Of a DNA stretch of 47,059 nt, positions 1 to 47,059 are shown piece by piece. The stretch covers positions 1 through 47,059 of the forward strand of contig CAKNQN010000012.1 of the NCBI GenBank assembly GCA_930990665.1, given 5' to 3'. This DNA comes from an uncultured Clostridia bacterium. Lineage in GTDB: Bacteria; Bacillota; Clostridia; Christensenellales; Borkfalkiaceae. The position numbers were made by a program, and so were the translations under genes. Each line of letters opens with the position of its first letter. Position 1 is the stretch's first letter. The notes beneath the pieces are model-generated. The model was not told the DNA's origin and made no database searches. It was given only the letters and a program-made list of their open reading frames with translations.

Positions 1-1
1 C

Positions 2-967
2 TGCGGCAAGCACAACTGGACGCCCATCCGCACCTTCAACCTCATGTTCGAGACTTCCCGCGGCGTGACCGACGAGAGCCAGAACAAGATCTATCTGCGC
101 CCCGAAACGGCACAGGGCGAGTTTGTCAACTTCCTCAACGTCCAGCGCACAACGCGCGCCAAAGTTCCTTTCGGCATCGCCCAGATCGGCAAGGCCTTCC
201 GCAACGAGATCACGCCCGGAAACTTCATCTTCCGCACCATCGAATTCGAACAGATGGAACACCAGTGGTTCTGCAAGGAAGGCACCGACCTTCAATACTA
301 CGAAGAATACAAGCAGAAAGCGAAAAACTTCCTGCTCGGGCTCGGATTCAAAGAAGAGCACCTGCGCTTTAAGGACCACGACAAGCTGGCCCACTACGCA
401 AAATCCGCCTGCGACATCCAGTACCTCTTCCCCATGGGCTGGTCGGAACTCAACGGCATCCATGACCGCACCGATTACGATCTCTCCCGCCACCAGGAAT
501 ATTCGGGCAAAAACATGAGCTACCTCGACCCCGCCACGGGTGAGCACTATATCCCCTACGTCGTGGAGTACTCCATCGGCGCAGACCGCCTGATGCTGGC
601 CGTGCTGTGCGAGGCGTATGAAGAGGAAGAGCTGGAAGGCGGCGATGTGCGCACGGTCATGCACTTCCACCCCGCCCTGGCAGCTTACAAGGCGGCGGTC
701 CTCCCCCTGCAGAAAAACCTCGGCGAAAAGGCGCGCGAAGTCTACAAAAAACTTTGCAAAAAGTTTATGGTCACCTACGACGAAGCCGGTTCCATCGGAA
801 AACGCTATCGCAGACAGGATGAGATCGGGACCCCCTTCTGCATCACCATCGACTTCGACACGCTGGAAAACAATACCGTCACCATACGCGACCGCGACAC
901 CATGGCGCAGATCCGCCTGGATATCGACGAAATCGCATCCTACATCGAAAAATCGCTCGAACACTGA
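2..967 (+). CDS. glyS: Glycyl-tRNA synthetase, single-chain class II type (5' truncated)
   Basis: Charges tRNA-Gly with glycine in the cytoplasm. The reading frame is open from base 2, so the gene starts upstream of the window; 321 codons remain. The fragment opens in the class II core (FNLMFETSRGV, YLRPETAQG, then FRNEITPGNFIFRTIEFEQME), reaches the motif 3 region (EYSIGADRLMLAVL, about residues 185-198) and ends with a typical C-terminal anticodon-binding domain finishing in DIDEIASYIEKSLEH. PETAQG and the FRNEI block are characteristic of the homodimeric (alpha2) GlyRS rather than the GlyQ/GlyS tetramer. A hairpin with a short T-run follows the stop. It is the only plus-strand gene in the first 9 kb. 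The N-terminus and any T-box leader lie outside the window. Confidence 0.96.
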   Translation, partial: CGKHNWTPIRTFNLMFETSRGVTDESQNKIYLRPETAQGEFVNFLNVQRTTRAKVPFGIAQIGKAFRNEITPGNFIFRTIEFEQMEHQWFCKEGTDLQYYEEYKQKAKNFLLGLGFKEEHLRFKDHDKLAHYAKSACDIQYLFPMGWSELNGIHDRTDYDLSRHQEYSGKNMSYLDPATGEHYIPYVVEYSIGADRLMLAVLCEAYEEEELEGGDVRTVMHFHPALAAYKAAVLPLQKNLGEKAREVYKKLCKKFMVTYDEAGSIGKRYRRQDEIGTPFCITIDFDTLENNTVTIRDRDTMAQIRLDIDEIASYIEKSLEH

Positions 968-988
968 TCGCTTTTTACAGCTTTCCAC

Positions 989-1020
989 AGCTCCGCGCCC
1001 TGTCACGCGGGGCTGTTTTA
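989..1020 (+). terminator. Intrinsic terminator after glyS
   Basis: A 9-bp stem AGCTCCGCG (989-997) / CGCGGGGCT (1006-1014) with one G-U pair is followed by GTTTTA. It lies 22 bases after the glyS stop. Confidence 0.6.
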
Positions 1021-1267
1021 CTGCCTCGCGCTTGTGCCTGCGTCCGGATTTTGGGAGTCCGGTATTCTATGCAGTGCGGCTGGTTTCCCCGCACACGATC
1101 GCGCGGGCCTTTTTACTGCCTCGCGCCGTGAGGCTCGGTTTCGCCGCCCCTGCCCCTATGGCGTTCGACTGTCTCTATCGCCCTGCTCTCTGTCGCGCGG
1201 GACTGTGTTTTTATTGCCCTAAACCCTCTTTTCCGCCCGACAGGTAAGAAAATAAGGCATCCGGAAA

Positions 1268-1312
1268 ATGATATGCACCCCAAAAGTGTCCTGCTTTTGG
1301 GGTGCATATCAT
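1268..1312. repeat. Perfect 19-bp inverted repeat, possible terminator or IS tip relic
   Basis: ATGATATGCACCCCAAAAG (1268-1286), a 7-base centre TGTCCTG, then its exact reverse complement (1294-1312). It lies 33 bases beyond the DUF3737 stop. On the minus strand the stem runs into TTTCC, so it could terminate that gene. The right half (TGTCC...CTTTTGGGGTGCA) also resembles, from memory, the termini of IS3/IS150-type elements, but there is no transposase nearby. Confidence 0.75.
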
Positions 1313-1345
1313 GCGTCGGGGGCGCTTTCTGTATTTTTTATAGCG

Positions 1346-2203
1346 TTACAGGCGTTTTCCTTTTGCAAAAACAGCGGCACGAACGGGATAGACGCTGTCT
1401 TGCGTGCGGATCAGCTCTCCCACCGCATCCGCTTCGATCTTGCCGCGGCGCGGATTTTTCACCGAATCGATGCAGCCCCGTATTTCCGCATGCACGGAGC
1501 TGTACTCAAAGGCGAGGTCGCAGTTTTCCGTAGTACAGTCGACGAGCCGCAGGCCTTTGCAATAGCAGAGCGGCTGTGTACCCTTGATGTGGCAGCGCAC
1601 CAGCGTGAGGTTTTCGCTGTACCAGCCGAGATACTCGCCGTCCAGCTCCGAATCGGTGACCAGTACATTCTTCGCATGCCAGAAGGCGTCTTTCGTCTGA
1701 AGGCGGGAGCGGTCGATGCGGACATTTTTCGTGTACTGAAAGGAATACTTCCCCGCAAACTGCAAGTTTTCGGCGCGGATGTTGCGGCTTTCAAAAAAGG
1801 CGTATTCCGACTGCAAAGCGCTCTTTTCGATGTGAATATCCCGGCAACGCCAGCCAAATTCCGGAGAATTTGCCTGCATGCCCGATATGTCGATCCTTCT
1901 GCACTCGCGCAGCGCTTTGATGCCGTTCATCCTGCAATCGGAAATGCGCACATCGCGGTCATACCACATGGCGGCACGGCAGTTTTCGGTCAGCTCGCAA
2001 TGTTCTGCGCTGAGCCCGTGCACATGCCATAAGGGATAGCGCAGATCCATAAAACAGTTCTGTACGTCGATGTTACGGCACTCCTTGAGCGCCGATTCCC
2101 CGTCCTCTTCGCCTGCAAACCGACAATCGCGGACACACAGGTCGCGCATATTGTACAGCGCACGCTCGGCGGAAAATTGCTGATTTTCTATGATCTTCTG
2201 CAT
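1346..2203 (-). CDS. DUF3737 family beta-helix protein
   Basis: 285 aa protein recognised as a DUF3737-type protein. Family members are predicted right-handed parallel beta-helices of unknown function. The sequence shows the expected solenoid rhythm of about 20-residue rungs such as CRNIDVQNCFM, DVRISDCRMNG, NIRAENLQFAGK, NVRIDRSRLQTK and NVLVTDSELDG, with alternating hydrophobics and stacked Asn/Cys/Ser. There is no signal peptide, so it is probably cytoplasmic. I chose the ATG at 2203 (MQKIIENQQF), which has AGCAGG six bases upstream; a TTG at 2227 would overlap the upstream gene's stop. It follows the aldo/keto reductase by about 20 bases and is likely its operon partner. The substrate is unknown. 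Confidence 0.85.
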   Translation of the reverse strand: MQKIIENQQFSAERALYNMRDLCVRDCRFAGEEDGESALKECRNIDVQNCFMDLRYPLWHVHGLSAEHCELTENCRAAMWYDRDVRISDCRMNGIKALRECRRIDISGMQANSPEFGWRCRDIHIEKSALQSEYAFFESRNIRAENLQFAGKYSFQYTKNVRIDRSRLQTKDAFWHAKNVLVTDSELDGEYLGWYSENLTLVRCHIKGTQPLCYCKGLRLVDCTTENCDLAFEYSSVHAEIRGCIDSVKNPRRGKIEADAVGELIRTQDSVYPVRAAVFAKGKRL

Positions 2204-2223
2204 ACTTTGCCTGCTTTGTCCGC

Positions 2224-3186
2224 TCAAAGGGCTCCCACCACTTTATGCGGAACATACGGTTCGTCGATAAAGGCGACCTCTTCGGGAGTCAGTCTGACGG
2301 AGAATGCGCCCACGGCATCATCGAGATATTTTTCCTTCGTCGCGCCGATGACGGGGGAGGCAACCCCTTTGGCAAAATGCCACGCAAAGGCGATCTGCGT
2401 CATTGTGACGCCGCGCCGCTTTGCAAGTTCCTCGATGCGCGCCGCGATCGCTTTATCCTGCTGTTCGGTGGAATCGTATTTGCCGCGGGCGACAATATCC
2501 GTACGGCTGCGCGCGGTATCCGCATCCCAATCGCGCCTGGCTACCCTCCCTGCCGCCAGCGGACTGTACGGCGTGAGCGCGACATTCATCTGCCTGCAGA
2601 TGGGGATCAGCTCCCGCTCGTCTTCACGATAGAGCGGATTGTAGTGATCCTGCATGGAAACAAAGGGCGTAAACCCGTTGTCCCGCGCGCAGAGCTGCAT
2701 ATTATAAAACTGATAGCCGTACATCGCCGATGCGCCGAGCGCGCGCACCTTTCCCGCCCGCACGAGGGAATCGAGCGTCTGCATCGTCTCCTCGATGGGC
2801 GTTCCCGCGTCAAAACGATGAATGATGTACAGATCGAGATAGTCGGTGCCGAGCCTTCTGAGCGTGCCTTCGAGCTCGCGGGCGATCGCCTCTTTGGACA
2901 GATGCCCTTCATTGAAATAGACCTTCGACGCCAGTACGACCTTGTCCCGCCCGACATTGCGGCGGATGGCGCGGCCGAGATATTCTTCGCTCGTCCCCGC
3001 CGAATAACAGTTGGCCGTGTCAAAAAAATTGATGCCGAGCGAAAGCGCATGGCGGATGATCGCTTCGCTCGCGTCAGGATCGAGCGTCCAGGCGTGCATT
3101 TTGCTCGCCGGATCGCCGAAACTCATACACCCGAGACAAAATTTCGAGACCTTGATCCCGCTGTTTCCGAGCGTGGTATATTCCAT
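2224..3186 (-). CDS. Aldo/keto reductase
   Basis: 320 aa NAD(P)H-dependent (beta/alpha)8 oxidoreductase. The catalytic tetrad of the superfamily is visible: Asp56 (NFFDTAN), Tyr61 (CYSAGTSEEYLG), Lys88 (LASKVYF) and His123 (YIIHRFD). The C-terminal cofactor region contains SPVIGATKEKYLDDAV. It resembles the YghZ/GSP69-like group acting on aldehydes or sugar-derived ketones; the substrate cannot be read from the sequence. The start ATG at 3186 has a strong GGAGGG ribosome site. It sits downstream of a cupin gene (249-base gap) and just upstream of a DUF3737 gene; I infer a small detoxification or sugar-modification operon. Confidence 0.93.
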   Translation of the reverse strand: MEYTTLGNSGIKVSKFCLGCMSFGDPASKMHAWTLDPDASEAIIRHALSLGINFFDTANCYSAGTSEEYLGRAIRRNVGRDKVVLASKVYFNEGHLSKEAIARELEGTLRRLGTDYLDLYIIHRFDAGTPIEETMQTLDSLVRAGKVRALGASAMYGYQFYNMQLCARDNGFTPFVSMQDHYNPLYREDERELIPICRQMNVALTPYSPLAAGRVARRDWDADTARSRTDIVARGKYDSTEQQDKAIAARIEELAKRRGVTMTQIAFAWHFAKGVASPVIGATKEKYLDDAVGAFSVRLTPEEVAFIDEPYVPHKVVGAL

Positions 3187-3290
3187 AACTCCCTCCTTTT
3201 CGCCCTCACGGGCTTTTCTGTCCTCTGCCCGTTTTGTCCTGCACGCAGAGAGCTGTCTTTGCCGCCGTCAGACGTTGCCGGGCCTTCCCC

Positions 3291-3313
3291 GCCGCGCCCG
3301 AATCGGGCGCGGC
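3291..3313. repeat. GC-rich hairpin between cupin and reductase genes
   Basis: GCCGCGCCCG, loop AAT, CGGGCGCGGC: a perfect 10-bp stem. Neither strand has a following T-run, so it is not a clear terminator; it could be an mRNA processing or stability element within a cupin-reductase transcript. I see no convincing sigma-A promoter in the rest of the 249-base gap. Confidence 0.5.
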
Positions 3314-3435
3314 AGGAAAATCATTCTCCGAAACGAGCAAATCGATTGCGGCAAAGCGGCAAATTTTCCCGCCGTGTAATACAGTCAGAGAAGCCCAACG
3401 AATTTTCGCGCCGGTCGAAGGCCGCAAATTGTGCC

Positions 3436-3858
3436 TTATAAAATATCGTACTGCGCGTCTGTGACCGGTTCCAGCCACTCATTTTTCGTTCCTTCCCCGG
3501 GGACTTCCACGGCGATGTGCGAAAACCAGCTGTCTTTCTGCGCGCCGTGCCAATGCTTGACGCCGGCGGGAATGACGACGACGTCGCCGGGACCAAGGCT
3601 TCGCGCGGGCTTGCCCCACTCCTGGTACCAGCCTTTGCCCGCAATGCAAAGAAGGATCTGCCCTCCGCCCTTTTCGGCATAATGCACGTGCCAGTTGTTG
3701 CGGCAGCCGGGCTCAAAAGTGACATTGGCAAAAAATACGCCGTCTTTTGCGGCTGTGAGCGGATTCAGATAGGACGTACCCGTAAAATACTGCGCATAGG
3801 CCGTATTTTCCTCTCCTTTGCCGAACAGATTGCCGCGATCAAATTCTTCCCGATTCAT
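3436..3858 (-). CDS. Small cupin-domain protein
   Basis: 140 aa single-domain cupin. The two conserved metal-binding motifs are visible: NNWHVHYAEKGGGQ (His57, His59) and GDVVVIPAGVKHWHG (His102, His104) around a beta-barrel core. Such short cupins are often annotated as carboxymuconolactone-decarboxylase-associated or quercetinase-like proteins; the reaction here is unknown. The ATG at 3858 is preceded by GGGGAGAG. A good promoter lies at 3916-3944. The aldo/keto reductase follows after 249 bases with no intervening terminator. Cupin plus aldo/keto reductase is a recurrent pairing in Firmicutes, which supports a shared redox role (inference). Confidence 0.88.
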   Translation of the reverse strand: MNREEFDRGNLFGKGEENTAYAQYFTGTSYLNPLTAAKDGVFFANVTFEPGCRNNWHVHYAEKGGGQILLCIAGKGWYQEWGKPARSLGPGDVVVIPAGVKHWHGAQKDSWFSHIAVEVPGEGTKNEWLEPVTDAQYDIL

Positions 3859-3915
3859 GCTCTCTCCCCCGCCGGAATCCCCGGATCATACCGGCTCTTC
3901 CCGCTTTTTTCTTTT

Positions 3916-3944
3916 ATTATACCATCCCTCCCGCAAAATGTAAA
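3916..3944 (-). promoter_or_regulatory. Sigma-A promoter for cupin operon
   Basis: Minus strand: -35 TTTACA (3939-3944), 17-base spacer, -10 TATAAT (3916-3921). The leader to the cupin ATG is about 50 bases. Confidence 0.75.
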
Positions 3945-3980
3945 ATACTTATTTTTTATAGCAATGTATTCCCGGAGGGA

Positions 3981-4005
3981 ATAAAAAAACCGCCTCGCGG
4001 CGGTT
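3981..4005 (-). terminator. Intrinsic terminator of the Gfo/Idh gene
   Basis: Minus strand: AACCGCC, tetraloop GCGA, GGCGGTT, then TTTTTTAT. The same 3' arm could alternatively pair with ACCGCCTCGCG located about 60 bases earlier (4052-4062), which would break the terminator stem. Confidence 0.82.
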
Positions 4006-4125
4006 CGCCCCAAAGCTCGGAAAAATTCGGCTTTGAAAGCGATTCCCGCATCGCGAGGCGGTGTCTTTGCGGTTGTCTTTTGCGTCGGGTTCCGCCGACG
4101 GACAGAAAAGAAGGCGCCGCAAAAC

Positions 4126-4989
4126 TCAGCCGCGGGCAACCTCCACCCAGGTAAAGGGAGAGGCGAGCGCCTTGCGTGCCGCTTCGAGAAGGGACATCAT
4201 CTCGATCGTCTCCCGCGCGGGAACACGCGGAATGCCGTCCGTAAAGAACTGGACGAGGTTTTCAATAAACCTCTCGAAATAGGTATCACCGATCACGGAA
4301 CAAGCCTTTTCCCCCTTTTGCCCGACGGCGGAAAAGATAAACGGAGCGCTGCCCGTATCCATCTGCACGAACGTACCCGTTCTTCCGCCCTCGTATTCGA
4401 CGGCGATCACGCGGTTCAGCCCCGCCGAGGTGCACATCATTCTCCGCGCCCCGCCCTTCATGACGGAAGTCAGTATTTCAAAAATATGAACGGCGTAAAT
4501 TTCAAAGGAATTCGGCCCCATCGCTATGCACGAACCGGCCCCCTCTGCCGCGGCGCGGAAGGGCGCAACTTCATCGGCAAACCGAAGAGCAGACGTGGAA
4601 TACATGGGCGTGGAATGGCGTGCAGCCAGAGAAAACATCCGTTCCGCCGCGGCACGATCGGGCGCAAACGTCTTGTCGACATACACAGGTTTCCCGCTGC
4701 AAAGAGCAACTTCCGCCAACCTTTCGTGCTGCTCGGGATTGTCCGGCGAAAGCACCACGATACAGTCGGACAGCTTTACCAGCTCTTCTATGCTGCCGAC
4801 GCGCGCAACTCCCTGCTTTTTGCACCACTCGTCCGTCGTGAGTCCGCCCCAGGGAGAATCGATCGCCGCATAAGCATAGCACACCTCCAGCCCTGCCTGC
4901 ACGGCCGCAGGCATTTTCCGGATCATGGCAGGATAATTGTTCGCATGCCATTCGTCGAGATAATAGTCGATAAAACCGATCTTTTTCAT
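4126..4989 (-). CDS. Gfo/Idh/MocA-family oxidoreductase
   Basis: 287 aa predicted NAD(P)-dependent sugar or polyol dehydrogenase. The fold is indicated by SDCIVVLSPDNPEQHERLAEVALCSGKPVYVDKTFAPD (about residues 88-125), the standard end of the Rossmann domain where family members read KPVxxEKP. The first strand MKKIGFIDYYLDEWH lacks the usual GxGxxG, so cofactor binding may be atypical. I selected the ATG at 4989 because of AAGGAGG seven bases upstream; longer in-frame extensions lack this. It is a single-gene unit with its own promoter about 180 bases upstream and a strong terminator. Substrate unknown. Confidence 0.82.
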   Translation of the reverse strand: MKKIGFIDYYLDEWHANNYPAMIRKMPAAVQAGLEVCYAYAAIDSPWGGLTTDEWCKKQGVARVGSIEELVKLSDCIVVLSPDNPEQHERLAEVALCSGKPVYVDKTFAPDRAAAERMFSLAARHSTPMYSTSALRFADEVAPFRAAAEGAGSCIAMGPNSFEIYAVHIFEILTSVMKGGARRMMCTSAGLNRVIAVEYEGGRTGTFVQMDTGSAPFIFSAVGQKGEKACSVIGDTYFERFIENLVQFFTDGIPRVPARETIEMMSLLEAARKALASPFTWVEVARG

Positions 4990-5168
4990 TCTTGCCTCCT
5001 TAACCTTCTGCAAACCCAAATTTCTTTGCCGCTTCACCAGAATCGTGCAGCCCTCTCCGCGGTCTCGGAATGAATTCCCGATTTTCCTTGCCTTATGCCA
5101 AAATCGTGCGACTTTTCCCTCGCCCGGCCCTGCGACACAGAAGTTTCAGTGCAGCCGTTTACGGAAGT

Positions 5169-5197
5169 ATGATACCACAGATGCGGTTGCGGGACAA
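5169..5197 (-). promoter_or_regulatory. Sigma-A promoter for Gfo/Idh gene
   Basis: Minus strand: -35 TTGTCC (5192-5197), 17-base spacer, -10 TATCAT (5169-5174). The predicted start is near 5162, giving an unusually long leader of about 170 bases. Confidence 0.65.
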
Positions 5198-5310
5198 TAT
5201 CCTGTGTTGACCGAATATTTATCCTTTTTTGACCGCAAAATTCTTGCCGCAAAGTTTCGGGGAAAGCCCGCGAAACATACGGAAAACCTGTCTGTCAATC
5301 AGCAAAATGA

Positions 5311-5345
5311 ATAAAAACAGGCGCGGGCGGCTTTTGCCGCCCGCG
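5311..5345 (-). terminator. Intrinsic terminator of the ABC exporter operon
   Basis: Minus strand: a 10-bp GC stem (5336-5345 with 5322-5331), an AAAA loop, then CTGTTTTTAT. It lies 20 bases after the exporter stop. Confidence 0.82.
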
Positions 5346-5364
5346 ACCTCTGCATTTTAGACCA

Positions 5365-7221
5365 TCAGGCTGGATCAAACTGCGAATTGTAAAGATCGGC
5401 ATAGAAGCCGTTCTGTGCGAGGAGCTGTTCGTGCGTGCCCTTTTCCACGATGTCGCCGCCGTTCATCACGAGGATGAGATCGGCGTTCTTGATGGTGGAA
5501 AGGCGGTGCGCGATGATGAAGGAGGTGCGCCCTACCGTCAGTTTATCCATCGCCTGCTGGATGAGCTCTTCGGTACGGGTATCGACAGAACTGGTCGCCT
5601 CGTCCAGAATGAGCATGGGCGCGTTCTCGATCATGGCGCGCGCGATGGTCACGAGCTGGCGCTGCCCCGCGGAAAGATTGGCGTTGTCGTCGAGCACGGT
5701 ATCGTACCCGTGCGGAAGCGTCATGATAAAGTGGTGCAAACCCACCGCCTTGCAGGCGCGCACGACTTCCTCGTCGGTCACGTTTTCCTTGCTGTAAACC
5801 ACGTTTTCGCGGATGGTCCCTTCAAATAACCATGTGTCCTGCAACACCATGCAGAAAAGGTCGTGCACGTTTTCGCGCGTGAGGTCCTGCGTGGAAATGC
5901 CGTCGATGCGAATGCTCCCGCCGTTCACTTCATAAAAGCGCATCAGAAGGTTGACCATCGTCGTCTTTCCCGCACCCGTCGGGCCGACGATGGCGATCTT
6001 CTGTCCCGGTTTCGCCTCGGCGCAAAAATCATGAATGATGATGCGGTCTTTCTCGTAACCGAACCGGACATGGTCGAATTCGACCTCCCCTTTCACCTGA
6101 TCTGCGGGAAGGCGGGCAGTCTTGCCGCTCTCGTCCGATAACTGCTCCTCTTCCAGAAATTCAAAGACCCGTTCGCTCGCCGCCGCGGCAGACTGCATGC
6201 TGGTGAAAGCCTGCGCCAGCTGCGAGAGCGGAGAGGTGAACAGCCGCACATACAGCGTGAACGCGATGATCGTTCCGAACCCGGCAATGCTGCCGTTGAC
6301 GAGAAGGGTCGCGCCGACCACACAGACCGCCACGTAGCCGAGATTTCCGACAAAGTTCATCAGGGGCATCATGAGCCCGGAGAAAAACTGCGACTTCCAG
6401 GCGCTGACGTAGAGATTGCGATTGATCCGGCCGAACTCCGCCTTCGCCTGCTCTTCGGCGTTGTAGGCCTTGACGACGTTGTGCCCCGCATACGTCTCTT
6501 CGATGTGGCCGTCGATCTCGCCGAGATACCGCTGCTGCCGCGCAAAATATTTCTGCGATTTGCCCATGATGAGGAACATCATCACGAATCCCACAATGCT
6601 CGCGCCGATCGCGGTGAATGCCATGATCCAGTTGGTCACGAACATCATGACGATGCTGCCCGCCAGCATGACCACCGCCGTGACAAAGGTGGTGACCGAC
6701 TGGTTGAGCGTCTGGCCGATCATATCCACGTCGTTGGTGACGCGGGAAAGGATGTCGCCGATGGAGTGCGAATCAAAATAGCGCAGCGGCAGAAGGTTGA
6801 TCTTTTCGGAGATCGCCGTGCGGAGATTGCGCGAATTTTTCTGGGTGACGGTGGCCATGATCAGCCCCTGCAGGTAGGAAAAGATGAGCCCCGCCCCGTA
6901 AATGCAGACGAGGAAGACGCACAGCTGCGTGATTCTCGCCATGTCCATTTCGTAGACGCCGGGAATGCCGCCCTGCAGAAAGGAGGTCTGGATGGCGTCC
7001 GTCAGATCGCTCAGCACGTTGGGGCCGAGCAGGTTGAGCACCGTGCCGGCCACCGCAAACAGGAGCGCTACGATGACCGCCGCGAGGAAAGGACGGATGA
7101 ACAGGATGAGTTTGCCCATCGCCTTTTTGAAATTCTTGGGTTTTTCTCCCATATGCGGGCCGGGGCCGTGCGGGCCGCCCGGACCGCGGCGCATGGGGCG
7201 CTGCGAACTGTTTTCAGGCAT
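5365..7221 (-). CDS. ABC multidrug exporter half-transporter (consensus ATPase subunit)
   Basis: 618 aa type IV exporter: a short Gly/Pro/His-rich N-terminal stretch, about six membrane helices (residues ~45-330) and a C-terminal nucleotide-binding domain. All ATPase motifs are canonical: Walker A GPTGAGKTT, signature LSAGQRQ, Walker B MLILDEATSSVD with catalytic Glu, and H-loop IIAHRLST. The partner gene immediately upstream has a degenerate site, so the two probably form an LmrCD/BmrCD/TM287-288-like heterodimer exporting amphipathic drugs. The ATG at 7221 has GGAGGTG upstream, and the reading frame overlaps the partner's end by 8 bases, implying translational coupling. Regulation is probably by the divergent MarR protein. 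Confidence 0.93.
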   Translation of the reverse strand: MPENSSQRPMRRGPGGPHGPGPHMGEKPKNFKKAMGKLILFIRPFLAAVIVALLFAVAGTVLNLLGPNVLSDLTDAIQTSFLQGGIPGVYEMDMARITQLCVFLVCIYGAGLIFSYLQGLIMATVTQKNSRNLRTAISEKINLLPLRYFDSHSIGDILSRVTNDVDMIGQTLNQSVTTFVTAVVMLAGSIVMMFVTNWIMAFTAIGASIVGFVMMFLIMGKSQKYFARQQRYLGEIDGHIEETYAGHNVVKAYNAEEQAKAEFGRINRNLYVSAWKSQFFSGLMMPLMNFVGNLGYVAVCVVGATLLVNGSIAGFGTIIAFTLYVRLFTSPLSQLAQAFTSMQSAAAASERVFEFLEEEQLSDESGKTARLPADQVKGEVEFDHVRFGYEKDRIIIHDFCAEAKPGQKIAIVGPTGAGKTTMVNLLMRFYEVNGGSIRIDGISTQDLTRENVHDLFCMVLQDTWLFEGTIRENVVYSKENVTDEEVVRACKAVGLHHFIMTLPHGYDTVLDDNANLSAGQRQLVTIARAMIENAPMLILDEATSSVDTRTEELIQQAMDKLTVGRTSFIIAHRLSTIKNADLILVMNGGDIVEKGTHEQLLAQNGFYADLYNSQFDPA

Positions 7222-9007
7222 TCCTGTCACCTCCCATCGAGTTTTCAAGCTCCTCTTTCGAGAGCTGCGAATAGGCGATCTCCCGATACACCTCGCACGT
7301 CTTCATCAGCTCGTCGTGCGTACCCTTTCCCACGACGTTGCCTTCGTCCAGCACGATGATGAGGTCGGCGTCGCGGATGGTGCCGATGCGCTGCGCCACG
7401 ATCAGCGAGGTCGCCCCGCCCGCCTCCTCTTTCAGAGCCGTGCGAAGCAGACGGTCGGTCTTATAATCGAGTGCTGAGAAGGAATCGTCGAAAATATAAA
7501 TTTCCGGTTGACGGCAGACCGCCCGCGCGATCGCAAGGCGCTGTTTCTGCCCGCCCGAGAAATTCGTGCCGCCCTGCGCGACGTGCGCCCGGTATCCGTC
7601 CTCTTTTTCTTCGATGAATTCTTTGCCCTGCGCCACGCGGACGGCCTCTTTCACCTCTTCCAGGGTGAATTCCCTGCCCGTCTTGGAACCGTAGGCGACG
7701 TTGCTCTCCACCGTGCCCGAAAACATGACCGCCCGCTGCGGCACGTAGCCGATCCTGTCGTGCAAGGCGCGGAGTGTGAATTCCCGCACATTGACCCCGT
7801 CGACCAGCACTTCCCCTTCCGTCGCGTCGTAAAAGCGGGGCACAAGGTTGATCGCCGTCGATTTGCCGCTGCCCGTCGAACCGATAAAGGCGACCGTCTG
7901 ACCCCGTTCCGCTTTGAAACTCACGTCGTGCAGGACGTACTCGCTGGCGTCGGGATAACGGAAAGAGACGTGGCGGAATTCCACCGTACCGACGGGCGAC
8001 CCTTCCGGCAAGGCGGAGAGAGGTCCGTCCTCGATGCTCGTCTCTGTGCGGAGCACCTCGGCGATGCGGCGCACCGATACGAGGGCACGGGGAAGGATGA
8101 TAAAGATCATGGCAAGCATCATGAACGCCATGACGACCTGCATCGCATACCCCGAAAAGGCGGCCATCTGCCCGAAAAGCTCCGACCGCTCCGCCACGGA
8201 CGTCAGGCCTTCGATCATATATGCGCCGATCCAGTAAATGGCGAGGGTCAGGCCGGTCATGATCAGCGTCATCACCGGGCTCATGATCGCCATCGCGCGG
8301 GAGGTGAAAAGCTGTGTGTTCGTCAGCTCGTCGTTCGCGCGGGCAAACTTGTTCTGCTGGTATGCCTCCGCATTGTAGGCGCGCACGACGCGCACGCCCG
8401 TCAGGTTCTCGCGCGTGACCGCATTGAGATTGTCGGTCAGTTTCTGCACTTTCCGGAACTTCGGAAATACGACGATGAGAATAAAGAGCATCATCGCGAT
8501 CATGATCACGACGGCCGCCGCCGTGACCACCGACCACTCCCAGCGCCGCGTAAGGATCTTGCAGATCGCCCATACGGCGAGTATGGGCGCCTTGACCATC
8601 ACCTGCAGCCCCATCGAGATGACCATCTGCACCTGCATGATGTCGTTGGTGGTGCGCGTGATGAGCGACGCCGTGGAAAACCGCCCGATCTCTTCCATCG
8701 AAAAGCTTTCTACCTTGTCAAATACCCCGCCGCGCAGGCGATAGGATACCGCCGCCGCAATGCGCGCCGCGAAAAATCCGACGGCGACCGAACTCAGCGC
8801 ACTCCCCAGAGCACACCCGAGCATCAGACCGCCGTTTCGCAGGACCGCGCCCATGTTGGCCGCATCCCCGATCACCGCAAGCTCCGTGATCTTCGACATG
8901 TAATCGGGCATCGTCAGATCCAGCCAGACCTGCACGACGATGAATACCACCGCGGCGAGCGCGTACAGACACTCCCGCCACGTGACGATTCGCAGTTTTT
9001 TTTGCAT
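7214..9007 (-). CDS. ABC multidrug exporter half-transporter (degenerate ATPase subunit)
   Basis: 597 aa: a transmembrane domain of about six helices, then an ATPase domain with Walker A GSTGSGKST and signature FSGGQKQRLAIARA. Two residues differ from consensus: Walker B reads IYIFDDSFSALD, so the catalytic Glu is Asp, and the H-loop reads IVAQRIGT, so His is Gln. Both substitutions mark the non-catalytic site of heterodimeric exporters. The ATG at 9007 (MQKKLRIVTW) was chosen because the longer in-frame start at 9082 would lie upstream of the -35 box of a perfect promoter. The ribosome site is weak (AGGACGGA). First gene of a two-gene operon. Confidence 0.92.
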   Translation of the reverse strand: MQKKLRIVTWRECLYALAAVVFIVVQVWLDLTMPDYMSKITELAVIGDAANMGAVLRNGGLMLGCALGSALSSVAVGFFAARIAAAVSYRLRGGVFDKVESFSMEEIGRFSTASLITRTTNDIMQVQMVISMGLQVMVKAPILAVWAICKILTRRWEWSVVTAAAVVIMIAMMLFILIVVFPKFRKVQKLTDNLNAVTRENLTGVRVVRAYNAEAYQQNKFARANDELTNTQLFTSRAMAIMSPVMTLIMTGLTLAIYWIGAYMIEGLTSVAERSELFGQMAAFSGYAMQVVMAFMMLAMIFIILPRALVSVRRIAEVLRTETSIEDGPLSALPEGSPVGTVEFRHVSFRYPDASEYVLHDVSFKAERGQTVAFIGSTGSGKSTAINLVPRFYDATEGEVLVDGVNVREFTLRALHDRIGYVPQRAVMFSGTVESNVAYGSKTGREFTLEEVKEAVRVAQGKEFIEEKEDGYRAHVAQGGTNFSGGQKQRLAIARAVCRQPEIYIFDDSFSALDYKTDRLLRTALKEEAGGATSLIVAQRIGTIRDADLIIVLDEGNVVGKGTHDELMKTCEVYREIAYSQLSKEELENSMGGDRNA

Positions 9008-9044
9008 ACGGATTCCGTCCTGTATCGAATTTATGCTGTCAGGA

Positions 9045-9073
9045 ATTATAGCATGATTGCCTTCGGCTGTCAA
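9045..9073 (-). promoter_or_regulatory. Perfect sigma-A promoter for exporter operon
   Basis: Minus strand TTGACA (9068-9073), 17-base spacer, TATAAT (9045-9050): 12 of 12 consensus bases. Such strength implies the operon needs active repression. Confidence 0.9.
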
Positions 9074-9113
9074 ATATTTCATATATATTTATAATAAACA
9101 TATGTGAAATATT
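9073..9113. promoter_or_regulatory. Probable MarR operator between divergent promoters
   Basis: Inverted repeat AATATTTCATATAT (9073-9086) / ATATGTGAAATATT (9100-9113) with 13 of 14 positions matching and a 13-base AT-rich centre. It touches the exporter -35 box and ends 11 bases before the marR -35 box, so one occupied site could repress both genes. Inference from position and symmetry. Confidence 0.7.
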
Positions 9114-9124
9114 CCCGAAATTTA

Positions 9125-9153
9125 TTGACAAAAGGGAACCAACTCCTTATAAT
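9125..9153 (+). promoter_or_regulatory. Perfect sigma-A promoter for marR
   Basis: TTGACA (9125-9130), 17-base spacer, TATAAT (9148-9153): 12 of 12 consensus bases. It is back to back with the exporter promoter. Confidence 0.9.
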
Positions 9154-9175
9154 AATGGAGAAAGGAGACAGAAAG

Positions 9176-9634
9176 ATGGATAAAATCAGGGCTGAAAAGC
9201 TGGTACAGCTGTTATTTCGGACGGCACCGCCCTTCCGACGCAACTACATCAACCCGCCGAAGGGGCGGGAATGTTCGGCGCGCCTGCCGCACCACCAACT
9301 GTTCTGTCTGATGATCCTTCGGCAGAGCGGGCGGGAAAGCATGGGGACGCTCGCGGAAAAAATGGGTGTTTCCAACCAGCAGATCACGCGGATCGTCAAA
9401 GAGCTGGCGGAAAACGGATTGGCGGCGCGGACCTTTGACGAGTCCGATCGGCGTTCCGTATACGTTTCCCCCACTCCGAAGGGCCTGGAATACATCCTGC
9501 AGCAATACCGTTTCGCCTGCGAACACATGGAAAAACAGCTGACAAACTGGCCGGAAGAGGACATCGACGCGCTCATCTTTCACCTCTCGGCGATTGCCGA
9601 AATTTTAGACAAAGCGCAAAATGAAAACATATAA
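9176..9634 (+). CDS. MarR-family transcriptional regulator
   Basis: 152 aa winged-helix repressor. The recognition-helix region reads MGTLAEKMGVSNQQITRIVKELAENGLAARTF, and the wing carries the family signature DESDRRSVYVSPTPKG; helical ends form the dimer interface. The ATG at 9176 follows AAAGGAG at ideal spacing; an upstream in-frame start at 9104 would precede the promoter and is rejected. It is divergent from the two-gene ABC exporter, the usual arrangement for a ligand-released repressor of a drug pump, and the operator-like repeat between them fits autoregulation. A strong terminator follows. Confidence 0.93.
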   Translation: MDKIRAEKLVQLLFRTAPPFRRNYINPPKGRECSARLPHHQLFCLMILRQSGRESMGTLAEKMGVSNQQITRIVKELAENGLAARTFDESDRRSVYVSPTPKGLEYILQQYRFACEHMEKQLTNWPEEDIDALIFHLSAIAEILDKAQNENI

Positions 9635-9644
9635 AAATCCATAC

Positions 9645-9678
9645 GGCCCGCGCCTTTTGGCGCGGGCCCTTTATTTTG
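9645..9678 (+). terminator. Intrinsic terminator after marR
   Basis: GGCCCGCGCC, loop TTTT, GGCGCGGGCC, then CTTTATTTT: a perfect 10-bp stem 10 bases after the marR stop. Confidence 0.92.
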
Positions 9679-9690
9679 ATTTCTTCTTTC

Positions 9691-9719
9691 GGCAAAAGCC
9701 CCCTTCTTTTGGCGGGGGC
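9691..9719 (-). terminator. Probable terminator of the dnaX-recR operon
   Basis: Minus strand: GCCCCC, a 10-base loop, GGGGGC, then TTTTGCC. It lies 44 bases beyond the DUF4275 stop and convergent to the marR terminator. Confidence 0.6.
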
Positions 9720-9762
9720 ATCCGCCGCGGCGGATACAGGCAATCCGCGGAAAAAGCGGAAA

Positions 9763-10200
9763 CTAATTTCCCGCTTTTACGGCATAATAAGGGCCGAGGC
9801 CGCAGGAGCTTTCGTGCGTGACGACGTACGTCCAGCGAAAATTTTTGCCGACGACGAAGATCTCCGCCGCGTCGGAAAGCTCGGAACTTTTCAGTTCGGG
9901 CGGGCATTTCCGAAAGGAATATTCGATCTTTTTGCCGCCGCCGTGAAAAGAACTCATCTCCGCGATGAAAGCGCCCTCCTTATCCGCCTTGTCGAAGGCG
10001 GCGTTCGCCGCCGCACCCTCCGAACAGGGCGCGTTGCCCCATGTAAACGCATGCCATAAAAAACAGCCCGGCGCATCGATCTTTTCAAGCATCACTTCTT
10101 CGGAAACGCCGCGCGCAAAGGTGCTCTTCCACTTGCCGGCAAATTCTTCGGAATCCATATCCATGCGCCCGGCGCTCTTTTCGTATTTCTCGCGCTTCAC
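9763..10200 (-). CDS. DUF4275 family protein
   Basis: 145 aa soluble protein resembling DUF4275 proteins of Bacillota. Recognisable blocks are WKSTFARGVSEEV, the family-like CFLWHAFTWGNAPCSEGAAANAAF segment (about residues 47-70) and the C-terminal VGKNFRWTYVVTHESSCGLGPYY. Function is unknown; no enzyme motif or membrane segment is seen. The start is GTG at 10200 with a strong AAAGGGGGG ribosome site. It is the last gene of the mrnC-to-gpsA operon, 23 bases after gpsA, so it is co-transcribed with replication/recombination genes, though this need not mean a shared role. Confidence 0.72.
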   Translation of the reverse strand: MKREKYEKSAGRMDMDSEEFAGKWKSTFARGVSEEVMLEKIDAPGCFLWHAFTWGNAPCSEGAAANAAFDKADKEGAFIAEMSSFHGGGKKIEYSFRKCPPELKSSELSDAAEIFVVGKNFRWTYVVTHESSCGLGPYYAVKAGN

Positions 10201-10223
10201 GGCGTCCCCCCTTTCAGGTCTTT

Positions 10224-11219
10224 TCAGAACTCAAACTTCGTATCCCGCGAAAACAGCTGCGCGATGCGGTCCATGCAGAGTTTTTTCCACTCCTCGACCG
10301 ACTGCGGATGTTCGGCAAAACAGACGTCGTACACCGCTTCGGTGATGGGGAGCTCCACCCCCTGCCGCTCGCCCAGCTTTTTCATGGCCGCGGCCGTCAT
10401 CACCCCTTCGGCGAGTTTTTCGAATTTCTGGCCCTTCACGAGCATCTCCCCGTACATACGGTTGTGCGAATGGCGGGAAAAGAGCGTCGTTTCATAGTCG
10501 CCCAGGTGCGCGAGCCCGTATGCAGAGAGCTCGTTGCCGCCGAGCGCTTTGATCAATCTCGAAACTTCCCGCGCGCCCCGCGACATCAGCGGCCCTTTGA
10601 GGGTGGAGACTCCGCCGCCGTCGAGGATCCCCGCGGCAATGCCCATCACGTTTTTCGCCGCCGCGCCGATCTCGGTGCCGATCAGATCGTTCCCGTAATA
10701 GAAGCGGATCAGCTCGCTCTTGAAATCGTCTGCCAGCGCCTTTTTCAGGGATACGTTGGCGCTGTCGATGACCATGCAGTTGGGAATGCCCGCGGTAAAA
10801 TCCTGGATGTGCCCGGGGCCCACCCAGACGGCGATCTTCTGCGGATGGATCCCCGCGGCCGTGAGCACTTCGGAGAGGCGTTCCCCCGTCTCCACATCGA
10901 TGCCCTTCATGCAGAGCACAAAATATTTTTCCGAGACGTCCGCACACTCCTGTATGCGGCGGATAAATCCGCGCAGGCCCTGCGACGAGATGGAGATGAT
11001 GATCAGCTCCGCCCGCTCGACCGCCCTCTGCAGATCGCAGGTGAGCGTGATGCGCTCGTCCAGCGTGACATATTCGTTTTTGCCCGTATTTTTCAGGACC
11101 TCGTAGGAATAATCACCCTCCGGGCCCCATGACCAGACTTCTTTGCCCTTTTTTGTCGCGAGATACCAGGCGATAAAGGAACCCCAGCGCCCGCATCCCA
11201 GAACAGATATCTTCTTCAT
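10224..11219 (-). CDS. gpsA: NAD(P)H-dependent glycerol-3-phosphate dehydrogenase
   Basis: 331 aa enzyme reducing dihydroxyacetone phosphate to sn-glycerol-3-phosphate for phospholipid synthesis. The N-terminal Rossmann motif is SVLGCGRWGSF (Gly8, Gly10, Gly13). The catalytic-lysine region reads TEIGAAAKNVMGIAAGILDG, and the C-terminal helical domain contains GLAHLGDYETTLFSRHSHNRMYGE, as in the GpsA family (GDLxxTCxSxxSRNxxxG). The ATG at 11219 has GGGAGG upstream; the longer in-frame extension to 11372 runs back into recR and is rejected. Fifty-three bases downstream of recR in the same operon. Confidence 0.95.
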   Translation of the reverse strand: MKKISVLGCGRWGSFIAWYLATKKGKEVWSWGPEGDYSYEVLKNTGKNEYVTLDERITLTCDLQRAVERAELIIISISSQGLRGFIRRIQECADVSEKYFVLCMKGIDVETGERLSEVLTAAGIHPQKIAVWVGPGHIQDFTAGIPNCMVIDSANVSLKKALADDFKSELIRFYYGNDLIGTEIGAAAKNVMGIAAGILDGGGVSTLKGPLMSRGAREVSRLIKALGGNELSAYGLAHLGDYETTLFSRHSHNRMYGEMLVKGQKFEKLAEGVMTAAAMKKLGERQGVELPITEAVYDVCFAEHPQSVEEWKKLCMDRIAQLFSRDTKFEF

Positions 11220-11272
11220 TTTGCCTCCCGTTTGCATTCTGCTGTGCGCGGCCCTTGCGGACTCGCGCCACG

Positions 11273-11866
11273 TCATACCTCTTTGCGCTCCAGAAAAGCG
11301 CGGGAAAGGGTGACGTCGTCCGTGTACTCGATCTCGCTCCCGACCGGTATGCCGCGGCTGAGGCGGGTACACTTGATTCCCAGCGGTTTGAGAAGTTTCG
11401 CAATGTACATCGCCGTGGCATCCCCCTCCACGTCCGGATTGGTGGCGAGAATGACCTCCTCCACCCCGCCTTCATTCACGCGGGCGAGAAGCTCGCGGAT
11501 GCGGATATCGTTGGGGCCTACCCCCTCGATCGGGTTGATGACCCCGTGCAGGACGTGATACACGCCCTTGTATTCGTGCAGTTTTTCCAGCGCGATCACG
11601 TCCTTCGGCTCCTTCACCACACAGATGGTCCTGCGGTCGCGCCGCGCACAGATGTCGCAGATATCGTTCTCGGTAAAATTGCCGCAGATCTTGCAATAAT
11701 GCACCTTCTGCTTGACGTTGCGGATGGCCGAAGCAAACTGCTCGGCCTCCTCGTCGGTCATGGATATGATCTTATACGCATACCGCTGGGCGGATTTTTT
11801 GCCCACGCCCGGCAGTTTGGAAAATTCGTTGATCAGCCTGCCGATCGGCTCGATGAAGACCTCCAT
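11273..11866 (-). CDS. recR: Recombination protein RecR
   Basis: 197 aa, full length. Acts with RecF and RecO to load RecA at gaps. Visible parts: the N-terminal helix-hairpin-helix ([16 protein letters not shown]), the Cys4 zinc finger (Cys58, Cys61, Cys70, Cys73 in YCKICGNF...CDIC), and the Toprim domain with [18 protein letters not shown] and [18 protein letters not shown]. It starts one base after the ybaB stop, so it is tightly coupled. The order dnaX-ybaB-recR is conserved across Bacteria. Confidence 0.98.
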
Positions 11867-11867
11867 C

Positions 11868-12197
11868 TCAGAGCATGCCCCCCATGCCGCCGCCGAGCGG
11901 GCCCATCTTTTCCTTATAGACTTCGTCCGCCTTCTTGTACCCGTCGTTGATGGCGGCCATGATCAGATCTTCCAGCATCTCCACGTCCTCCGGGTCGACG
12001 ACCTTTGCGTCCAGCTCGATACCGTCGATGATCTTCTTCGCGTTCATGTACACGACGACCGCTTCCCCGCCGCTCGTGCCGACGATCTCCCACTCGTCGA
12101 GAAGCTTTTCCGTCTCGCGGATCTGCTCCTGCATCTTCTGCGCCTGCTTCATGAGATTCTGCATATTGCCGCCCATGCCGCCTTTGAATCCTGCCAT
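11868..12197 (-). CDS. ybaB: YbaB/EbfC nucleoid-associated protein
   Basis: 109 aa DNA-binding protein that forms tweezer-like dimers. It shows the typical Gly/Met-rich N-terminus ([26 protein letters not shown]), a long amphipathic helix, and the core [48 protein letters not shown], and ends in a Gly/Met tail. Ribosome site AGGAGTAAGG upstream of the ATG at 12197. Sits between dnaX and recR as in most bacteria; the 100-base gap to dnaX holds no gene. Confidence 0.96.
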
Positions 12198-12297
12198 ATC
12201 GCCTTACTCCTGTTTTCTGATTTTGCGGCATTTCCTGCCGCCGGTTTTTTCTCTTTGTACTGAATTTTCGGGTACGTACCCGCGTTTTTCTGACCGA

Positions 12298-14007
12298 TCA
12301 ACGGATATCGATATCCGCATCGGGGAAATTCTTTTTGAGCGTTTCGATGTCCGCCTCGACTGGATCCGCCTTCTCTCCCTTTTTCCGGATCTCGAAAGAG
12401 GTGATGCCGATGGATGCGAGCGCCTCCGCCACACTCTTGTGGTTCTCGGGATCGTTCAGCCGCTTGTAAATGGTATCCCCCGGGGCATAGAGCACGAAGA
12501 CATCTCCCTCGAAGGCGTGTTCGAGATCCTGGCACATCGTGAACAGCACGCCGCTGCGCGTGGTGCGGCGCAGCGCCCGCAAAAACAGACCCGGGATCTT
12601 TTTCCGCCCTTCGGGCGTGGAAATATCTGTCCCGCCGGCCGGCCGCTCCGTCCCGGGAGCCGCAGAACCGGCAAAGGGATCCTCCTGCGTCCGGGCAGGT
12701 CGCACGGCCACGCGCGGAGCGCGCGCCTGCGGCGCCGCAAAGGGATCCTCCTCCGAAGGTTCGCTCACCGCCGCAGGCCGCTGCGCCGCAGGTCTTTCCG
12801 CGGGGGCGGTGTAACTCTCCGCGTCCGCGGATGCAGGCATCGGAGCGTATACCTGTGCGGAGCTCAGCTTCTTTTCCAATGCGGAAATGCGCAGAAGAAG
12901 GGCGGAAATGTCACTGTCCGTCTCGGGAAGAGATGCCTTGACGACCGCCGTTTCCAGAATGATGCGGGGGGAAGTACTGTAACGAAGGTCGCTTTCCAGG
13001 GCGGAAAAAATATCGCAGGCGCGCAGGATCGCGCGGCCGTCCGCCTTGCCTGCAATCCTCTCCACTTCCGCATACATCTCCGCGGGAAGCCCGAGAATGG
13101 AATTGCCGTTTTTACACGTCTTTGCCACCGTGCAGCGATTGAGAAAGGTCAGAAGATCTTTTGCAAGCACTCCCGCACCCTTTCCGTCCGCGATCACCTT
13201 TTCCGTCTGTTCGAGGGCGCCCTGCGCGTTGCCGCAGAGAATGTCCTCCCCCATCTTGCAGATCTCGTAAAAATCCGCACTGCCGAGAACTTCGTTCACG
13301 TCCCGATAGGTCAGTTTGCCCTTGCTGTAAGAGATACACATATCCGCGACGGAAAGACTGTCGCGCATGCTGCCCGCTCCCGCGCGCGCAATGGCAGAGA
13401 CCGCCTCGTCCTCGTATTCCTTGCCGATCTTCTGAAATACCTCTTTGAGGTGCGCCTCGATGTCCGCCTGGGGAATGAGTTTGAAATCAAACCGCATGCA
13501 GCGGGACAGTATGGTGGCGGGCAGCTTGTGCGGTTCGGTGGTGGCAAGAATGAACACCGCATGCCGCGGCGGCTCTTCCAGCGTCTTCAGCAGCGCATTG
13601 AATGCCGAATCGGACAGCATATGCACTTCGTCGATGATATACACCTTGTAGCGCACCGCTACCGGCGGATACTGCACCTTTTCGCGAAGATCGCGCATCT
13701 CATTGACACCGTTGTTGGACGCGGCGTCGATCTCCGTCACGTCGAGATTCGACGGATCGGCAAGCGCCTTGCACGCCTCGCACTCCCCGCACGGCGAACC
13801 GTTCACCGGATGCAGACAGTTGATCGCCTTGGCAAAAATCTTGGCCGTGCTCGTCTTTCCCGTGCCGCGCGGGCCGCAGAAAAGATAGGCATGCCCCACC
13901 CTGCCCGTCTCGATCTGATTGGCAAGGATTCTCACGATGTGTTCCTGGCGCACCAGTTCCCCCAGCGTCGCCGGGCGAAAGGTGCGGTATAAAGCCTGAT
14001 ACCCCAT
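12298..14007 (-). CDS. dnaX: DNA polymerase III subunit gamma/tau
   Basis: 569 aa clamp-loader ATPase. Motifs: Walker A GPRGTGKT (residues 45-52), zinc module Cys64, Cys73, Cys76, Cys79, Walker B with DEVHMLS (about 126-132), sensor ATTEPHKLPATILSRC (SRC arginine finger), then the lid and collar domains. Residues ~370-480 form a low-complexity Ala/Pro/Arg linker, followed by a C-terminal tau-like domain (FLRALRRTTRSGVLFTMCQDLEHAFEGDVFVLY) that binds the polymerase. I see no obvious slippery A-run for gamma production. Ribosome site AAGGAGAA. It lies 71 bases after sigH; the small SRP RNA found near dnaX in Bacillus is absent from that gap. Confidence 0.97.
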   Translation of the reverse strand: MGYQALYRTFRPATLGELVRQEHIVRILANQIETGRVGHAYLFCGPRGTGKTSTAKIFAKAINCLHPVNGSPCGECEACKALADPSNLDVTEIDAASNNGVNEMRDLREKVQYPPVAVRYKVYIIDEVHMLSDSAFNALLKTLEEPPRHAVFILATTEPHKLPATILSRCMRFDFKLIPQADIEAHLKEVFQKIGKEYEDEAVSAIARAGAGSMRDSLSVADMCISYSKGKLTYRDVNEVLGSADFYEICKMGEDILCGNAQGALEQTEKVIADGKGAGVLAKDLLTFLNRCTVAKTCKNGNSILGLPAEMYAEVERIAGKADGRAILRACDIFSALESDLRYSTSPRIILETAVVKASLPETDSDISALLLRISALEKKLSSAQVYAPMPASADAESYTAPAERPAAQRPAAVSEPSEEDPFAAPQARAPRVAVRPARTQEDPFAGSAAPGTERPAGGTDISTPEGRKKIPGLFLRALRRTTRSGVLFTMCQDLEHAFEGDVFVLYAPGDTIYKRLNDPENHKSVAEALASIGITSFEIRKKGEKADPVEADIETLKKNFPDADIDIR

Positions 14008-14078
14008 GGCTTCTCCTTCTTGGATCGTCGTATTTTAACAGACAGACGACACAGACTCCGTCCTCTCCGAAAAAAACT

Positions 14079-14672
14079 TCATTCGCCGCGGGCGCGGCGG
14101 CGCGCAAACTTTTCTACCTTTTTTTTGGCGCGCTGCACGGCGCTCTCGGCGCTCCGCTCGCTCCTGCCCGCGCGGGCGGCGATCTCCGCCGCGCTCAACC
14201 CCTCGATGTACAGAAGCAGGGCACGATACTCGGCCGGAGAAAGTTCCGTGCGCAGAAAGGCATAGAATTCTTCTTTTTCCTCTTCGGAGATGAGCTGTGT
14301 TTCCGGGTCGCCGAAGGCGGCCACGTCCAGACCCTGTCCGTCCGCATTGAGAAGAGGAATATAATTTTTCAGCGGGAGATGTTTCTTGCGCGCCGCGCTG
14401 CGGATGGCGCTGCGGATGCGCCGCGCGATGCAAAGATAGGCGAAATTCTTGAAGGAACTTCCGCCCGGACGGTAGTCGGTGATCGCCGCGTACAGGCCGA
14501 TCATCCCCTCCTGCACCAGATCTTCCGCGTCGCCGCCCTCCAGAAAATAGCTGCGCGCCACGCCGCGCGCCGCGTTCTTGTACTTTTCCAGAAGATAGCG
14601 CACTGCCGTCTTGTCGCCCCCTTGCGCCGCGAGGGCGAGATCTTCGTCGCTGCGCCCGCTATACGGACTCAC
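14079..14672 (-). CDS. sigH: Sporulation-type sigma factor SigH
   Basis: 197 aa sigma-70-family factor without regions 1 or 3. Region 2 reads GDAEDLVQEGMIGLYAAITDYRPGGSSFKNFAYLCIARRIRSAIRSA, the SigH/Spo0H pattern (AEDLVQEGMIGLYKAIRDF); region 4 is LLYIEGLSAAEIAARAGRSERSAESAVQRAKKKVEK. In Bacilli and Clostridia SigH turns on early sporulation genes. The start is GTG at 14672, overlapping the rlmB stop in GTGA. The gene order mrnC-rlmB-sigH matches Bacillota (Bacillus has yacP between). The spoIIID and cwlD genes nearby support a sporulating host. Confidence 0.9.
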   Translation of the reverse strand: MSPYSGRSDEDLALAAQGGDKTAVRYLLEKYKNAARGVARSYFLEGGDAEDLVQEGMIGLYAAITDYRPGGSSFKNFAYLCIARRIRSAIRSAARKKHLPLKNYIPLLNADGQGLDVAAFGDPETQLISEEEKEEFYAFLRTELSPAEYRALLLYIEGLSAAEIAARAGRSERSAESAVQRAKKKVEKFARRRARGE

Positions 14673-15382
14673 GTTCTTCTCCTCCGCACCACTTCATACG
14701 CGGCGATGCCCAGCGCGACCGAAGCATTGAGAGAATTTACCTTTCCAAACAAGGGCAAAGACAGGATCTTGTCACATTTTTTTCTTGTAAGAGGGGCAAG
14801 GCCGCGGTCTTCTCCGCCCACGACGAGCGCCACATCGCCGGAAAGGGAGGCGGCATAGATGTCCTCGCCGTCCGCTTCAAGCCCGTAAACCCAGAAGCCG
14901 TTCTTTTTCAGCTCTTCGATCGCATAGTTGACGCCCGGCACGCGCGCCACGCGGATATGGTTCGCCGCACCCTCGGAGATGCGGATGACCGCTCCCGTGA
15001 CCTGCGCGCTCTTGTTTTTCGGAATGACGACGCCGCTCGCGCCCGCACATTCCGCCACGCGGAGGATGCTGCCGAGGTTGTGTACATCCTCGATCCCGTC
15101 GCATACGATCACCAGCCTTGCACCCTCCGAAGGCGCCAGAAGCTGTGCAAAGTCGGCGTATTCGTATTCGGAGACATAGGCGATGACGCCCTGGTGCCTG
15201 CCCGTTTCGCTCTCGCGGTCGAGCGCGGCGCGCTCGGCAAACTGCACGCGCACGCCCTGTTCGCGTGCAAGCGCAAAGATGCGGCCGGCGCTCCCTTCCG
15301 CTCCCTTCTGCATTAAAATTTTATCGATGCCTTTGCCCGAGCGCAAGAGCTCCAGCACGGCGTTCCTTCCCTCTGTTTTCAT
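14669..15382 (-). CDS. rlmB: 23S rRNA 2'-O-methyltransferase RlmB (TrmH/SpoU family)
   Basis: 237 aa SPOUT methyltransferase. The N-terminal substrate-binding domain covers residues 1-75 (EGRNAVLELLRSG...GRHQGVIAYV), and the trefoil-knot domain has the three SpoU motifs: DGIEDVHNLGSILRVAECAGASGVVIPK, LVVGGEDRGLAPLTRKKCD and LPLFGKVNSLNASVALGIAAYEVVRR. Family members methylate the equivalent of G2251 in 23S rRNA. The start ATG overlaps the mrnC stop (ATGA), indicating coupled translation. Confidence 0.95.
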   Translation of the reverse strand: MKTEGRNAVLELLRSGKGIDKILMQKGAEGSAGRIFALAREQGVRVQFAERAALDRESETGRHQGVIAYVSEYEYADFAQLLAPSEGARLVIVCDGIEDVHNLGSILRVAECAGASGVVIPKNKSAQVTGAVIRISEGAANHIRVARVPGVNYAIEELKKNGFWVYGLEADGEDIYAASLSGDVALVVGGEDRGLAPLTRKKCDKILSLPLFGKVNSLNASVALGIAAYEVVRRRRT

Positions 15383-15774
15383 TCGTTTTCTCCCGCCAGA
15401 AGCTCTCCGATCCGCGCATAATCGCCCACAAGATACAAAAATCCGATCACCGCTTCAAATGCGGTGGAAAGATTGTATTCCGCGACAGAGGCGTTCTTGC
15501 TCTTGGTCGGCTTTTTCGCATTCCTGCCGCGCAGAAAGATCTCCCGCTCCTCCTCGGTCAGCGACGGAAATGCCCGCTCGGCAGCCGCCGCCTGCCCCTT
15601 CGCGGAGACGTGCGCCGCAGCGAGCTTTTGCAGCGTGCCCGTCTTGTAATCGTGGCCGAACACGAGCCCTTCCCGCACAAACAGCGAATAGACGGCATCC
15701 CCCACAAAGGCGAGCACCACCGCATTCATTCCGCGCGCGCGCTCGCGCGGCATCGTAGCGTTAAAATTTACCAT
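15379..15774 (-). CDS. mrnC: Mini-ribonuclease III
   Basis: 131 aa RNase III catalytic domain without a double-stranded RNA-binding domain, as in MrnC, which matures 23S rRNA in Bacillus. It shows ALAYIGD-like NAVVLAFVGDAVYSLFVRE (catalytic Asp26), KTGTLQKLAAAHVSAKGQA, RGRNAK and the acidic STAFEAVIGFLYL. The start is uncertain: the ATG at 15774 coincides with the predicted transcription start of the promoter at 15781-15809, which would make the message leaderless; ATG codons at 15753 or 15729 are alternatives, neither with a clear ribosome site. First gene of the long housekeeping operon. Confidence 0.9.
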   Translation of the reverse strand: MVNFNATMPRERARGMNAVVLAFVGDAVYSLFVREGLVFGHDYKTGTLQKLAAAHVSAKGQAAAAERAFPSLTEEEREIFLRGRNAKKPTKSKNASVAEYNLSTAFEAVIGFLYLVGDYARIGELLAGENE

Positions 15775-15780
15775 ATGGCT

Positions 15781-15809
15781 ATTATAGCACAATCATCGGA
15801 AAAATACAA
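15781..15809 (-). promoter_or_regulatory. Sigma-A promoter of the mrnC-to-DUF4275 operon
   Basis: Minus strand TTGTAT (15804-15809), 17-base spacer, TATAAT (15781-15786). The predicted start falls at about 15774, on the first base of the mrnC ATG. Confidence 0.75.
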
Positions 15810-15810
15810 T

Positions 15811-15865
15811 AAAAAATTGCCCCGCGCGCGAAGGCCGAAAAACTTGCGGCCTTTGCGCGCGGGGC
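15811..15865 (-). terminator. Intrinsic terminator of cwlD
   Basis: Minus strand: a 19-bp stem (15847-15865 with 15819-15837, one mismatch) and 9-base loop, then AATTTTTTATT. Its T-run adjoins the -35 box of the mrnC promoter, so cwlD and the next operon are separated by only a few bases. Confidence 0.9.
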
Positions 15866-15974
15866 ATAAAAATTCGGACGAGTCGAAGCGAAAGCGGCGC
15901 CTGCCGGCCTACCTTCGAAATGCGTGCGAATTCGGCGCTTTTGAAACGGGGCAAGCGTGCGGCGCTTGCGCATC

Positions 15975-16658
15975 CTACGAAAGCCAGGCGAGCGTGCCTT
16001 CGAAGATCGCGCGCGCGACCTTTTGACGGTATTCCTGCGTAACCAGCAAAGCCTCGTCCTGCGCATTGGACAAAAATCCGCATTCGACGATCACAGAAGG
16101 ATAAGCGGAGCAATTCAGCATATAATAATCGCCGCGCAAAGGCGACAACTCCTTCCCGCAAAGCCCGTTCAGGCGGTCCTGCACCGAATGCGCGAGCGCC
16201 GTGCCCGCGGCGTCTCCGTCACGGAAAAAGACCTGCCCGCCGCGCCGTGTGCGATCGGATACAAAGTTGTTCTGGTGCACGGATATGACGGCCGTCGGCT
16301 CGTTTTTCAATATGACGTCCCTCCGTTTTTCCATATCGCGGCGCTTATAACCGGGCGTGGGAAGGCCATACAGTCCCCCCTCGTTTTTGCGGGTGAGTAC
16401 GACGCGGAAACCCGCTTCGGAAAAATATTCTTCGAGAAGTTTTACGATGGCGAGGTTAATATCGCTCTCCTTCGTCCCCGTATTCACCCCCAGCACGCCG
16501 GGGTCCACCCCGCCATGGCCGGCATCCAGGACAACGGTGAACGGCACGGGCGCAGACGCCCGCGCCGACGAATAGGACGCCAGCCCGAAACACAGTGCGA
16601 GCACCGCCGCAAAGACGACCGCTCCCGCCCACAAGACACTCTTTCTGAATACATACAT
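15975..16658 (-). CDS. cwlD: N-acetylmuramoyl-L-alanine amidase, CwlD-like
   Basis: 227 aa Amidase_3 protein with an N-terminal signal anchor (residues ~7-28). Zinc ligands are visible in VVLDAGHGGVDPG (His), GTKESDINL (Glu) and AVISVHQNNF (His); the catalytic Glu is in SVIVECGFLSN. Length and motif set match CwlD, which trims peptides from cortex peptidoglycan to make muramic-delta-lactam during sporulation. No clear ribosome site precedes the ATG at 16658 and I found no convincing promoter. The terminator at 15811-15865 closes the unit. A vegetative amidase role cannot be excluded. Confidence 0.88.
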   Translation of the reverse strand: MYVFRKSVLWAGAVVFAAVLALCFGLASYSSARASAPVPFTVVLDAGHGGVDPGVLGVNTGTKESDINLAIVKLLEEYFSEAGFRVVLTRKNEGGLYGLPTPGYKRRDMEKRRDVILKNEPTAVISVHQNNFVSDRTRRGGQVFFRDGDAAGTALAHSVQDRLNGLCGKELSPLRGDYYMLNCSAYPSVIVECGFLSNAQDEALLVTQEYRQKVARAIFEGTLAWLS

Positions 16659-16799
16659 ACGCTATCTTATGCGCAGGCCGAAAGCAAAATGCCCCTTTAC
16701 CGTCAAAATCAGTCCCCTCGCACCGATTACGTCCGCTTTTTCCTCAGAACGAAATACAAATCTTCCCCGCAAACGCATCTTAAAAATCCTTTCGAGAAA

Positions 16800-16839
16800 C
16801 AGTCCCCGGCGTCGGAAACAATTCCGACGCCGGGGACTG
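16800..16839 (-). terminator. Terminator of the acyl-CoA dehydratase-like operon
   Basis: A perfect 18-bp stem (16800-16817 / 16822-16839), loop of 4, followed on the minus strand by TTTCTCG. The T-run is weak but the stem is very stable. Confidence 0.7.
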
Positions 16840-16875
16840 AAAATTCTAACTGATTTTATTTCTTATCCTTTGACG

Positions 16876-18174
16876 TTATCTCTTGTCCTTATCAGAGCTT
16901 TTCGTCTGCAGATTTTCCCGCGCGGTGGAGAGCATGAGCTTGATGCGGTTTTCCTGGTTGACCTTCGTGGCGGAGGGGTCGTAATCCACCGCGACGATGT
17001 TCTCATGCTCGTACATCTGTTTCAGCGTGCGGATCGTGCCCTTGCCCGCAATATGGTTGGGCAGGCACCCGAACGGCTGCGCGCAGACGATGTTGTCCGT
17101 ACCCGTTTCGGCAAGGGCCGCCATCTCCGCAGGGATCAGCCACCCCTCGCCCATCTTCACGCCCTGGTTGATCACCTTATCCGCACAGCGGCGAAGATGC
17201 TCGAAATCGTGCAGAGGCTCAAACCCGTATTTTTGCGTGATCTGTATGATTTTTCGCTGTACGTGCAGCAAATATCGGTACACGAGCGAAAAGAGCGGCG
17301 TGGCGGCGCTGCGCTTGTTGTAAAGTTTTGCGTCGTTCACGTTGTTGACCGCACAGTACATGACGAAGTCCATCAGAGCGGGAACGACCGGCTCGCAGCC
17401 CTCGGAGAGGAGAAACTCTTCCAGGTGCGAATTGCCGAGCGGCGAGTATTTCACATAGATCTCGCCGACGATGCCCACCTTCACTTTTTCCTCCCCGCTG
17501 CGCTTCACCGCGGAAAACCGCTCCAGCATCTGCCGCACGATCTTCTTATAGCGGCGGTACTTTCCCGCATCGAAGGCTGCGGTGACAGCCTTCACGCATT
17601 CTTGCCTCGCGCGTTCGGATGCGCCCGGCTCCAGCTCGTAAGGCTTGCACTGGTTAAAAAGAGACATCAGCGTGTCGCCGTAAAAAATGGCGTAGGCAAG
17701 TTTGAGCATCAGACCCGCCGTCATGGGAAAGCCGCTGTCCTTCTCGAGGCCGGAAAAGTTGAGCGAAATGACCGGCACGTGCGGAAATTCGCTCTTGATC
17801 GCCTTGCGGATGAGCGGAATATAGTTGGAGGCACGGCACCCGCCGCCCGACTGCGTGATCATGAGCGCCGTGTGTTCGGGATCGTATTTGCCGCTTTTGA
17901 GCGCGTCGATAAACTGTCCCGTGACGCACAGCGCGGGAAAACAGGTATCGTTGTGCACGTGTTTGAGCCCCTCGTCGATGACGGCGCGGGTATCGTTTTG
18001 CAAAAGTTCGATGTCCCAGCCGTCCTTTCTGAGGATTTCGACGATGATGCCGAAATGGACGGGCAGCATGTCGGGGATCAGGATCTTGTGCGTCTTTTTC
18101 ATTTCCGGCCGGAATTTGGGGTAATCGTCGCGGAAGTCGACCGTCTGTTCCGCGGTCTTAATCTCTCTTTTCAT
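16876..18174 (-). CDS. 2-hydroxyacyl-CoA dehydratase (HgdB/BcrC-like) family protein
   Basis: 432 aa. Family proteins are the iron-sulfur partner of the activase. Cysteine motifs are HNDTCFPALC (Cys78, Cys83), QSGGGCRASNY and CAQPFGCLPNHIAGKG near the C-terminus, typical of the stand-alone family found next to DUF2229 proteins rather than of true substrate-specific dehydratases. In many Clostridia this sequence is fused to the C-terminus of a roughly 1,400-aa activase; here it is a separate frame overlapping the activase end by 17 bases. The ATG at 18174 has only a weak AGAGG site, consistent with coupling. No acyl-CoA transferase or fermentation gene adjoins it, so the substrate is unknown. 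Confidence 0.85.
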   Translation of the reverse strand: MKREIKTAEQTVDFRDDYPKFRPEMKKTHKILIPDMLPVHFGIIVEILRKDGWDIELLQNDTRAVIDEGLKHVHNDTCFPALCVTGQFIDALKSGKYDPEHTALMITQSGGGCRASNYIPLIRKAIKSEFPHVPVISLNFSGLEKDSGFPMTAGLMLKLAYAIFYGDTLMSLFNQCKPYELEPGASERARQECVKAVTAAFDAGKYRRYKKIVRQMLERFSAVKRSGEEKVKVGIVGEIYVKYSPLGNSHLEEFLLSEGCEPVVPALMDFVMYCAVNNVNDAKLYNKRSAATPLFSLVYRYLLHVQRKIIQITQKYGFEPLHDFEHLRRCADKVINQGVKMGEGWLIPAEMAALAETGTDNIVCAQPFGCLPNHIAGKGTIRTLKQMYEHENIVAVDYDPSATKVNQENRIKLMLSTARENLQTKSSDKDKR

Positions 18175-21100
18175 CGGAATGCCTCTTCTGTTCTTCCACG
18201 GCGGCAAGCATGCTGCGAAGACGGATCTTGACGACGCCTAAGTTGTTGATCTCGTCGATCTTGATCTGCGTGTACAGCTTCCCCTTGCCCTCCAGGATCG
18301 CGCGGACCTCGTCCGTCGTGATCGCGTCAATGCCGCAGCCAAAGGATACCAGCTGCACCAGGTCCGCGTTCTCGTGTTCGGTGACATATTCCGCCGCACG
18401 GTACAGCCGCGCGTGGTATGTCCACTGGTTCAGCACGTTTACAAGAACCTGCCTTCCCATATGAAATACGGCGTCCTCCGAGAGCACCGCCACCCCCAGC
18501 GAGGTGAGAAGTTTGCCGATGCCGTGGTTGATCTCGGGATCGGCGTGGTACGGCCTGCCCGCCAGGACAATGACGTGTTTTCCCTCCTCTTCCGCCCTTT
18601 GCAGAATGAATTCGCCGCGCGCGCGGACGTCTGCATAGTAGGAGTTCAGCCGCGCAAAGCCCTCTTTCAGACCCTTCCGGATAAGGGAAGCGGGGAGTTT
18701 CCAGCGGGCGAGTGCACGTCTGAGCGCGCGCACCGTCGTCTTTTCGTCGTTGAGGTCTATGTACGGCATGACAAAATTCTCGTCCGTCAGGCGCTCGTTG
18801 TTGGCTTTGAGAAGTTCGGGATAGTAGGCCACCACGGGACAGTTGTAATGGTTGACCGAATCGTGCTCGTCGAGATTGTAGCTCTCGCAGGGGAAGAAAA
18901 TAAAGTCGACGCCGCTGTCCAGAAGGCTCTCGATGTGCCCGTGCGTGAGCTTGGCGGGATAACAGACAGTGTCGCTCGCCACCGTGTGCTGGCCGCGGAA
19001 ATACAGCTGGCGGGAGGATTTTTCGCTGAACACGACTTCAAAGCCGCAGGTTTCGAAAAAGCCCGCCCACAGCGGCAGCTGCTCGTAAAAGCCGAGCGCG
19101 AGCGGCAGCCCCACCCTGCCGCGCCTACCCGCGGAACCCGTGCGGCACTGCTGCAGACGCTCGTATTTATAATGGTAGATATCCAACTCGTCCGAATGCG
19201 GCTGAAGGCCCGCGCCCTTCTCGCACTTGTTGCCGGAGATGAACTTTCTCCCGTCGGAAAAGCGGATGACGTTGACGTTGCAATGGGAAGTACAGCCGTT
19301 GCAGACGTGGCTGCGCGAGGCATAGGAGAAGTTTTTCAGCTCCTCTTCGGAGATGACGGCGCTCGCGCCGCGGATATTTTCTTTTGCGTACAGCGCCGCG
19401 CCGAAGGCGCCCATCAGTCCCGCGATCCCCGGGCGCACAACGTGTTTGCCCGTTTCCAGCTCAAAGGAACGCAGCACCGCGTCGTTGAGAAAGGTGCCGC
19501 CCTGCACGAGAATGTTGTTGCCCAGCTCCTCCGGCGTCTTGGCGCGGATGACCTTGTAAATGGCGTTTTTGACGATGGAGGAAGAGAGCCCCGCGGAGAT
19601 ATCTTCCACGCTCGCGCCCTCTTTCTGCGCCTGCTTGACAGAGGAGTTCATGAAGACGGTACACCGGCTGCCCAGCTCCACCGGGTGCGAGGCAAACAGG
19701 CCGAGTTTGGAAAACTCGTCGATCTCCATGCCCATCGCCTTTGCAAACGTCTGGATAAAGGACCCGCAGCCCGAAGAACAAGCCTCGTTGAGCATGATGG
19801 AATCGATGGCGCCGTTCTTGATCTTGAAGCATTTGATGTCCTGTCCGCCGATGTCGATGATGAAATCCACTTTCGGGTCAAAATGCACCGCCGCCTTGAA
19901 GTGCGCCACCGTTTCGACGATGCCGAAATCCGCCTTGATCGCCGCCTTGATGAGGTCTTCGCCGTAGCCGGTGGTCGCCGCGCCCGCGATGCGGATGCGC
20001 CCGCCCGCAAGCGCATAGATCTCGGCAAGGCGCTCGGAAACGATGTCCAGCGGCTGGCCGTTGTTGGACTGATAGTGTTCGTACAAAAGTTTGCAGTCGG
20101 GCGTGATCAGCACGAGTTTTGTGGTCGTGGAGCCGCTGTCAACGCCGAGATAGGCATCGCCCGTATACGTCTTGATATCGGCAAAAGCGAGGTCGCTCGC
20201 CTTATGGCGCGCGACAAATTCTTCGTACTCCGCGCGGCTTCTGAAAAGAGGTTCGCCCGTGACGATCTCGTCGCTCGCGCGCACGTTGCGGATGCGCGAA
20301 TCCAGTTCGGAAAGGGGCATCGCTTTGACGTTCTGCGCGTAGAGCGCCGCCCCGATGCTCATAAAACAGGGAGCGTTTTCGGGGAAGATCGCATGCTCTT
20401 CGTCCAGCCCGAGCGTCTCGCAGAAGGCGCGGCGCAGTCCCTTGAGAAAGAAGAGCGGGCCGCCCAGAAAGAGCACTTTGCCCTTGATGCGCCTGCCCTG
20501 CGCAAGGCCGGAGACCGTCTGATCGACGACCGCCTGAAAGATACTGGCGGCAATGTCCTCCTTCCTGGCACCCTGGTTGAGAAGGGGCTGTATGTCCGAC
20601 TTGGCAAAGACGCCGCAGCGGCTGGCGATCGGATAGACCTTTTCCGCCCGCAGCGACATCGCGTCCATCTCCCCCACCGAGAGATTGAGAAGAGTGGCCA
20701 TCTGGTCGATAAAAGCGCCCGTTCCGCCCGCACAGCTGCCGTTCATGCGCTGTTCGGTTCCGCCCGTGATGAAGATGATCTTGGCATCCTCGCCGCCCAG
20801 CTCCACCGCCGCGTCCGCATCCGGATAGTACTTGCGGATGGCCGTGAACGCCGCCTGCACCTCCTGCACAAAGGCCACGCCGCTGCGCTCGGCAAGCCCC
20901 AGGCCCGCCGAACCCGTGATGCAGGCGCTGAATTCGCCCTCGCCGAACTTTTCCTTCACCACCGCAAGCTGCGAAAGAACACACTCTTTTACCCTCGCAA
21001 AGTGCCGCTCATAACTGGAATATAAAATTTCGAGGCTTTCGGACAGTACGCACACCTTTACGGTCGTAGAACCGACGTCGATCCCCAAATATTTGCTCAT
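18158..21100 (-). CDS. Double acyl-CoA dehydratase activase with DUF2229 domain
   Basis: 980 aa. Two BcrAD/BadFG/HgdC-type ASKHA ATPase domains in tandem: domain 1 about residues 1-260 (DVGSTTVK at 8; cluster ligand candidates Cys123 in NGSCAGGTG and Cys162 in ASRCGVF) and domain 2 about 315-575 (DSGSTTTK; Cys441/Cys445 in EACSSGCGSF and Cys480 in GSRCTVF). A Cys cluster follows (Cys600, 603, 607, 626), then a DUF2229 region about 650-970. HgdC-type dimers use ATP and a shared [4Fe-4S] cluster to inject an electron into a dehydratase; this protein carries both halves in one chain. Own promoter at 21153-21181. Confidence 0.9.
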   Translation of the reverse strand: MSKYLGIDVGSTTVKVCVLSESLEILYSSYERHFARVKECVLSQLAVVKEKFGEGEFSACITGSAGLGLAERSGVAFVQEVQAAFTAIRKYYPDADAAVELGGEDAKIIFITGGTEQRMNGSCAGGTGAFIDQMATLLNLSVGEMDAMSLRAEKVYPIASRCGVFAKSDIQPLLNQGARKEDIAASIFQAVVDQTVSGLAQGRRIKGKVLFLGGPLFFLKGLRRAFCETLGLDEEHAIFPENAPCFMSIGAALYAQNVKAMPLSELDSRIRNVRASDEIVTGEPLFRSRAEYEEFVARHKASDLAFADIKTYTGDAYLGVDSGSTTTKLVLITPDCKLLYEHYQSNNGQPLDIVSERLAEIYALAGGRIRIAGAATTGYGEDLIKAAIKADFGIVETVAHFKAAVHFDPKVDFIIDIGGQDIKCFKIKNGAIDSIMLNEACSSGCGSFIQTFAKAMGMEIDEFSKLGLFASHPVELGSRCTVFMNSSVKQAQKEGASVEDISAGLSSSIVKNAIYKVIRAKTPEELGNNILVQGGTFLNDAVLRSFELETGKHVVRPGIAGLMGAFGAALYAKENIRGASAVISEEELKNFSYASRSHVCNGCTSHCNVNVIRFSDGRKFISGNKCEKGAGLQPHSDELDIYHYKYERLQQCRTGSAGRRGRVGLPLALGFYEQLPLWAGFFETCGFEVVFSEKSSRQLYFRGQHTVASDTVCYPAKLTHGHIESLLDSGVDFIFFPCESYNLDEHDSVNHYNCPVVAYYPELLKANNERLTDENFVMPYIDLNDEKTTVRALRRALARWKLPASLIRKGLKEGFARLNSYYADVRARGEFILQRAEEEGKHVIVLAGRPYHADPEINHGIGKLLTSLGVAVLSEDAVFHMGRQVLVNVLNQWTYHARLYRAAEYVTEHENADLVQLVSFGCGIDAITTDEVRAILEGKGKLYTQIKIDEINNLGVVKIRLRSMLAAVEEQKRHSDEKRD

Positions 21101-21152
21101 AGAACCTCTCCCCGCCGCCTACAAGACCGTATGCGACGCCAATATACAACAT

Positions 21153-21181
21153 ATTGTATCACATTTCCGGAAAAATTTCAA
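21153..21181 (-). promoter_or_regulatory. Sigma-A promoter with overlapping palindrome
   Basis: Minus strand TTGAAA (21176-21181), 17-base spacer, TACAAT (21153-21158). The -10 box is part of ATACAA-TATG-TTGTAT, a dyad that could bind a repressor. Confidence 0.72.
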
Positions 21182-21282
21182 CTTGTTGTGCGGGGTGTTT
21201 GCCGCCCGCGCAGCCGGAGCCGAAAATTTTTCCCTTTCAACACAATCGTCGTCCGTCGCAACAGTGAAAGAGATCGGTAAGT

Positions 21283-21414
21283 GAAGGCGGGAGCGGAGGG
21301 AGCGAGAGAGGAGGGAGCGAGAGCGGAGGGAGCGAGAGCGGGCGGAGCGAAAGCGGGCGGAGCGGGAGCGGGCGGAGCGGGAGCGGAGGGAGCGGGAGCG
21401 GGCGGAGCGGGCAA
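21283..21414. repeat. 15-bp G-rich minisatellite, about eight units
   Basis: Tandem units of the form GG(A/G)(G/C)GGAGCG(A/G)(G/A)AGC start at 21295, 21310, 21325, 21340, 21355, 21370, 21385 and 21400, with a partial unit before. Several units are identical and the strand shown is strongly purine-rich. Confidence 0.9.
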
Positions 21415-21610
21415 GCAGATGAATCAATGCCGATGCTCTGCGGCGGGTAATGCAAACAAACGGAAACGGGCGGACGCAGGCGGGCAGAAAAAGGAAGAGC
21501 GGGCAGAAGAAAAGAAAAAGGCAGCAAAAGCAGAGGCACTGCGGCGAAAAAGCAGTATGACGTGTACACATTTTGGGATGCAGCAGCGAAAGCGTCTGCA
21601 ACGCAAAAGC

Positions 21611-21643
21611 GAGGGGGCATGTCCTTTTCGGACAGACCCCCTC
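21611..21643 (-). terminator. Possible terminator of spoIIID
   Basis: Minus strand GAGGGGGTCTGTCC, loop, GGACATGCCCCCTC, then GCTTTTGCG. The stem has internal mismatches and a short T-run, 43 bases beyond the spoIIID stop. Confidence 0.5.
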
Positions 21644-21685
21644 TCGTGCAGCGGTGCGCCAAGGGGCGCACCGCCGCATCGCTTT

Positions 21686-21934
21686 TTACTCCCCTTTGAA
21701 TTTGCGGCGCGTGGCATCTCCGCCGCGGATGTGCCGTTCGGCGAGGTTTTTTTCCAAAACCTTGCGGACGCGCACATACAGGTCGGCGTCGAGTTCTTCC
21801 AGCCGATCGGTGACGTCTTTGAACACGGTCGATTTGCTCACTCCGAAATGCGCGGCGCAGGCGCGTACCGTACAACCCGTTTCCAGAATGTATTCCGCAT
21901 TGCGGCGGGCGCGCCGCTCCATATACTCCCACAT
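21686..21934 (-). CDS. spoIIID: Sporulation transcriptional regulator SpoIIID
   Basis: 82 aa, the usual size of this mother-cell DNA-binding protein. The helix-turn-helix is RACAAHFGVSKSTVFKDVTDRLEELDADL, and the basic C-terminus RHIRGGDATRRKFKGE matches the conserved RHLRGGEATKLKYK tail that contacts DNA. SpoIIID works after SigE to switch genes on and off in the mother cell. The ATG at 21934 has GGGGGAT upstream. A SigE-like promoter sits 26 bases before the start region, so expression is probably mother-cell specific. Confidence 0.95.
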   Translation of the reverse strand: MWEYMERRARRNAEYILETGCTVRACAAHFGVSKSTVFKDVTDRLEELDADLYVRVRKVLEKNLAERHIRGGDATRRKFKGE

Positions 21935-21967
21935 AGTCTGTATCCCCCATGACGATGGCGATGATAC

Positions 21968-21996
21968 ATTCTATGTCGAATCCTGCCGCTTTATGC
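21968..21996 (-). promoter_or_regulatory. Sigma-E-like promoter of spoIIID
   Basis: Minus strand GCATAAA (21990-21996), 14-base spacer, CATAGAAT (21968-21975). The known SigE consensus is about KMATATT, 14-15 bases, CATACAMT; this matches 5 of 7 and 7 of 8. Confidence 0.65.
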
Positions 21997-22014
21997 CGAT
22001 TTTTCGGCAAGTAA

Positions 22015-22041
22015 GGGCCGCCCGCAAAAAGCGGGCGGCCC
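22015..22041 (-). terminator. Hairpin ending the surface-protein operon
   Basis: GGGCCGCCCGC / GCGGGCGGCCC, perfect 11-bp stem with an A5/T5 loop, 33 bases after the stop of the Ig-like surface protein. The T-run on the minus side is short (TTAC). Confidence 0.55.
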
Positions 22042-22073
22042 CGAAAAACGACTTTGTTTCCGGTCAGACCTTA

Positions 22074-25000
22074 TCAGTCTTTCCTTTTGAGCATCACCGT
22101 GCAGAGCACAGCTGCGCCGAGCAAGAAAGCACCCAGAACGACTGCGCCGGATGCGACGCTGCCGCTGCAGCCGCCTCCCTTATCCGTGGTATCTCCGGGG
22201 TCCTCACCAGGGTTTTCACCGGGGTTCTCACCGGGCTCTTCCTTTGCCGTGACCGTGACGGTGCAGGTCGCGGTGGAACCGTCCGCCGCAGTGGCCGTGA
22301 TGGTGACGCTGCCCGCCGCCACACCGGTAACGACGCCGTTTTCGTCGACCGTAGCAATGCTCTCTTCCGACGAAGAATAGGTAACACTCTTATCCGCCTG
22401 CGAAGCCCCCGTGACGGTGGCGGTGACGGTGACCGTGCTGCCTACTTCTACGGAAGCCTCCGTTTTATCGAAAGCGATACCCGTGATCTCTGTCTCGTCC
22501 GTCCAGGTCTTGGAAGCCGTATCGTACTGCCAGGTCGTATCCATCGCGAAAGTCGCACCGGTATTCGAATAGAATTTTTCCGCATCGAAGGAGACGGTGT
22601 GCGTCGCGGCGGACGTATCAAAGCCCGCATTCAGGTTGCCCTGGAAGACGATACGAAGTTTGTTGGCTGTGTCGAAATGCACCTGGATGGCCGTGGACTT
22701 GTTCGTATCGTTCGTCTGGCCCGACTCAAACATATATTCATAGACAGTCTTGCCGTCCACGGAAATGCCGTACCAGATCGCCTCTTTCACGCCCGTGGTG
22801 AGCTGCCCGTCGATCTGCCCCGCATACAGGGTGGTATTCAGCCAGCTGCACACGCCGTTGACGTGCACGGTCGGCGAGAAGACGTCTTCCGTAAAGGTGA
22901 TGGTGAACGCCACGTTGTCGTCGTCGTCCATCGAGATCTCGCTGATCGAGGCGATTTGCATGATCTGCGAGCTCTCCGGCTTGCCCGTGTAGGCCTCCGA
23001 CCACCACATCATCTGGCCGCCGTAATAGTACTTGGTGTAATCTGCGCCGAGCACGTATCCGGTGGGCGTCGTGTAGCCTTCTTTCAGCGTAAAGAATGTG
23101 CTGTGGCCTTCGGTATCGAGAAGCGGTGCGCCGTCCATCTCCGTGCCTTCATAGATGTCGATGATGATATCCTTATTGGAATAGAAGATCTCCACGCCGG
23201 CATCCGGATTGGCTTCTTTGATCTCCCGAACGGTGTAGCCGCCGATCAGGATACTATCGAGCGAATAGCTGTCCTGCGCCGCCGTGGGAGAGGTGCCGCT
23301 GTAAGCGAGCACGTCCAGCGTGACGCGGAATTCATAGTACCCGTAATTGGAGAAAAGTTCCAGCGCGGAAACAGCGGTCACCTCTGCAGGCGAGCCTTCG
23401 GGCGCCAGCAGATACAGCGTCCCGTCGTCCAGAAGCTCGAAGGTCGTGTCTTCCGCCACACGCGATTCGGAGAGCTCCCACTTTCCGTTCGTATAGGCGG
23501 GAAGGACGCATCCCTTTTCAAACGTGATCTGTGTGCCTACCGGGAAAGCCGTGGCCGTAGCGCCTTTGTAGAGGCATACGGAAAGATACACGGTGCGCAG
23601 ATGGAAGTTTACGTTCCAGTCGCTGTGATCGGCATCCGAAGTGATCTCATTGAGGGTGAAACCGTCCACTTTGAAATGATCGAAGAATGCCGCGAACTCT
23701 TCGTTGGTGCGCTGCCCTTCGAAGTTGTTGCCATCCGTCGGAGAACTGAATCCCGTGACGTGGATCTCATTGGTCCCTGCAAGCTCGGCGCCCGTGAAAG
23801 TAACTTCCTTATAAGTGAAGACGGTGACCGCGACAGAATAGCTCTTGCCGCCCGCTTCCGCCTTGACGGTTGCCGTGCCGTTGCCCACAGCGGTGATCTC
23901 GCCATTTGAAACGGTGGCGACCTGATCGTTCGTCGTGGACCATGTGACATTCTGCGCGCTGCCGGCCGAAACTGTGGCTTTTTCTCCGACAGCCAGTTTT
24001 ACGGAGCTCATGCTCAGCCCCACCGAAACGGTGCATGCGGCCGTTTTATTGTTCGCCGATGCGATGACCGTCACGGTGCCGATGCTCTGCGGCGTAACTT
24101 TGACTGTTCCGCCTTCCGTCGTATCCAGGCTGACGATGCCCTCTTCCGAAAGCTCCCACGAAATGGAGCTGCCGTCGTTGACCGTCGCCGTCAAGGTAAA
24201 GGCGGCATCCCCCACTGCGACCTCTTTCGAGGAATCGGAAATTTCGAGGATTGTGCCGTCTGCGACGGTGATCTCGCAGGTGACGCTCTTGTCCCCCGCT
24301 TTGGCGGTGATGGTCGTCTTGCCTTCCGCCTTGGCCGTCACGACGCCGTTCTCTACCGATGCGACATCCGGCTCGCTCGAAGTCCATTCCACGGCGATCG
24401 GGGTATCTTTCACCGATTCGATCACGTTCGCCTTGAGGGTGAGCTCGTTGCCAATATTTAACGTGGCAGCTGTCTGATCGAGGCTGATCGAAAATACTTC
24501 GTCGTCTTCCAGAACGCGGATCGCGCCGCCCTCATAGACATATGTCACGCTCTCGGACAGCACGTAGTCGGTGTACTCCAGTTTGTCGCCTACATAGTTC
24601 ATGACGTGCAGCCCGGAAAGCAACGTGATACGGTCTCCGTCAGCGGGAATATAGGCGCTGTTTGCGTTGATCATAAAGGTGGAAGTGCCGACACCCGCCA
24701 CACTGTCATGGCCGATATGCCAGTTCCAGTTGCCGTTCTTGGCGTGCAATTCGGTAAAGGTATACTGCTTGTCCGTAAACTGCGGATAAGCGGAATTGGT
24801 GAGGTTGAACACCACCTTCCCGAAATAGGAGCCTTCCGTATCCTGCGCGGTCATGCCCTCCACGTTCGTCTTCGCATTCATCGAAAGCGGCGTGCTGCCG
24901 TCGGGCGAAAGGACAAATTTTGTGTAAAAATTGCTTGTCGAGCTTTCCGCTTTCGCACCAATGACGGTAACGGGCGTCTCAGCGTTGACCGCCAGGAATC

Positions 25001-25076
25001 CGACCGTCCCCAAAGAAAGGACGAACAGAAACGCAAGCAGAACGATGAGTATGTTCTTTTTGGTTTTCGTTATCAT
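22074..25076 (-). CDS. Large secreted Ig-like (Big_2) surface protein with Cys-type C-terminal tail
   Basis: 1000 aa. Signal peptide at residues 1-33 (hydrophobic ILIVLLAFLFVLSLG). Bacterial Ig-like domains at about 196-272, 273-352, 353-418 and 860-940, each ending in a pattern like GxxTITAxAGDKSVTCEITV. Between and before them lies a repeated module of about 110 residues (about 50-190, 424-560, 590-720, 730-850) of the form GxTVxEI...F.KG..LP...L....T.. A Pro/Glu/Gly linker (EEPGENPGENPGEDPG) leads to GGGCSGS, a membrane helix and the basic end KRKD. Probably anchored in the membrane and reaching through the wall to bind glycans. Ribosome site AAGGAGAG. Last gene of the sugar locus. Confidence 0.85.
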   Translation of the reverse strand: MITKTKKNILIVLLAFLFVLSLGTVGFLAVNAETPVTVIGAKAESSTSNFYTKFVLSPDGSTPLSMNAKTNVEGMTAQDTEGSYFGKVVFNLTNSAYPQFTDKQYTFTELHAKNGNWNWHIGHDSVAGVGTSTFMINANSAYIPADGDRITLLSGLHVMNYVGDKLEYTDYVLSESVTYVYEGGAIRVLEDDEVFSISLDQTAATLNIGNELTLKANVIESVKDTPIAVEWTSSEPDVASVENGVVTAKAEGKTTITAKAGDKSVTCEITVADGTILEISDSSKEVAVGDAAFTLTATVNDGSSISWELSEEGIVSLDTTEGGTVKVTPQSIGTVTVIASANNKTAACTVSVGLSMSSVKLAVGEKATVSAGSAQNVTWSTTNDQVATVSNGEITAVGNGTATVKAEAGGKSYSVAVTVFTYKEVTFTGAELAGTNEIHVTGFSSPTDGNNFEGQRTNEEFAAFFDHFKVDGFTLNEITSDADHSDWNVNFHLRTVYLSVCLYKGATATAFPVGTQITFEKGCVLPAYTNGKWELSESRVAEDTTFELLDDGTLYLLAPEGSPAEVTAVSALELFSNYGYYEFRVTLDVLAYSGTSPTAAQDSYSLDSILIGGYTVREIKEANPDAGVEIFYSNKDIIIDIYEGTEMDGAPLLDTEGHSTFFTLKEGYTTPTGYVLGADYTKYYYGGQMMWWSEAYTGKPESSQIMQIASISEISMDDDDNVAFTITFTEDVFSPTVHVNGVCSWLNTTLYAGQIDGQLTTGVKEAIWYGISVDGKTVYEYMFESGQTNDTNKSTAIQVHFDTANKLRIVFQGNLNAGFDTSAATHTVSFDAEKFYSNTGATFAMDTTWQYDTASKTWTDETEITGIAFDKTEASVEVGSTVTVTATVTGASQADKSVTYSSSEESIATVDENGVVTGVAAGSVTITATAADGSTATCTVTVTAKEEPGENPGENPGEDPGDTTDKGGGCSGSVASGAVVLGAFLLGAAVLCTVMLKRKD

Positions 25077-25167
25077 TCTCCACTCTCCTTGTAAAATTTT
25101 TTATATTGACCGGCAGACGGGGCTGCCCCTGCCACAAGGAGCAGCCTTTCCCGTCGAAACATTTTTA

Positions 25168-27213
25168 TCACGCAGAGCGCTTTTTGAGGATGCAGGCAAC
25201 GGCCGTGATCGCAACGATCAGAGCGCCTGCGCCGATCGCCGTTCCCGCTGCGGAAGAGGAACAGCCGCCCGGCTGGGCGATCACATCGCCCTGGCCATCC
25301 TGATCGCCACCCGTTCCGTCTCCGCCGGTATTGCCCGATTCATCCGTTACCGTAATGACCAGTTTCGAAGAGGCCTCCGTATCCGTTCCGTCCGTGCTTT
25401 CCGTGCGCAGGGTGAGCGTGCGCTCGCCGATGGCGAGGTTGTTGAGGAAGGACTCGGAGATCACAAAAGTCGCCACGTTCGTCGTTTCGTCGAGCGTCAT
25501 CGTGTACTGCGATTTGGAAAGCCCGGCCCCGACCAGCGAGACAAACGCGCCGTTTTTCAGATCGGCCGTGAAAGTGAGCCCGCCCGCGGGAGCCTGCCCC
25601 TCCACCATCGTGTAGGCAGCGATGGAAAGCTCAGGCGCCTGCAAAGCCTCAAACTCCTCGGCAAATACGATCGTGATCGGCTGATAGCCGCCGTCGTTGC
25701 CGACGAGATAGGTATAGTTGCCCGCCTCGGTCACGTCCGCAAAGGCTTCCGCCTGCACCGAAAGGATGCCCGTCTGCGCGTCATAGGAATACAGCGAAGA
25801 GTCGATCGCCGTGCGGTCTCCTTTTGCAAAGTTGATCTCGCCGTTGTCGCGGGCGTCTACCGTCAGTTCGAGCGGCTGCGTTTCGTCAAAACGGCGCTGG
25901 ATGGGCGACGCGCTCTCTTCCACCACAGGCGTATTGATGCCCTTGATGGTGAGGGTGTTTGTCAGATATTTGTTGCTCGGCGACTCGATAAAACGAATAT
26001 ACGGATAGACCACGCCGTCGGCAAAATCCGACTGTTTGAGCGGGAATTTTTCAAACAGAAGCGTTCCGTTCCAGTATATGGTCGAATTTTCCGTGCCGAT
26101 CTCGATGCGGATGGTGTTGAGCATTTCCTGCCCGGCATATCCCGCGCCGCCGCCGTTGTCGGCATACGGACGCTGTGCATCCAAATCCTGCGTGTAATAA
26201 GGTTCCGCCTTGCCGGTCGTGGTCTGGAACATGATGCCCTTGTTCGCGTTGATATCGCCCGAACCGTAAGTGGTGTCCACAATGCCGTCCTCATCAAAAG
26301 TCATCGTCGTGAGGTTGGCAAACGGCTGTGCCGCAAACCCGAGCCCCCACCAGACGCCGGGCGCCGCGCTCGTATCGTAATGCAATGCGATCTCGATCGG
26401 TTCGGTCACGCTGTACCCGCTCACATTGGAGACGACGTTGCGAAGGAAGAGAACTTCGGAAGGCTCGTCCGCCGAATACTCCTCGTCAATGTTTGTATAC
26501 GTCATCGTGCCGTCGTTGTTATAGGTAAGATCGGACGTGCCCAGATCCATCCATTCCCCGTCCAGAAGATCGGAAACCTGCGTCCCCACCTCGGTCACCG
26601 TATACTGGGCGGCGGTAGTCGTGCTGTTGGCCATAATGGTCAGCGTGCAGTTATCCAGATCCAACCCGTCCGTGTTGTGCTTGGGGATAAAGGTCACATC
26701 GTCTACCGTCACATAGTAAGACCCCAGCATGTGCTGCACGTCGATGCTGTGCTCATCGGCAAAGATGCGGCGATAGGTGTACAGCGATTCGGCATAATAT
26801 TCGCCGCCGCTGAACTGGGAATGCACATAATAGATATCCCAGCGGATCTTGCGGTTGAGCGACGCCTTGTCTGCGTACAGCATGTGCGCGACGAGACGGA
26901 TCCCGTCTCCGCCGTCATCGGTAAAAGTAAATATCATCTGCTCGGAAGCGGTGGAAGAAGTGTCGAACGCGCTGATGCCGAACGCCACATTGGCGCCCGT
27001 TTCCAGGTCGAGCGCATCGGCATAGGTGACCGACGAAGCCGTGCCCGCCGCAAGCTGCGTGACGGTATCGCCCCCTTCTGCTGTCTGCACGGAGGTGTTC
27101 GCACTGTCATACGTCCATTTCCCGGCCGTCTCCTCGGCGGCGAACGCCGCCACCGTGCCGAACGTACTCACCGCGAGCACGCCCGACAGGATCGCTGTCA
27201 GTATTTTTTTCAT
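25168..27213 (-). CDS. Secreted surface protein with LamG-like regions and Cys-type C-terminal tail
   Basis: 681 aa of unknown function. Signal peptide at 1-26 (MKKILTAILSGVLAVSTFGTVAAFA). The body has two regions rich in beta-strand patterns resembling lectin/LamG-like sandwiches (about 30-215 and 220-440; for example IRIEIGTENSTIYWNGTLLFE), then a region about 445-630 similar in rhythm to bacterial Ig or cadherin-like domains. A Gly/Asp/Gln linker leads to PGGCSSS, a membrane helix and the end KKRSA, the same architecture as the neighbouring 1000-aa protein. Ribosome site GAGGAGTG. The context (glycosidase-like lipoproteins and a sugar transporter upstream) suggests glycan binding; this is inference. 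Confidence 0.78.
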   Translation of the reverse strand: MKKILTAILSGVLAVSTFGTVAAFAAEETAGKWTYDSANTSVQTAEGGDTVTQLAAGTASSVTYADALDLETGANVAFGISAFDTSSTASEQMIFTFTDDGGDGIRLVAHMLYADKASLNRKIRWDIYYVHSQFSGGEYYAESLYTYRRIFADEHSIDVQHMLGSYYVTVDDVTFIPKHNTDGLDLDNCTLTIMANSTTTAAQYTVTEVGTQVSDLLDGEWMDLGTSDLTYNNDGTMTYTNIDEEYSADEPSEVLFLRNVVSNVSGYSVTEPIEIALHYDTSAAPGVWWGLGFAAQPFANLTTMTFDEDGIVDTTYGSGDINANKGIMFQTTTGKAEPYYTQDLDAQRPYADNGGGAGYAGQEMLNTIRIEIGTENSTIYWNGTLLFEKFPLKQSDFADGVVYPYIRFIESPSNKYLTNTLTIKGINTPVVEESASPIQRRFDETQPLELTVDARDNGEINFAKGDRTAIDSSLYSYDAQTGILSVQAEAFADVTEAGNYTYLVGNDGGYQPITIVFAEEFEALQAPELSIAAYTMVEGQAPAGGLTFTADLKNGAFVSLVGAGLSKSQYTMTLDETTNVATFVISESFLNNLAIGERTLTLRTESTDGTDTEASSKLVITVTDESGNTGGDGTGGDQDGQGDVIAQPGGCSSSAAGTAIGAGALIVAITAVACILKKRSA

Positions 27214-27320
27214 GAGTTCACTCCTCTTTTCTTGATTTTTCTGCTATGACATCGTTTTTGCAAGACGTCATGGCATTTTTGAAACCTTGCACCTTTTCAG
27301 AATTCTGCGAAGCCGCAAGA

Positions 27321-29324
27321 TCATTTGCCGTAGTAAGCGTAATTCATGCGGCCGGCAGGGCAGGCGTCGCCCGTCGTATAGAAGCTCGCAAGATCGGTCA
27401 TGTCCGTCACGTTGTCGAGCACTTTGAAGTCGATGCGATACTCGCCGGTGATGCCGAGGGAAGTCTTCGGGATGCAGTACTGCATATACCGCCCGTTGAC
27501 CGTGACATACGCCTTTCCGCTGGACTGGTAAGCGACCCCGCTGGAACCTTCCGCGACCAGTTTGTCGACGGTGGTCAGCCCGTTGGCGGAGGGGGTACGG
27601 TTCACGAGGAAGTTATACCCGTTCCAGCCGGCATCCGAAGAGCCGTTGACGGAGATGAGGATGTTCATCCAGTTGCCGCGCGTGAGCTCGACCTGAATGT
27701 TGTCCTTGCACTGCACGAGGAAGTAAATGTTCTCCGCATCCGACGCGACGCGCACCTCTTCGATGTCGTTGCGGTTGGAAGTATCGGTGTAAGTGACGGT
27801 GGAAGACATCCCGATGCTGTTGCGCTCGATCGCGTCGCCCGAGAAATCGTAGTACACGTCCTTGACGGCGTTCCACTGGGTGAGACCGGTAGAGATATCG
27901 ATGCTCTTATAGTCGGAACGCACTGCGTCCGTGAGCGTCACCGTCTTATAATCGCGGATATTGCGCGCCATCTGCAGATAGAAGTTGTCGAAATAGCCGC
28001 CCTTCATCATCTCGACGTCGCGCGAAAACTCGCGGTTGAAGGTATCCACAAAGAAGGGACGTTCATAGTTGCCCCCGTCGAGGTACTGGCCGTTCCCAGG
28101 CGCGCCGACGGATTTGAGAGCGATCCATTCGTTCCAGCCGGTGATGAAGGTGTACTTGACATCCGCCGCGATGGCGTTGTCCCACTGCTCTTCGAAGTTG
28201 AGCCCGGAGTTGATCGCATCGTTGGAATGATCGGCGCCGTTCGCGCTCGTGTAACCCCTGCCCCACATGAGATCGGCAAGCTCCGCCGAGAGCGCCGCAT
28301 CCGAGAAGGGAAGTTTGTTGTGCTGGGCCACCGACACGTTGATCACCTCGCCGAACGCGGAATTGGGACGGCTGAACTGCACCCACGGGAACCCGTTAGA
28401 GTTTTCAACGCCCGTGTTCGGCCACTGCGATTCCTTGACCTCGAAAAATTCCAGAAGATCGGAATCTTCCGCCTTGGTGAGAGCCGCCGCGCTGCCCTGG
28501 TCGGAGGCGCCGCCGTTCTCTTCTGTGACCGCCACGATCATCGGCTTGTCGTTGGGCGCAAACCACAGATCCCGGTAACGTCCGTCTTTATAGATCCCGT
28601 CGTTGTAGATGTCCGACTGCCCCGCGATATCCGTCGCGTAGCCTTCGTAGAGCCGGCGCACCACTTCCGCCGAATTGCTGTTCGTGTAGAACATGAATTT
28701 TGGCACGTCCCAGCCCGCATCGTAATATTCCTGCATGATGGGAAGGAGCACGTTGAGCACGTCGAAATACTCGAAGCCGTTGGTCGTGTCGAACACAAGG
28801 AAGTCGACGCCCGCCAGCGTGAGCAGCTCTATGTGCTTGCGCAGCACCCACTCGTCCGTGGAATTGTAATAGCCGTACAGCGGCTCGCCCCAATAATGAT
28901 ACTGTGCGACCGGGCTGACCGCGTTGTTCTTGGTTTCCCAAAGCTCCGGATCGCCGTTTTCCAGCATCGCGGAAATGTCATAGATCCCCTGCTGCTGCCC
29001 GGTGTGCTGGCCCTGCCACAGGAAGTAAAAGAGCCCCACATAGCGGTCTTTGTCTTCCTTGTCCCCTGCAACCGGGTCGAACGTACGGCCGAAATCGTCG
29101 GTCGCCGTGAGCATGCGCAGCGAATCCGCCTTTGTCACGTCGGAAGCGGCGAGTTCTCCGTCCCAGGTAAATTCCATCTTTCCGTTATACACTTCGTCCT
29201 CTCCTCCGTCGTTTTTTGCGGATTGCGTGCATGCGCTGACCGACAACAGCATCGCCGCCGATAAAAACAGCGGCAATACCTTTTTCAGAAGGGATGCCCG
29301 CCCCGCATTTGCCTTTTCTTTCAT
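27321..29324 (-). CDS. GH99/GH71-like lipoprotein, paralogue 2
   Basis: 667 aa lipoprotein (lipobox SVSAC, Cys32). N-terminal (beta/alpha)8-like domain about 90-470: YVGLFYFLWQGQH, YHYWGEPLYGYYN, HIELLTLAGVDFLVFDTTN, LWFAPNDKPMIV, NVSVAQH and FITGWNEWIALK. A C-terminal beta-sandwich (about 490-667), resembling CBM9/DOMON carbohydrate-binding modules, ends GRMNYAYYGK. GH99 enzymes use two glutamates in NEWxE; here the second position is Ala, so activity or mechanism may differ. The downstream neighbours are two surface proteins and upstream lies a close paralogue (21-base gap). Ribosome site AAGGAGG. The substrate is unknown; alpha-mannan-like glycans are only a guess. Confidence 0.75.
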   Translation of the reverse strand: MKEKANAGRASLLKKVLPLFLSAAMLLSVSACTQSAKNDGGEDEVYNGKMEFTWDGELAASDVTKADSLRMLTATDDFGRTFDPVAGDKEDKDRYVGLFYFLWQGQHTGQQQGIYDISAMLENGDPELWETKNNAVSPVAQYHYWGEPLYGYYNSTDEWVLRKHIELLTLAGVDFLVFDTTNGFEYFDVLNVLLPIMQEYYDAGWDVPKFMFYTNSNSAEVVRRLYEGYATDIAGQSDIYNDGIYKDGRYRDLWFAPNDKPMIVAVTEENGGASDQGSAAALTKAEDSDLLEFFEVKESQWPNTGVENSNGFPWVQFSRPNSAFGEVINVSVAQHNKLPFSDAALSAELADLMWGRGYTSANGADHSNDAINSGLNFEEQWDNAIAADVKYTFITGWNEWIALKSVGAPGNGQYLDGGNYERPFFVDTFNREFSRDVEMMKGGYFDNFYLQMARNIRDYKTVTLTDAVRSDYKSIDISTGLTQWNAVKDVYYDFSGDAIERNSIGMSSTVTYTDTSNRNDIEEVRVASDAENIYFLVQCKDNIQVELTRGNWMNILISVNGSSDAGWNGYNFLVNRTPSANGLTTVDKLVAEGSSGVAYQSSGKAYVTVNGRYMQYCIPKTSLGITGEYRIDFKVLDNVTDMTDLASFYTTGDACPAGRMNYAYYGK

Positions 29325-29345
29325 CTTACGCCTCCTTATTATCTA

Positions 29346-31175
29346 TCAATACCCGTAGGTATAGTTCACTCTCCCAAGAGGCGCACAGTCACCGCTCACA
29401 TAGTAGTCCATGATGTCATCCTGCTCGGTGACGTTGTCGCACACCTTAAAGGTAAAATACACATCCTTCGCGCTCAGGCCGAGGTCGGAAAGCCGCACGC
29501 GCACGAGCATCACGTTGCCCTTGACCCGCAGATCGGCCGTCGCCGTATTTTCATACGCAAACCCGTTGCCCGTAAAGCGCGATACGCTCGTCGTGTTGCC
29601 CGAAGGCTGCGCGTTGATGAGATAATTGTATCCCTCAAAACCGCCGCCCTTGCCGCCGATCAGAATGTTCATCCAGTTGGTGCCGCCCTCGTACGGCGTG
29701 ATGTCTTCCGCCGTCTCCACATAGAAGTAGACATACTCCTTGTCCGTCGCCACCTTGGTCGTCACGATGTCGTTGCGGGCGGATGTGTCCGTATAATAAT
29801 ACCCGGCAATGGAACCCTTGTGATCGCGCTCCATCGCGTCGCCTTCAAAATCCTTATACGTCGTGCGAAGATCATCCCACTGCGAGAGGTCGCCGTCGAT
29901 GTCGATGGTGCGGCTCTCCACCCGGTAGGAGGCTTCTCCCGTACTCGTATATTCGCGCAGATTCTGTATCGTCTGCATATAGTAGTTGTCGCCGTAGCCG
30001 CCTTTCATCGGCTCGATGTCGCGCGAATAGTTGGTGTTGAAGGTGTCCACGAAATACACCTGATCCAGCGCATCGACAAACTTGATCGCCTGCCATTCGT
30101 TCCAGCCCGTCACAAAGACGATGTCCGCATTGTCGGAGGCGGCAAGTGCGTTATTCCATTGCGACTGGTAATTCAGCCCTTCGTTCACCCGCTCGTCCTC
30201 GTTTGTGACGTTGCTGTAATTGTAAGACCTGCCGCGGTTGCCGCTCGACTGGTTGCTCATCTTGGACGAGGTATGCTGCGCCACCGATACAGAGATCTCC
30301 CGGCTGGTTTCGTGCACTTTGTTGGGATAGGTAAACTCCATCCACGCAAAGCCGTTAGGGTTGAACGCCTCGTCCGGCCACTGGTTGTACTTGATGTCGA
30401 AATACGCCTTTACGCTGTTGTAATAGGCGTTTTCCTCGTCCGTACGGTCGTCGCTCTCCCAGCCGTAGATCGCACAGCTGATCATCGGCTTGCCGTTGGG
30501 CGCAAACCACAGCGGGGCGTATTTGTCGCAGATCCGGACTCCGTCCTCGTCCACCTCTTCGTTGGCATACCACGTCTCGTACAGATTCACCGCCGTTTCC
30601 ACCCCGTCCGAGCGGGTGAGAAACATGACCTGCGGCACGTCGAATCCTTGCTCATAGTAGCGAAGAAGAGTATCGAGCAAAAGTTTTGTCTGCGCGTCGT
30701 AGGTCACTTTGTTCGTCACGTCCAGCCCCAAAAAGTCGATCCCCGCGTTCACGAACATCTCGACGTGGCGGGAAACCACCCACGGATCCAGCTGATCATA
30801 ATAGCCGAACAGCGGTTCTCCCCAATAATGGTAGGTGCCGAGCACGCTGTCCGGGTCCGTACGCGCCCAGAGGGCATCCGGATCGTTTTCCAGAAGATAA
30901 TTGATATCGTATTTGTTCAGGGAATGGGCGCCGCACCACAAAAAGTAGAACATACCCACATATTTGCCCTCTTTTTCGCCCTCGATCGGCGAAAAACTGC
31001 GGCCGAGGGCGTCTGTGCCCGAAAGACTGTAAACAGTATATTGCTGGGCGGTGATGTCGCGGTCGTCCGCCGTTGCCCCTTTGCCCGTTTTCGTACAGGC
31101 CGCAAGGCAGAGCAGCGCGCTCAGCGCGATACTCACCGCTGCCAGAAATTTTTTTGGTCTTCTGATCTCTTTCAT
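29346..31175 (-). CDS. GH99/GH71-like lipoprotein, paralogue 1
   Basis: 609 aa lipoprotein (LAAC lipobox, Cys27). It follows the same layout as the next gene: YVGMFYFLWCGAH, YHYWGEPLFGYYD, HVEMFVNAGIDFLGLDVTN, LWFAPNGKPMIS, SVSVAQH, FVTGWNEWQAIK, then a beta-sandwich ending GRVNYTYGY. The paralogues share the motif order throughout but diverge in loop lengths, implying an old duplication. The NEW motif again lacks the second Glu (NEWQA). It begins four bases before the permease stop region (ribosome site AAAGGAT), so it is co-transcribed with the ABC importer. Expected to sit on the outer face of the membrane and trim imported glycans. Confidence 0.75.
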   Translation of the reverse strand: MKEIRRPKKFLAAVSIALSALLCLAACTKTGKGATADDRDITAQQYTVYSLSGTDALGRSFSPIEGEKEGKYVGMFYFLWCGAHSLNKYDINYLLENDPDALWARTDPDSVLGTYHYWGEPLFGYYDQLDPWVVSRHVEMFVNAGIDFLGLDVTNKVTYDAQTKLLLDTLLRYYEQGFDVPQVMFLTRSDGVETAVNLYETWYANEEVDEDGVRICDKYAPLWFAPNGKPMISCAIYGWESDDRTDEENAYYNSVKAYFDIKYNQWPDEAFNPNGFAWMEFTYPNKVHETSREISVSVAQHTSSKMSNQSSGNRGRSYNYSNVTNEDERVNEGLNYQSQWNNALAASDNADIVFVTGWNEWQAIKFVDALDQVYFVDTFNTNYSRDIEPMKGGYGDNYYMQTIQNLREYTSTGEASYRVESRTIDIDGDLSQWDDLRTTYKDFEGDAMERDHKGSIAGYYYTDTSARNDIVTTKVATDKEYVYFYVETAEDITPYEGGTNWMNILIGGKGGGFEGYNYLINAQPSGNTTSVSRFTGNGFAYENTATADLRVKGNVMLVRVRLSDLGLSAKDVYFTFKVCDNVTEQDDIMDYYVSGDCAPLGRVNYTYGY

Positions 31176-31178
31176 TCT

Positions 31179-32063
31179 TTATCCTTTGATGCTGCCCACG
31201 GTCACACCTTCGATGAGCTGTTTCTGGAACACGAAGAAGAGGATGGCGGGCAAAATGGTCATAAATACGCCGGCGGCCATACGCACGGGCACTTTCTGTA
31301 CGCTCGAATTCTGAATGGAATCGCGGAAGATCCCGATCGCCAGCGTGTACTTGGATTCCGTTTTCAGATACATGAGAGGGCCGAAGAAGTCGCTCCAATA
31401 GGTATTGAAGACGGTGATCATCACATAGATGAGGATGGGAACGCACAGCGGCAGCGTGATGAGAAGGTAGCGCTGAAAGGCGTTCGCTCCGTCGATCTTG
31501 GCCGCGTTGTCCAGCTCGTTGGGGATCCCGCGCATGAACTGGCGCAGGAGAAACACATTCATGGCTCCGCCGCCGAACAGGTTGGGAATGGTCATCGGAT
31601 AATAGGTGTTGATCCAGCCGAAAGCGGAAAACATGGCAAACTGCGGGATCTGTACGACCATGGAAGGAAGCATGATGGTCGAGAGCATAGCCACGAACAG
31701 CACGTTCTTCCCCGCAAACTTCGTCTTGGCAAAGCCGTAGGCCACGACAGACGCGGCGAACGGGATCGCGATCATGTTGAATACGACGATGATGAGCGTG
31801 TTGCAGGCGTAGCGCAGATAGTTGTTCTCGGTGAACATCAGCTTGTAGTTTTCAAAGGTGGGGTTCTCCGGCCAGAAACGCACGGGAAGGCTGGCTGCTT
31901 CCGTGCCCGTCATCAGGCTCTTGGTGATCATGAACGCCACCGGGAAAAGCAATACCACCGCCACCGCGGCATACACGATGTACCAAAGGATGTGCCGGAT
32001 GACCTCAAAGGTCATCTTTTTGCGGTTGGCGGCAGCGAGGACAGCCGAAACATGTTGATGCAT
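31179..32063 (-). CDS. Carbohydrate ABC transporter permease (MalG type)
   Basis: 294 aa, about six membrane helices. The EAA loop that docks the ATPase reads NELDNAAKIDGANAFQRYLLITLPLC (about 190-215). The C-terminus VTVGSIKG is typical of MalG-type subunits. The ATG at 32063 has GGGGAGGAG upstream; a start at 32081 would overlap the MalF-type gene. Forms the channel with the preceding permease. No ATPase gene is in the locus, so a shared MsmX-like ATPase elsewhere probably energises it (known for Bacillota sugar importers). Confidence 0.92.
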   Translation of the reverse strand: MHQHVSAVLAAANRKKMTFEVIRHILWYIVYAAVAVVLLFPVAFMITKSLMTGTEAASLPVRFWPENPTFENYKLMFTENNYLRYACNTLIIVVFNMIAIPFAASVVAYGFAKTKFAGKNVLFVAMLSTIMLPSMVVQIPQFAMFSAFGWINTYYPMTIPNLFGGGAMNVFLLRQFMRGIPNELDNAAKIDGANAFQRYLLITLPLCVPILIYVMITVFNTYWSDFFGPLMYLKTESKYTLAIGIFRDSIQNSSVQKVPVRMAAGVFMTILPAILFFVFQKQLIEGVTVGSIKG

Positions 32064-32064
32064 T

Positions 32065-33033
32065 TTACGACTCCTCCCCATAGTACACCCACTTGCTCGT
32101 GCGGAAGATGAACACGGTGAGAAGGCCTACGATAATAAACAGCACCCACGCGAGGGCACTGGCATACCCATATTCGAATCGCATGCCCGCGAAAGCCGTG
32201 TTATAGATCTTGACCGCAAAAAAGTAGAGGGAATTGTTCGGGCCGCGCCCCTCGTTGGCGGCGACCACATAGGTGTTGAAAGTCTGCAAAGAACCGATGA
32301 TCCCCGTGATGAGGTTGTAAAAGATCATCGACGTGGAGAGAGGGATGGTGATGCAGAAAAGTTTTACCGCGCCGTTGGCGCCGTCGATCGTGGCCGCCTC
32401 GTACAGTTCGGGAGGAACATTTTTGAGCGCCGACAGCCAAAGGATCATGCTGCCGCCCACGCCGAAAATGTTCATGAAAATAAAGGAAGCCATCGCCGAT
32501 TTTTCCGACTCGAAAAACTGACTGGACGGCAGGCCGAACGCATTGAGAATGCTGTTGCCCAGGCCGTAAATGGGGTCATATACCCCCTTCCACAGGAGCC
32601 CGCTCACGACGCTCGGGATCACCACCGGCAAATAATACAGAACACGAAAAACACCCACGCCCGCGATCTTCTTATTGACGAGCAGCGCGAGCATGTACGA
32701 GAGCACGAGCGTCAGCGGCACGGATATGATCGCATACAGAAAGGTGTTTTTCAGTACGATGATCATTTCGCGCCGGTCGGATGTAAACATGCGGATAAAG
32801 TTGCCGAGTCCGATCAGTTCGAAATGCTCCACGCCGTCGTATTCGGCAAAGGCATATACGAGCGACTGGATCATCGGATAAAATGTAAATATGAGCAGCC
32901 CCAGCGTCATCGGCAGCGTGAACAGCCAGCCGATGTAGCTGTGCTTGCAAGTTTCGCGAAGGCGGGAAAACTTCTTTCCGCCCTGCGGCTGCGGCGGACG
33001 CACGTCCGCCGCAGCAGTCCTTTCATTTGTCAT
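32065..33033 (-). CDS. Carbohydrate ABC transporter permease (MalF type)
   Basis: 322 aa, six predicted membrane helices (first at about 32-55, YIGWLFTLPMTLGLLIFTFY). The EAA motif region is LKNVPPELYEAATIDGANGAVKLFCITIPL (about 212-241). The N-terminal cytoplasmic tail is basic and Pro/Gln-rich. It overlaps nothing: the next permease starts one base after its stop. Ribosome site CGAGGACA. Partner of the MalG-type subunit and the solute-binding lipoprotein. Confidence 0.92.
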   Translation of the reverse strand: MTNERTAAADVRPPQPQGGKKFSRLRETCKHSYIGWLFTLPMTLGLLIFTFYPMIQSLVYAFAEYDGVEHFELIGLGNFIRMFTSDRREMIIVLKNTFLYAIISVPLTLVLSYMLALLVNKKIAGVGVFRVLYYLPVVIPSVVSGLLWKGVYDPIYGLGNSILNAFGLPSSQFFESEKSAMASFIFMNIFGVGGSMILWLSALKNVPPELYEAATIDGANGAVKLFCITIPLSTSMIFYNLITGIIGSLQTFNTYVVAANEGRGPNNSLYFFAVKIYNTAFAGMRFEYGYASALAWVLFIIVGLLTVFIFRTSKWVYYGEES

Positions 33034-33045
33034 AGATTGTCCTCG

Positions 33046-34494
33046 TTATTGGGCGATCACGTAGTTCATCTGGTCGACGCACTTTGCGATCGCATCGCCG
33101 TACGTCATTTCGCCGAGCGCATCGGTGATAAGCGTGGATACGGCCGTGATCAGATCTGCATATTTGTCGGTGTCATAATAGGTCATGAAGTCGCAGGGAA
33201 TGCAATATTCCGTACCGTATGTATAGGCAGACATATTGATGCCCTGTTCCACGTACTCTTTCCCCCACTCGTTCGTCGCGGGGTCGGACATATCCTTGCG
33301 AAGCGGGTTGGTCGTCATTCCGCCGCGCGCAAGCGCGTTCTGACCGTCCTGCGTGAGCATGAAACGGAGGAAAGTCCAGGCAAGATCCCTCTTGGGAGTA
33401 CGGCTGTAAATGCCGTATCCCGCTACCCCCGTACCGATGTACGGCGTAGAACCGATCAGCGGGAAAGAGGTCAGGTTGTAATCGTCGCCCAGGGAGTTCA
33501 CCCAGCGGCGCGCATAGGCGCTCTGGAACATCATCGCGCCCTGCCCTCCTTCGTAGTTCGCCTGCGAAGAGGAAGAGAATGGAGCCGCATACCGCTTTTC
33601 GATCAGCTCATTCATCATGTCGAGCGCGGTGCGCGTTGCATCGGAATCGACCGTGATCGCTCCCGTTTCAGGATCGATCAGCGTCGCACCGTTGGAACGG
33701 AATATGGAATAGTATACCGCTTCCCACGAAAGATACGCGTCGATCAGATAAAGGCTTTTGCCGTTGTTGGAAGAACTCGTCACCCAGTCGGCATCCCCGT
33801 CATAATAGGCGCGGAGCACGGCGCAGGTATCGAGAAACTCCTCCCAGGTCCAGCCGTTCGCCGGCACATACGTCCCGTCGATGGGCGTGAACGGAAGTTC
33901 GTTGCCCGCCGCCGTATACTGCGAAAAACAGTCTGTAAAGATCTTCTCGTTGATGTGCGTGACGACGCGGTCGGCGCTGCGCGGGATCAGAAACTGGTCG
34001 CCGTCAAAGTCTTCCTGCCCCAGAACCCACATCTCTTCGTAATATTCGTCGAGCACGAGATTCTTGGACGTGTCGTCGGATGCCGTCGCCGCATTCACAT
34101 ACGGCTGCAGATCGAGCAGGATGCCGCTCGATACGAGTGGGTGCATGTCCTCCGAGTTGGACATCAGAATGTCCGGCATGGTGCCGGGCGCATTGGTATC
34201 CGCCTGATAGTATGTGACAAGCGAGTTGTTATACGGCTCGGGGATCTGCTCGATGTTCACCTTCACGTTCGGATAGATCTGGTTGTACTCCTCAATGAGC
34301 GATTCGAGCATCGTCTTTTCCGTCCCCTCCGCCGTGATGCCGATATCCAGCGTGCCCTCCACTTCATAATCGATGTCGAGATTCACTTCATAATCCGCTC
34401 CCGGATTTTTGACCGTGTTCCGGTTGCAGGCGCTTATGGCAAACATACTTGCCCCCAACAGACCGGCCAACACACATGTCAGTATTTTTTTCAT
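33046..34494 (-). CDS. Extracellular solute-binding lipoprotein (ABC sugar importer)
   Basis: 482 aa family 1 solute-binding protein. Lipobox AISAC (Cys23) after MKKILTCVLAGLL. The mature part opens with the usual LDIGITAEGTEKTMLESLIEEYNQIYPNVKVNIEQ and contains MLSNSEDMHPLVSSGILLDLQPYV and PYIGTGVAGYGIYSRTPKRDLAWTFLRFMLTQDGQ, typical of cluster B sugar-binding lobes. The ATG at 34494 has AAAGGAGG; a longer frame to 34587 runs through the operator. First gene of the importer operon, 135 bases after lacI, with a LacI operator in its leader. Confidence 0.93.
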   Translation of the reverse strand: MKKILTCVLAGLLGASMFAISACNRNTVKNPGADYEVNLDIDYEVEGTLDIGITAEGTEKTMLESLIEEYNQIYPNVKVNIEQIPEPYNNSLVTYYQADTNAPGTMPDILMSNSEDMHPLVSSGILLDLQPYVNAATASDDTSKNLVLDEYYEEMWVLGQEDFDGDQFLIPRSADRVVTHINEKIFTDCFSQYTAAGNELPFTPIDGTYVPANGWTWEEFLDTCAVLRAYYDGDADWVTSSSNNGKSLYLIDAYLSWEAVYYSIFRSNGATLIDPETGAITVDSDATRTALDMMNELIEKRYAAPFSSSSQANYEGGQGAMMFQSAYARRWVNSLGDDYNLTSFPLIGSTPYIGTGVAGYGIYSRTPKRDLAWTFLRFMLTQDGQNALARGGMTTNPLRKDMSDPATNEWGKEYVEQGINMSAYTYGTEYCIPCDFMTYYDTDKYADLITAVSTLITDALGEMTYGDAIAKCVDQMNYVIAQ

Positions 34495-34527
34495 TGTCAG
34501 CCTCCTTTGCTTTTTGATAATTCTGTG

Positions 34528-34543
34528 AATGACGCGCGTCATT
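34528..34543. promoter_or_regulatory. LacI-family operator of the sugar operon
   Basis: AATGACGCGCGTCATT, a perfect 16-bp palindrome with the central CG dyad typical of LacI sites, identical to the one at 35664-35679. It is 33 bases upstream of the solute-binding protein start. A possible promoter TTGAAT-17-TATTAA lies just upstream, with a 10-bp inverted repeat (34586-34610) around its -35 box. Confidence 0.88.
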
Positions 34544-34629
34544 TTTGTGACAAACGCGTACTCAAAAATTTTTTCTTTTAATAGCATTGCGTTGAATGGA
34601 ATTCAACGCAACTTTTTATAAAAAGTTGT

Positions 34630-35634
34630 TCAGTTTTTTGCGGGAGCGATGGACTGCCGCAATTTTACGTGCATGGGGACGACGACCGTGTGATAGGGAT
34701 GAGACTCGGGGTCGGCGACCTTTTCAATGATCATTTGCGCAATGTCGGCACCGTGCGCCCGCTTATCGAAGGAGATGGTGCTGATCGGCGGATTGAAATA
34801 TTCGCCGAGCGCGATGTCGTCACAGCCGATCACGGAGACGTCTTCGGGGCAGCGCAGCCCCGCCTCGCTCAGACAGCGCAGCGCGCCGAGCGCCGCAAGA
34901 TCGTTGGTGCAAAACACCGCTGTCACGTCCGGATGGCGCTGCAATAGTCTTTTACACAGCCTGTAACCGATCTGTTCGGAAGTGAGTGTCATGTCTTCGT
35001 TGAAGAGGATCAGAGACTCATCCGAATCAAAGCCGTATTTTTCCCGCTCTTCGAGGAAGGTCTTGCCTCGCTTGTCCGAGCGGAAGCGCATCTCGTCGCC
35101 CGTCCACAGGTAGGCGACTTTCCTGTGTCCCCCCTCCTGCAAAAGGCGCATGAACTCGCGCATGGGCGGCGTATAGTCGTTTACAATCATGAAACTGTCT
35201 TCGGGTGAAAAATTGACGAGCACGATCTGCTGACGCTTGAGTTCCGCCGTGAATGCCCGGGGAAGATCGTTGGTCATGAAGTTCACGAGCCCATCCAGCC
35301 GCCGCTCACAGATAGCATGATATTTTTGGTGGCTGGTATTGTTGAGAACAAAGATCGTCGTCATGAAATTGTGTTGCGCCGCATACTCCTCGATCCCCTG
35401 GATGATCTCGGCATGATACGGATTCGTCATCTCGTAGAGAGCGATACCAATGTGATTGTTTCGACGGCGCGCCATGCTCTTGGCGTTAAAGTCGGGAATA
35501 TAATTGAGTTCTTCGATCGCTTTCCGGACCTTTTCCACGTGTTCGGGCTTTACAAAGCTCTTGTTGTTCATCACATTGGATACCGTCCCGACCGAAACCC
35601 CCGCCCGCTTCGCCACATCGTTTCTCGTGATCAT
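34630..35634 (-). CDS. LacI-family transcriptional regulator
   Basis: 334 aa. N-terminal helix-turn-helix and hinge: MITRNDVAKRAGVSVGTVSNVMNN...VEKVRKAIEELNYIPDFNAKSMARRR (residues 1-55). The periplasmic-binding-protein-like sensor domain spans 60-334 with VTAVFCTNDLAALGALRCLSEAGLRCPEDVSVIGCDDI. It is expected to bind a sugar released by the locus and let go of DNA. The ATG at 35634 has GAGAAGGT. It has a near-perfect promoter followed by the 16-bp palindrome, so it is autoregulated. Only 135 bases before the importer operon on the same strand. Confidence 0.95.
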   Translation of the reverse strand: MITRNDVAKRAGVSVGTVSNVMNNKSFVKPEHVEKVRKAIEELNYIPDFNAKSMARRRNNHIGIALYEMTNPYHAEIIQGIEEYAAQHNFMTTIFVLNNTSHQKYHAICERRLDGLVNFMTNDLPRAFTAELKRQQIVLVNFSPEDSFMIVNDYTPPMREFMRLLQEGGHRKVAYLWTGDEMRFRSDKRGKTFLEEREKYGFDSDESLILFNEDMTLTSEQIGYRLCKRLLQRHPDVTAVFCTNDLAALGALRCLSEAGLRCPEDVSVIGCDDIALGEYFNPPISTISFDKRAHGADIAQMIIEKVADPESHPYHTVVVPMHVKLRQSIAPAKN

Positions 35635-35663
35635 TTTACATACCTTCTCTCTTTGCGCTCGCG

Positions 35664-35679
35664 AATGACGCGCGTCATT
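35664..35679. promoter_or_regulatory. LacI-family operator at the lacI promoter
   Basis: AATGACGCGCGTCATT, second identical copy. It begins about 10 bases after the -10 box, where a bound repressor would block RNA polymerase. Confidence 0.9.
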
Positions 35680-35688
35680 TACAAATTT

Positions 35689-35716
35689 ATTATATCATTC
35701 TTTTTCGATTTGTCAA
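35689..35716 (-). promoter_or_regulatory. Sigma-A promoter of lacI
   Basis: Minus strand TTGACA (35711-35716), 16-base spacer, TATAAT (35689-35694): both hexamers perfect. Confidence 0.88.
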
Positions 35717-35935
35717 TAGGATTTGAGAAAATTTCTTTTATTTTCTTTTTGTTTTCACAAATTTTTCACCAACAAAAAGGAATGGCAGAAAAAGGCTCCG
35801 CCCTTTGGGCGGAGAACCGAACCAGGGAAAAAAAACAAAAAAAGTTGCCCCCGCGCAGCTTTTTTTCGCGCGCAAGCACAGGATGCCAGAAAAGAAAGCG
35901 CCCCCCCCCGCAGGAACGATATGAAGGAAAAAGAT

Positions 35936-35970
35936 CCGAAAAAAACGGCGCGTTCCGCAAGGAACGCGCC
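35936..35970 (-). terminator. Intrinsic terminator of lipoprotein gene
   Basis: Minus strand GGCGCGTTCC, loop TTGC, GGAACGCGCC, then GTTTTTTTC: perfect 10-bp stem with a strong T-run, 22 bases beyond the stop. Confidence 0.94.
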
Positions 35971-35992
35971 GGATTCGGCTTTGCGAAAAAAG

Positions 35993-37126
35993 TTATGCAG
36001 CTACGCCTGTACCGGAGCTGACCTGGCTGTCACTCGAAGAGCCGAAGGAAAATTCCGAATAATCTTCGGGATTCAGTCCGTCCAGAGAGACGCCGGGATT
36101 TGCCTTATAGGAAACATTGAGCGCGATGTCGAGTTGGCCGACGATATCTTCTTCCAGGCCTGTAAATTCTTTGCCGATCGTAGCGTTAGCGGTTGCGTCG
36201 ATGGCTGCACCGAAGAAACGGCCGTCCTTATCGATCGCGAAATAGATGTCCACAGCGGAACCGTCGCCGACGGTCACAGGGATCTCCATGCCGGCCGCAG
36301 ACGAACCAATGATCTTCTGGACAACCATCTGTACAATCGTATTCAAAGTCGCTTTATCCGCAGACAGCTTGATACGCACGCCGTCGCTCGTATCCACGCC
36401 GACCTTCACGCCGAGCTGGTCAAGAATAGCGACAACCTCGCTGAGTATATTCGCGGAATCCGATCCCGTCTCACCGCTCGCATCTGCCGCCATCGTGTCC
36501 GGACCGGGGACCATACCCGAACCGGAGATCAGGCCAAGGATGTTCTCGTAAGAGATTTTGACCTGGGTGTCAAGATTGTCATCGCCCGCTTTTCCGCTCA
36601 CATCGAGATAGAAAGCGGTGCTGTCATTGTAAATTGTGACCGCGATGGAAAATTCGGTCTCTGCGGTCGCCGTGGAATCGGCCGCCGGAGCCTCGGATAC
36701 CGGCGCTGCAGAACCGGAGACAGGAACGACACCTTCCATCTTTATTTCGCCTTTGCCCTTGATGTCGAACGGGACCTGCTCGCTGGTTCCTTTCGCCACC
36801 GAGATCGCATAGCTCAAAGAGGCGGTTGCATTCAGCTCCTGTTCCGCCATCGTGACTTTCAGGCTGACTTCCCCGGCAACGGAAGCGCCGAAGCTCCAGT
36901 CTTCGCTCTCCATATTGCCCAAAAGCTTCGAGATATCGATGGAAGAGAGCGTCGTCGCAAGATCCTCGCTCGTCGTCTCTTCATAATTCCCCTCGATCTC
37001 CCCGGTCGCTTCGTTCCCGCCGCCGTTCCCGCCCGGGCCTACTGCAGGCTGATCGTCACATGCGGCAAAAAGCGCAAACGAACAGCAGAGCATCAGCGCG
37101 AGTATCACTGCCAATATCTTTTTCAT
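35993..37126 (-). CDS. Lipoprotein of unknown function
   Basis: 377 aa. Signal peptide with FAAC lipobox (Cys23), then a short Gly/Asn/Pro-rich linker. The rest is mainly beta-rich, with repeated strands such as VSLKVTMAEQELNATASLSYAISVA, TEFSIAVTIYNDSTAFYLDVSG and SAVDIYFAIDKDGRFFGAAIDATANATI, resembling the LolA/LppX-like or outer-leaflet lipid-binding folds of some Gram-positive lipoproteins; that is a guess from pattern only. An Ala/Pro/Ser insert lies at about 135-150. The ATG at 37126 follows AAGGAGG. It is a single-gene unit with a perfect promoter and terminator, so probably well expressed. It diverges from murG. Confidence 0.8.
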   Translation of the reverse strand: MKKILAVILALMLCCSFALFAACDDQPAVGPGGNGGGNEATGEIEGNYEETTSEDLATTLSSIDISKLLGNMESEDWSFGASVAGEVSLKVTMAEQELNATASLSYAISVAKGTSEQVPFDIKGKGEIKMEGVVPVSGSAAPVSEAPAADSTATAETEFSIAVTIYNDSTAFYLDVSGKAGDDNLDTQVKISYENILGLISGSGMVPGPDTMAADASGETGSDSANILSEVVAILDQLGVKVGVDTSDGVRIKLSADKATLNTIVQMVVQKIIGSSAAGMEIPVTVGDGSAVDIYFAIDKDGRFFGAAIDATANATIGKEFTGLEEDIVGQLDIALNVSYKANPGVSLDGLNPEDYSEFSFGSSSDSQVSSGTGVAA

Positions 37127-37171
37127 ACATCCTCCTTCACGCCCATAGGCGCCATAAAAAATTATACCTTT

Positions 37172-37200
37172 ATTATATTCCATCACTTTTTATTTGTCAA
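37172..37200 (-). promoter_or_regulatory. Perfect sigma-A promoter of lipoprotein gene
   Basis: Minus strand TTGACA (37195-37200), 17-base spacer, TATAAT (37172-37177): 12 of 12. Confidence 0.92.
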
Positions 37201-37326
37201 GCGGTAGCCCCCCATAAATCGACAATTTCAGCATAAATCTTCATAAAAAATTTTTTGTCCGCATAATTTGAGACTCTGTTCATATTTCCATCCGGATAAT
37301 AATATACTAAACGAAAGGAGTATTGT

Positions 37327-38361
37327 ATGAAGACGATCGCGCTCACGGGCGGAGGAAGCGCGGGCCATGTGGTGCCGCATCTCGCTCTTTTGCCTGAACT
37401 GAAAAAATATTTCTCCCCGGTATACATCGGCACGGAAGGCATCGAAAAAAAATTGCTCGCCGGCAGCGGGATCCCCTTTTACACCATCACCGCGCACAAG
37501 CTCGTGCGAGGTTCTGTCCTCAAAAATCTGACACTCCCCTTTCGTCTCATACGCAGCGTGCGGGAGGCGGAACGAGCCCTGGAAGAGTGCGGGGCGGAAC
37601 TCATATTTTCCAAGGGCGGCTATGTGGCTCTGCCCGTGGTGCTGGCCGCGCGGCGAAAAAAACTGCCCGTCTTTTCACACGAATCGGATTTTTCGCCGGG
37701 GCTTGCCAACCGAATCATTTCGCGGCGCAGCACCGCCGTCTTCACGAGCTTTCCCGAAACGGCTTCCATGCTGAAAAACGGCATTTATTCCGGGCCGCCC
37801 GTGCGGCGGGAACTGTATCGCGGCAGCCGCGAAGCCGGGCTGAAAAAATACCGCTTTGACGGCAAAAAGCCCGTCCTCCTCTCCTTCGGCGGAGGGAGCG
37901 GCAGCGCGGCGCTCTGTGCCGCGCTGGAAGGCGCTCTGCCCCGGCTGCTTGCGCGCTTTGACGTGATCAACATCGCCGGAAAAAATGCAAAAGTGCCCGC
38001 AAAAGAGGGGTACGTCCCTCTGGAATTCGAGCAAAACATGGCGGACGCCTATGCCTGCGCAGATTATGTGATTTCCCGCGCGGGGTCCAATACCGTCTTT
38101 GAACTTCTCGCCCTGAAAAAGCCTGCGCTTTTGGTGCCGCTGGAAAACAAACGCTCGCGGGGGGATCAGGCAGAAAACGCCGCGTATTTTTCCGAACGGG
38201 GGCTGTGCAGAGTGCTGCACGAAAAAGAGCTTTCGCCCGACACGCTCCTTTCGGAGCTTGAAAAACTTGTGCAGGACGAATCTTTGAAATCCGCCCTCGC
38301 TCGGCGCCGCATGCGGGACGGCAACGACGCCATTTTAGCCGCACTTCTGGCCGCGCGCTGA
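37327..38361 (+). CDS. murG: MurG-type UDP-GlcNAc:lipid I N-acetylglucosaminyltransferase
   Basis: 344 aa GT28 enzyme that makes lipid II at the inner face of the membrane. Motifs: G loop LTGGGSAGHVVPHLALL (residues 5-21), FSKGGYVALPVVLAA, HESDFSPGLANRII (HEQN position), YSGPPVRRE, SFGGGSGSAALCAAL, CADYVISRAGSNTVFELLALKKPALLVPL and DQAENAAYFSERG. Length is normal. It lies outside any division/cell-wall cluster, which is unusual but known in some Clostridia. The ATG has AAAGGAG six bases upstream; a possible promoter TTCATA-18-TATACT is just before it. HESD instead of HEQN leaves a small chance of a related GT28 transferase. Confidence 0.88.
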   Translation: MKTIALTGGGSAGHVVPHLALLPELKKYFSPVYIGTEGIEKKLLAGSGIPFYTITAHKLVRGSVLKNLTLPFRLIRSVREAERALEECGAELIFSKGGYVALPVVLAARRKKLPVFSHESDFSPGLANRIISRRSTAVFTSFPETASMLKNGIYSGPPVRRELYRGSREAGLKKYRFDGKKPVLLSFGGGSGSAALCAALEGALPRLLARFDVINIAGKNAKVPAKEGYVPLEFEQNMADAYACADYVISRAGSNTVFELLALKKPALLVPLENKRSRGDQAENAAYFSERGLCRVLHEKELSPDTLLSELEKLVQDESLKSALARRRMRDGNDAILAALLAAR

Positions 38362-38405
38362 AAAACTGCTTCCGCCATTGCGATTTCGGAATAAAAGATT
38401 TTTTT

Positions 38406-38463
38406 GACAGAGCGTGCTTTTTCCGCTCTGTCTGAAGACGCCCGGCGAACGCGCCGGGCGTCT
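38406..38463. repeat. Two stacked perfect hairpins after murG
   Basis: GACAGAGCG / CGCTCTGTC (38406-38414 / 38424-38432) and AGACGCCCGGCG / CGCCGGGCGTCT (38436-38447 / 38452-38463). Neither is followed by a T-run, so they are poor classical terminators, though they lie between murG and a new promoter. Confidence 0.7.
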
Positions 38464-38500
38464 GCCTGTAAAAAATTACGCTGTTCGGGCCGTCATTTCA

Positions 38501-38529
38501 TTGAAACGGGCAGGCAAATATGGTATAAT
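38501..38529 (+). promoter_or_regulatory. Sigma-A promoter of epimerase-family gene
   Basis: TTGAAA (38501-38506), 17-base spacer, TATAAT (38524-38529), giving a leader of about 50 bases. Confidence 0.85.
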
Positions 38530-38585
38530 CGTTGCGTAAAGCCGGGCGGCATATGTCCGTCCAATCTCGCTTTCGGGAGTTGTAT

Positions 38586-39509
38586 ATGAAAATTGCCGTC
38601 ATCGGCGCCACCGGACATATCGGCAGTTCGCTCGTACCCGCGCTCATCCGCCGGGGACATACCGTCGTTGCCATCTCGCGCAATCAAAAAAGGCCGTACA
38701 ATGAAGGCCGGGAATGGAAATGCGCCGAACAGATCTTTGCCGAGCGGCGCACATTTCTGCAAAATGCTCCGCTCCTGCAAAAGTATGCCTTTGACGCCGT
38801 CATCGATACCCTTAGCATGAACGCTGCCGATGCCGAAATGCTCGTCGATGCCTTTGCCGGTACGGGAGCGCACCTGATCGTCATCGGGACCATCTGGATC
38901 TATCGCGAAAAATATTCCATCCCCGTGCGCGAAGAGCATCCTGCGACCGAATACGAAGAATACGGAGCGGAAAAGGCACGCATGGTGCGGACTCTTTCCG
39001 AGTATGCGCGGGAAAAGGGCTGCCGCTGGACAGTTCTGCATCCCGGGCACATCAGCGGCAAGGGCTGGCTTCCCATCAATCCCCAGGGAAACCTCAACGA
39101 AGCGGTCTATCGCGACATCGCCGCCGGCAGGGAGATCATCTTGCCCTTTCTCGGCCTGACCACACTGCAATTTGTGCACGCACAGGATCTCGCGGAGCTT
39201 TGCATCGCCTGTCTGGAACAGCCCGAAAAGAGCGACAGGCAGGTCTTTCACGCCACCTGCGCGGATGCGATCCCCCTCCAATCCTACGCGAACCGCCTCT
39301 ATGAACATTTCGGAAAGACGCCTGCCCTTTCATTTGTCTCTCTGGAGGAGTTCCGACGCCGACTTTCGCCGGAGGATTATGCGTGTTCCATGGACCACAT
39401 CACCCACTCCCCTTGCTGCAGCATGGAGAAGGCGAAAAATCTGCTCGGGTTTGTTCCCTCCCATTCCTGCCTGCAGACCGTTCTGGACGCTATCTCCGAC
39501 CGGTTCTGA
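38586..39509 (+). CDS. NAD-dependent epimerase/dehydratase-family protein
   Basis: 307 aa short-chain-dehydrogenase-like (extended SDR or NmrA/isoflavone-reductase-like) protein. The Rossmann motif is MKIAVIGATGHIGSSLVPALIRRGHTVV (GATGxIG). The middle reads VIDTLSMNAADAEMLVDAF and later VLHPGHISGKGW, with the extended-SDR feature LQFVHAQDLAELCIACLEQPEKSDRQVFHATCADAI. The canonical catalytic YxxxK is seen as YGAEKARMV (YxxxK weak: YGAEK). The substrate is unknown; a nucleotide-sugar or flavonoid-like role is possible. The ATG at 38586 has GGGAG upstream and is internal to a longer frame that starts at the transcription start. Ends next to a duplicated 30-base segment and a terminator. Confidence 0.82.
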   Translation: MKIAVIGATGHIGSSLVPALIRRGHTVVAISRNQKRPYNEGREWKCAEQIFAERRTFLQNAPLLQKYAFDAVIDTLSMNAADAEMLVDAFAGTGAHLIVIGTIWIYREKYSIPVREEHPATEYEEYGAEKARMVRTLSEYAREKGCRWTVLHPGHISGKGWLPINPQGNLNEAVYRDIAAGREIILPFLGLTTLQFVHAQDLAELCIACLEQPEKSDRQVFHATCADAIPLQSYANRLYEHFGKTPALSFVSLEEFRRRLSPEDYACSMDHITHSPCCSMEKAKNLLGFVPSHSCLQTVLDAISDRF

Positions 39510-39573
39510 ATTTCCGGAAAAATCGGTCATACCGGACACCGTTTCCGACCGGTTCTGAATTTTCAGAAAAATC
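39495..39573. repeat. Duplicated 3' end of epimerase gene (49-base period)
   Basis: TCCGACCGGTTCTGAATTT plus following bases occurs at 39495-39524 and 39544-39573, differing at 2 of 30 positions. Copy one contains the stop codon of the epimerase gene. Each copy has a small TTTCCGGAAA-like dyad. Confidence 0.85.
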
Positions 39574-39586
39574 AATGATAGAAGAA

Positions 39587-39628
39587 GGCCGCCGCCCGCA
39601 AAAGCGGGCAGCGGCCTCTTTATTTTTT
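39587..39628 (+). terminator. Intrinsic terminator after epimerase gene
   Basis: 13-bp stem (39587-39599 / 39604-39616, one mismatch), AAAA loop, then TCTTTATTTTTT. It overlaps the start of the mazF 3' region, so it may serve both strands. Confidence 0.9.
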
Positions 39629-39633
39629 GCTTG

Positions 39634-39987
39634 TCAAACGCTGTGCGTACAGCCCAGGCTGATAAGCAGGGCGCCGTCTACACTGCGCATCGTATTTTCG
39701 GGCAGAGCCCCGATGCGCTCCTTGAGACGGCGCTTATCCAGCGTGCGGATCTGTTCGAGCAGGATCACCGAATCCTTTTGCAGCCCGTAACTGCGGCCGG
39801 AAATCTCAATGTGCGTGGGAAGCCGCGCCTTGGTCAGGCGGCTGGTGATCGCCGCCGCGATGACCGTGGGAGAGTATTTGTTCCCGATGTCGTTCTGCAC
39901 AACCAAAACGGGGCGCACGCCCCCCTGTTCGCTGCCCACCACGGGGCTGAGATCCGCGTAATAGAGTTCTCCCCTCTTAATGTCCAT
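39634..39987 (-). CDS. mazF: MazF/EndoA-type mRNA interferase
   Basis: 117 aa PemK/MazF toxin very like Bacillus Endo[63 protein letters not shown], then [22 protein letters not shown]. These ribonucleases cut mRNA at UACAU-type sites and are held by a small antitoxin normally encoded directly upstream. No antitoxin frame is visible upstream here: nnr ends 397 bases away and the gap has no candidate with a ribosome site. The ATG at 39987 has GAGGT upstream; a weak TATAAT at 40032-40037 may be its promoter. An unlinked antitoxin, or a gene with an altered role, is possible. Confidence 0.95.
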
Positions 39988-40384
39988 TTTGCAACCTCGC
40001 AACTCGTCTTTCGGAAACCCCCTCCCCTCTCATTATATGTAGCGATCGCCCGAGCCTGTTCGGGAGTTTTCCGACCCGCGGATATTTTCGCCCCGCGGCA
40101 CATACAGTATCGCCTGCCGCATAAAAAAATATACGCGCCGCAAAAAATACGGCGCGTATTCTTCCTTTCCGCAAAAGGCGAAGCTTGCGCAGCAAAGCAA
40201 GAAAGATTTCTGGCATCCAGGTTGCAGACACTTCCTGCAAAAAACAAATTGCTTTCATGGGTTTGCAGGCAAAGCCGGCCCGTTTACACACAAAAGCCCG
40301 CGAACAACGCGACGGCGCGGCAAAGGCGCAAACGCAAAAGGCCAAAACGGGCGAACGGCGTGACTCGTCCTTGCTTTTTTCCGT
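39988..40384. other. Intergenic region between mazF and nnr
   Basis: 397 bases. It holds the nnr terminator (40121-40159), a TATAAT (minus strand, 40032-40037) for mazF and an otherwise unremarkable A/G/C-rich segment near 40160-40384 with several GCAAAG repeats. No antitoxin frame, no RNA gene recognised. Confidence 0.6.
40121..40159 (-). terminator. Intrinsic terminator of the ilvE-nnr operon
   Basis: Minus strand ATACGCGCCG, 9-base loop, CGGCGCGTAT, then ATTTTTTTAT: perfect 10-bp stem (40150-40159 with 40131-40140). Confidence 0.93.
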
Positions 40385-41881
40385 TTACTCGGAAGTGCCT
40401 GCGAGCGACGCAATGGCGCGCGGCAAGTTTTCTATTACCTCCGATGCGGTGACACTGTATTCGTTGGAAGGATATTCCGCCGCGAGCCTGCCCGCGCGCC
40501 CTAAAAGGAAGGCGGCGCAGGCCGCACTCTCGGCGGCAGAGACCCCGCGCGCGGCGAGCGAGACGGCGATGCCCGACAGCACGTCTCCGCTGCCGCCCTT
40601 TGCGAGCGCCGGCGTACCTTCCGTCACAAAACGGCCGCTCCTTCCGTTGGTGACAAAGCAGACGTGCGATTTGAGCAGGACGACTGCGCCGTATTCGGCC
40701 GCAAACTGCTTGGCAAGCGCCGGGCCCGTGCGCGAAACCTCCTCCATCGAGGCGCCGCAGAGGCGGGAAAACTCTTTCAGATGGGGCGTGAGGACCACGC
40801 GGCAGCTCTTTTCCTTTAAGACATCCAAGCCGTATTCGGCGAGACTGTTGAGGGCGTCCGCATCCAGAATGAGGGTGCCACGGTATTCGGAAAGCAGAAA
40901 GGACACCGCGTCGTACAGCGCGCGGGAGGTGCCGCAGGCCATGCCGACGGCGATCGCGTTGGCGGCGCAGAGCCCGCGCAAAAACTCTTCATCCGCGCGG
41001 AAAGCGCCGTTTTCCGAAGGGGCAGAGGTCAGGATCGCCTCGGGGAGCCTGCCTATATAGGCGGGGAAAATTTCTTCGGGCACACACAGCTGCGTGTAGC
41101 CGCAGCCGCAGCGAAGTGCCGCCGCAGCCGAAAGCAGGGGCGCACCCGAATAGGCGCGGCTGCCCGCCACGATCGCCGCGCGGCCGTACGTACCCTTGTG
41201 CGTGTTCTTTTTCCGCGGCGGGAAAATCTTAGAAAAATCTTCCGCCCCGCACAGCTCCGCAAAGGGAGGCGCCGCGACTTCGATTCCGATCTCCTTTCGC
41301 ACGGTTTTTCCGCATACGTCCGGCCCGTTTGCGTACAACAGCCCTACTTTGTACTCGCCGATCGTGACCGTGAGGGAGGCATTGACGCACTGGGAATAGC
41401 TTCCCTCGTCCCCGTTGAGTCCGCTCGGAATATCGGCCGAAACGACCTTGGCGCCGCTGGCGTTGATGCGCGCGATCGCATCGGCAAACCGCCCTTCGGG
41501 CACGCCGTGAAAGCCCGTGCCGAAAACCGCGTCGATCACGACGTCGAACTTTTCCGCGGGAAAGGCGGAATATACCTCCCCGGTGAACTTTTCACGCTGA
41601 GCGGCGCAGTCGGGCGAAAGAATGTCCGTCAGCGTATACACCGCCGCACAGAATCCCTTTTCCAGAAGCAGACGCGCCGCACACCATCCGTCTCCGCCGT
41701 TGTTGCCGCCGCCGCAGACTGCCAGCACACGGCTCCCGCCGATCTTGCGGAGAAGTTTCTCTGTCTCCTCGGCGATCGCAGCCCCTGCGCGCTCCATCAG
41801 TTCCTGCGAGGAGACGCCCAGCTGCTGTATGGTGTATTTGTCCGCCGCGCGCATCTGCGCGCATGTGAGCACTTTTTGCAT
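40385..41881 (-). CDS. nnr: Bifunctional NAD(P)HX epimerase/dehydratase
   Basis: 498 aa metabolite-repair enzyme that restores hydrated NAD(P)H. The N-terminal YjeF_N (NnrE) domain, about 1-210, has VLAVCGGGNNGGDGWCAARLL and VVIDAVFGTGFHG and VVSADIPSGLNGDEG. The C-terminal ribokinase-like NnrD domain, about 225-498, has HKGTYGRAAIVAGSRAYSGAPLLSAAAALRCGCGYTQL, LTPHLKEFSRL, and the nucleotide site GTPALAKGGSGDVLSGI. The ATG at 41881 is preceded by GTAGGA, and that site overlaps the stop codon of the GIY-YIG gene. In Bacillota nnr often precedes alr and the EndoA toxin pair; alr is missing here. Confidence 0.95.
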   Translation of the reverse strand: MQKVLTCAQMRAADKYTIQQLGVSSQELMERAGAAIAEETEKLLRKIGGSRVLAVCGGGNNGGDGWCAARLLLEKGFCAAVYTLTDILSPDCAAQREKFTGEVYSAFPAEKFDVVIDAVFGTGFHGVPEGRFADAIARINASGAKVVSADIPSGLNGDEGSYSQCVNASLTVTIGEYKVGLLYANGPDVCGKTVRKEIGIEVAAPPFAELCGAEDFSKIFPPRKKNTHKGTYGRAAIVAGSRAYSGAPLLSAAAALRCGCGYTQLCVPEEIFPAYIGRLPEAILTSAPSENGAFRADEEFLRGLCAANAIAVGMACGTSRALYDAVSFLLSEYRGTLILDADALNSLAEYGLDVLKEKSCRVVLTPHLKEFSRLCGASMEEVSRTGPALAKQFAAEYGAVVLLKSHVCFVTNGRSGRFVTEGTPALAKGGSGDVLSGIAVSLAARGVSAAESAACAAFLLGRAGRLAAEYPSNEYSVTASEVIENLPRAIASLAGTSE

Positions 41882-41891
41882 ATAACATTTC

Positions 41892-43166
41892 CTACTTATC
41901 TGTAATATATTCCCAATGATAACCGCCTGCTGTTTCGCGTTTTTTATTTAAGCATTTGCTTAACGTACTACCGTTCACACCACTATTTTGCGAAGCTTCG
42001 GCAACCGTATTATAAACCTGACCTGTTTCTAAACATTTTATAGGATTTTTTCCTTTCTGCCCTTGAATCTTTTTGCGAGGTTGCCACCCCTCATAAAAAT
42101 CTATCTCATAACAAAAATGTTTATTATTTGTTTGAACTAATTCACCTTTACAACAACGGCTTATTAATCGATTATTAATTCCCAACTCTCTCCCTGCGTC
42201 CGATGCAGAATCATAAAATTTATTAGTTTCCAAACAATATACTCTTTTCTTTCGAGTGCTGACTTTGATTCTTCGCTCACGTGAATAAATCTCTGCCGGT
42301 TTCCAATTATCATCGAATTCATCTAAATAAGCAAAATGTTTTCCTTTCGCAGAACGATGTGCTTTACAACAATTTTGAGACAAATTTTGAGTTAAAATAC
42401 CTGTACATAAACTACACTCTGTTATGGATTCGTAGATTTCGCCTGTCTCCACACATATAATTGCTTTTATCGTCCCTTTCCCAACTTGTTTTGCTTCAAC
42501 AGGAGTCCAATTTTCATCATACTCGTCTACATAACACCAATGTAAACCGCCTGCTGAAATTGCTACTCTTGCTGCACATTGTGCAATTCCGCTCAAACCG
42601 ATTTCTGTATTTTTTGATGCTTCCGTAATAGAACCATAAACTTTTTTTGTTTCTACACATAAAATAGGACGTTCTTTTTTACTATTAGCCGGGTTCCATG
42701 TATTTATATCAATATTACCATCTACCCAATAGTATCCTCCTGCCGTAATTTGCGTACCGAGTAAACAAGCACCAATATTCTGTGCTAAAATCCCTGTGTC
42801 TCTTTCAGCCTCTGCCGCAGAAGAAAATACTCTAATAATTTTTTTATTCATTCCAACTTGATATACTTTATTACCTAAAAATTCACCATCGTGTCCGCCT
42901 TTTGTTGAATTATAACCATTCACATAAGAATCAAATAAATCTATATAATATATTTCTCGGTTATTTGCTTGCTCTGCGGTTGGAATATTCGATTCTAAAA
43001 TCTCATGAGTAAAATTCTCCCAGCCATAGCGGTCAATAGCCCGTCCAAACTTAAAAGCCCTAGAATAGTTTTTTCCTTTTCCCCATCGAATTTCTGGCTT
43101 TTGGAGTGTTTGCCCTATGTAACATTTACCACTCGGGGAAGTATGTTTATAAATAATCCAAGCCAT
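41892..43166 (-). CDS. GIY-YIG endonuclease with five NUMOD-like repeats
   Basis: 424 aa, free-standing, in a segment clearly AT-richer than its neighbours. The N-terminal GIY-YIG nuclease domain (about 1-95) has WIIYKHTSPSGKCYIGQT, Arg27 (EIRWGKG), Glu71 (NNREIYYID) and YNSTKGG. Then five similar units of about 58-70 residues (about 104-160, 167-225, 233-290, 308-365, 377-424), each with a NUMOD1-like CVET..VY.SI.EAS...GI...I..C and ending AGGxHW.Y.D. In homing endonucleases such modules grip long DNA targets. It fits without spare sequence between recX (3 bases) and nnr (10 bases). It may be a mobile gene that homes into this operon junction; no intron is visible. Confidence 0.85.
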   Translation of the reverse strand: MAWIIYKHTSPSGKCYIGQTLQKPEIRWGKGKNYSRAFKFGRAIDRYGWENFTHEILESNIPTAEQANNREIYYIDLFDSYVNGYNSTKGGHDGEFLGNKVYQVGMNKKIIRVFSSAAEAERDTGILAQNIGACLLGTQITAGGYYWVDGNIDINTWNPANSKKERPILCVETKKVYGSITEASKNTEIGLSGIAQCAARVAISAGGLHWCYVDEYDENWTPVEAKQVGKGTIKAIICVETGEIYESITECSLCTGILTQNLSQNCCKAHRSAKGKHFAYLDEFDDNWKPAEIYSRERRIKVSTRKKRVYCLETNKFYDSASDAGRELGINNRLISRCCKGELVQTNNKHFCYEIDFYEGWQPRKKIQGQKGKNPIKCLETGQVYNTVAEASQNSGVNGSTLSKCLNKKRETAGGYHWEYITDK

Positions 43167-43169
43167 AAA

Positions 43170-43793
43170 TTACTCTTCCTCTTCCGGCCCGCCGCGCAGG
43201 CTTTCGAGCGCGGCTTTGGCGGTGTCGTAATCGAACCCCTTGCTCATCAGATGCCGATAGCCCTTTGCGATGTTCTCCCGCGTAAATTCGCGGTTTCGCA
43301 TATACTTGGCAAGCACGGAACAGGCGGCCGCCTCCTCTCCTTCCAATCCGGAAAGGGCCTCTTCGGCCGTACGATCGTCCACGCCCCGCTTTTTCAGTTC
43401 CAGCGCGATCAGGCGCGCGCCCTTATCCTTGCCCGCCGAACGGATGTACTGGGCGCAGTATTCTGCATCGTCCACAAAACCGTAGCCGCGCAACTTTTCC
43501 AGAACGCGGTCGCAAACCGCGTCGACATACCCCTTTTTATGCAGATAATCGCGCACCTGCTTTTCCGTTTTCATGGAGGCGGAAAGATGGGTGAGCGCCC
43601 GGTCGAACGCCTGCGCGCTCTCGTTTTCCTCCTGGATCGCGTCCAGCTCGCTCAGCTCGATGTGCTCGCCTGCGCGCAGGCGGTGCGAAAGGACCGTTTC
43701 CAGCTTCATCCCGCAATAAAATCGGCCGTCCACATAGACGTTGCACCGCTCTTTGTCTTTGCTTTGCGGCGTGATCGCCGTGATCTCGGGCAT
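43170..43793 (-). CDS. recX: Regulatory protein RecX
   Basis: 207 aa all-helical protein that modulates RecA filaments. Three-helix repeats are visible: YVDGRFYCGMKLETVL, ALTHLSASMKTEKQVRDYLHKKGY, VCDRVLEKLRGYGFVDDAEYCAQYIRSA, then GARLIALELKKRGVDDRTAEEAL and YRHLMSKGFDYDTAKAALESL. The acidic tail (EEEE) is typical. The ATG at 43793 has AGGGAGA upstream. RecA is not in the window. It lies in the ilvE operon, 60 bases after the hypothetical protein and directly before the GIY-YIG insertion. Confidence 0.92.
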   Translation of the reverse strand: MPEITAITPQSKDKERCNVYVDGRFYCGMKLETVLSHRLRAGEHIELSELDAIQEENESAQAFDRALTHLSASMKTEKQVRDYLHKKGYVDAVCDRVLEKLRGYGFVDDAEYCAQYIRSAGKDKGARLIALELKKRGVDDRTAEEALSGLEGEEAAACSVLAKYMRNREFTRENIAKGYRHLMSKGFDYDTAKAALESLRGGPEEEE

Positions 43794-43815
43794 CTTTTTC
43801 TCCCTGATATGACAA

Positions 43816-43839
43816 TTCCGCACCGATCGGGGTGCGGAA
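43816..43839. repeat. Hairpin upstream of recX
   Basis: TTCCGCACC / GGTGCGGAA, 9-bp stem in the 60-base gap before recX. No T-run; possible mRNA processing or attenuation site. Confidence 0.55.
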
Positions 43840-43853
43840 CATGCCGCGGAATT

Positions 43854-44198
43854 TTATTCCGCTACGACAAAATCGATTTTTCCCTGCAATTCCTGCGGAA
43901 ACAGCTCCGCCATGCGCGCGCCGACCTTTTGCAGGTATTCGTTCTTCTTATGAAAAAAGAGAAGGCGGGGCGGCTCGCGGCGGATATCGAAACGAAAATC
44001 ATATCCCGCATCCGAATCGATGCAGCACATCTTCATCCACCGCCGCACGAGAGAGTCCATCCACAGAAAGTCTTCGCTCTCCGGATCCCCCTCCTGCAAA
44101 ATGTTCAGAAACAGATCCGAACGGGCGGAAAAATCTTCCCAGAACTTTCGGATATACTTGTCCTTCGGCTTTTTCGGAAACCACTTTTCAAAAAACAT
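43854..44198 (-). CDS. Small hypothetical protein
   Basis: 114 aa, not recognised. Highly charged and helical, with a basic N-terminus (FFEKWFPKKPKDKYIRKFWEDF) and an acidic/aromatic centre (EGDPESEDFLWMDSLVRRW), ending IDFVVAE. No signal peptide or membrane segment, so probably cytoplasmic. It is a real gene because its ATG shares a base with the ilvE stop (TAATG), a classical coupled start, and it sits inside the ilvE-recX operon. The function is unknown. Confidence 0.75.
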   Translation of the reverse strand: MFFEKWFPKKPKDKYIRKFWEDFSARSDLFLNILQEGDPESEDFLWMDSLVRRWMKMCCIDSDAGYDFRFDIRREPPRLLFFHKKNEYLQKVGARMAELFPQELQGKIDFVVAE

Positions 44199-45253
44199 TA
44201 TAATTTCACGACCCAGCCGAATTTATCTTCCAGGCGGCCCGTCTGAATGCCGGTGAGGGTGTCGTACAGCCACTTGGTGATGCTGCCCATCTCTCCGCCG
44301 TTGACGACGTAATCCACGCCCTTGTACTCCATCATCCCCACAGGAGAAACGACCGCCGCCGTGCCCGTGCCGAATGCCTCGTCCAGCGTGCCCTTTTTCT
44401 GCGCCTCGATCACCTCGTCGATAGAGATGCGGCGCTCGGTCACCTTATACCCGTGCGCGCGCAGGAGCTCGATGCTGCTCTTGCGCGTGATGCCGGGCAG
44501 AATGGAACCGACAAGCGCGGGCGTGATCACTTCCCCGCCGATGACAAAGAACATGTTCATCGACCCGACTTCCTCGACGTATTTCTTTTCGTTGGCATCC
44601 AGCCACAGCACCTGATCGAAGCCCTTCTTTTCCGCCTCTTCCCCCGCTTTGAGGGAGACCGCGTAGTTGGCGATGCACTTCGCTTCGCCCGTGCCGCCTA
44701 CCGTCGCGCGCGTGTAATAGTCCTCGACCAGAAGCCGCGTGGGCGCCAGCCCGTGCGCGTAGTAGCTGCCGACCGGCGACAGGATGATGAAGAACAGATA
44801 CTCCGTCGCCGCATGCACGCCCAGCATCGCGTTCGTGGCGATGATGGACGGACGAATGTACAGTGCCGTTCCCGGCGCCGTGGGGATCCAGTCCTTTTCG
44901 ATCTTCAGAAGCTCGTACAGGCCGTCCAATACCACCTTTTCGTCGATCTTCGGGATGCACATGCGCTCCGCCGAACGGTTCATCCGCTTGAAGTTCTCTT
45001 CCGGACGGAAAACGCGGATCTCGCCCTTCGCGTTCCGGAACGCCTTCAAGCCCTCGAAAATGCCCTGCGCATAATGAAATACCGTCGTCGCCAGGTCGAA
45101 GGGCACCGGGCCGTACGGCTCGATGACCGGCTCCTGCCACGCCCCGTCTTTATACTTCATCGTGAGCATGTAGTCGGTGAAGATTTTGCCGAAACCCAGC
45201 TTGCTGCTGTCGGCAGGTTTTGCCTTGAGGTTTTCCGCTTTGATGAATTTCAT
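44198..45253 (-). CDS. ilvE: Branched-chain amino acid aminotransferase
   Basis: 351 aa PLP enzyme for the last step of valine, leucine and isoleucine synthesis. Fold type IV, full length. Visible: FHYAQGIFEGLKAFR, the PLP-lysine segment GGTGEAKCIANYAVSLKA (Lys about 192; the usual AKxGGNYA is varied to AKCIANYA), and SIDEVIEAQKKGTLDEAFGTGTAAVVSPVG. The ATG at 45253 has AAGGAA nine bases upstream; a GTG at 45262 is too close to that site. It has its own promoter, overlapped by an 18-bp palindrome, and starts an operon with a hypothetical gene, recX, the GIY-YIG gene and nnr. Confidence 0.95.
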   Translation of the reverse strand: MKFIKAENLKAKPADSSKLGFGKIFTDYMLTMKYKDGAWQEPVIEPYGPVPFDLATTVFHYAQGIFEGLKAFRNAKGEIRVFRPEENFKRMNRSAERMCIPKIDEKVVLDGLYELLKIEKDWIPTAPGTALYIRPSIIATNAMLGVHAATEYLFFIILSPVGSYYAHGLAPTRLLVEDYYTRATVGGTGEAKCIANYAVSLKAGEEAEKKGFDQVLWLDANEKKYVEEVGSMNMFFVIGGEVITPALVGSILPGITRKSSIELLRAHGYKVTERRISIDEVIEAQKKGTLDEAFGTGTAAVVSPVGMMEYKGVDYVVNGGEMGSITKWLYDTLTGIQTGRLEDKFGWVVKL

Positions 45254-45310
45254 AATCCACACTTCCTTCTATACGGGCGCACGCGCCTGTTTTTCCTTAT
45301 CCTGCCAATA

Positions 45311-45349
45311 TTATAGCACATCCCCGCCCGTTTGTAAATATTTACAAAA
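45311..45349 (-). promoter_or_regulatory. ilvE promoter overlapped by an 18-bp palindrome
   Basis: Minus strand TTTACA (45334-45339), 17-base spacer, TATAAT (45311-45316). TTTGTAAATATTTACAAA (45332-45349) is a perfect palindrome covering the -35 box, probably a repressor site. Confidence 0.82.
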
Positions 45350-45388
45350 CAGATTCTATGAATAGGCACGATCGATTTTTCCGATCGG

Positions 45389-46024
45389 TCACTTTTGCTG
45401 CGGAAAGGGAAAAAGAAAGGTTCCCCCCTCCTGCAAGAGGACTTTGCCCGCCATATTGTCGATCAGAGATGCGGAAAACGCCCCTTTTTCCTCTTCCGCC
45501 ACGGCGATCTTGACGGCCACGGAACCCGTGTACTCGGTATCCCGGACAAAGCAGGGAGCGCGGTCGAGAAATTTGCGGAGGGCGTCGTATGCATCGTAGC
45601 CGACCTCGGCGCGCAGTTCGCGGCAAAGGCGGTATTCACGGATGTCCGCCCCCGCGAGCGCCTCGGCTGCCGCAGATGAATAGGCGCGCACCAGCCCGCC
45701 TGCGCCCAGCTTGATCCCTCCGAAATAGCGGGTCACCACGACGGCCGTCTGCATGAGCTTTTTGCCGCGCAAAACTTCCAAAATGGGCATGCCCGCCGTG
45801 CCCTGCGGTTCGCCGTCGTCCGAAAAGCGCAAAAGGTTGCCCGCGTCGTCCGCGACGAACGCAAAACAATTGTGCGTGGCGAGCGGGTGTTCGGCGCGGA
45901 TCTTTTCGACAAACGCGCGCGCCTCTTCTTCGCTCTCCGCGTGCACGCAGTTTGCGATAAAGCGCGACCGCTCTATCACCTTTTCGTATGTCGCCGCCGA
46001 ATACACGGAAAGATAGCTTTTCAT
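45389..46024 (-). CDS. yigZ: YigZ/IMPACT family protein
   Basis: 211 aa. N-terminal UPF0029/IMPACT domain: RSRFIANCVHAESEEEARAFVEKIRAEHPLATHNCFAFV, then FSDDGEPQGTAGMPILEVLRG and VVVTRYFGGIKLGAGGLVRAYSSAA, the family signature; C-terminal DUF1949-type ferredoxin-like domain (residues ~135-205). Eukaryotic IMPACT blocks GCN2; bacterial members are linked loosely to translation, and the activity is unsettled. The ATG at 46024 was chosen because the domain starts there; the longer frame upstream is noise. No strong ribosome site is present (GAGAAC only). Confidence 0.92.
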   Translation of the reverse strand: MKSYLSVYSAATYEKVIERSRFIANCVHAESEEEARAFVEKIRAEHPLATHNCFAFVADDAGNLLRFSDDGEPQGTAGMPILEVLRGKKLMQTAVVVTRYFGGIKLGAGGLVRAYSSAAAEALAGADIREYRLCRELRAEVGYDAYDALRKFLDRAPCFVRDTEYTGSVAVKIAVAEEEKGAFSASLIDNMAGKVLLQEGGTFLFPFPQQK

Positions 46025-46228
46025 GGTTCTCAATCTAAAACAATTACCCGCACGGACAAAAATCGCATAAAGTTTCAGTAATAATCGAATGCGCGTGGCA
46101 AAACGACGCTTTTGCCTAAGCGCACCCAATTTGTCGCATACCTGCGACCTGAGCGGGTGAATGCACCGCGCATATTTTTGGTGAGCCCTTAAAAAGCGCG
46201 GCGCAGAGGGCAGAGCCCTCAACTCACG

Positions 46229-46260
46229 GAAATAAGTTTTAACAACTTAAAACTTATTTC
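46229..46260. repeat. Perfect AT-rich hairpin across the tyrS stop
   Basis: GAAATAAGTTTTAA, loop CAAC, TTAAAACTTATTTC (46229-46242 / 46247-46260). It includes the TAA stop of tyrS (46254-46256) and its last codons. No following T-run, so not a standard terminator. Confidence 0.8.
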
Positions 46261-47059
46261 GTGAACAAAATTTTTATATGCACCTTCTTGCCCTTATGCA
46301 AAACGAATTCGCCCTTTTCTCTGGCAGAGGCGGGGATCGCGGCGTTCACGTCCTCGATCTTCTCCTCGCCGATCTTCACGCCGCCGCCCTCGATGAGCCG
46401 CCGCGCCTCGCTCTTGGATTTCGCCGCGCCAGCCGCCACGAGCACGTCCGCCACCGTCGCGGTATCTGCGGGGATCTTCGCCTCGGGCATGTTTTCGGCA
46501 TCGCCGCCGAACGCCGCCTTCGCTTTGGACTGCGCGTCCGCCGCCTTCTCCTCGCCGTGCACCATCTTGGTGAGCTCGTAGGCGAGCTTTTCCTTGGCAA
46601 AATTGATGCGCTCGTCCGTATAGCGGCACAGGTCAGCAATCTCTTCCAGCGGCAAAAAGGTGAGAAGTTTGAGGCACTTCTCCACGTCCGCATCGTCGAC
46701 GTTGCGCCAGTACTGATAGAACTCGTACGGCGAAGTCTTGTTCTCGTCCAGCCACACGGCGCCCTTGGCCGTCTTGCCCATCTTGCGCCCATCCGACGTC
46801 GTGAGAAGGGTGAACGTCATGCCGTAAGCGGGTTTCTGTTCCTTGCGGCGGATGAGATCGACGCCCGCGAGGATGTTGCTCCACTGGTCGTCGCCGCCCA
46901 GCTCGAGCTCACAGCCGTATTTGCGGTTAAGAACGAGAAAATCGTACGCCTGCATCAGCATGTAGTTGAACTCGAAGAAAGAAAGCCCCCGCTCATAGCG
47001 CGTTTTGAAGCATTCCGCCGAAAGCATCTTGTTGACGGAGAAATGCACGCCGATCTCGC
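46254..47059 (-). CDS. tyrS: Tyrosyl-tRNA synthetase (5' truncated)
   Basis: Charges tRNA-Tyr. The frame is open to the window edge, so the N-terminus is missing; about 268 codons are seen. Class I core: [43 protein letters not shown] and the KMSKS-equivalent [15 protein letters not shown]. The C-terminal S4 RNA-binding domain is [26 protein letters not shown]. The linker between core and S4 is Ala/Lys-rich. The stop lies inside a perfect hairpin. Gene start and any T-box leader are outside the window. Confidence 0.97.

Follow-up and report, generated by a model that had tools for sequence, protein, structure and literature searches.

C-terminal signals that pair a Cys with a membrane helix are described for the MYXO-CTERM proteins of Myxococcota, which combine an N-terminal signal peptide with a C-terminal Cys motif, a helix and a basic end, and in which many substrates are served by one CPBP enzyme, the myxosortase MrtX (PMC11980579). 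Lipidation of the Cys by an Lgt-like enzyme has been proposed there, the acyltransferase being called unidentified (PMC11980579). The GlyGly-CTERM system likewise joins a Gly-rich motif (glycines and serines), a helix and a basic end to a dedicated intramembrane protease, but its motif is not described as a Cys motif and its enzyme, rhombosortase, is a rhomboid serine protease. JDVT-CTERM, Synerg-CTERM and CGP-CTERM are reportedly (Haft) tripartite tails that contain a Cys and are each paired with a CPBP enzyme (MrtJ, MrtS and MrtA, respectively), and so resemble the present case in both Cys tail and enzyme type. Gram-positive bacteria also sort surface proteins by their C-termini through the LPXTG/sortase system, whilst in the lipoprotein pathway (Lgt, LspA) a Cys adjoins a membrane helix.

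The window (the whole stretch of DNA analysed, 47,059 nucleotides) encodes two adjacent reverse-strand proteins of 1000 (22074-25076) and 681 (25168-27213) amino acids, identified from the ORF list, whose tails are best explained as instances of a C-terminal sorting signal found across the lineage and here named the GGC tail. The original prediction had described both as ending in Gly-Gly-Cys, a helix and a basic tail and as lacking LPXTG; ORFs, coordinates and tails are as it described, and a motif scan found no LPXTG-like motif in either window protein. Tail 1 (22077-22175, reverse strand) comprises GGC, about 20 hydrophobic residues and a KRKD end, and tail 2 (25171-25269, reverse strand) GGC, a hydrophobic helix and a KKRSA end. 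The 1000-residue protein terminates in KGGGCSGSVASGAVVLGAFLLGAAVLCTVMLKRKD, its Cys being residue 970 (codon 22167-22169), and the 681-residue protein in PGGCSSSAAGTAIGAGALIVAITAVACILKKRSA, where the Cys is residue 651 (codon 25261-25263); neither protein contains a second GGC, and no further tail of this type is encoded in the window. Hydropathy analysis of each gave one N-terminal and one C-terminal hydrophobic stretch, and no stretch of comparable hydrophobicity in between; the N-terminal stretches (24981-25076 and 27136-27213, both reverse strand) are signal-peptide-like, with cleavage sites placed by eye at ...VNA/ET and ...AFAA/EE, respectively. GGC-tail proteins show the features of MYXO-CTERM substrates, i.e. 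Cys motif, single helix, basic end and, by eye, signal peptide.

The 1000-residue protein contains Big_2 Ig-like domains (Pfam, E 2.1e-31), and no Pfam family was matched by the 681-residue protein. Both proteins and both tails are also encoded at a related locus in an uncultured Clostridia bacterium MAG (L010), the relative of the 1000-residue protein having 63% identity in the best segment; this relative is the basis for calling the host Clostridia-type. At E<=1 the window proteins matched none of the NCBIfam tail models, the MYXO-CTERM model TIGR03901 included for either whole protein; the first window tail scored 9.2 bits against TIGR03901 (E 1.6, below the cut-off of 20), and 13 of 38 tails were listed at E<=10 with a best E of 0.0014, the other 37 being compared by E-value. 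The tails differ from JDVT-CTERM and Synerg-CTERM in that they match those models weakly (3/38 tails, best E 0.012, and 1/38, E 0.093).

Spread and setting of the tail

The likeness of the two tails exceeds chance: an HMM made from them found seven places in the source genome at E<=10, two being the tails themselves and each of the other five a Cys tail on a different protein when read, and a wider model found nine at E<=0.01 in this 74% complete genome. The original prediction had proposed such a genome-wide search and named confinement of the tail to these two genes as evidence against itself; instead, nine source-genome proteins carry the tail, and within the family one or more matches at E<=0.01 occur in 77 of 151 genomes, with up to 28 matches in relatives. 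A Cys tail was present in 27/27 readable best family loci (29 loci, L024-L052; L027 and L048 were left out, and the source-genome match C13:19367 is also without a tail reading). With an eight-tail model, 3/13 source-genome matches were helix tails lacking the Cys motif. These three were omitted from model A3, whose Cys is invariant partly by choice, since only tails read with Cys were taken into its 38 members; tails 1 and 2, each itself a member, match A3 with E-values of 6.7e-13 and 5.0e-11, respectively.

Upstream of the window pair and on the same strand lie genes spanning 27321-35634, which are the genomic setting and stand outside the sorting machinery. They encode, all on the reverse strand, two proteins without Pfam match (27321-29324, with a lipoprotein-like start by eye, and 29346-31175), two ABC permeases of sugar type (31179-32081 and 32065-33033; Pfam/NCBIfam), a solute-binding protein (33046-34587) and a LacI-family regulator (34630-35634). 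Tail genes are, by eye, often near apparent sugar ABC transporter genes, and the GGC-tail system therefore probably displays glycan-handling proteins, in bacteria where sortase is mostly not found. No protease recurred by eye among the neighbours of tail genes, in neighbour lists some of which are incomplete because the simple gene caller favoured long antisense frames in GC-rich loci.

A candidate CPBP protease

CPBP proteins carry the motifs EExxxR, FxxxH and H. A search for a co-occurring membrane protease found one clade of them, and the enzyme that the original prediction had suggested might lie elsewhere in the genome has a candidate on source-genome contig C3, outside the window (G000:C3:131218-132000, reverse strand), which is of the general kind of myxosortase and scores 56.1 bits against PF02517 (CPBP/Rce1-like; cut-off 22.4). 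In a tree of CPBP matches (97 from 44 genomes read; the weak matches G295:C20, G257:C2 and G152:C3 were left out of it and of A5), a single clade (SH-aLRT 94) contains one protein from each of the 22 tail-rich panel genomes, and among the 22 tail-poor ones is present in G002, G006 and G032. Leave-one-out scores were at least 194 bits for clade members and 77 for the best non-member. Residues E130, E131, R135, F164, H168 and H211 are invariant in all 25 members, as is a Cys seven residues before EExxxR that is present in 4/72 other CPBP matches. The structure model of the enzyme is confident (pLDDT 94.4), and searching PDB sequences with its profile found no related structure. The second CPBP protein of the source genome (L001 type) was rejected as cognate enzyme because it is found both with and without tails.

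The source-genome enzyme scored 19.2 bits against MrtJ (cut-off 75) and was not listed at E<=0.01 for Mrt_core (NF040914) or MrtX, MrtC, MrtP, MrtS or MrtA. Mrt_core was listed for 14/25 clade members (best E 4.7e-8), but CPBP paralogues outside the clade match Mrt models equally (33/69); such likeness is not specific to the clade, because paralogues match as well, and was dropped as an argument. That the clade is no nearer the named myxosortase models than paralogues are counts against the sorting reading.

Tail and enzyme were strongly associated: of 151 family genomes, 64 have both, 13 the tail only, 11 the enzyme only and 63 neither (Fisher p 5e-18), and for the 122 outside the discovery panel the corresponding counts are 46, 13, 10 and 53 (p 3e-12). 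The enzyme was found in 19/19 family genomes with at least seven tails, in 44/47 with at least three and in 12/18 with a single tail match. The link persisted in a genus-stratified test (p 4e-8), which left aside the 13 family genomes whose genus is not listed and which have neither tail nor enzyme, and the observed overlap was reached in 0 of 20,000 within-genus permutations. In an order sample of 247 genomes, 17 had both, four the tail only, four the enzyme only and 222 neither; 36 of its 57 genomes with tail matches, listed by hand, had matches all starting past the Cys column and were not scored as tails. One enzyme clade is hence co-distributed with many tails, as expected for this functional kind, the exceptions being the 13 tail-only and 11 enzyme-only genomes of the 151.

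Several observations count against the sorting reading. The 13 of 77 tail genomes without enzyme exceed the approximately 8.5 expected from incompleteness alone, and G056, at 94% completeness, gave no enzyme match despite a clear tail; the 11 enzyme-only genomes have no tail at E<=0.01; and only two tail genes (in G090 and G239) were seen at a distance of about 6 kb or less from the enzyme.

Proposed anchoring pathway and alternatives

We consider it about 80% probable, from comparison of genomes, that these components form a two-step anchor resembling MYXO-CTERM, with Cys lipidation followed by cleavage, and with its own tail and its own protease clade. After export by Sec, the helix would hold the protein with Gly-Gly-Cys at the outer membrane face and the basic end in the cytoplasm; the Cys would probably be lipidated, possibly by an Lgt-family transferase; and an intramembrane protease of the CPBP clade, to whose identity the co-occurrence points, would then remove the helix, leaving the protein on the cell surface anchored by lipid on a C-terminal Cys. 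Together, tail and protease point to a mode of surface anchoring that is as yet without a name. The Cys-dependent sorting tail suggested by the original prediction for a Clostridia-type bacterium is supported by comparative genomics, a support that concerns the sorting system, since cleavage and modification of the Cys rest on inference. Such a pathway, if real, would be a defined display route in Clostridia-type bacteria mostly without detected sortase, and the GGC tail would serve as a signature for recognising surface proteins, up to dozens of them per genome.

The alternative that survives best, though unlikely, is a plain membrane anchor, with an uncleaved helix, a Cys that is either free or S-acylated, and a CPBP protein employed elsewhere. 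The tail would serve as an anchor unaltered, cleavage is so far inferred, and the source genome also has the Cys-less helix tails noted above; a plain anchor would, however, need neither a conserved GGC nor a partner, and the CPBP clade tracks the tail between families as well as inside genera, even into the 12 of 18 single-tail family genomes. Slightly less credible is that a shared glycan-using lifestyle with larger genomes accounts for the co-occurrence, the enzyme acting on other proteins. The frequent apparent sugar transporter genes beside tail genes (by eye) are compatible with this, as is the highest tail count, reached in G130, one of the larger genomes at 2.7 Mb, but the small genomes G014 (1.2 Mb, 18 tail matches) and G031 (1.1 Mb, 15 tail matches) both have the enzyme; the other main CPBP type is, moreover, indifferent to tails, and the within-genus permutations stand against this explanation too.

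The same low credence attaches to the CPBP protein being a helper of lipid modification and not a protease. The CPBP-like LnsB aids lipoprotein N-acylation in Staphylococcus aureus (PMC7387801), and this precedent favours a helper, as do the genes beside the enzyme, which are of the Lgt family and, in genus g1, also resemble fatty-acid synthesis genes; LnsB as described there nevertheless diverges from the CPBP signature motifs (PMC7387801), whose residues are invariant in the clade, and at E<=0.01 none of the 25 clade members is listed for the LnsB model. Sorting by a known sortase through a variant motif is scarcely credible: the tails match the LPXTG model weakly (22/38 at E<=10, best E 0.007), but the window proteins lack such a motif and sortase (PF04203), rejected as tail partner because it was found in just 2/44 genomes, was not found in the remaining 42, including the source genome and 21/22 tail-rich genomes.

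Lgt-family genes beside the enzyme

The two-step anchor favoured above differs from MYXO-CTERM/MrtX in its hosts, here Clostridia-type, and in that a gene of the Lgt (lipoprotein diacylglyceryl transferase) family adjoins the enzyme at 11 of 85 enzyme loci, in four genera; at eight of the 11, the order is Lgt then protease on one strand. An Lgt-family gene beside a membrane protease recalls the lipoprotein pathway, from which the GGC tail differs in its C-terminal position, inverted topology and lack of a lipobox, with CPBP in place of LspA. The adjoining Lgt proteins of G068 and G111 score 107.6 and 118.1 bits against PF01790 (cut-off 24.9), and the other nine 204-244 bits against a model whose members are all Lgt proteins of the panel. 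At least two Lgt matches were present in 16/22 tail-rich genomes versus 4/22 others, counts in which one split gene counts double in G239 and inflates G178. With four 'other' rows bearing a GNY motif counted as canonical, both Lgt types occur in 15/25 enzyme-positive versus 3/19 enzyme-negative panel genomes, and the divergent type at all in 21/25 and 13/19, respectively. Lgt copy number was rejected as a strict marker, the counts not being strict, and two points here count against the favoured two-step anchor, namely the restriction of Lgt adjacency to a minority of enzyme loci and the presence of the divergent type in those 13/19 enzyme-negative genomes.

We regard as evenly balanced the more specific proposal of a C-terminal lipoprotein pathway in which a second, divergent Lgt (GRxGC..xGCC motif) would diacylglycerylate the GGC Cys on dozens of surface proteins and the helix would be removed by a coupled CPBP protease that carries a conserved membrane Cys of its own. 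Were this so, the Lgt-CPBP gene pair would represent the kind of acyltransferase missing in the myxosortase study (PMC11980579), and the identity of the enzyme that lipidates the Cys ahead of cutting by a CPBP sortase-like protease becomes a testable question.

The Gly-Gly-Cys tail

Reading of the open frames confirmed that the two neighbouring surface-protein genes on the minus strand of the window (1000 aa, 22074–25076, Cys970; 681 aa, 25168–27213, Cys651) are real, and hydropathy and motif scans bore out the original prediction that both products end in Gly-Gly-Cys, a hydrophobic run of about 20 residues and a terminal Lys/Arg stretch (the GGC tail), and that neither contains an LPXTG-like motif. 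Each begins with a signal-peptide-like hydrophobic stretch, and hydropathy located no further membrane-like segment in the body between the two ends. Pfam identified Big_2 Ig-like domains in the 1000-aa protein and no family at E ≤ 0.01 in the 681-aa protein. Genes for a sugar-type ABC transporter and a LacI-family regulator adjoin the pair. Also adjoining tail genes in several genomes is, by eye, a protein type ending YYxxGDxxPxGRxNYxYG or similar (window 27321–29324; 3436–5238 and 5774–7768 in L010, a related locus from an uncultured Clostridia bacterium; loci L087, L088 and L099), which may act on glycans in partnership with the tailed proteins; the window copy has no Pfam match. Elsewhere in the window, a 980-aa CoA-enzyme activase of BadF/BcrAD type with DUF2229 (18158–21100) bears no relation to the tail, and a 424-aa protein (41892–43166), beginning MAWIIYKHTSPSGKCYIGQT, resembles by eye a GIY-YIG-type nuclease.

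The possibility that the tail is confined to these two genes, raised with the original prediction, does not hold: a model of 38 tails (A3) matches exactly nine proteins of the same genome at E ≤ 0.01. At E ≤ 10, a model of the two window tails finds seven places there, comprising the two themselves and five others, and each of those five proved to be the end of another protein, with the Cys, the helix and the basic residues in place; an eight-tail model finds 13, with a Cys tail in nine, absent from three that were read and ambiguous in one. A signal-peptide-like start is readable by eye in eight of the nine proteins, the ninth being cut by the contig end. Their Pfam content is varied (Big_2 in two, GDPD in one, Listeria-Bacteroides repeats in two, one of these also with an F5/8-type C match, and no family in four). 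The Cys is present in 27 of 27 readable best loci from 29 family genomes; within A3, built from tails read with Cys, its invariance is partly by choice. There it is preceded by GG in 34 of 38 tails, followed by Ser or Gly in 33, and lies 26–34 residues from the end.

No NCBIfam tail model matches the whole window proteins at E ≤ 1. A separate scan of the 38 tails by themselves (E ≤ 10) gave bit scores for the first window tail, for which MYXO-CTERM is the sole model listed (9.2 bits against a cut-off of 20), and E-values for the rest. MYXO-CTERM is listed for 13 of the 38 (best E 0.0014); on E-values that do not allow cut-offs to be judged, the LPXTG model is listed for 22 (best 0.007), LAVTG for three, including an isolated match with the lowest value of all (2.2e-5), and PVV-CTERM for two (isolated match, 8.5e-5). 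The Pfam LPXTG anchor matches 14 weakly (best 0.0025). Individual tails may pass a named model's cut-off; none of the models in the NCBIfam and Pfam scans of these tails describes the GGC class. Cys-containing C-terminal sorting tails with CPBP enzymes as partners are already known in kind, and the GGC system differs from them in its own tail, enzyme clade, hosts and neighbouring Lgt gene. The open-access literature, as searched, yielded no account of such a Cys tail in Clostridia, most subscription papers lying beyond the reach of this search.

A CPBP clade that co-occurs with the tail

At least one tail match (A3, E ≤ 0.01) is present in 77 of 151 genomes of the same family, with a maximum of 28 per genome. 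Across an order sample the figure is 57 of 247, the Cys column being covered in only 21, and the large sets come from the same family plus f29 and f32, two other families. Small genomes of about 1.1–1.2 Mb (G014, G031) have 15–18 matches each; their loci (L081–L085) hold several tail genes in tandem, with different bodies and near-alike tails mostly ending KKKD or KKKH.

Since this distribution is patchy, a phylogenetic profile of the partner was possible, and a panel of 44 genomes was picked by tail counts, 22 rich (3 to 28 matches at E ≤ 0.01) and 22 poor or empty (0 to 2). Two of the 44 yielded a sortase match, whilst CPBP matches, 97 in total, occur in all. All 97 were read, and a tree of 94 contains one clade of 25 proteins (SH-aLRT 94), comprising one from each of the 22 tail-rich genomes together with G002, G032 and G006 from the other 22 (one, two and no tail matches at E ≤ 0.01, respectively). 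The original prediction, that the tail perhaps has its own rhombosortase- or myxosortase-like enzyme elsewhere in the genome, finds a candidate in this clade, whose member in the window's own genome lies outside the window (contig C3, 131218–132000, minus strand). Scores set the clade well apart: its members reach at least 194 bits in leave-one-out, and no protein outside it exceeds 77. A second major CPBP type, represented in this genome by locus L001, was rejected as a partner because it occurs both with and without tails.

Using a model of the clade (A4, E ≤ 1e-25), the enzyme was detected in 75 of the 151 family genomes: with tails at E ≤ 0.01, 64 have both, 13 the tail only, 11 the enzyme only and 63 neither (46, 13, 10 and 53 in the 122 genomes outside the discovery panel). 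It is present in all 19 genomes with at least seven tail matches and in 44 of 47 with at least three, the three misses being 57, 89 and 82% complete; over the 77 tail genomes, 13 misses were seen against about 8.5 predicted by incompleteness alone. When the 138 genomes of listed genus are stratified by genus, tail and enzyme coincide in 64 where 50.4 would be expected (p 4e-8); 20,000 permutations within genera never produced so large an overlap. Genus g10 is clean (six both, ten neither); the least clean are g3 (four tail only, two enzyme only) and g7 (three and two). In the order sample, which overlaps the family sample in own-family genomes, the enzyme occurs in 21 of 247 genomes, 17 with a Cys-column tail match (a single match in G009, G099, G195 and G364); G265 (62% complete), G194, G233 and G160 have the tail only, and G006, G201, G271 and the weakly scoring G284 the enzyme only. 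The plainest exception is G056, a 94%-complete genome that has a good tail but gave no match to the enzyme model. A plain membrane anchor is a less likely alternative, and gives no reason for one CPBP clade tracking the tail.

CPBP proteins are marked by the motifs EExxxR, F...H and H, whose residues are invariant in all 25 clade members. All 25 likewise have a Cys at a distance of seven residues on the N-terminal side of the EE pair (residue 123 of the own-genome segment in A4), against 4 of 72 other CPBP matches in the same genomes. The AlphaFold2 model of the own-genome enzyme has high confidence (pLDDT 94.4, pTM 0.91) and is nearly all helical. By sequence, the clade is weakly similar to the named NCBIfam myxosortase models: the own-genome enzyme reaches 19.2 bits with MrtJ against a cut-off of 75, and of the 25 members 23 match MrtJ, 14 Mrt_core and 12 MrtS at E ≤ 0.01. 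Non-clade paralogues resemble these models equally (52, 33 and 67 of 69, respectively), so the argument for a partner rests on the co-occurrence profile and not on this similarity.

Lgt neighbours and a possible lipid step

The observations establish a tail class and its distribution, an enzyme clade that co-occurs with it, and Lgt neighbours of the enzyme. From these we favour a reading in which the tailed proteins would be exported, given a lipid, cleaved at the tail and anchored at the cell surface. LnsB provides a CPBP precedent with a role other than protease (PMC7387801). The Myxococcus model has the Cys lipidated before cleavage by MrtX, with Lgt as the leading, though not established, candidate for the lipidating enzyme (PMC11980579).

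Inspection covered 85 enzyme loci, 25 from the panel and 60 from elsewhere, and in 11 of them the enzyme has a gene of the Lgt family as its immediate neighbour (G068, G086, G022, G129, G092, G150, G099, G111, G009, G020 and G132; genera g3, g5, g10 and g16), and in G178 a further one lies 3.8 kb away. Nine pairs share a strand, with Lgt first in eight and the enzyme first in G129; taking the first ATG as start, seven of these overlap by 4 to 23 bases, and the gaps in G022 and G129 are 85 and 13 bases. The opposite-strand pairs are convergent in G111 and divergent in G009. The canonical Lgt motif is GRxGNF.N.E; all 11 adjacent Lgts instead carry GRxGC..xGCC, the mark of a divergent type. In a tree they fall within a 19-row group (SH-aLRT 93), alongside second Lgt copies from other tail-rich genomes; the group includes no enzyme-negative panel genome, nine rows having entered for lying beside an enzyme and the ten panel rows alone counting as a test. 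It weighs against such a link that 13 of the 19 panel genomes lacking the enzyme also have the divergent type, mostly as sole Lgt, and that it was not found in four of the 25 enzyme-positive ones, including the window's own (74% complete).

By eye, the Lgt-family frame of G129 (L312, 4790–6070) continues into a NUDIX/MutT-like stretch, possibly as a natural fusion. In several genomes of genus g1 (L170, L155, L159–L164) the enzyme adjoins acetyl-CoA carboxylase-, Fab-like and DegV genes, assigned by eye except for DegV and a FabA-like domain; these fatty-acid-synthesis-like neighbours possibly hint at a link to lipid supply.
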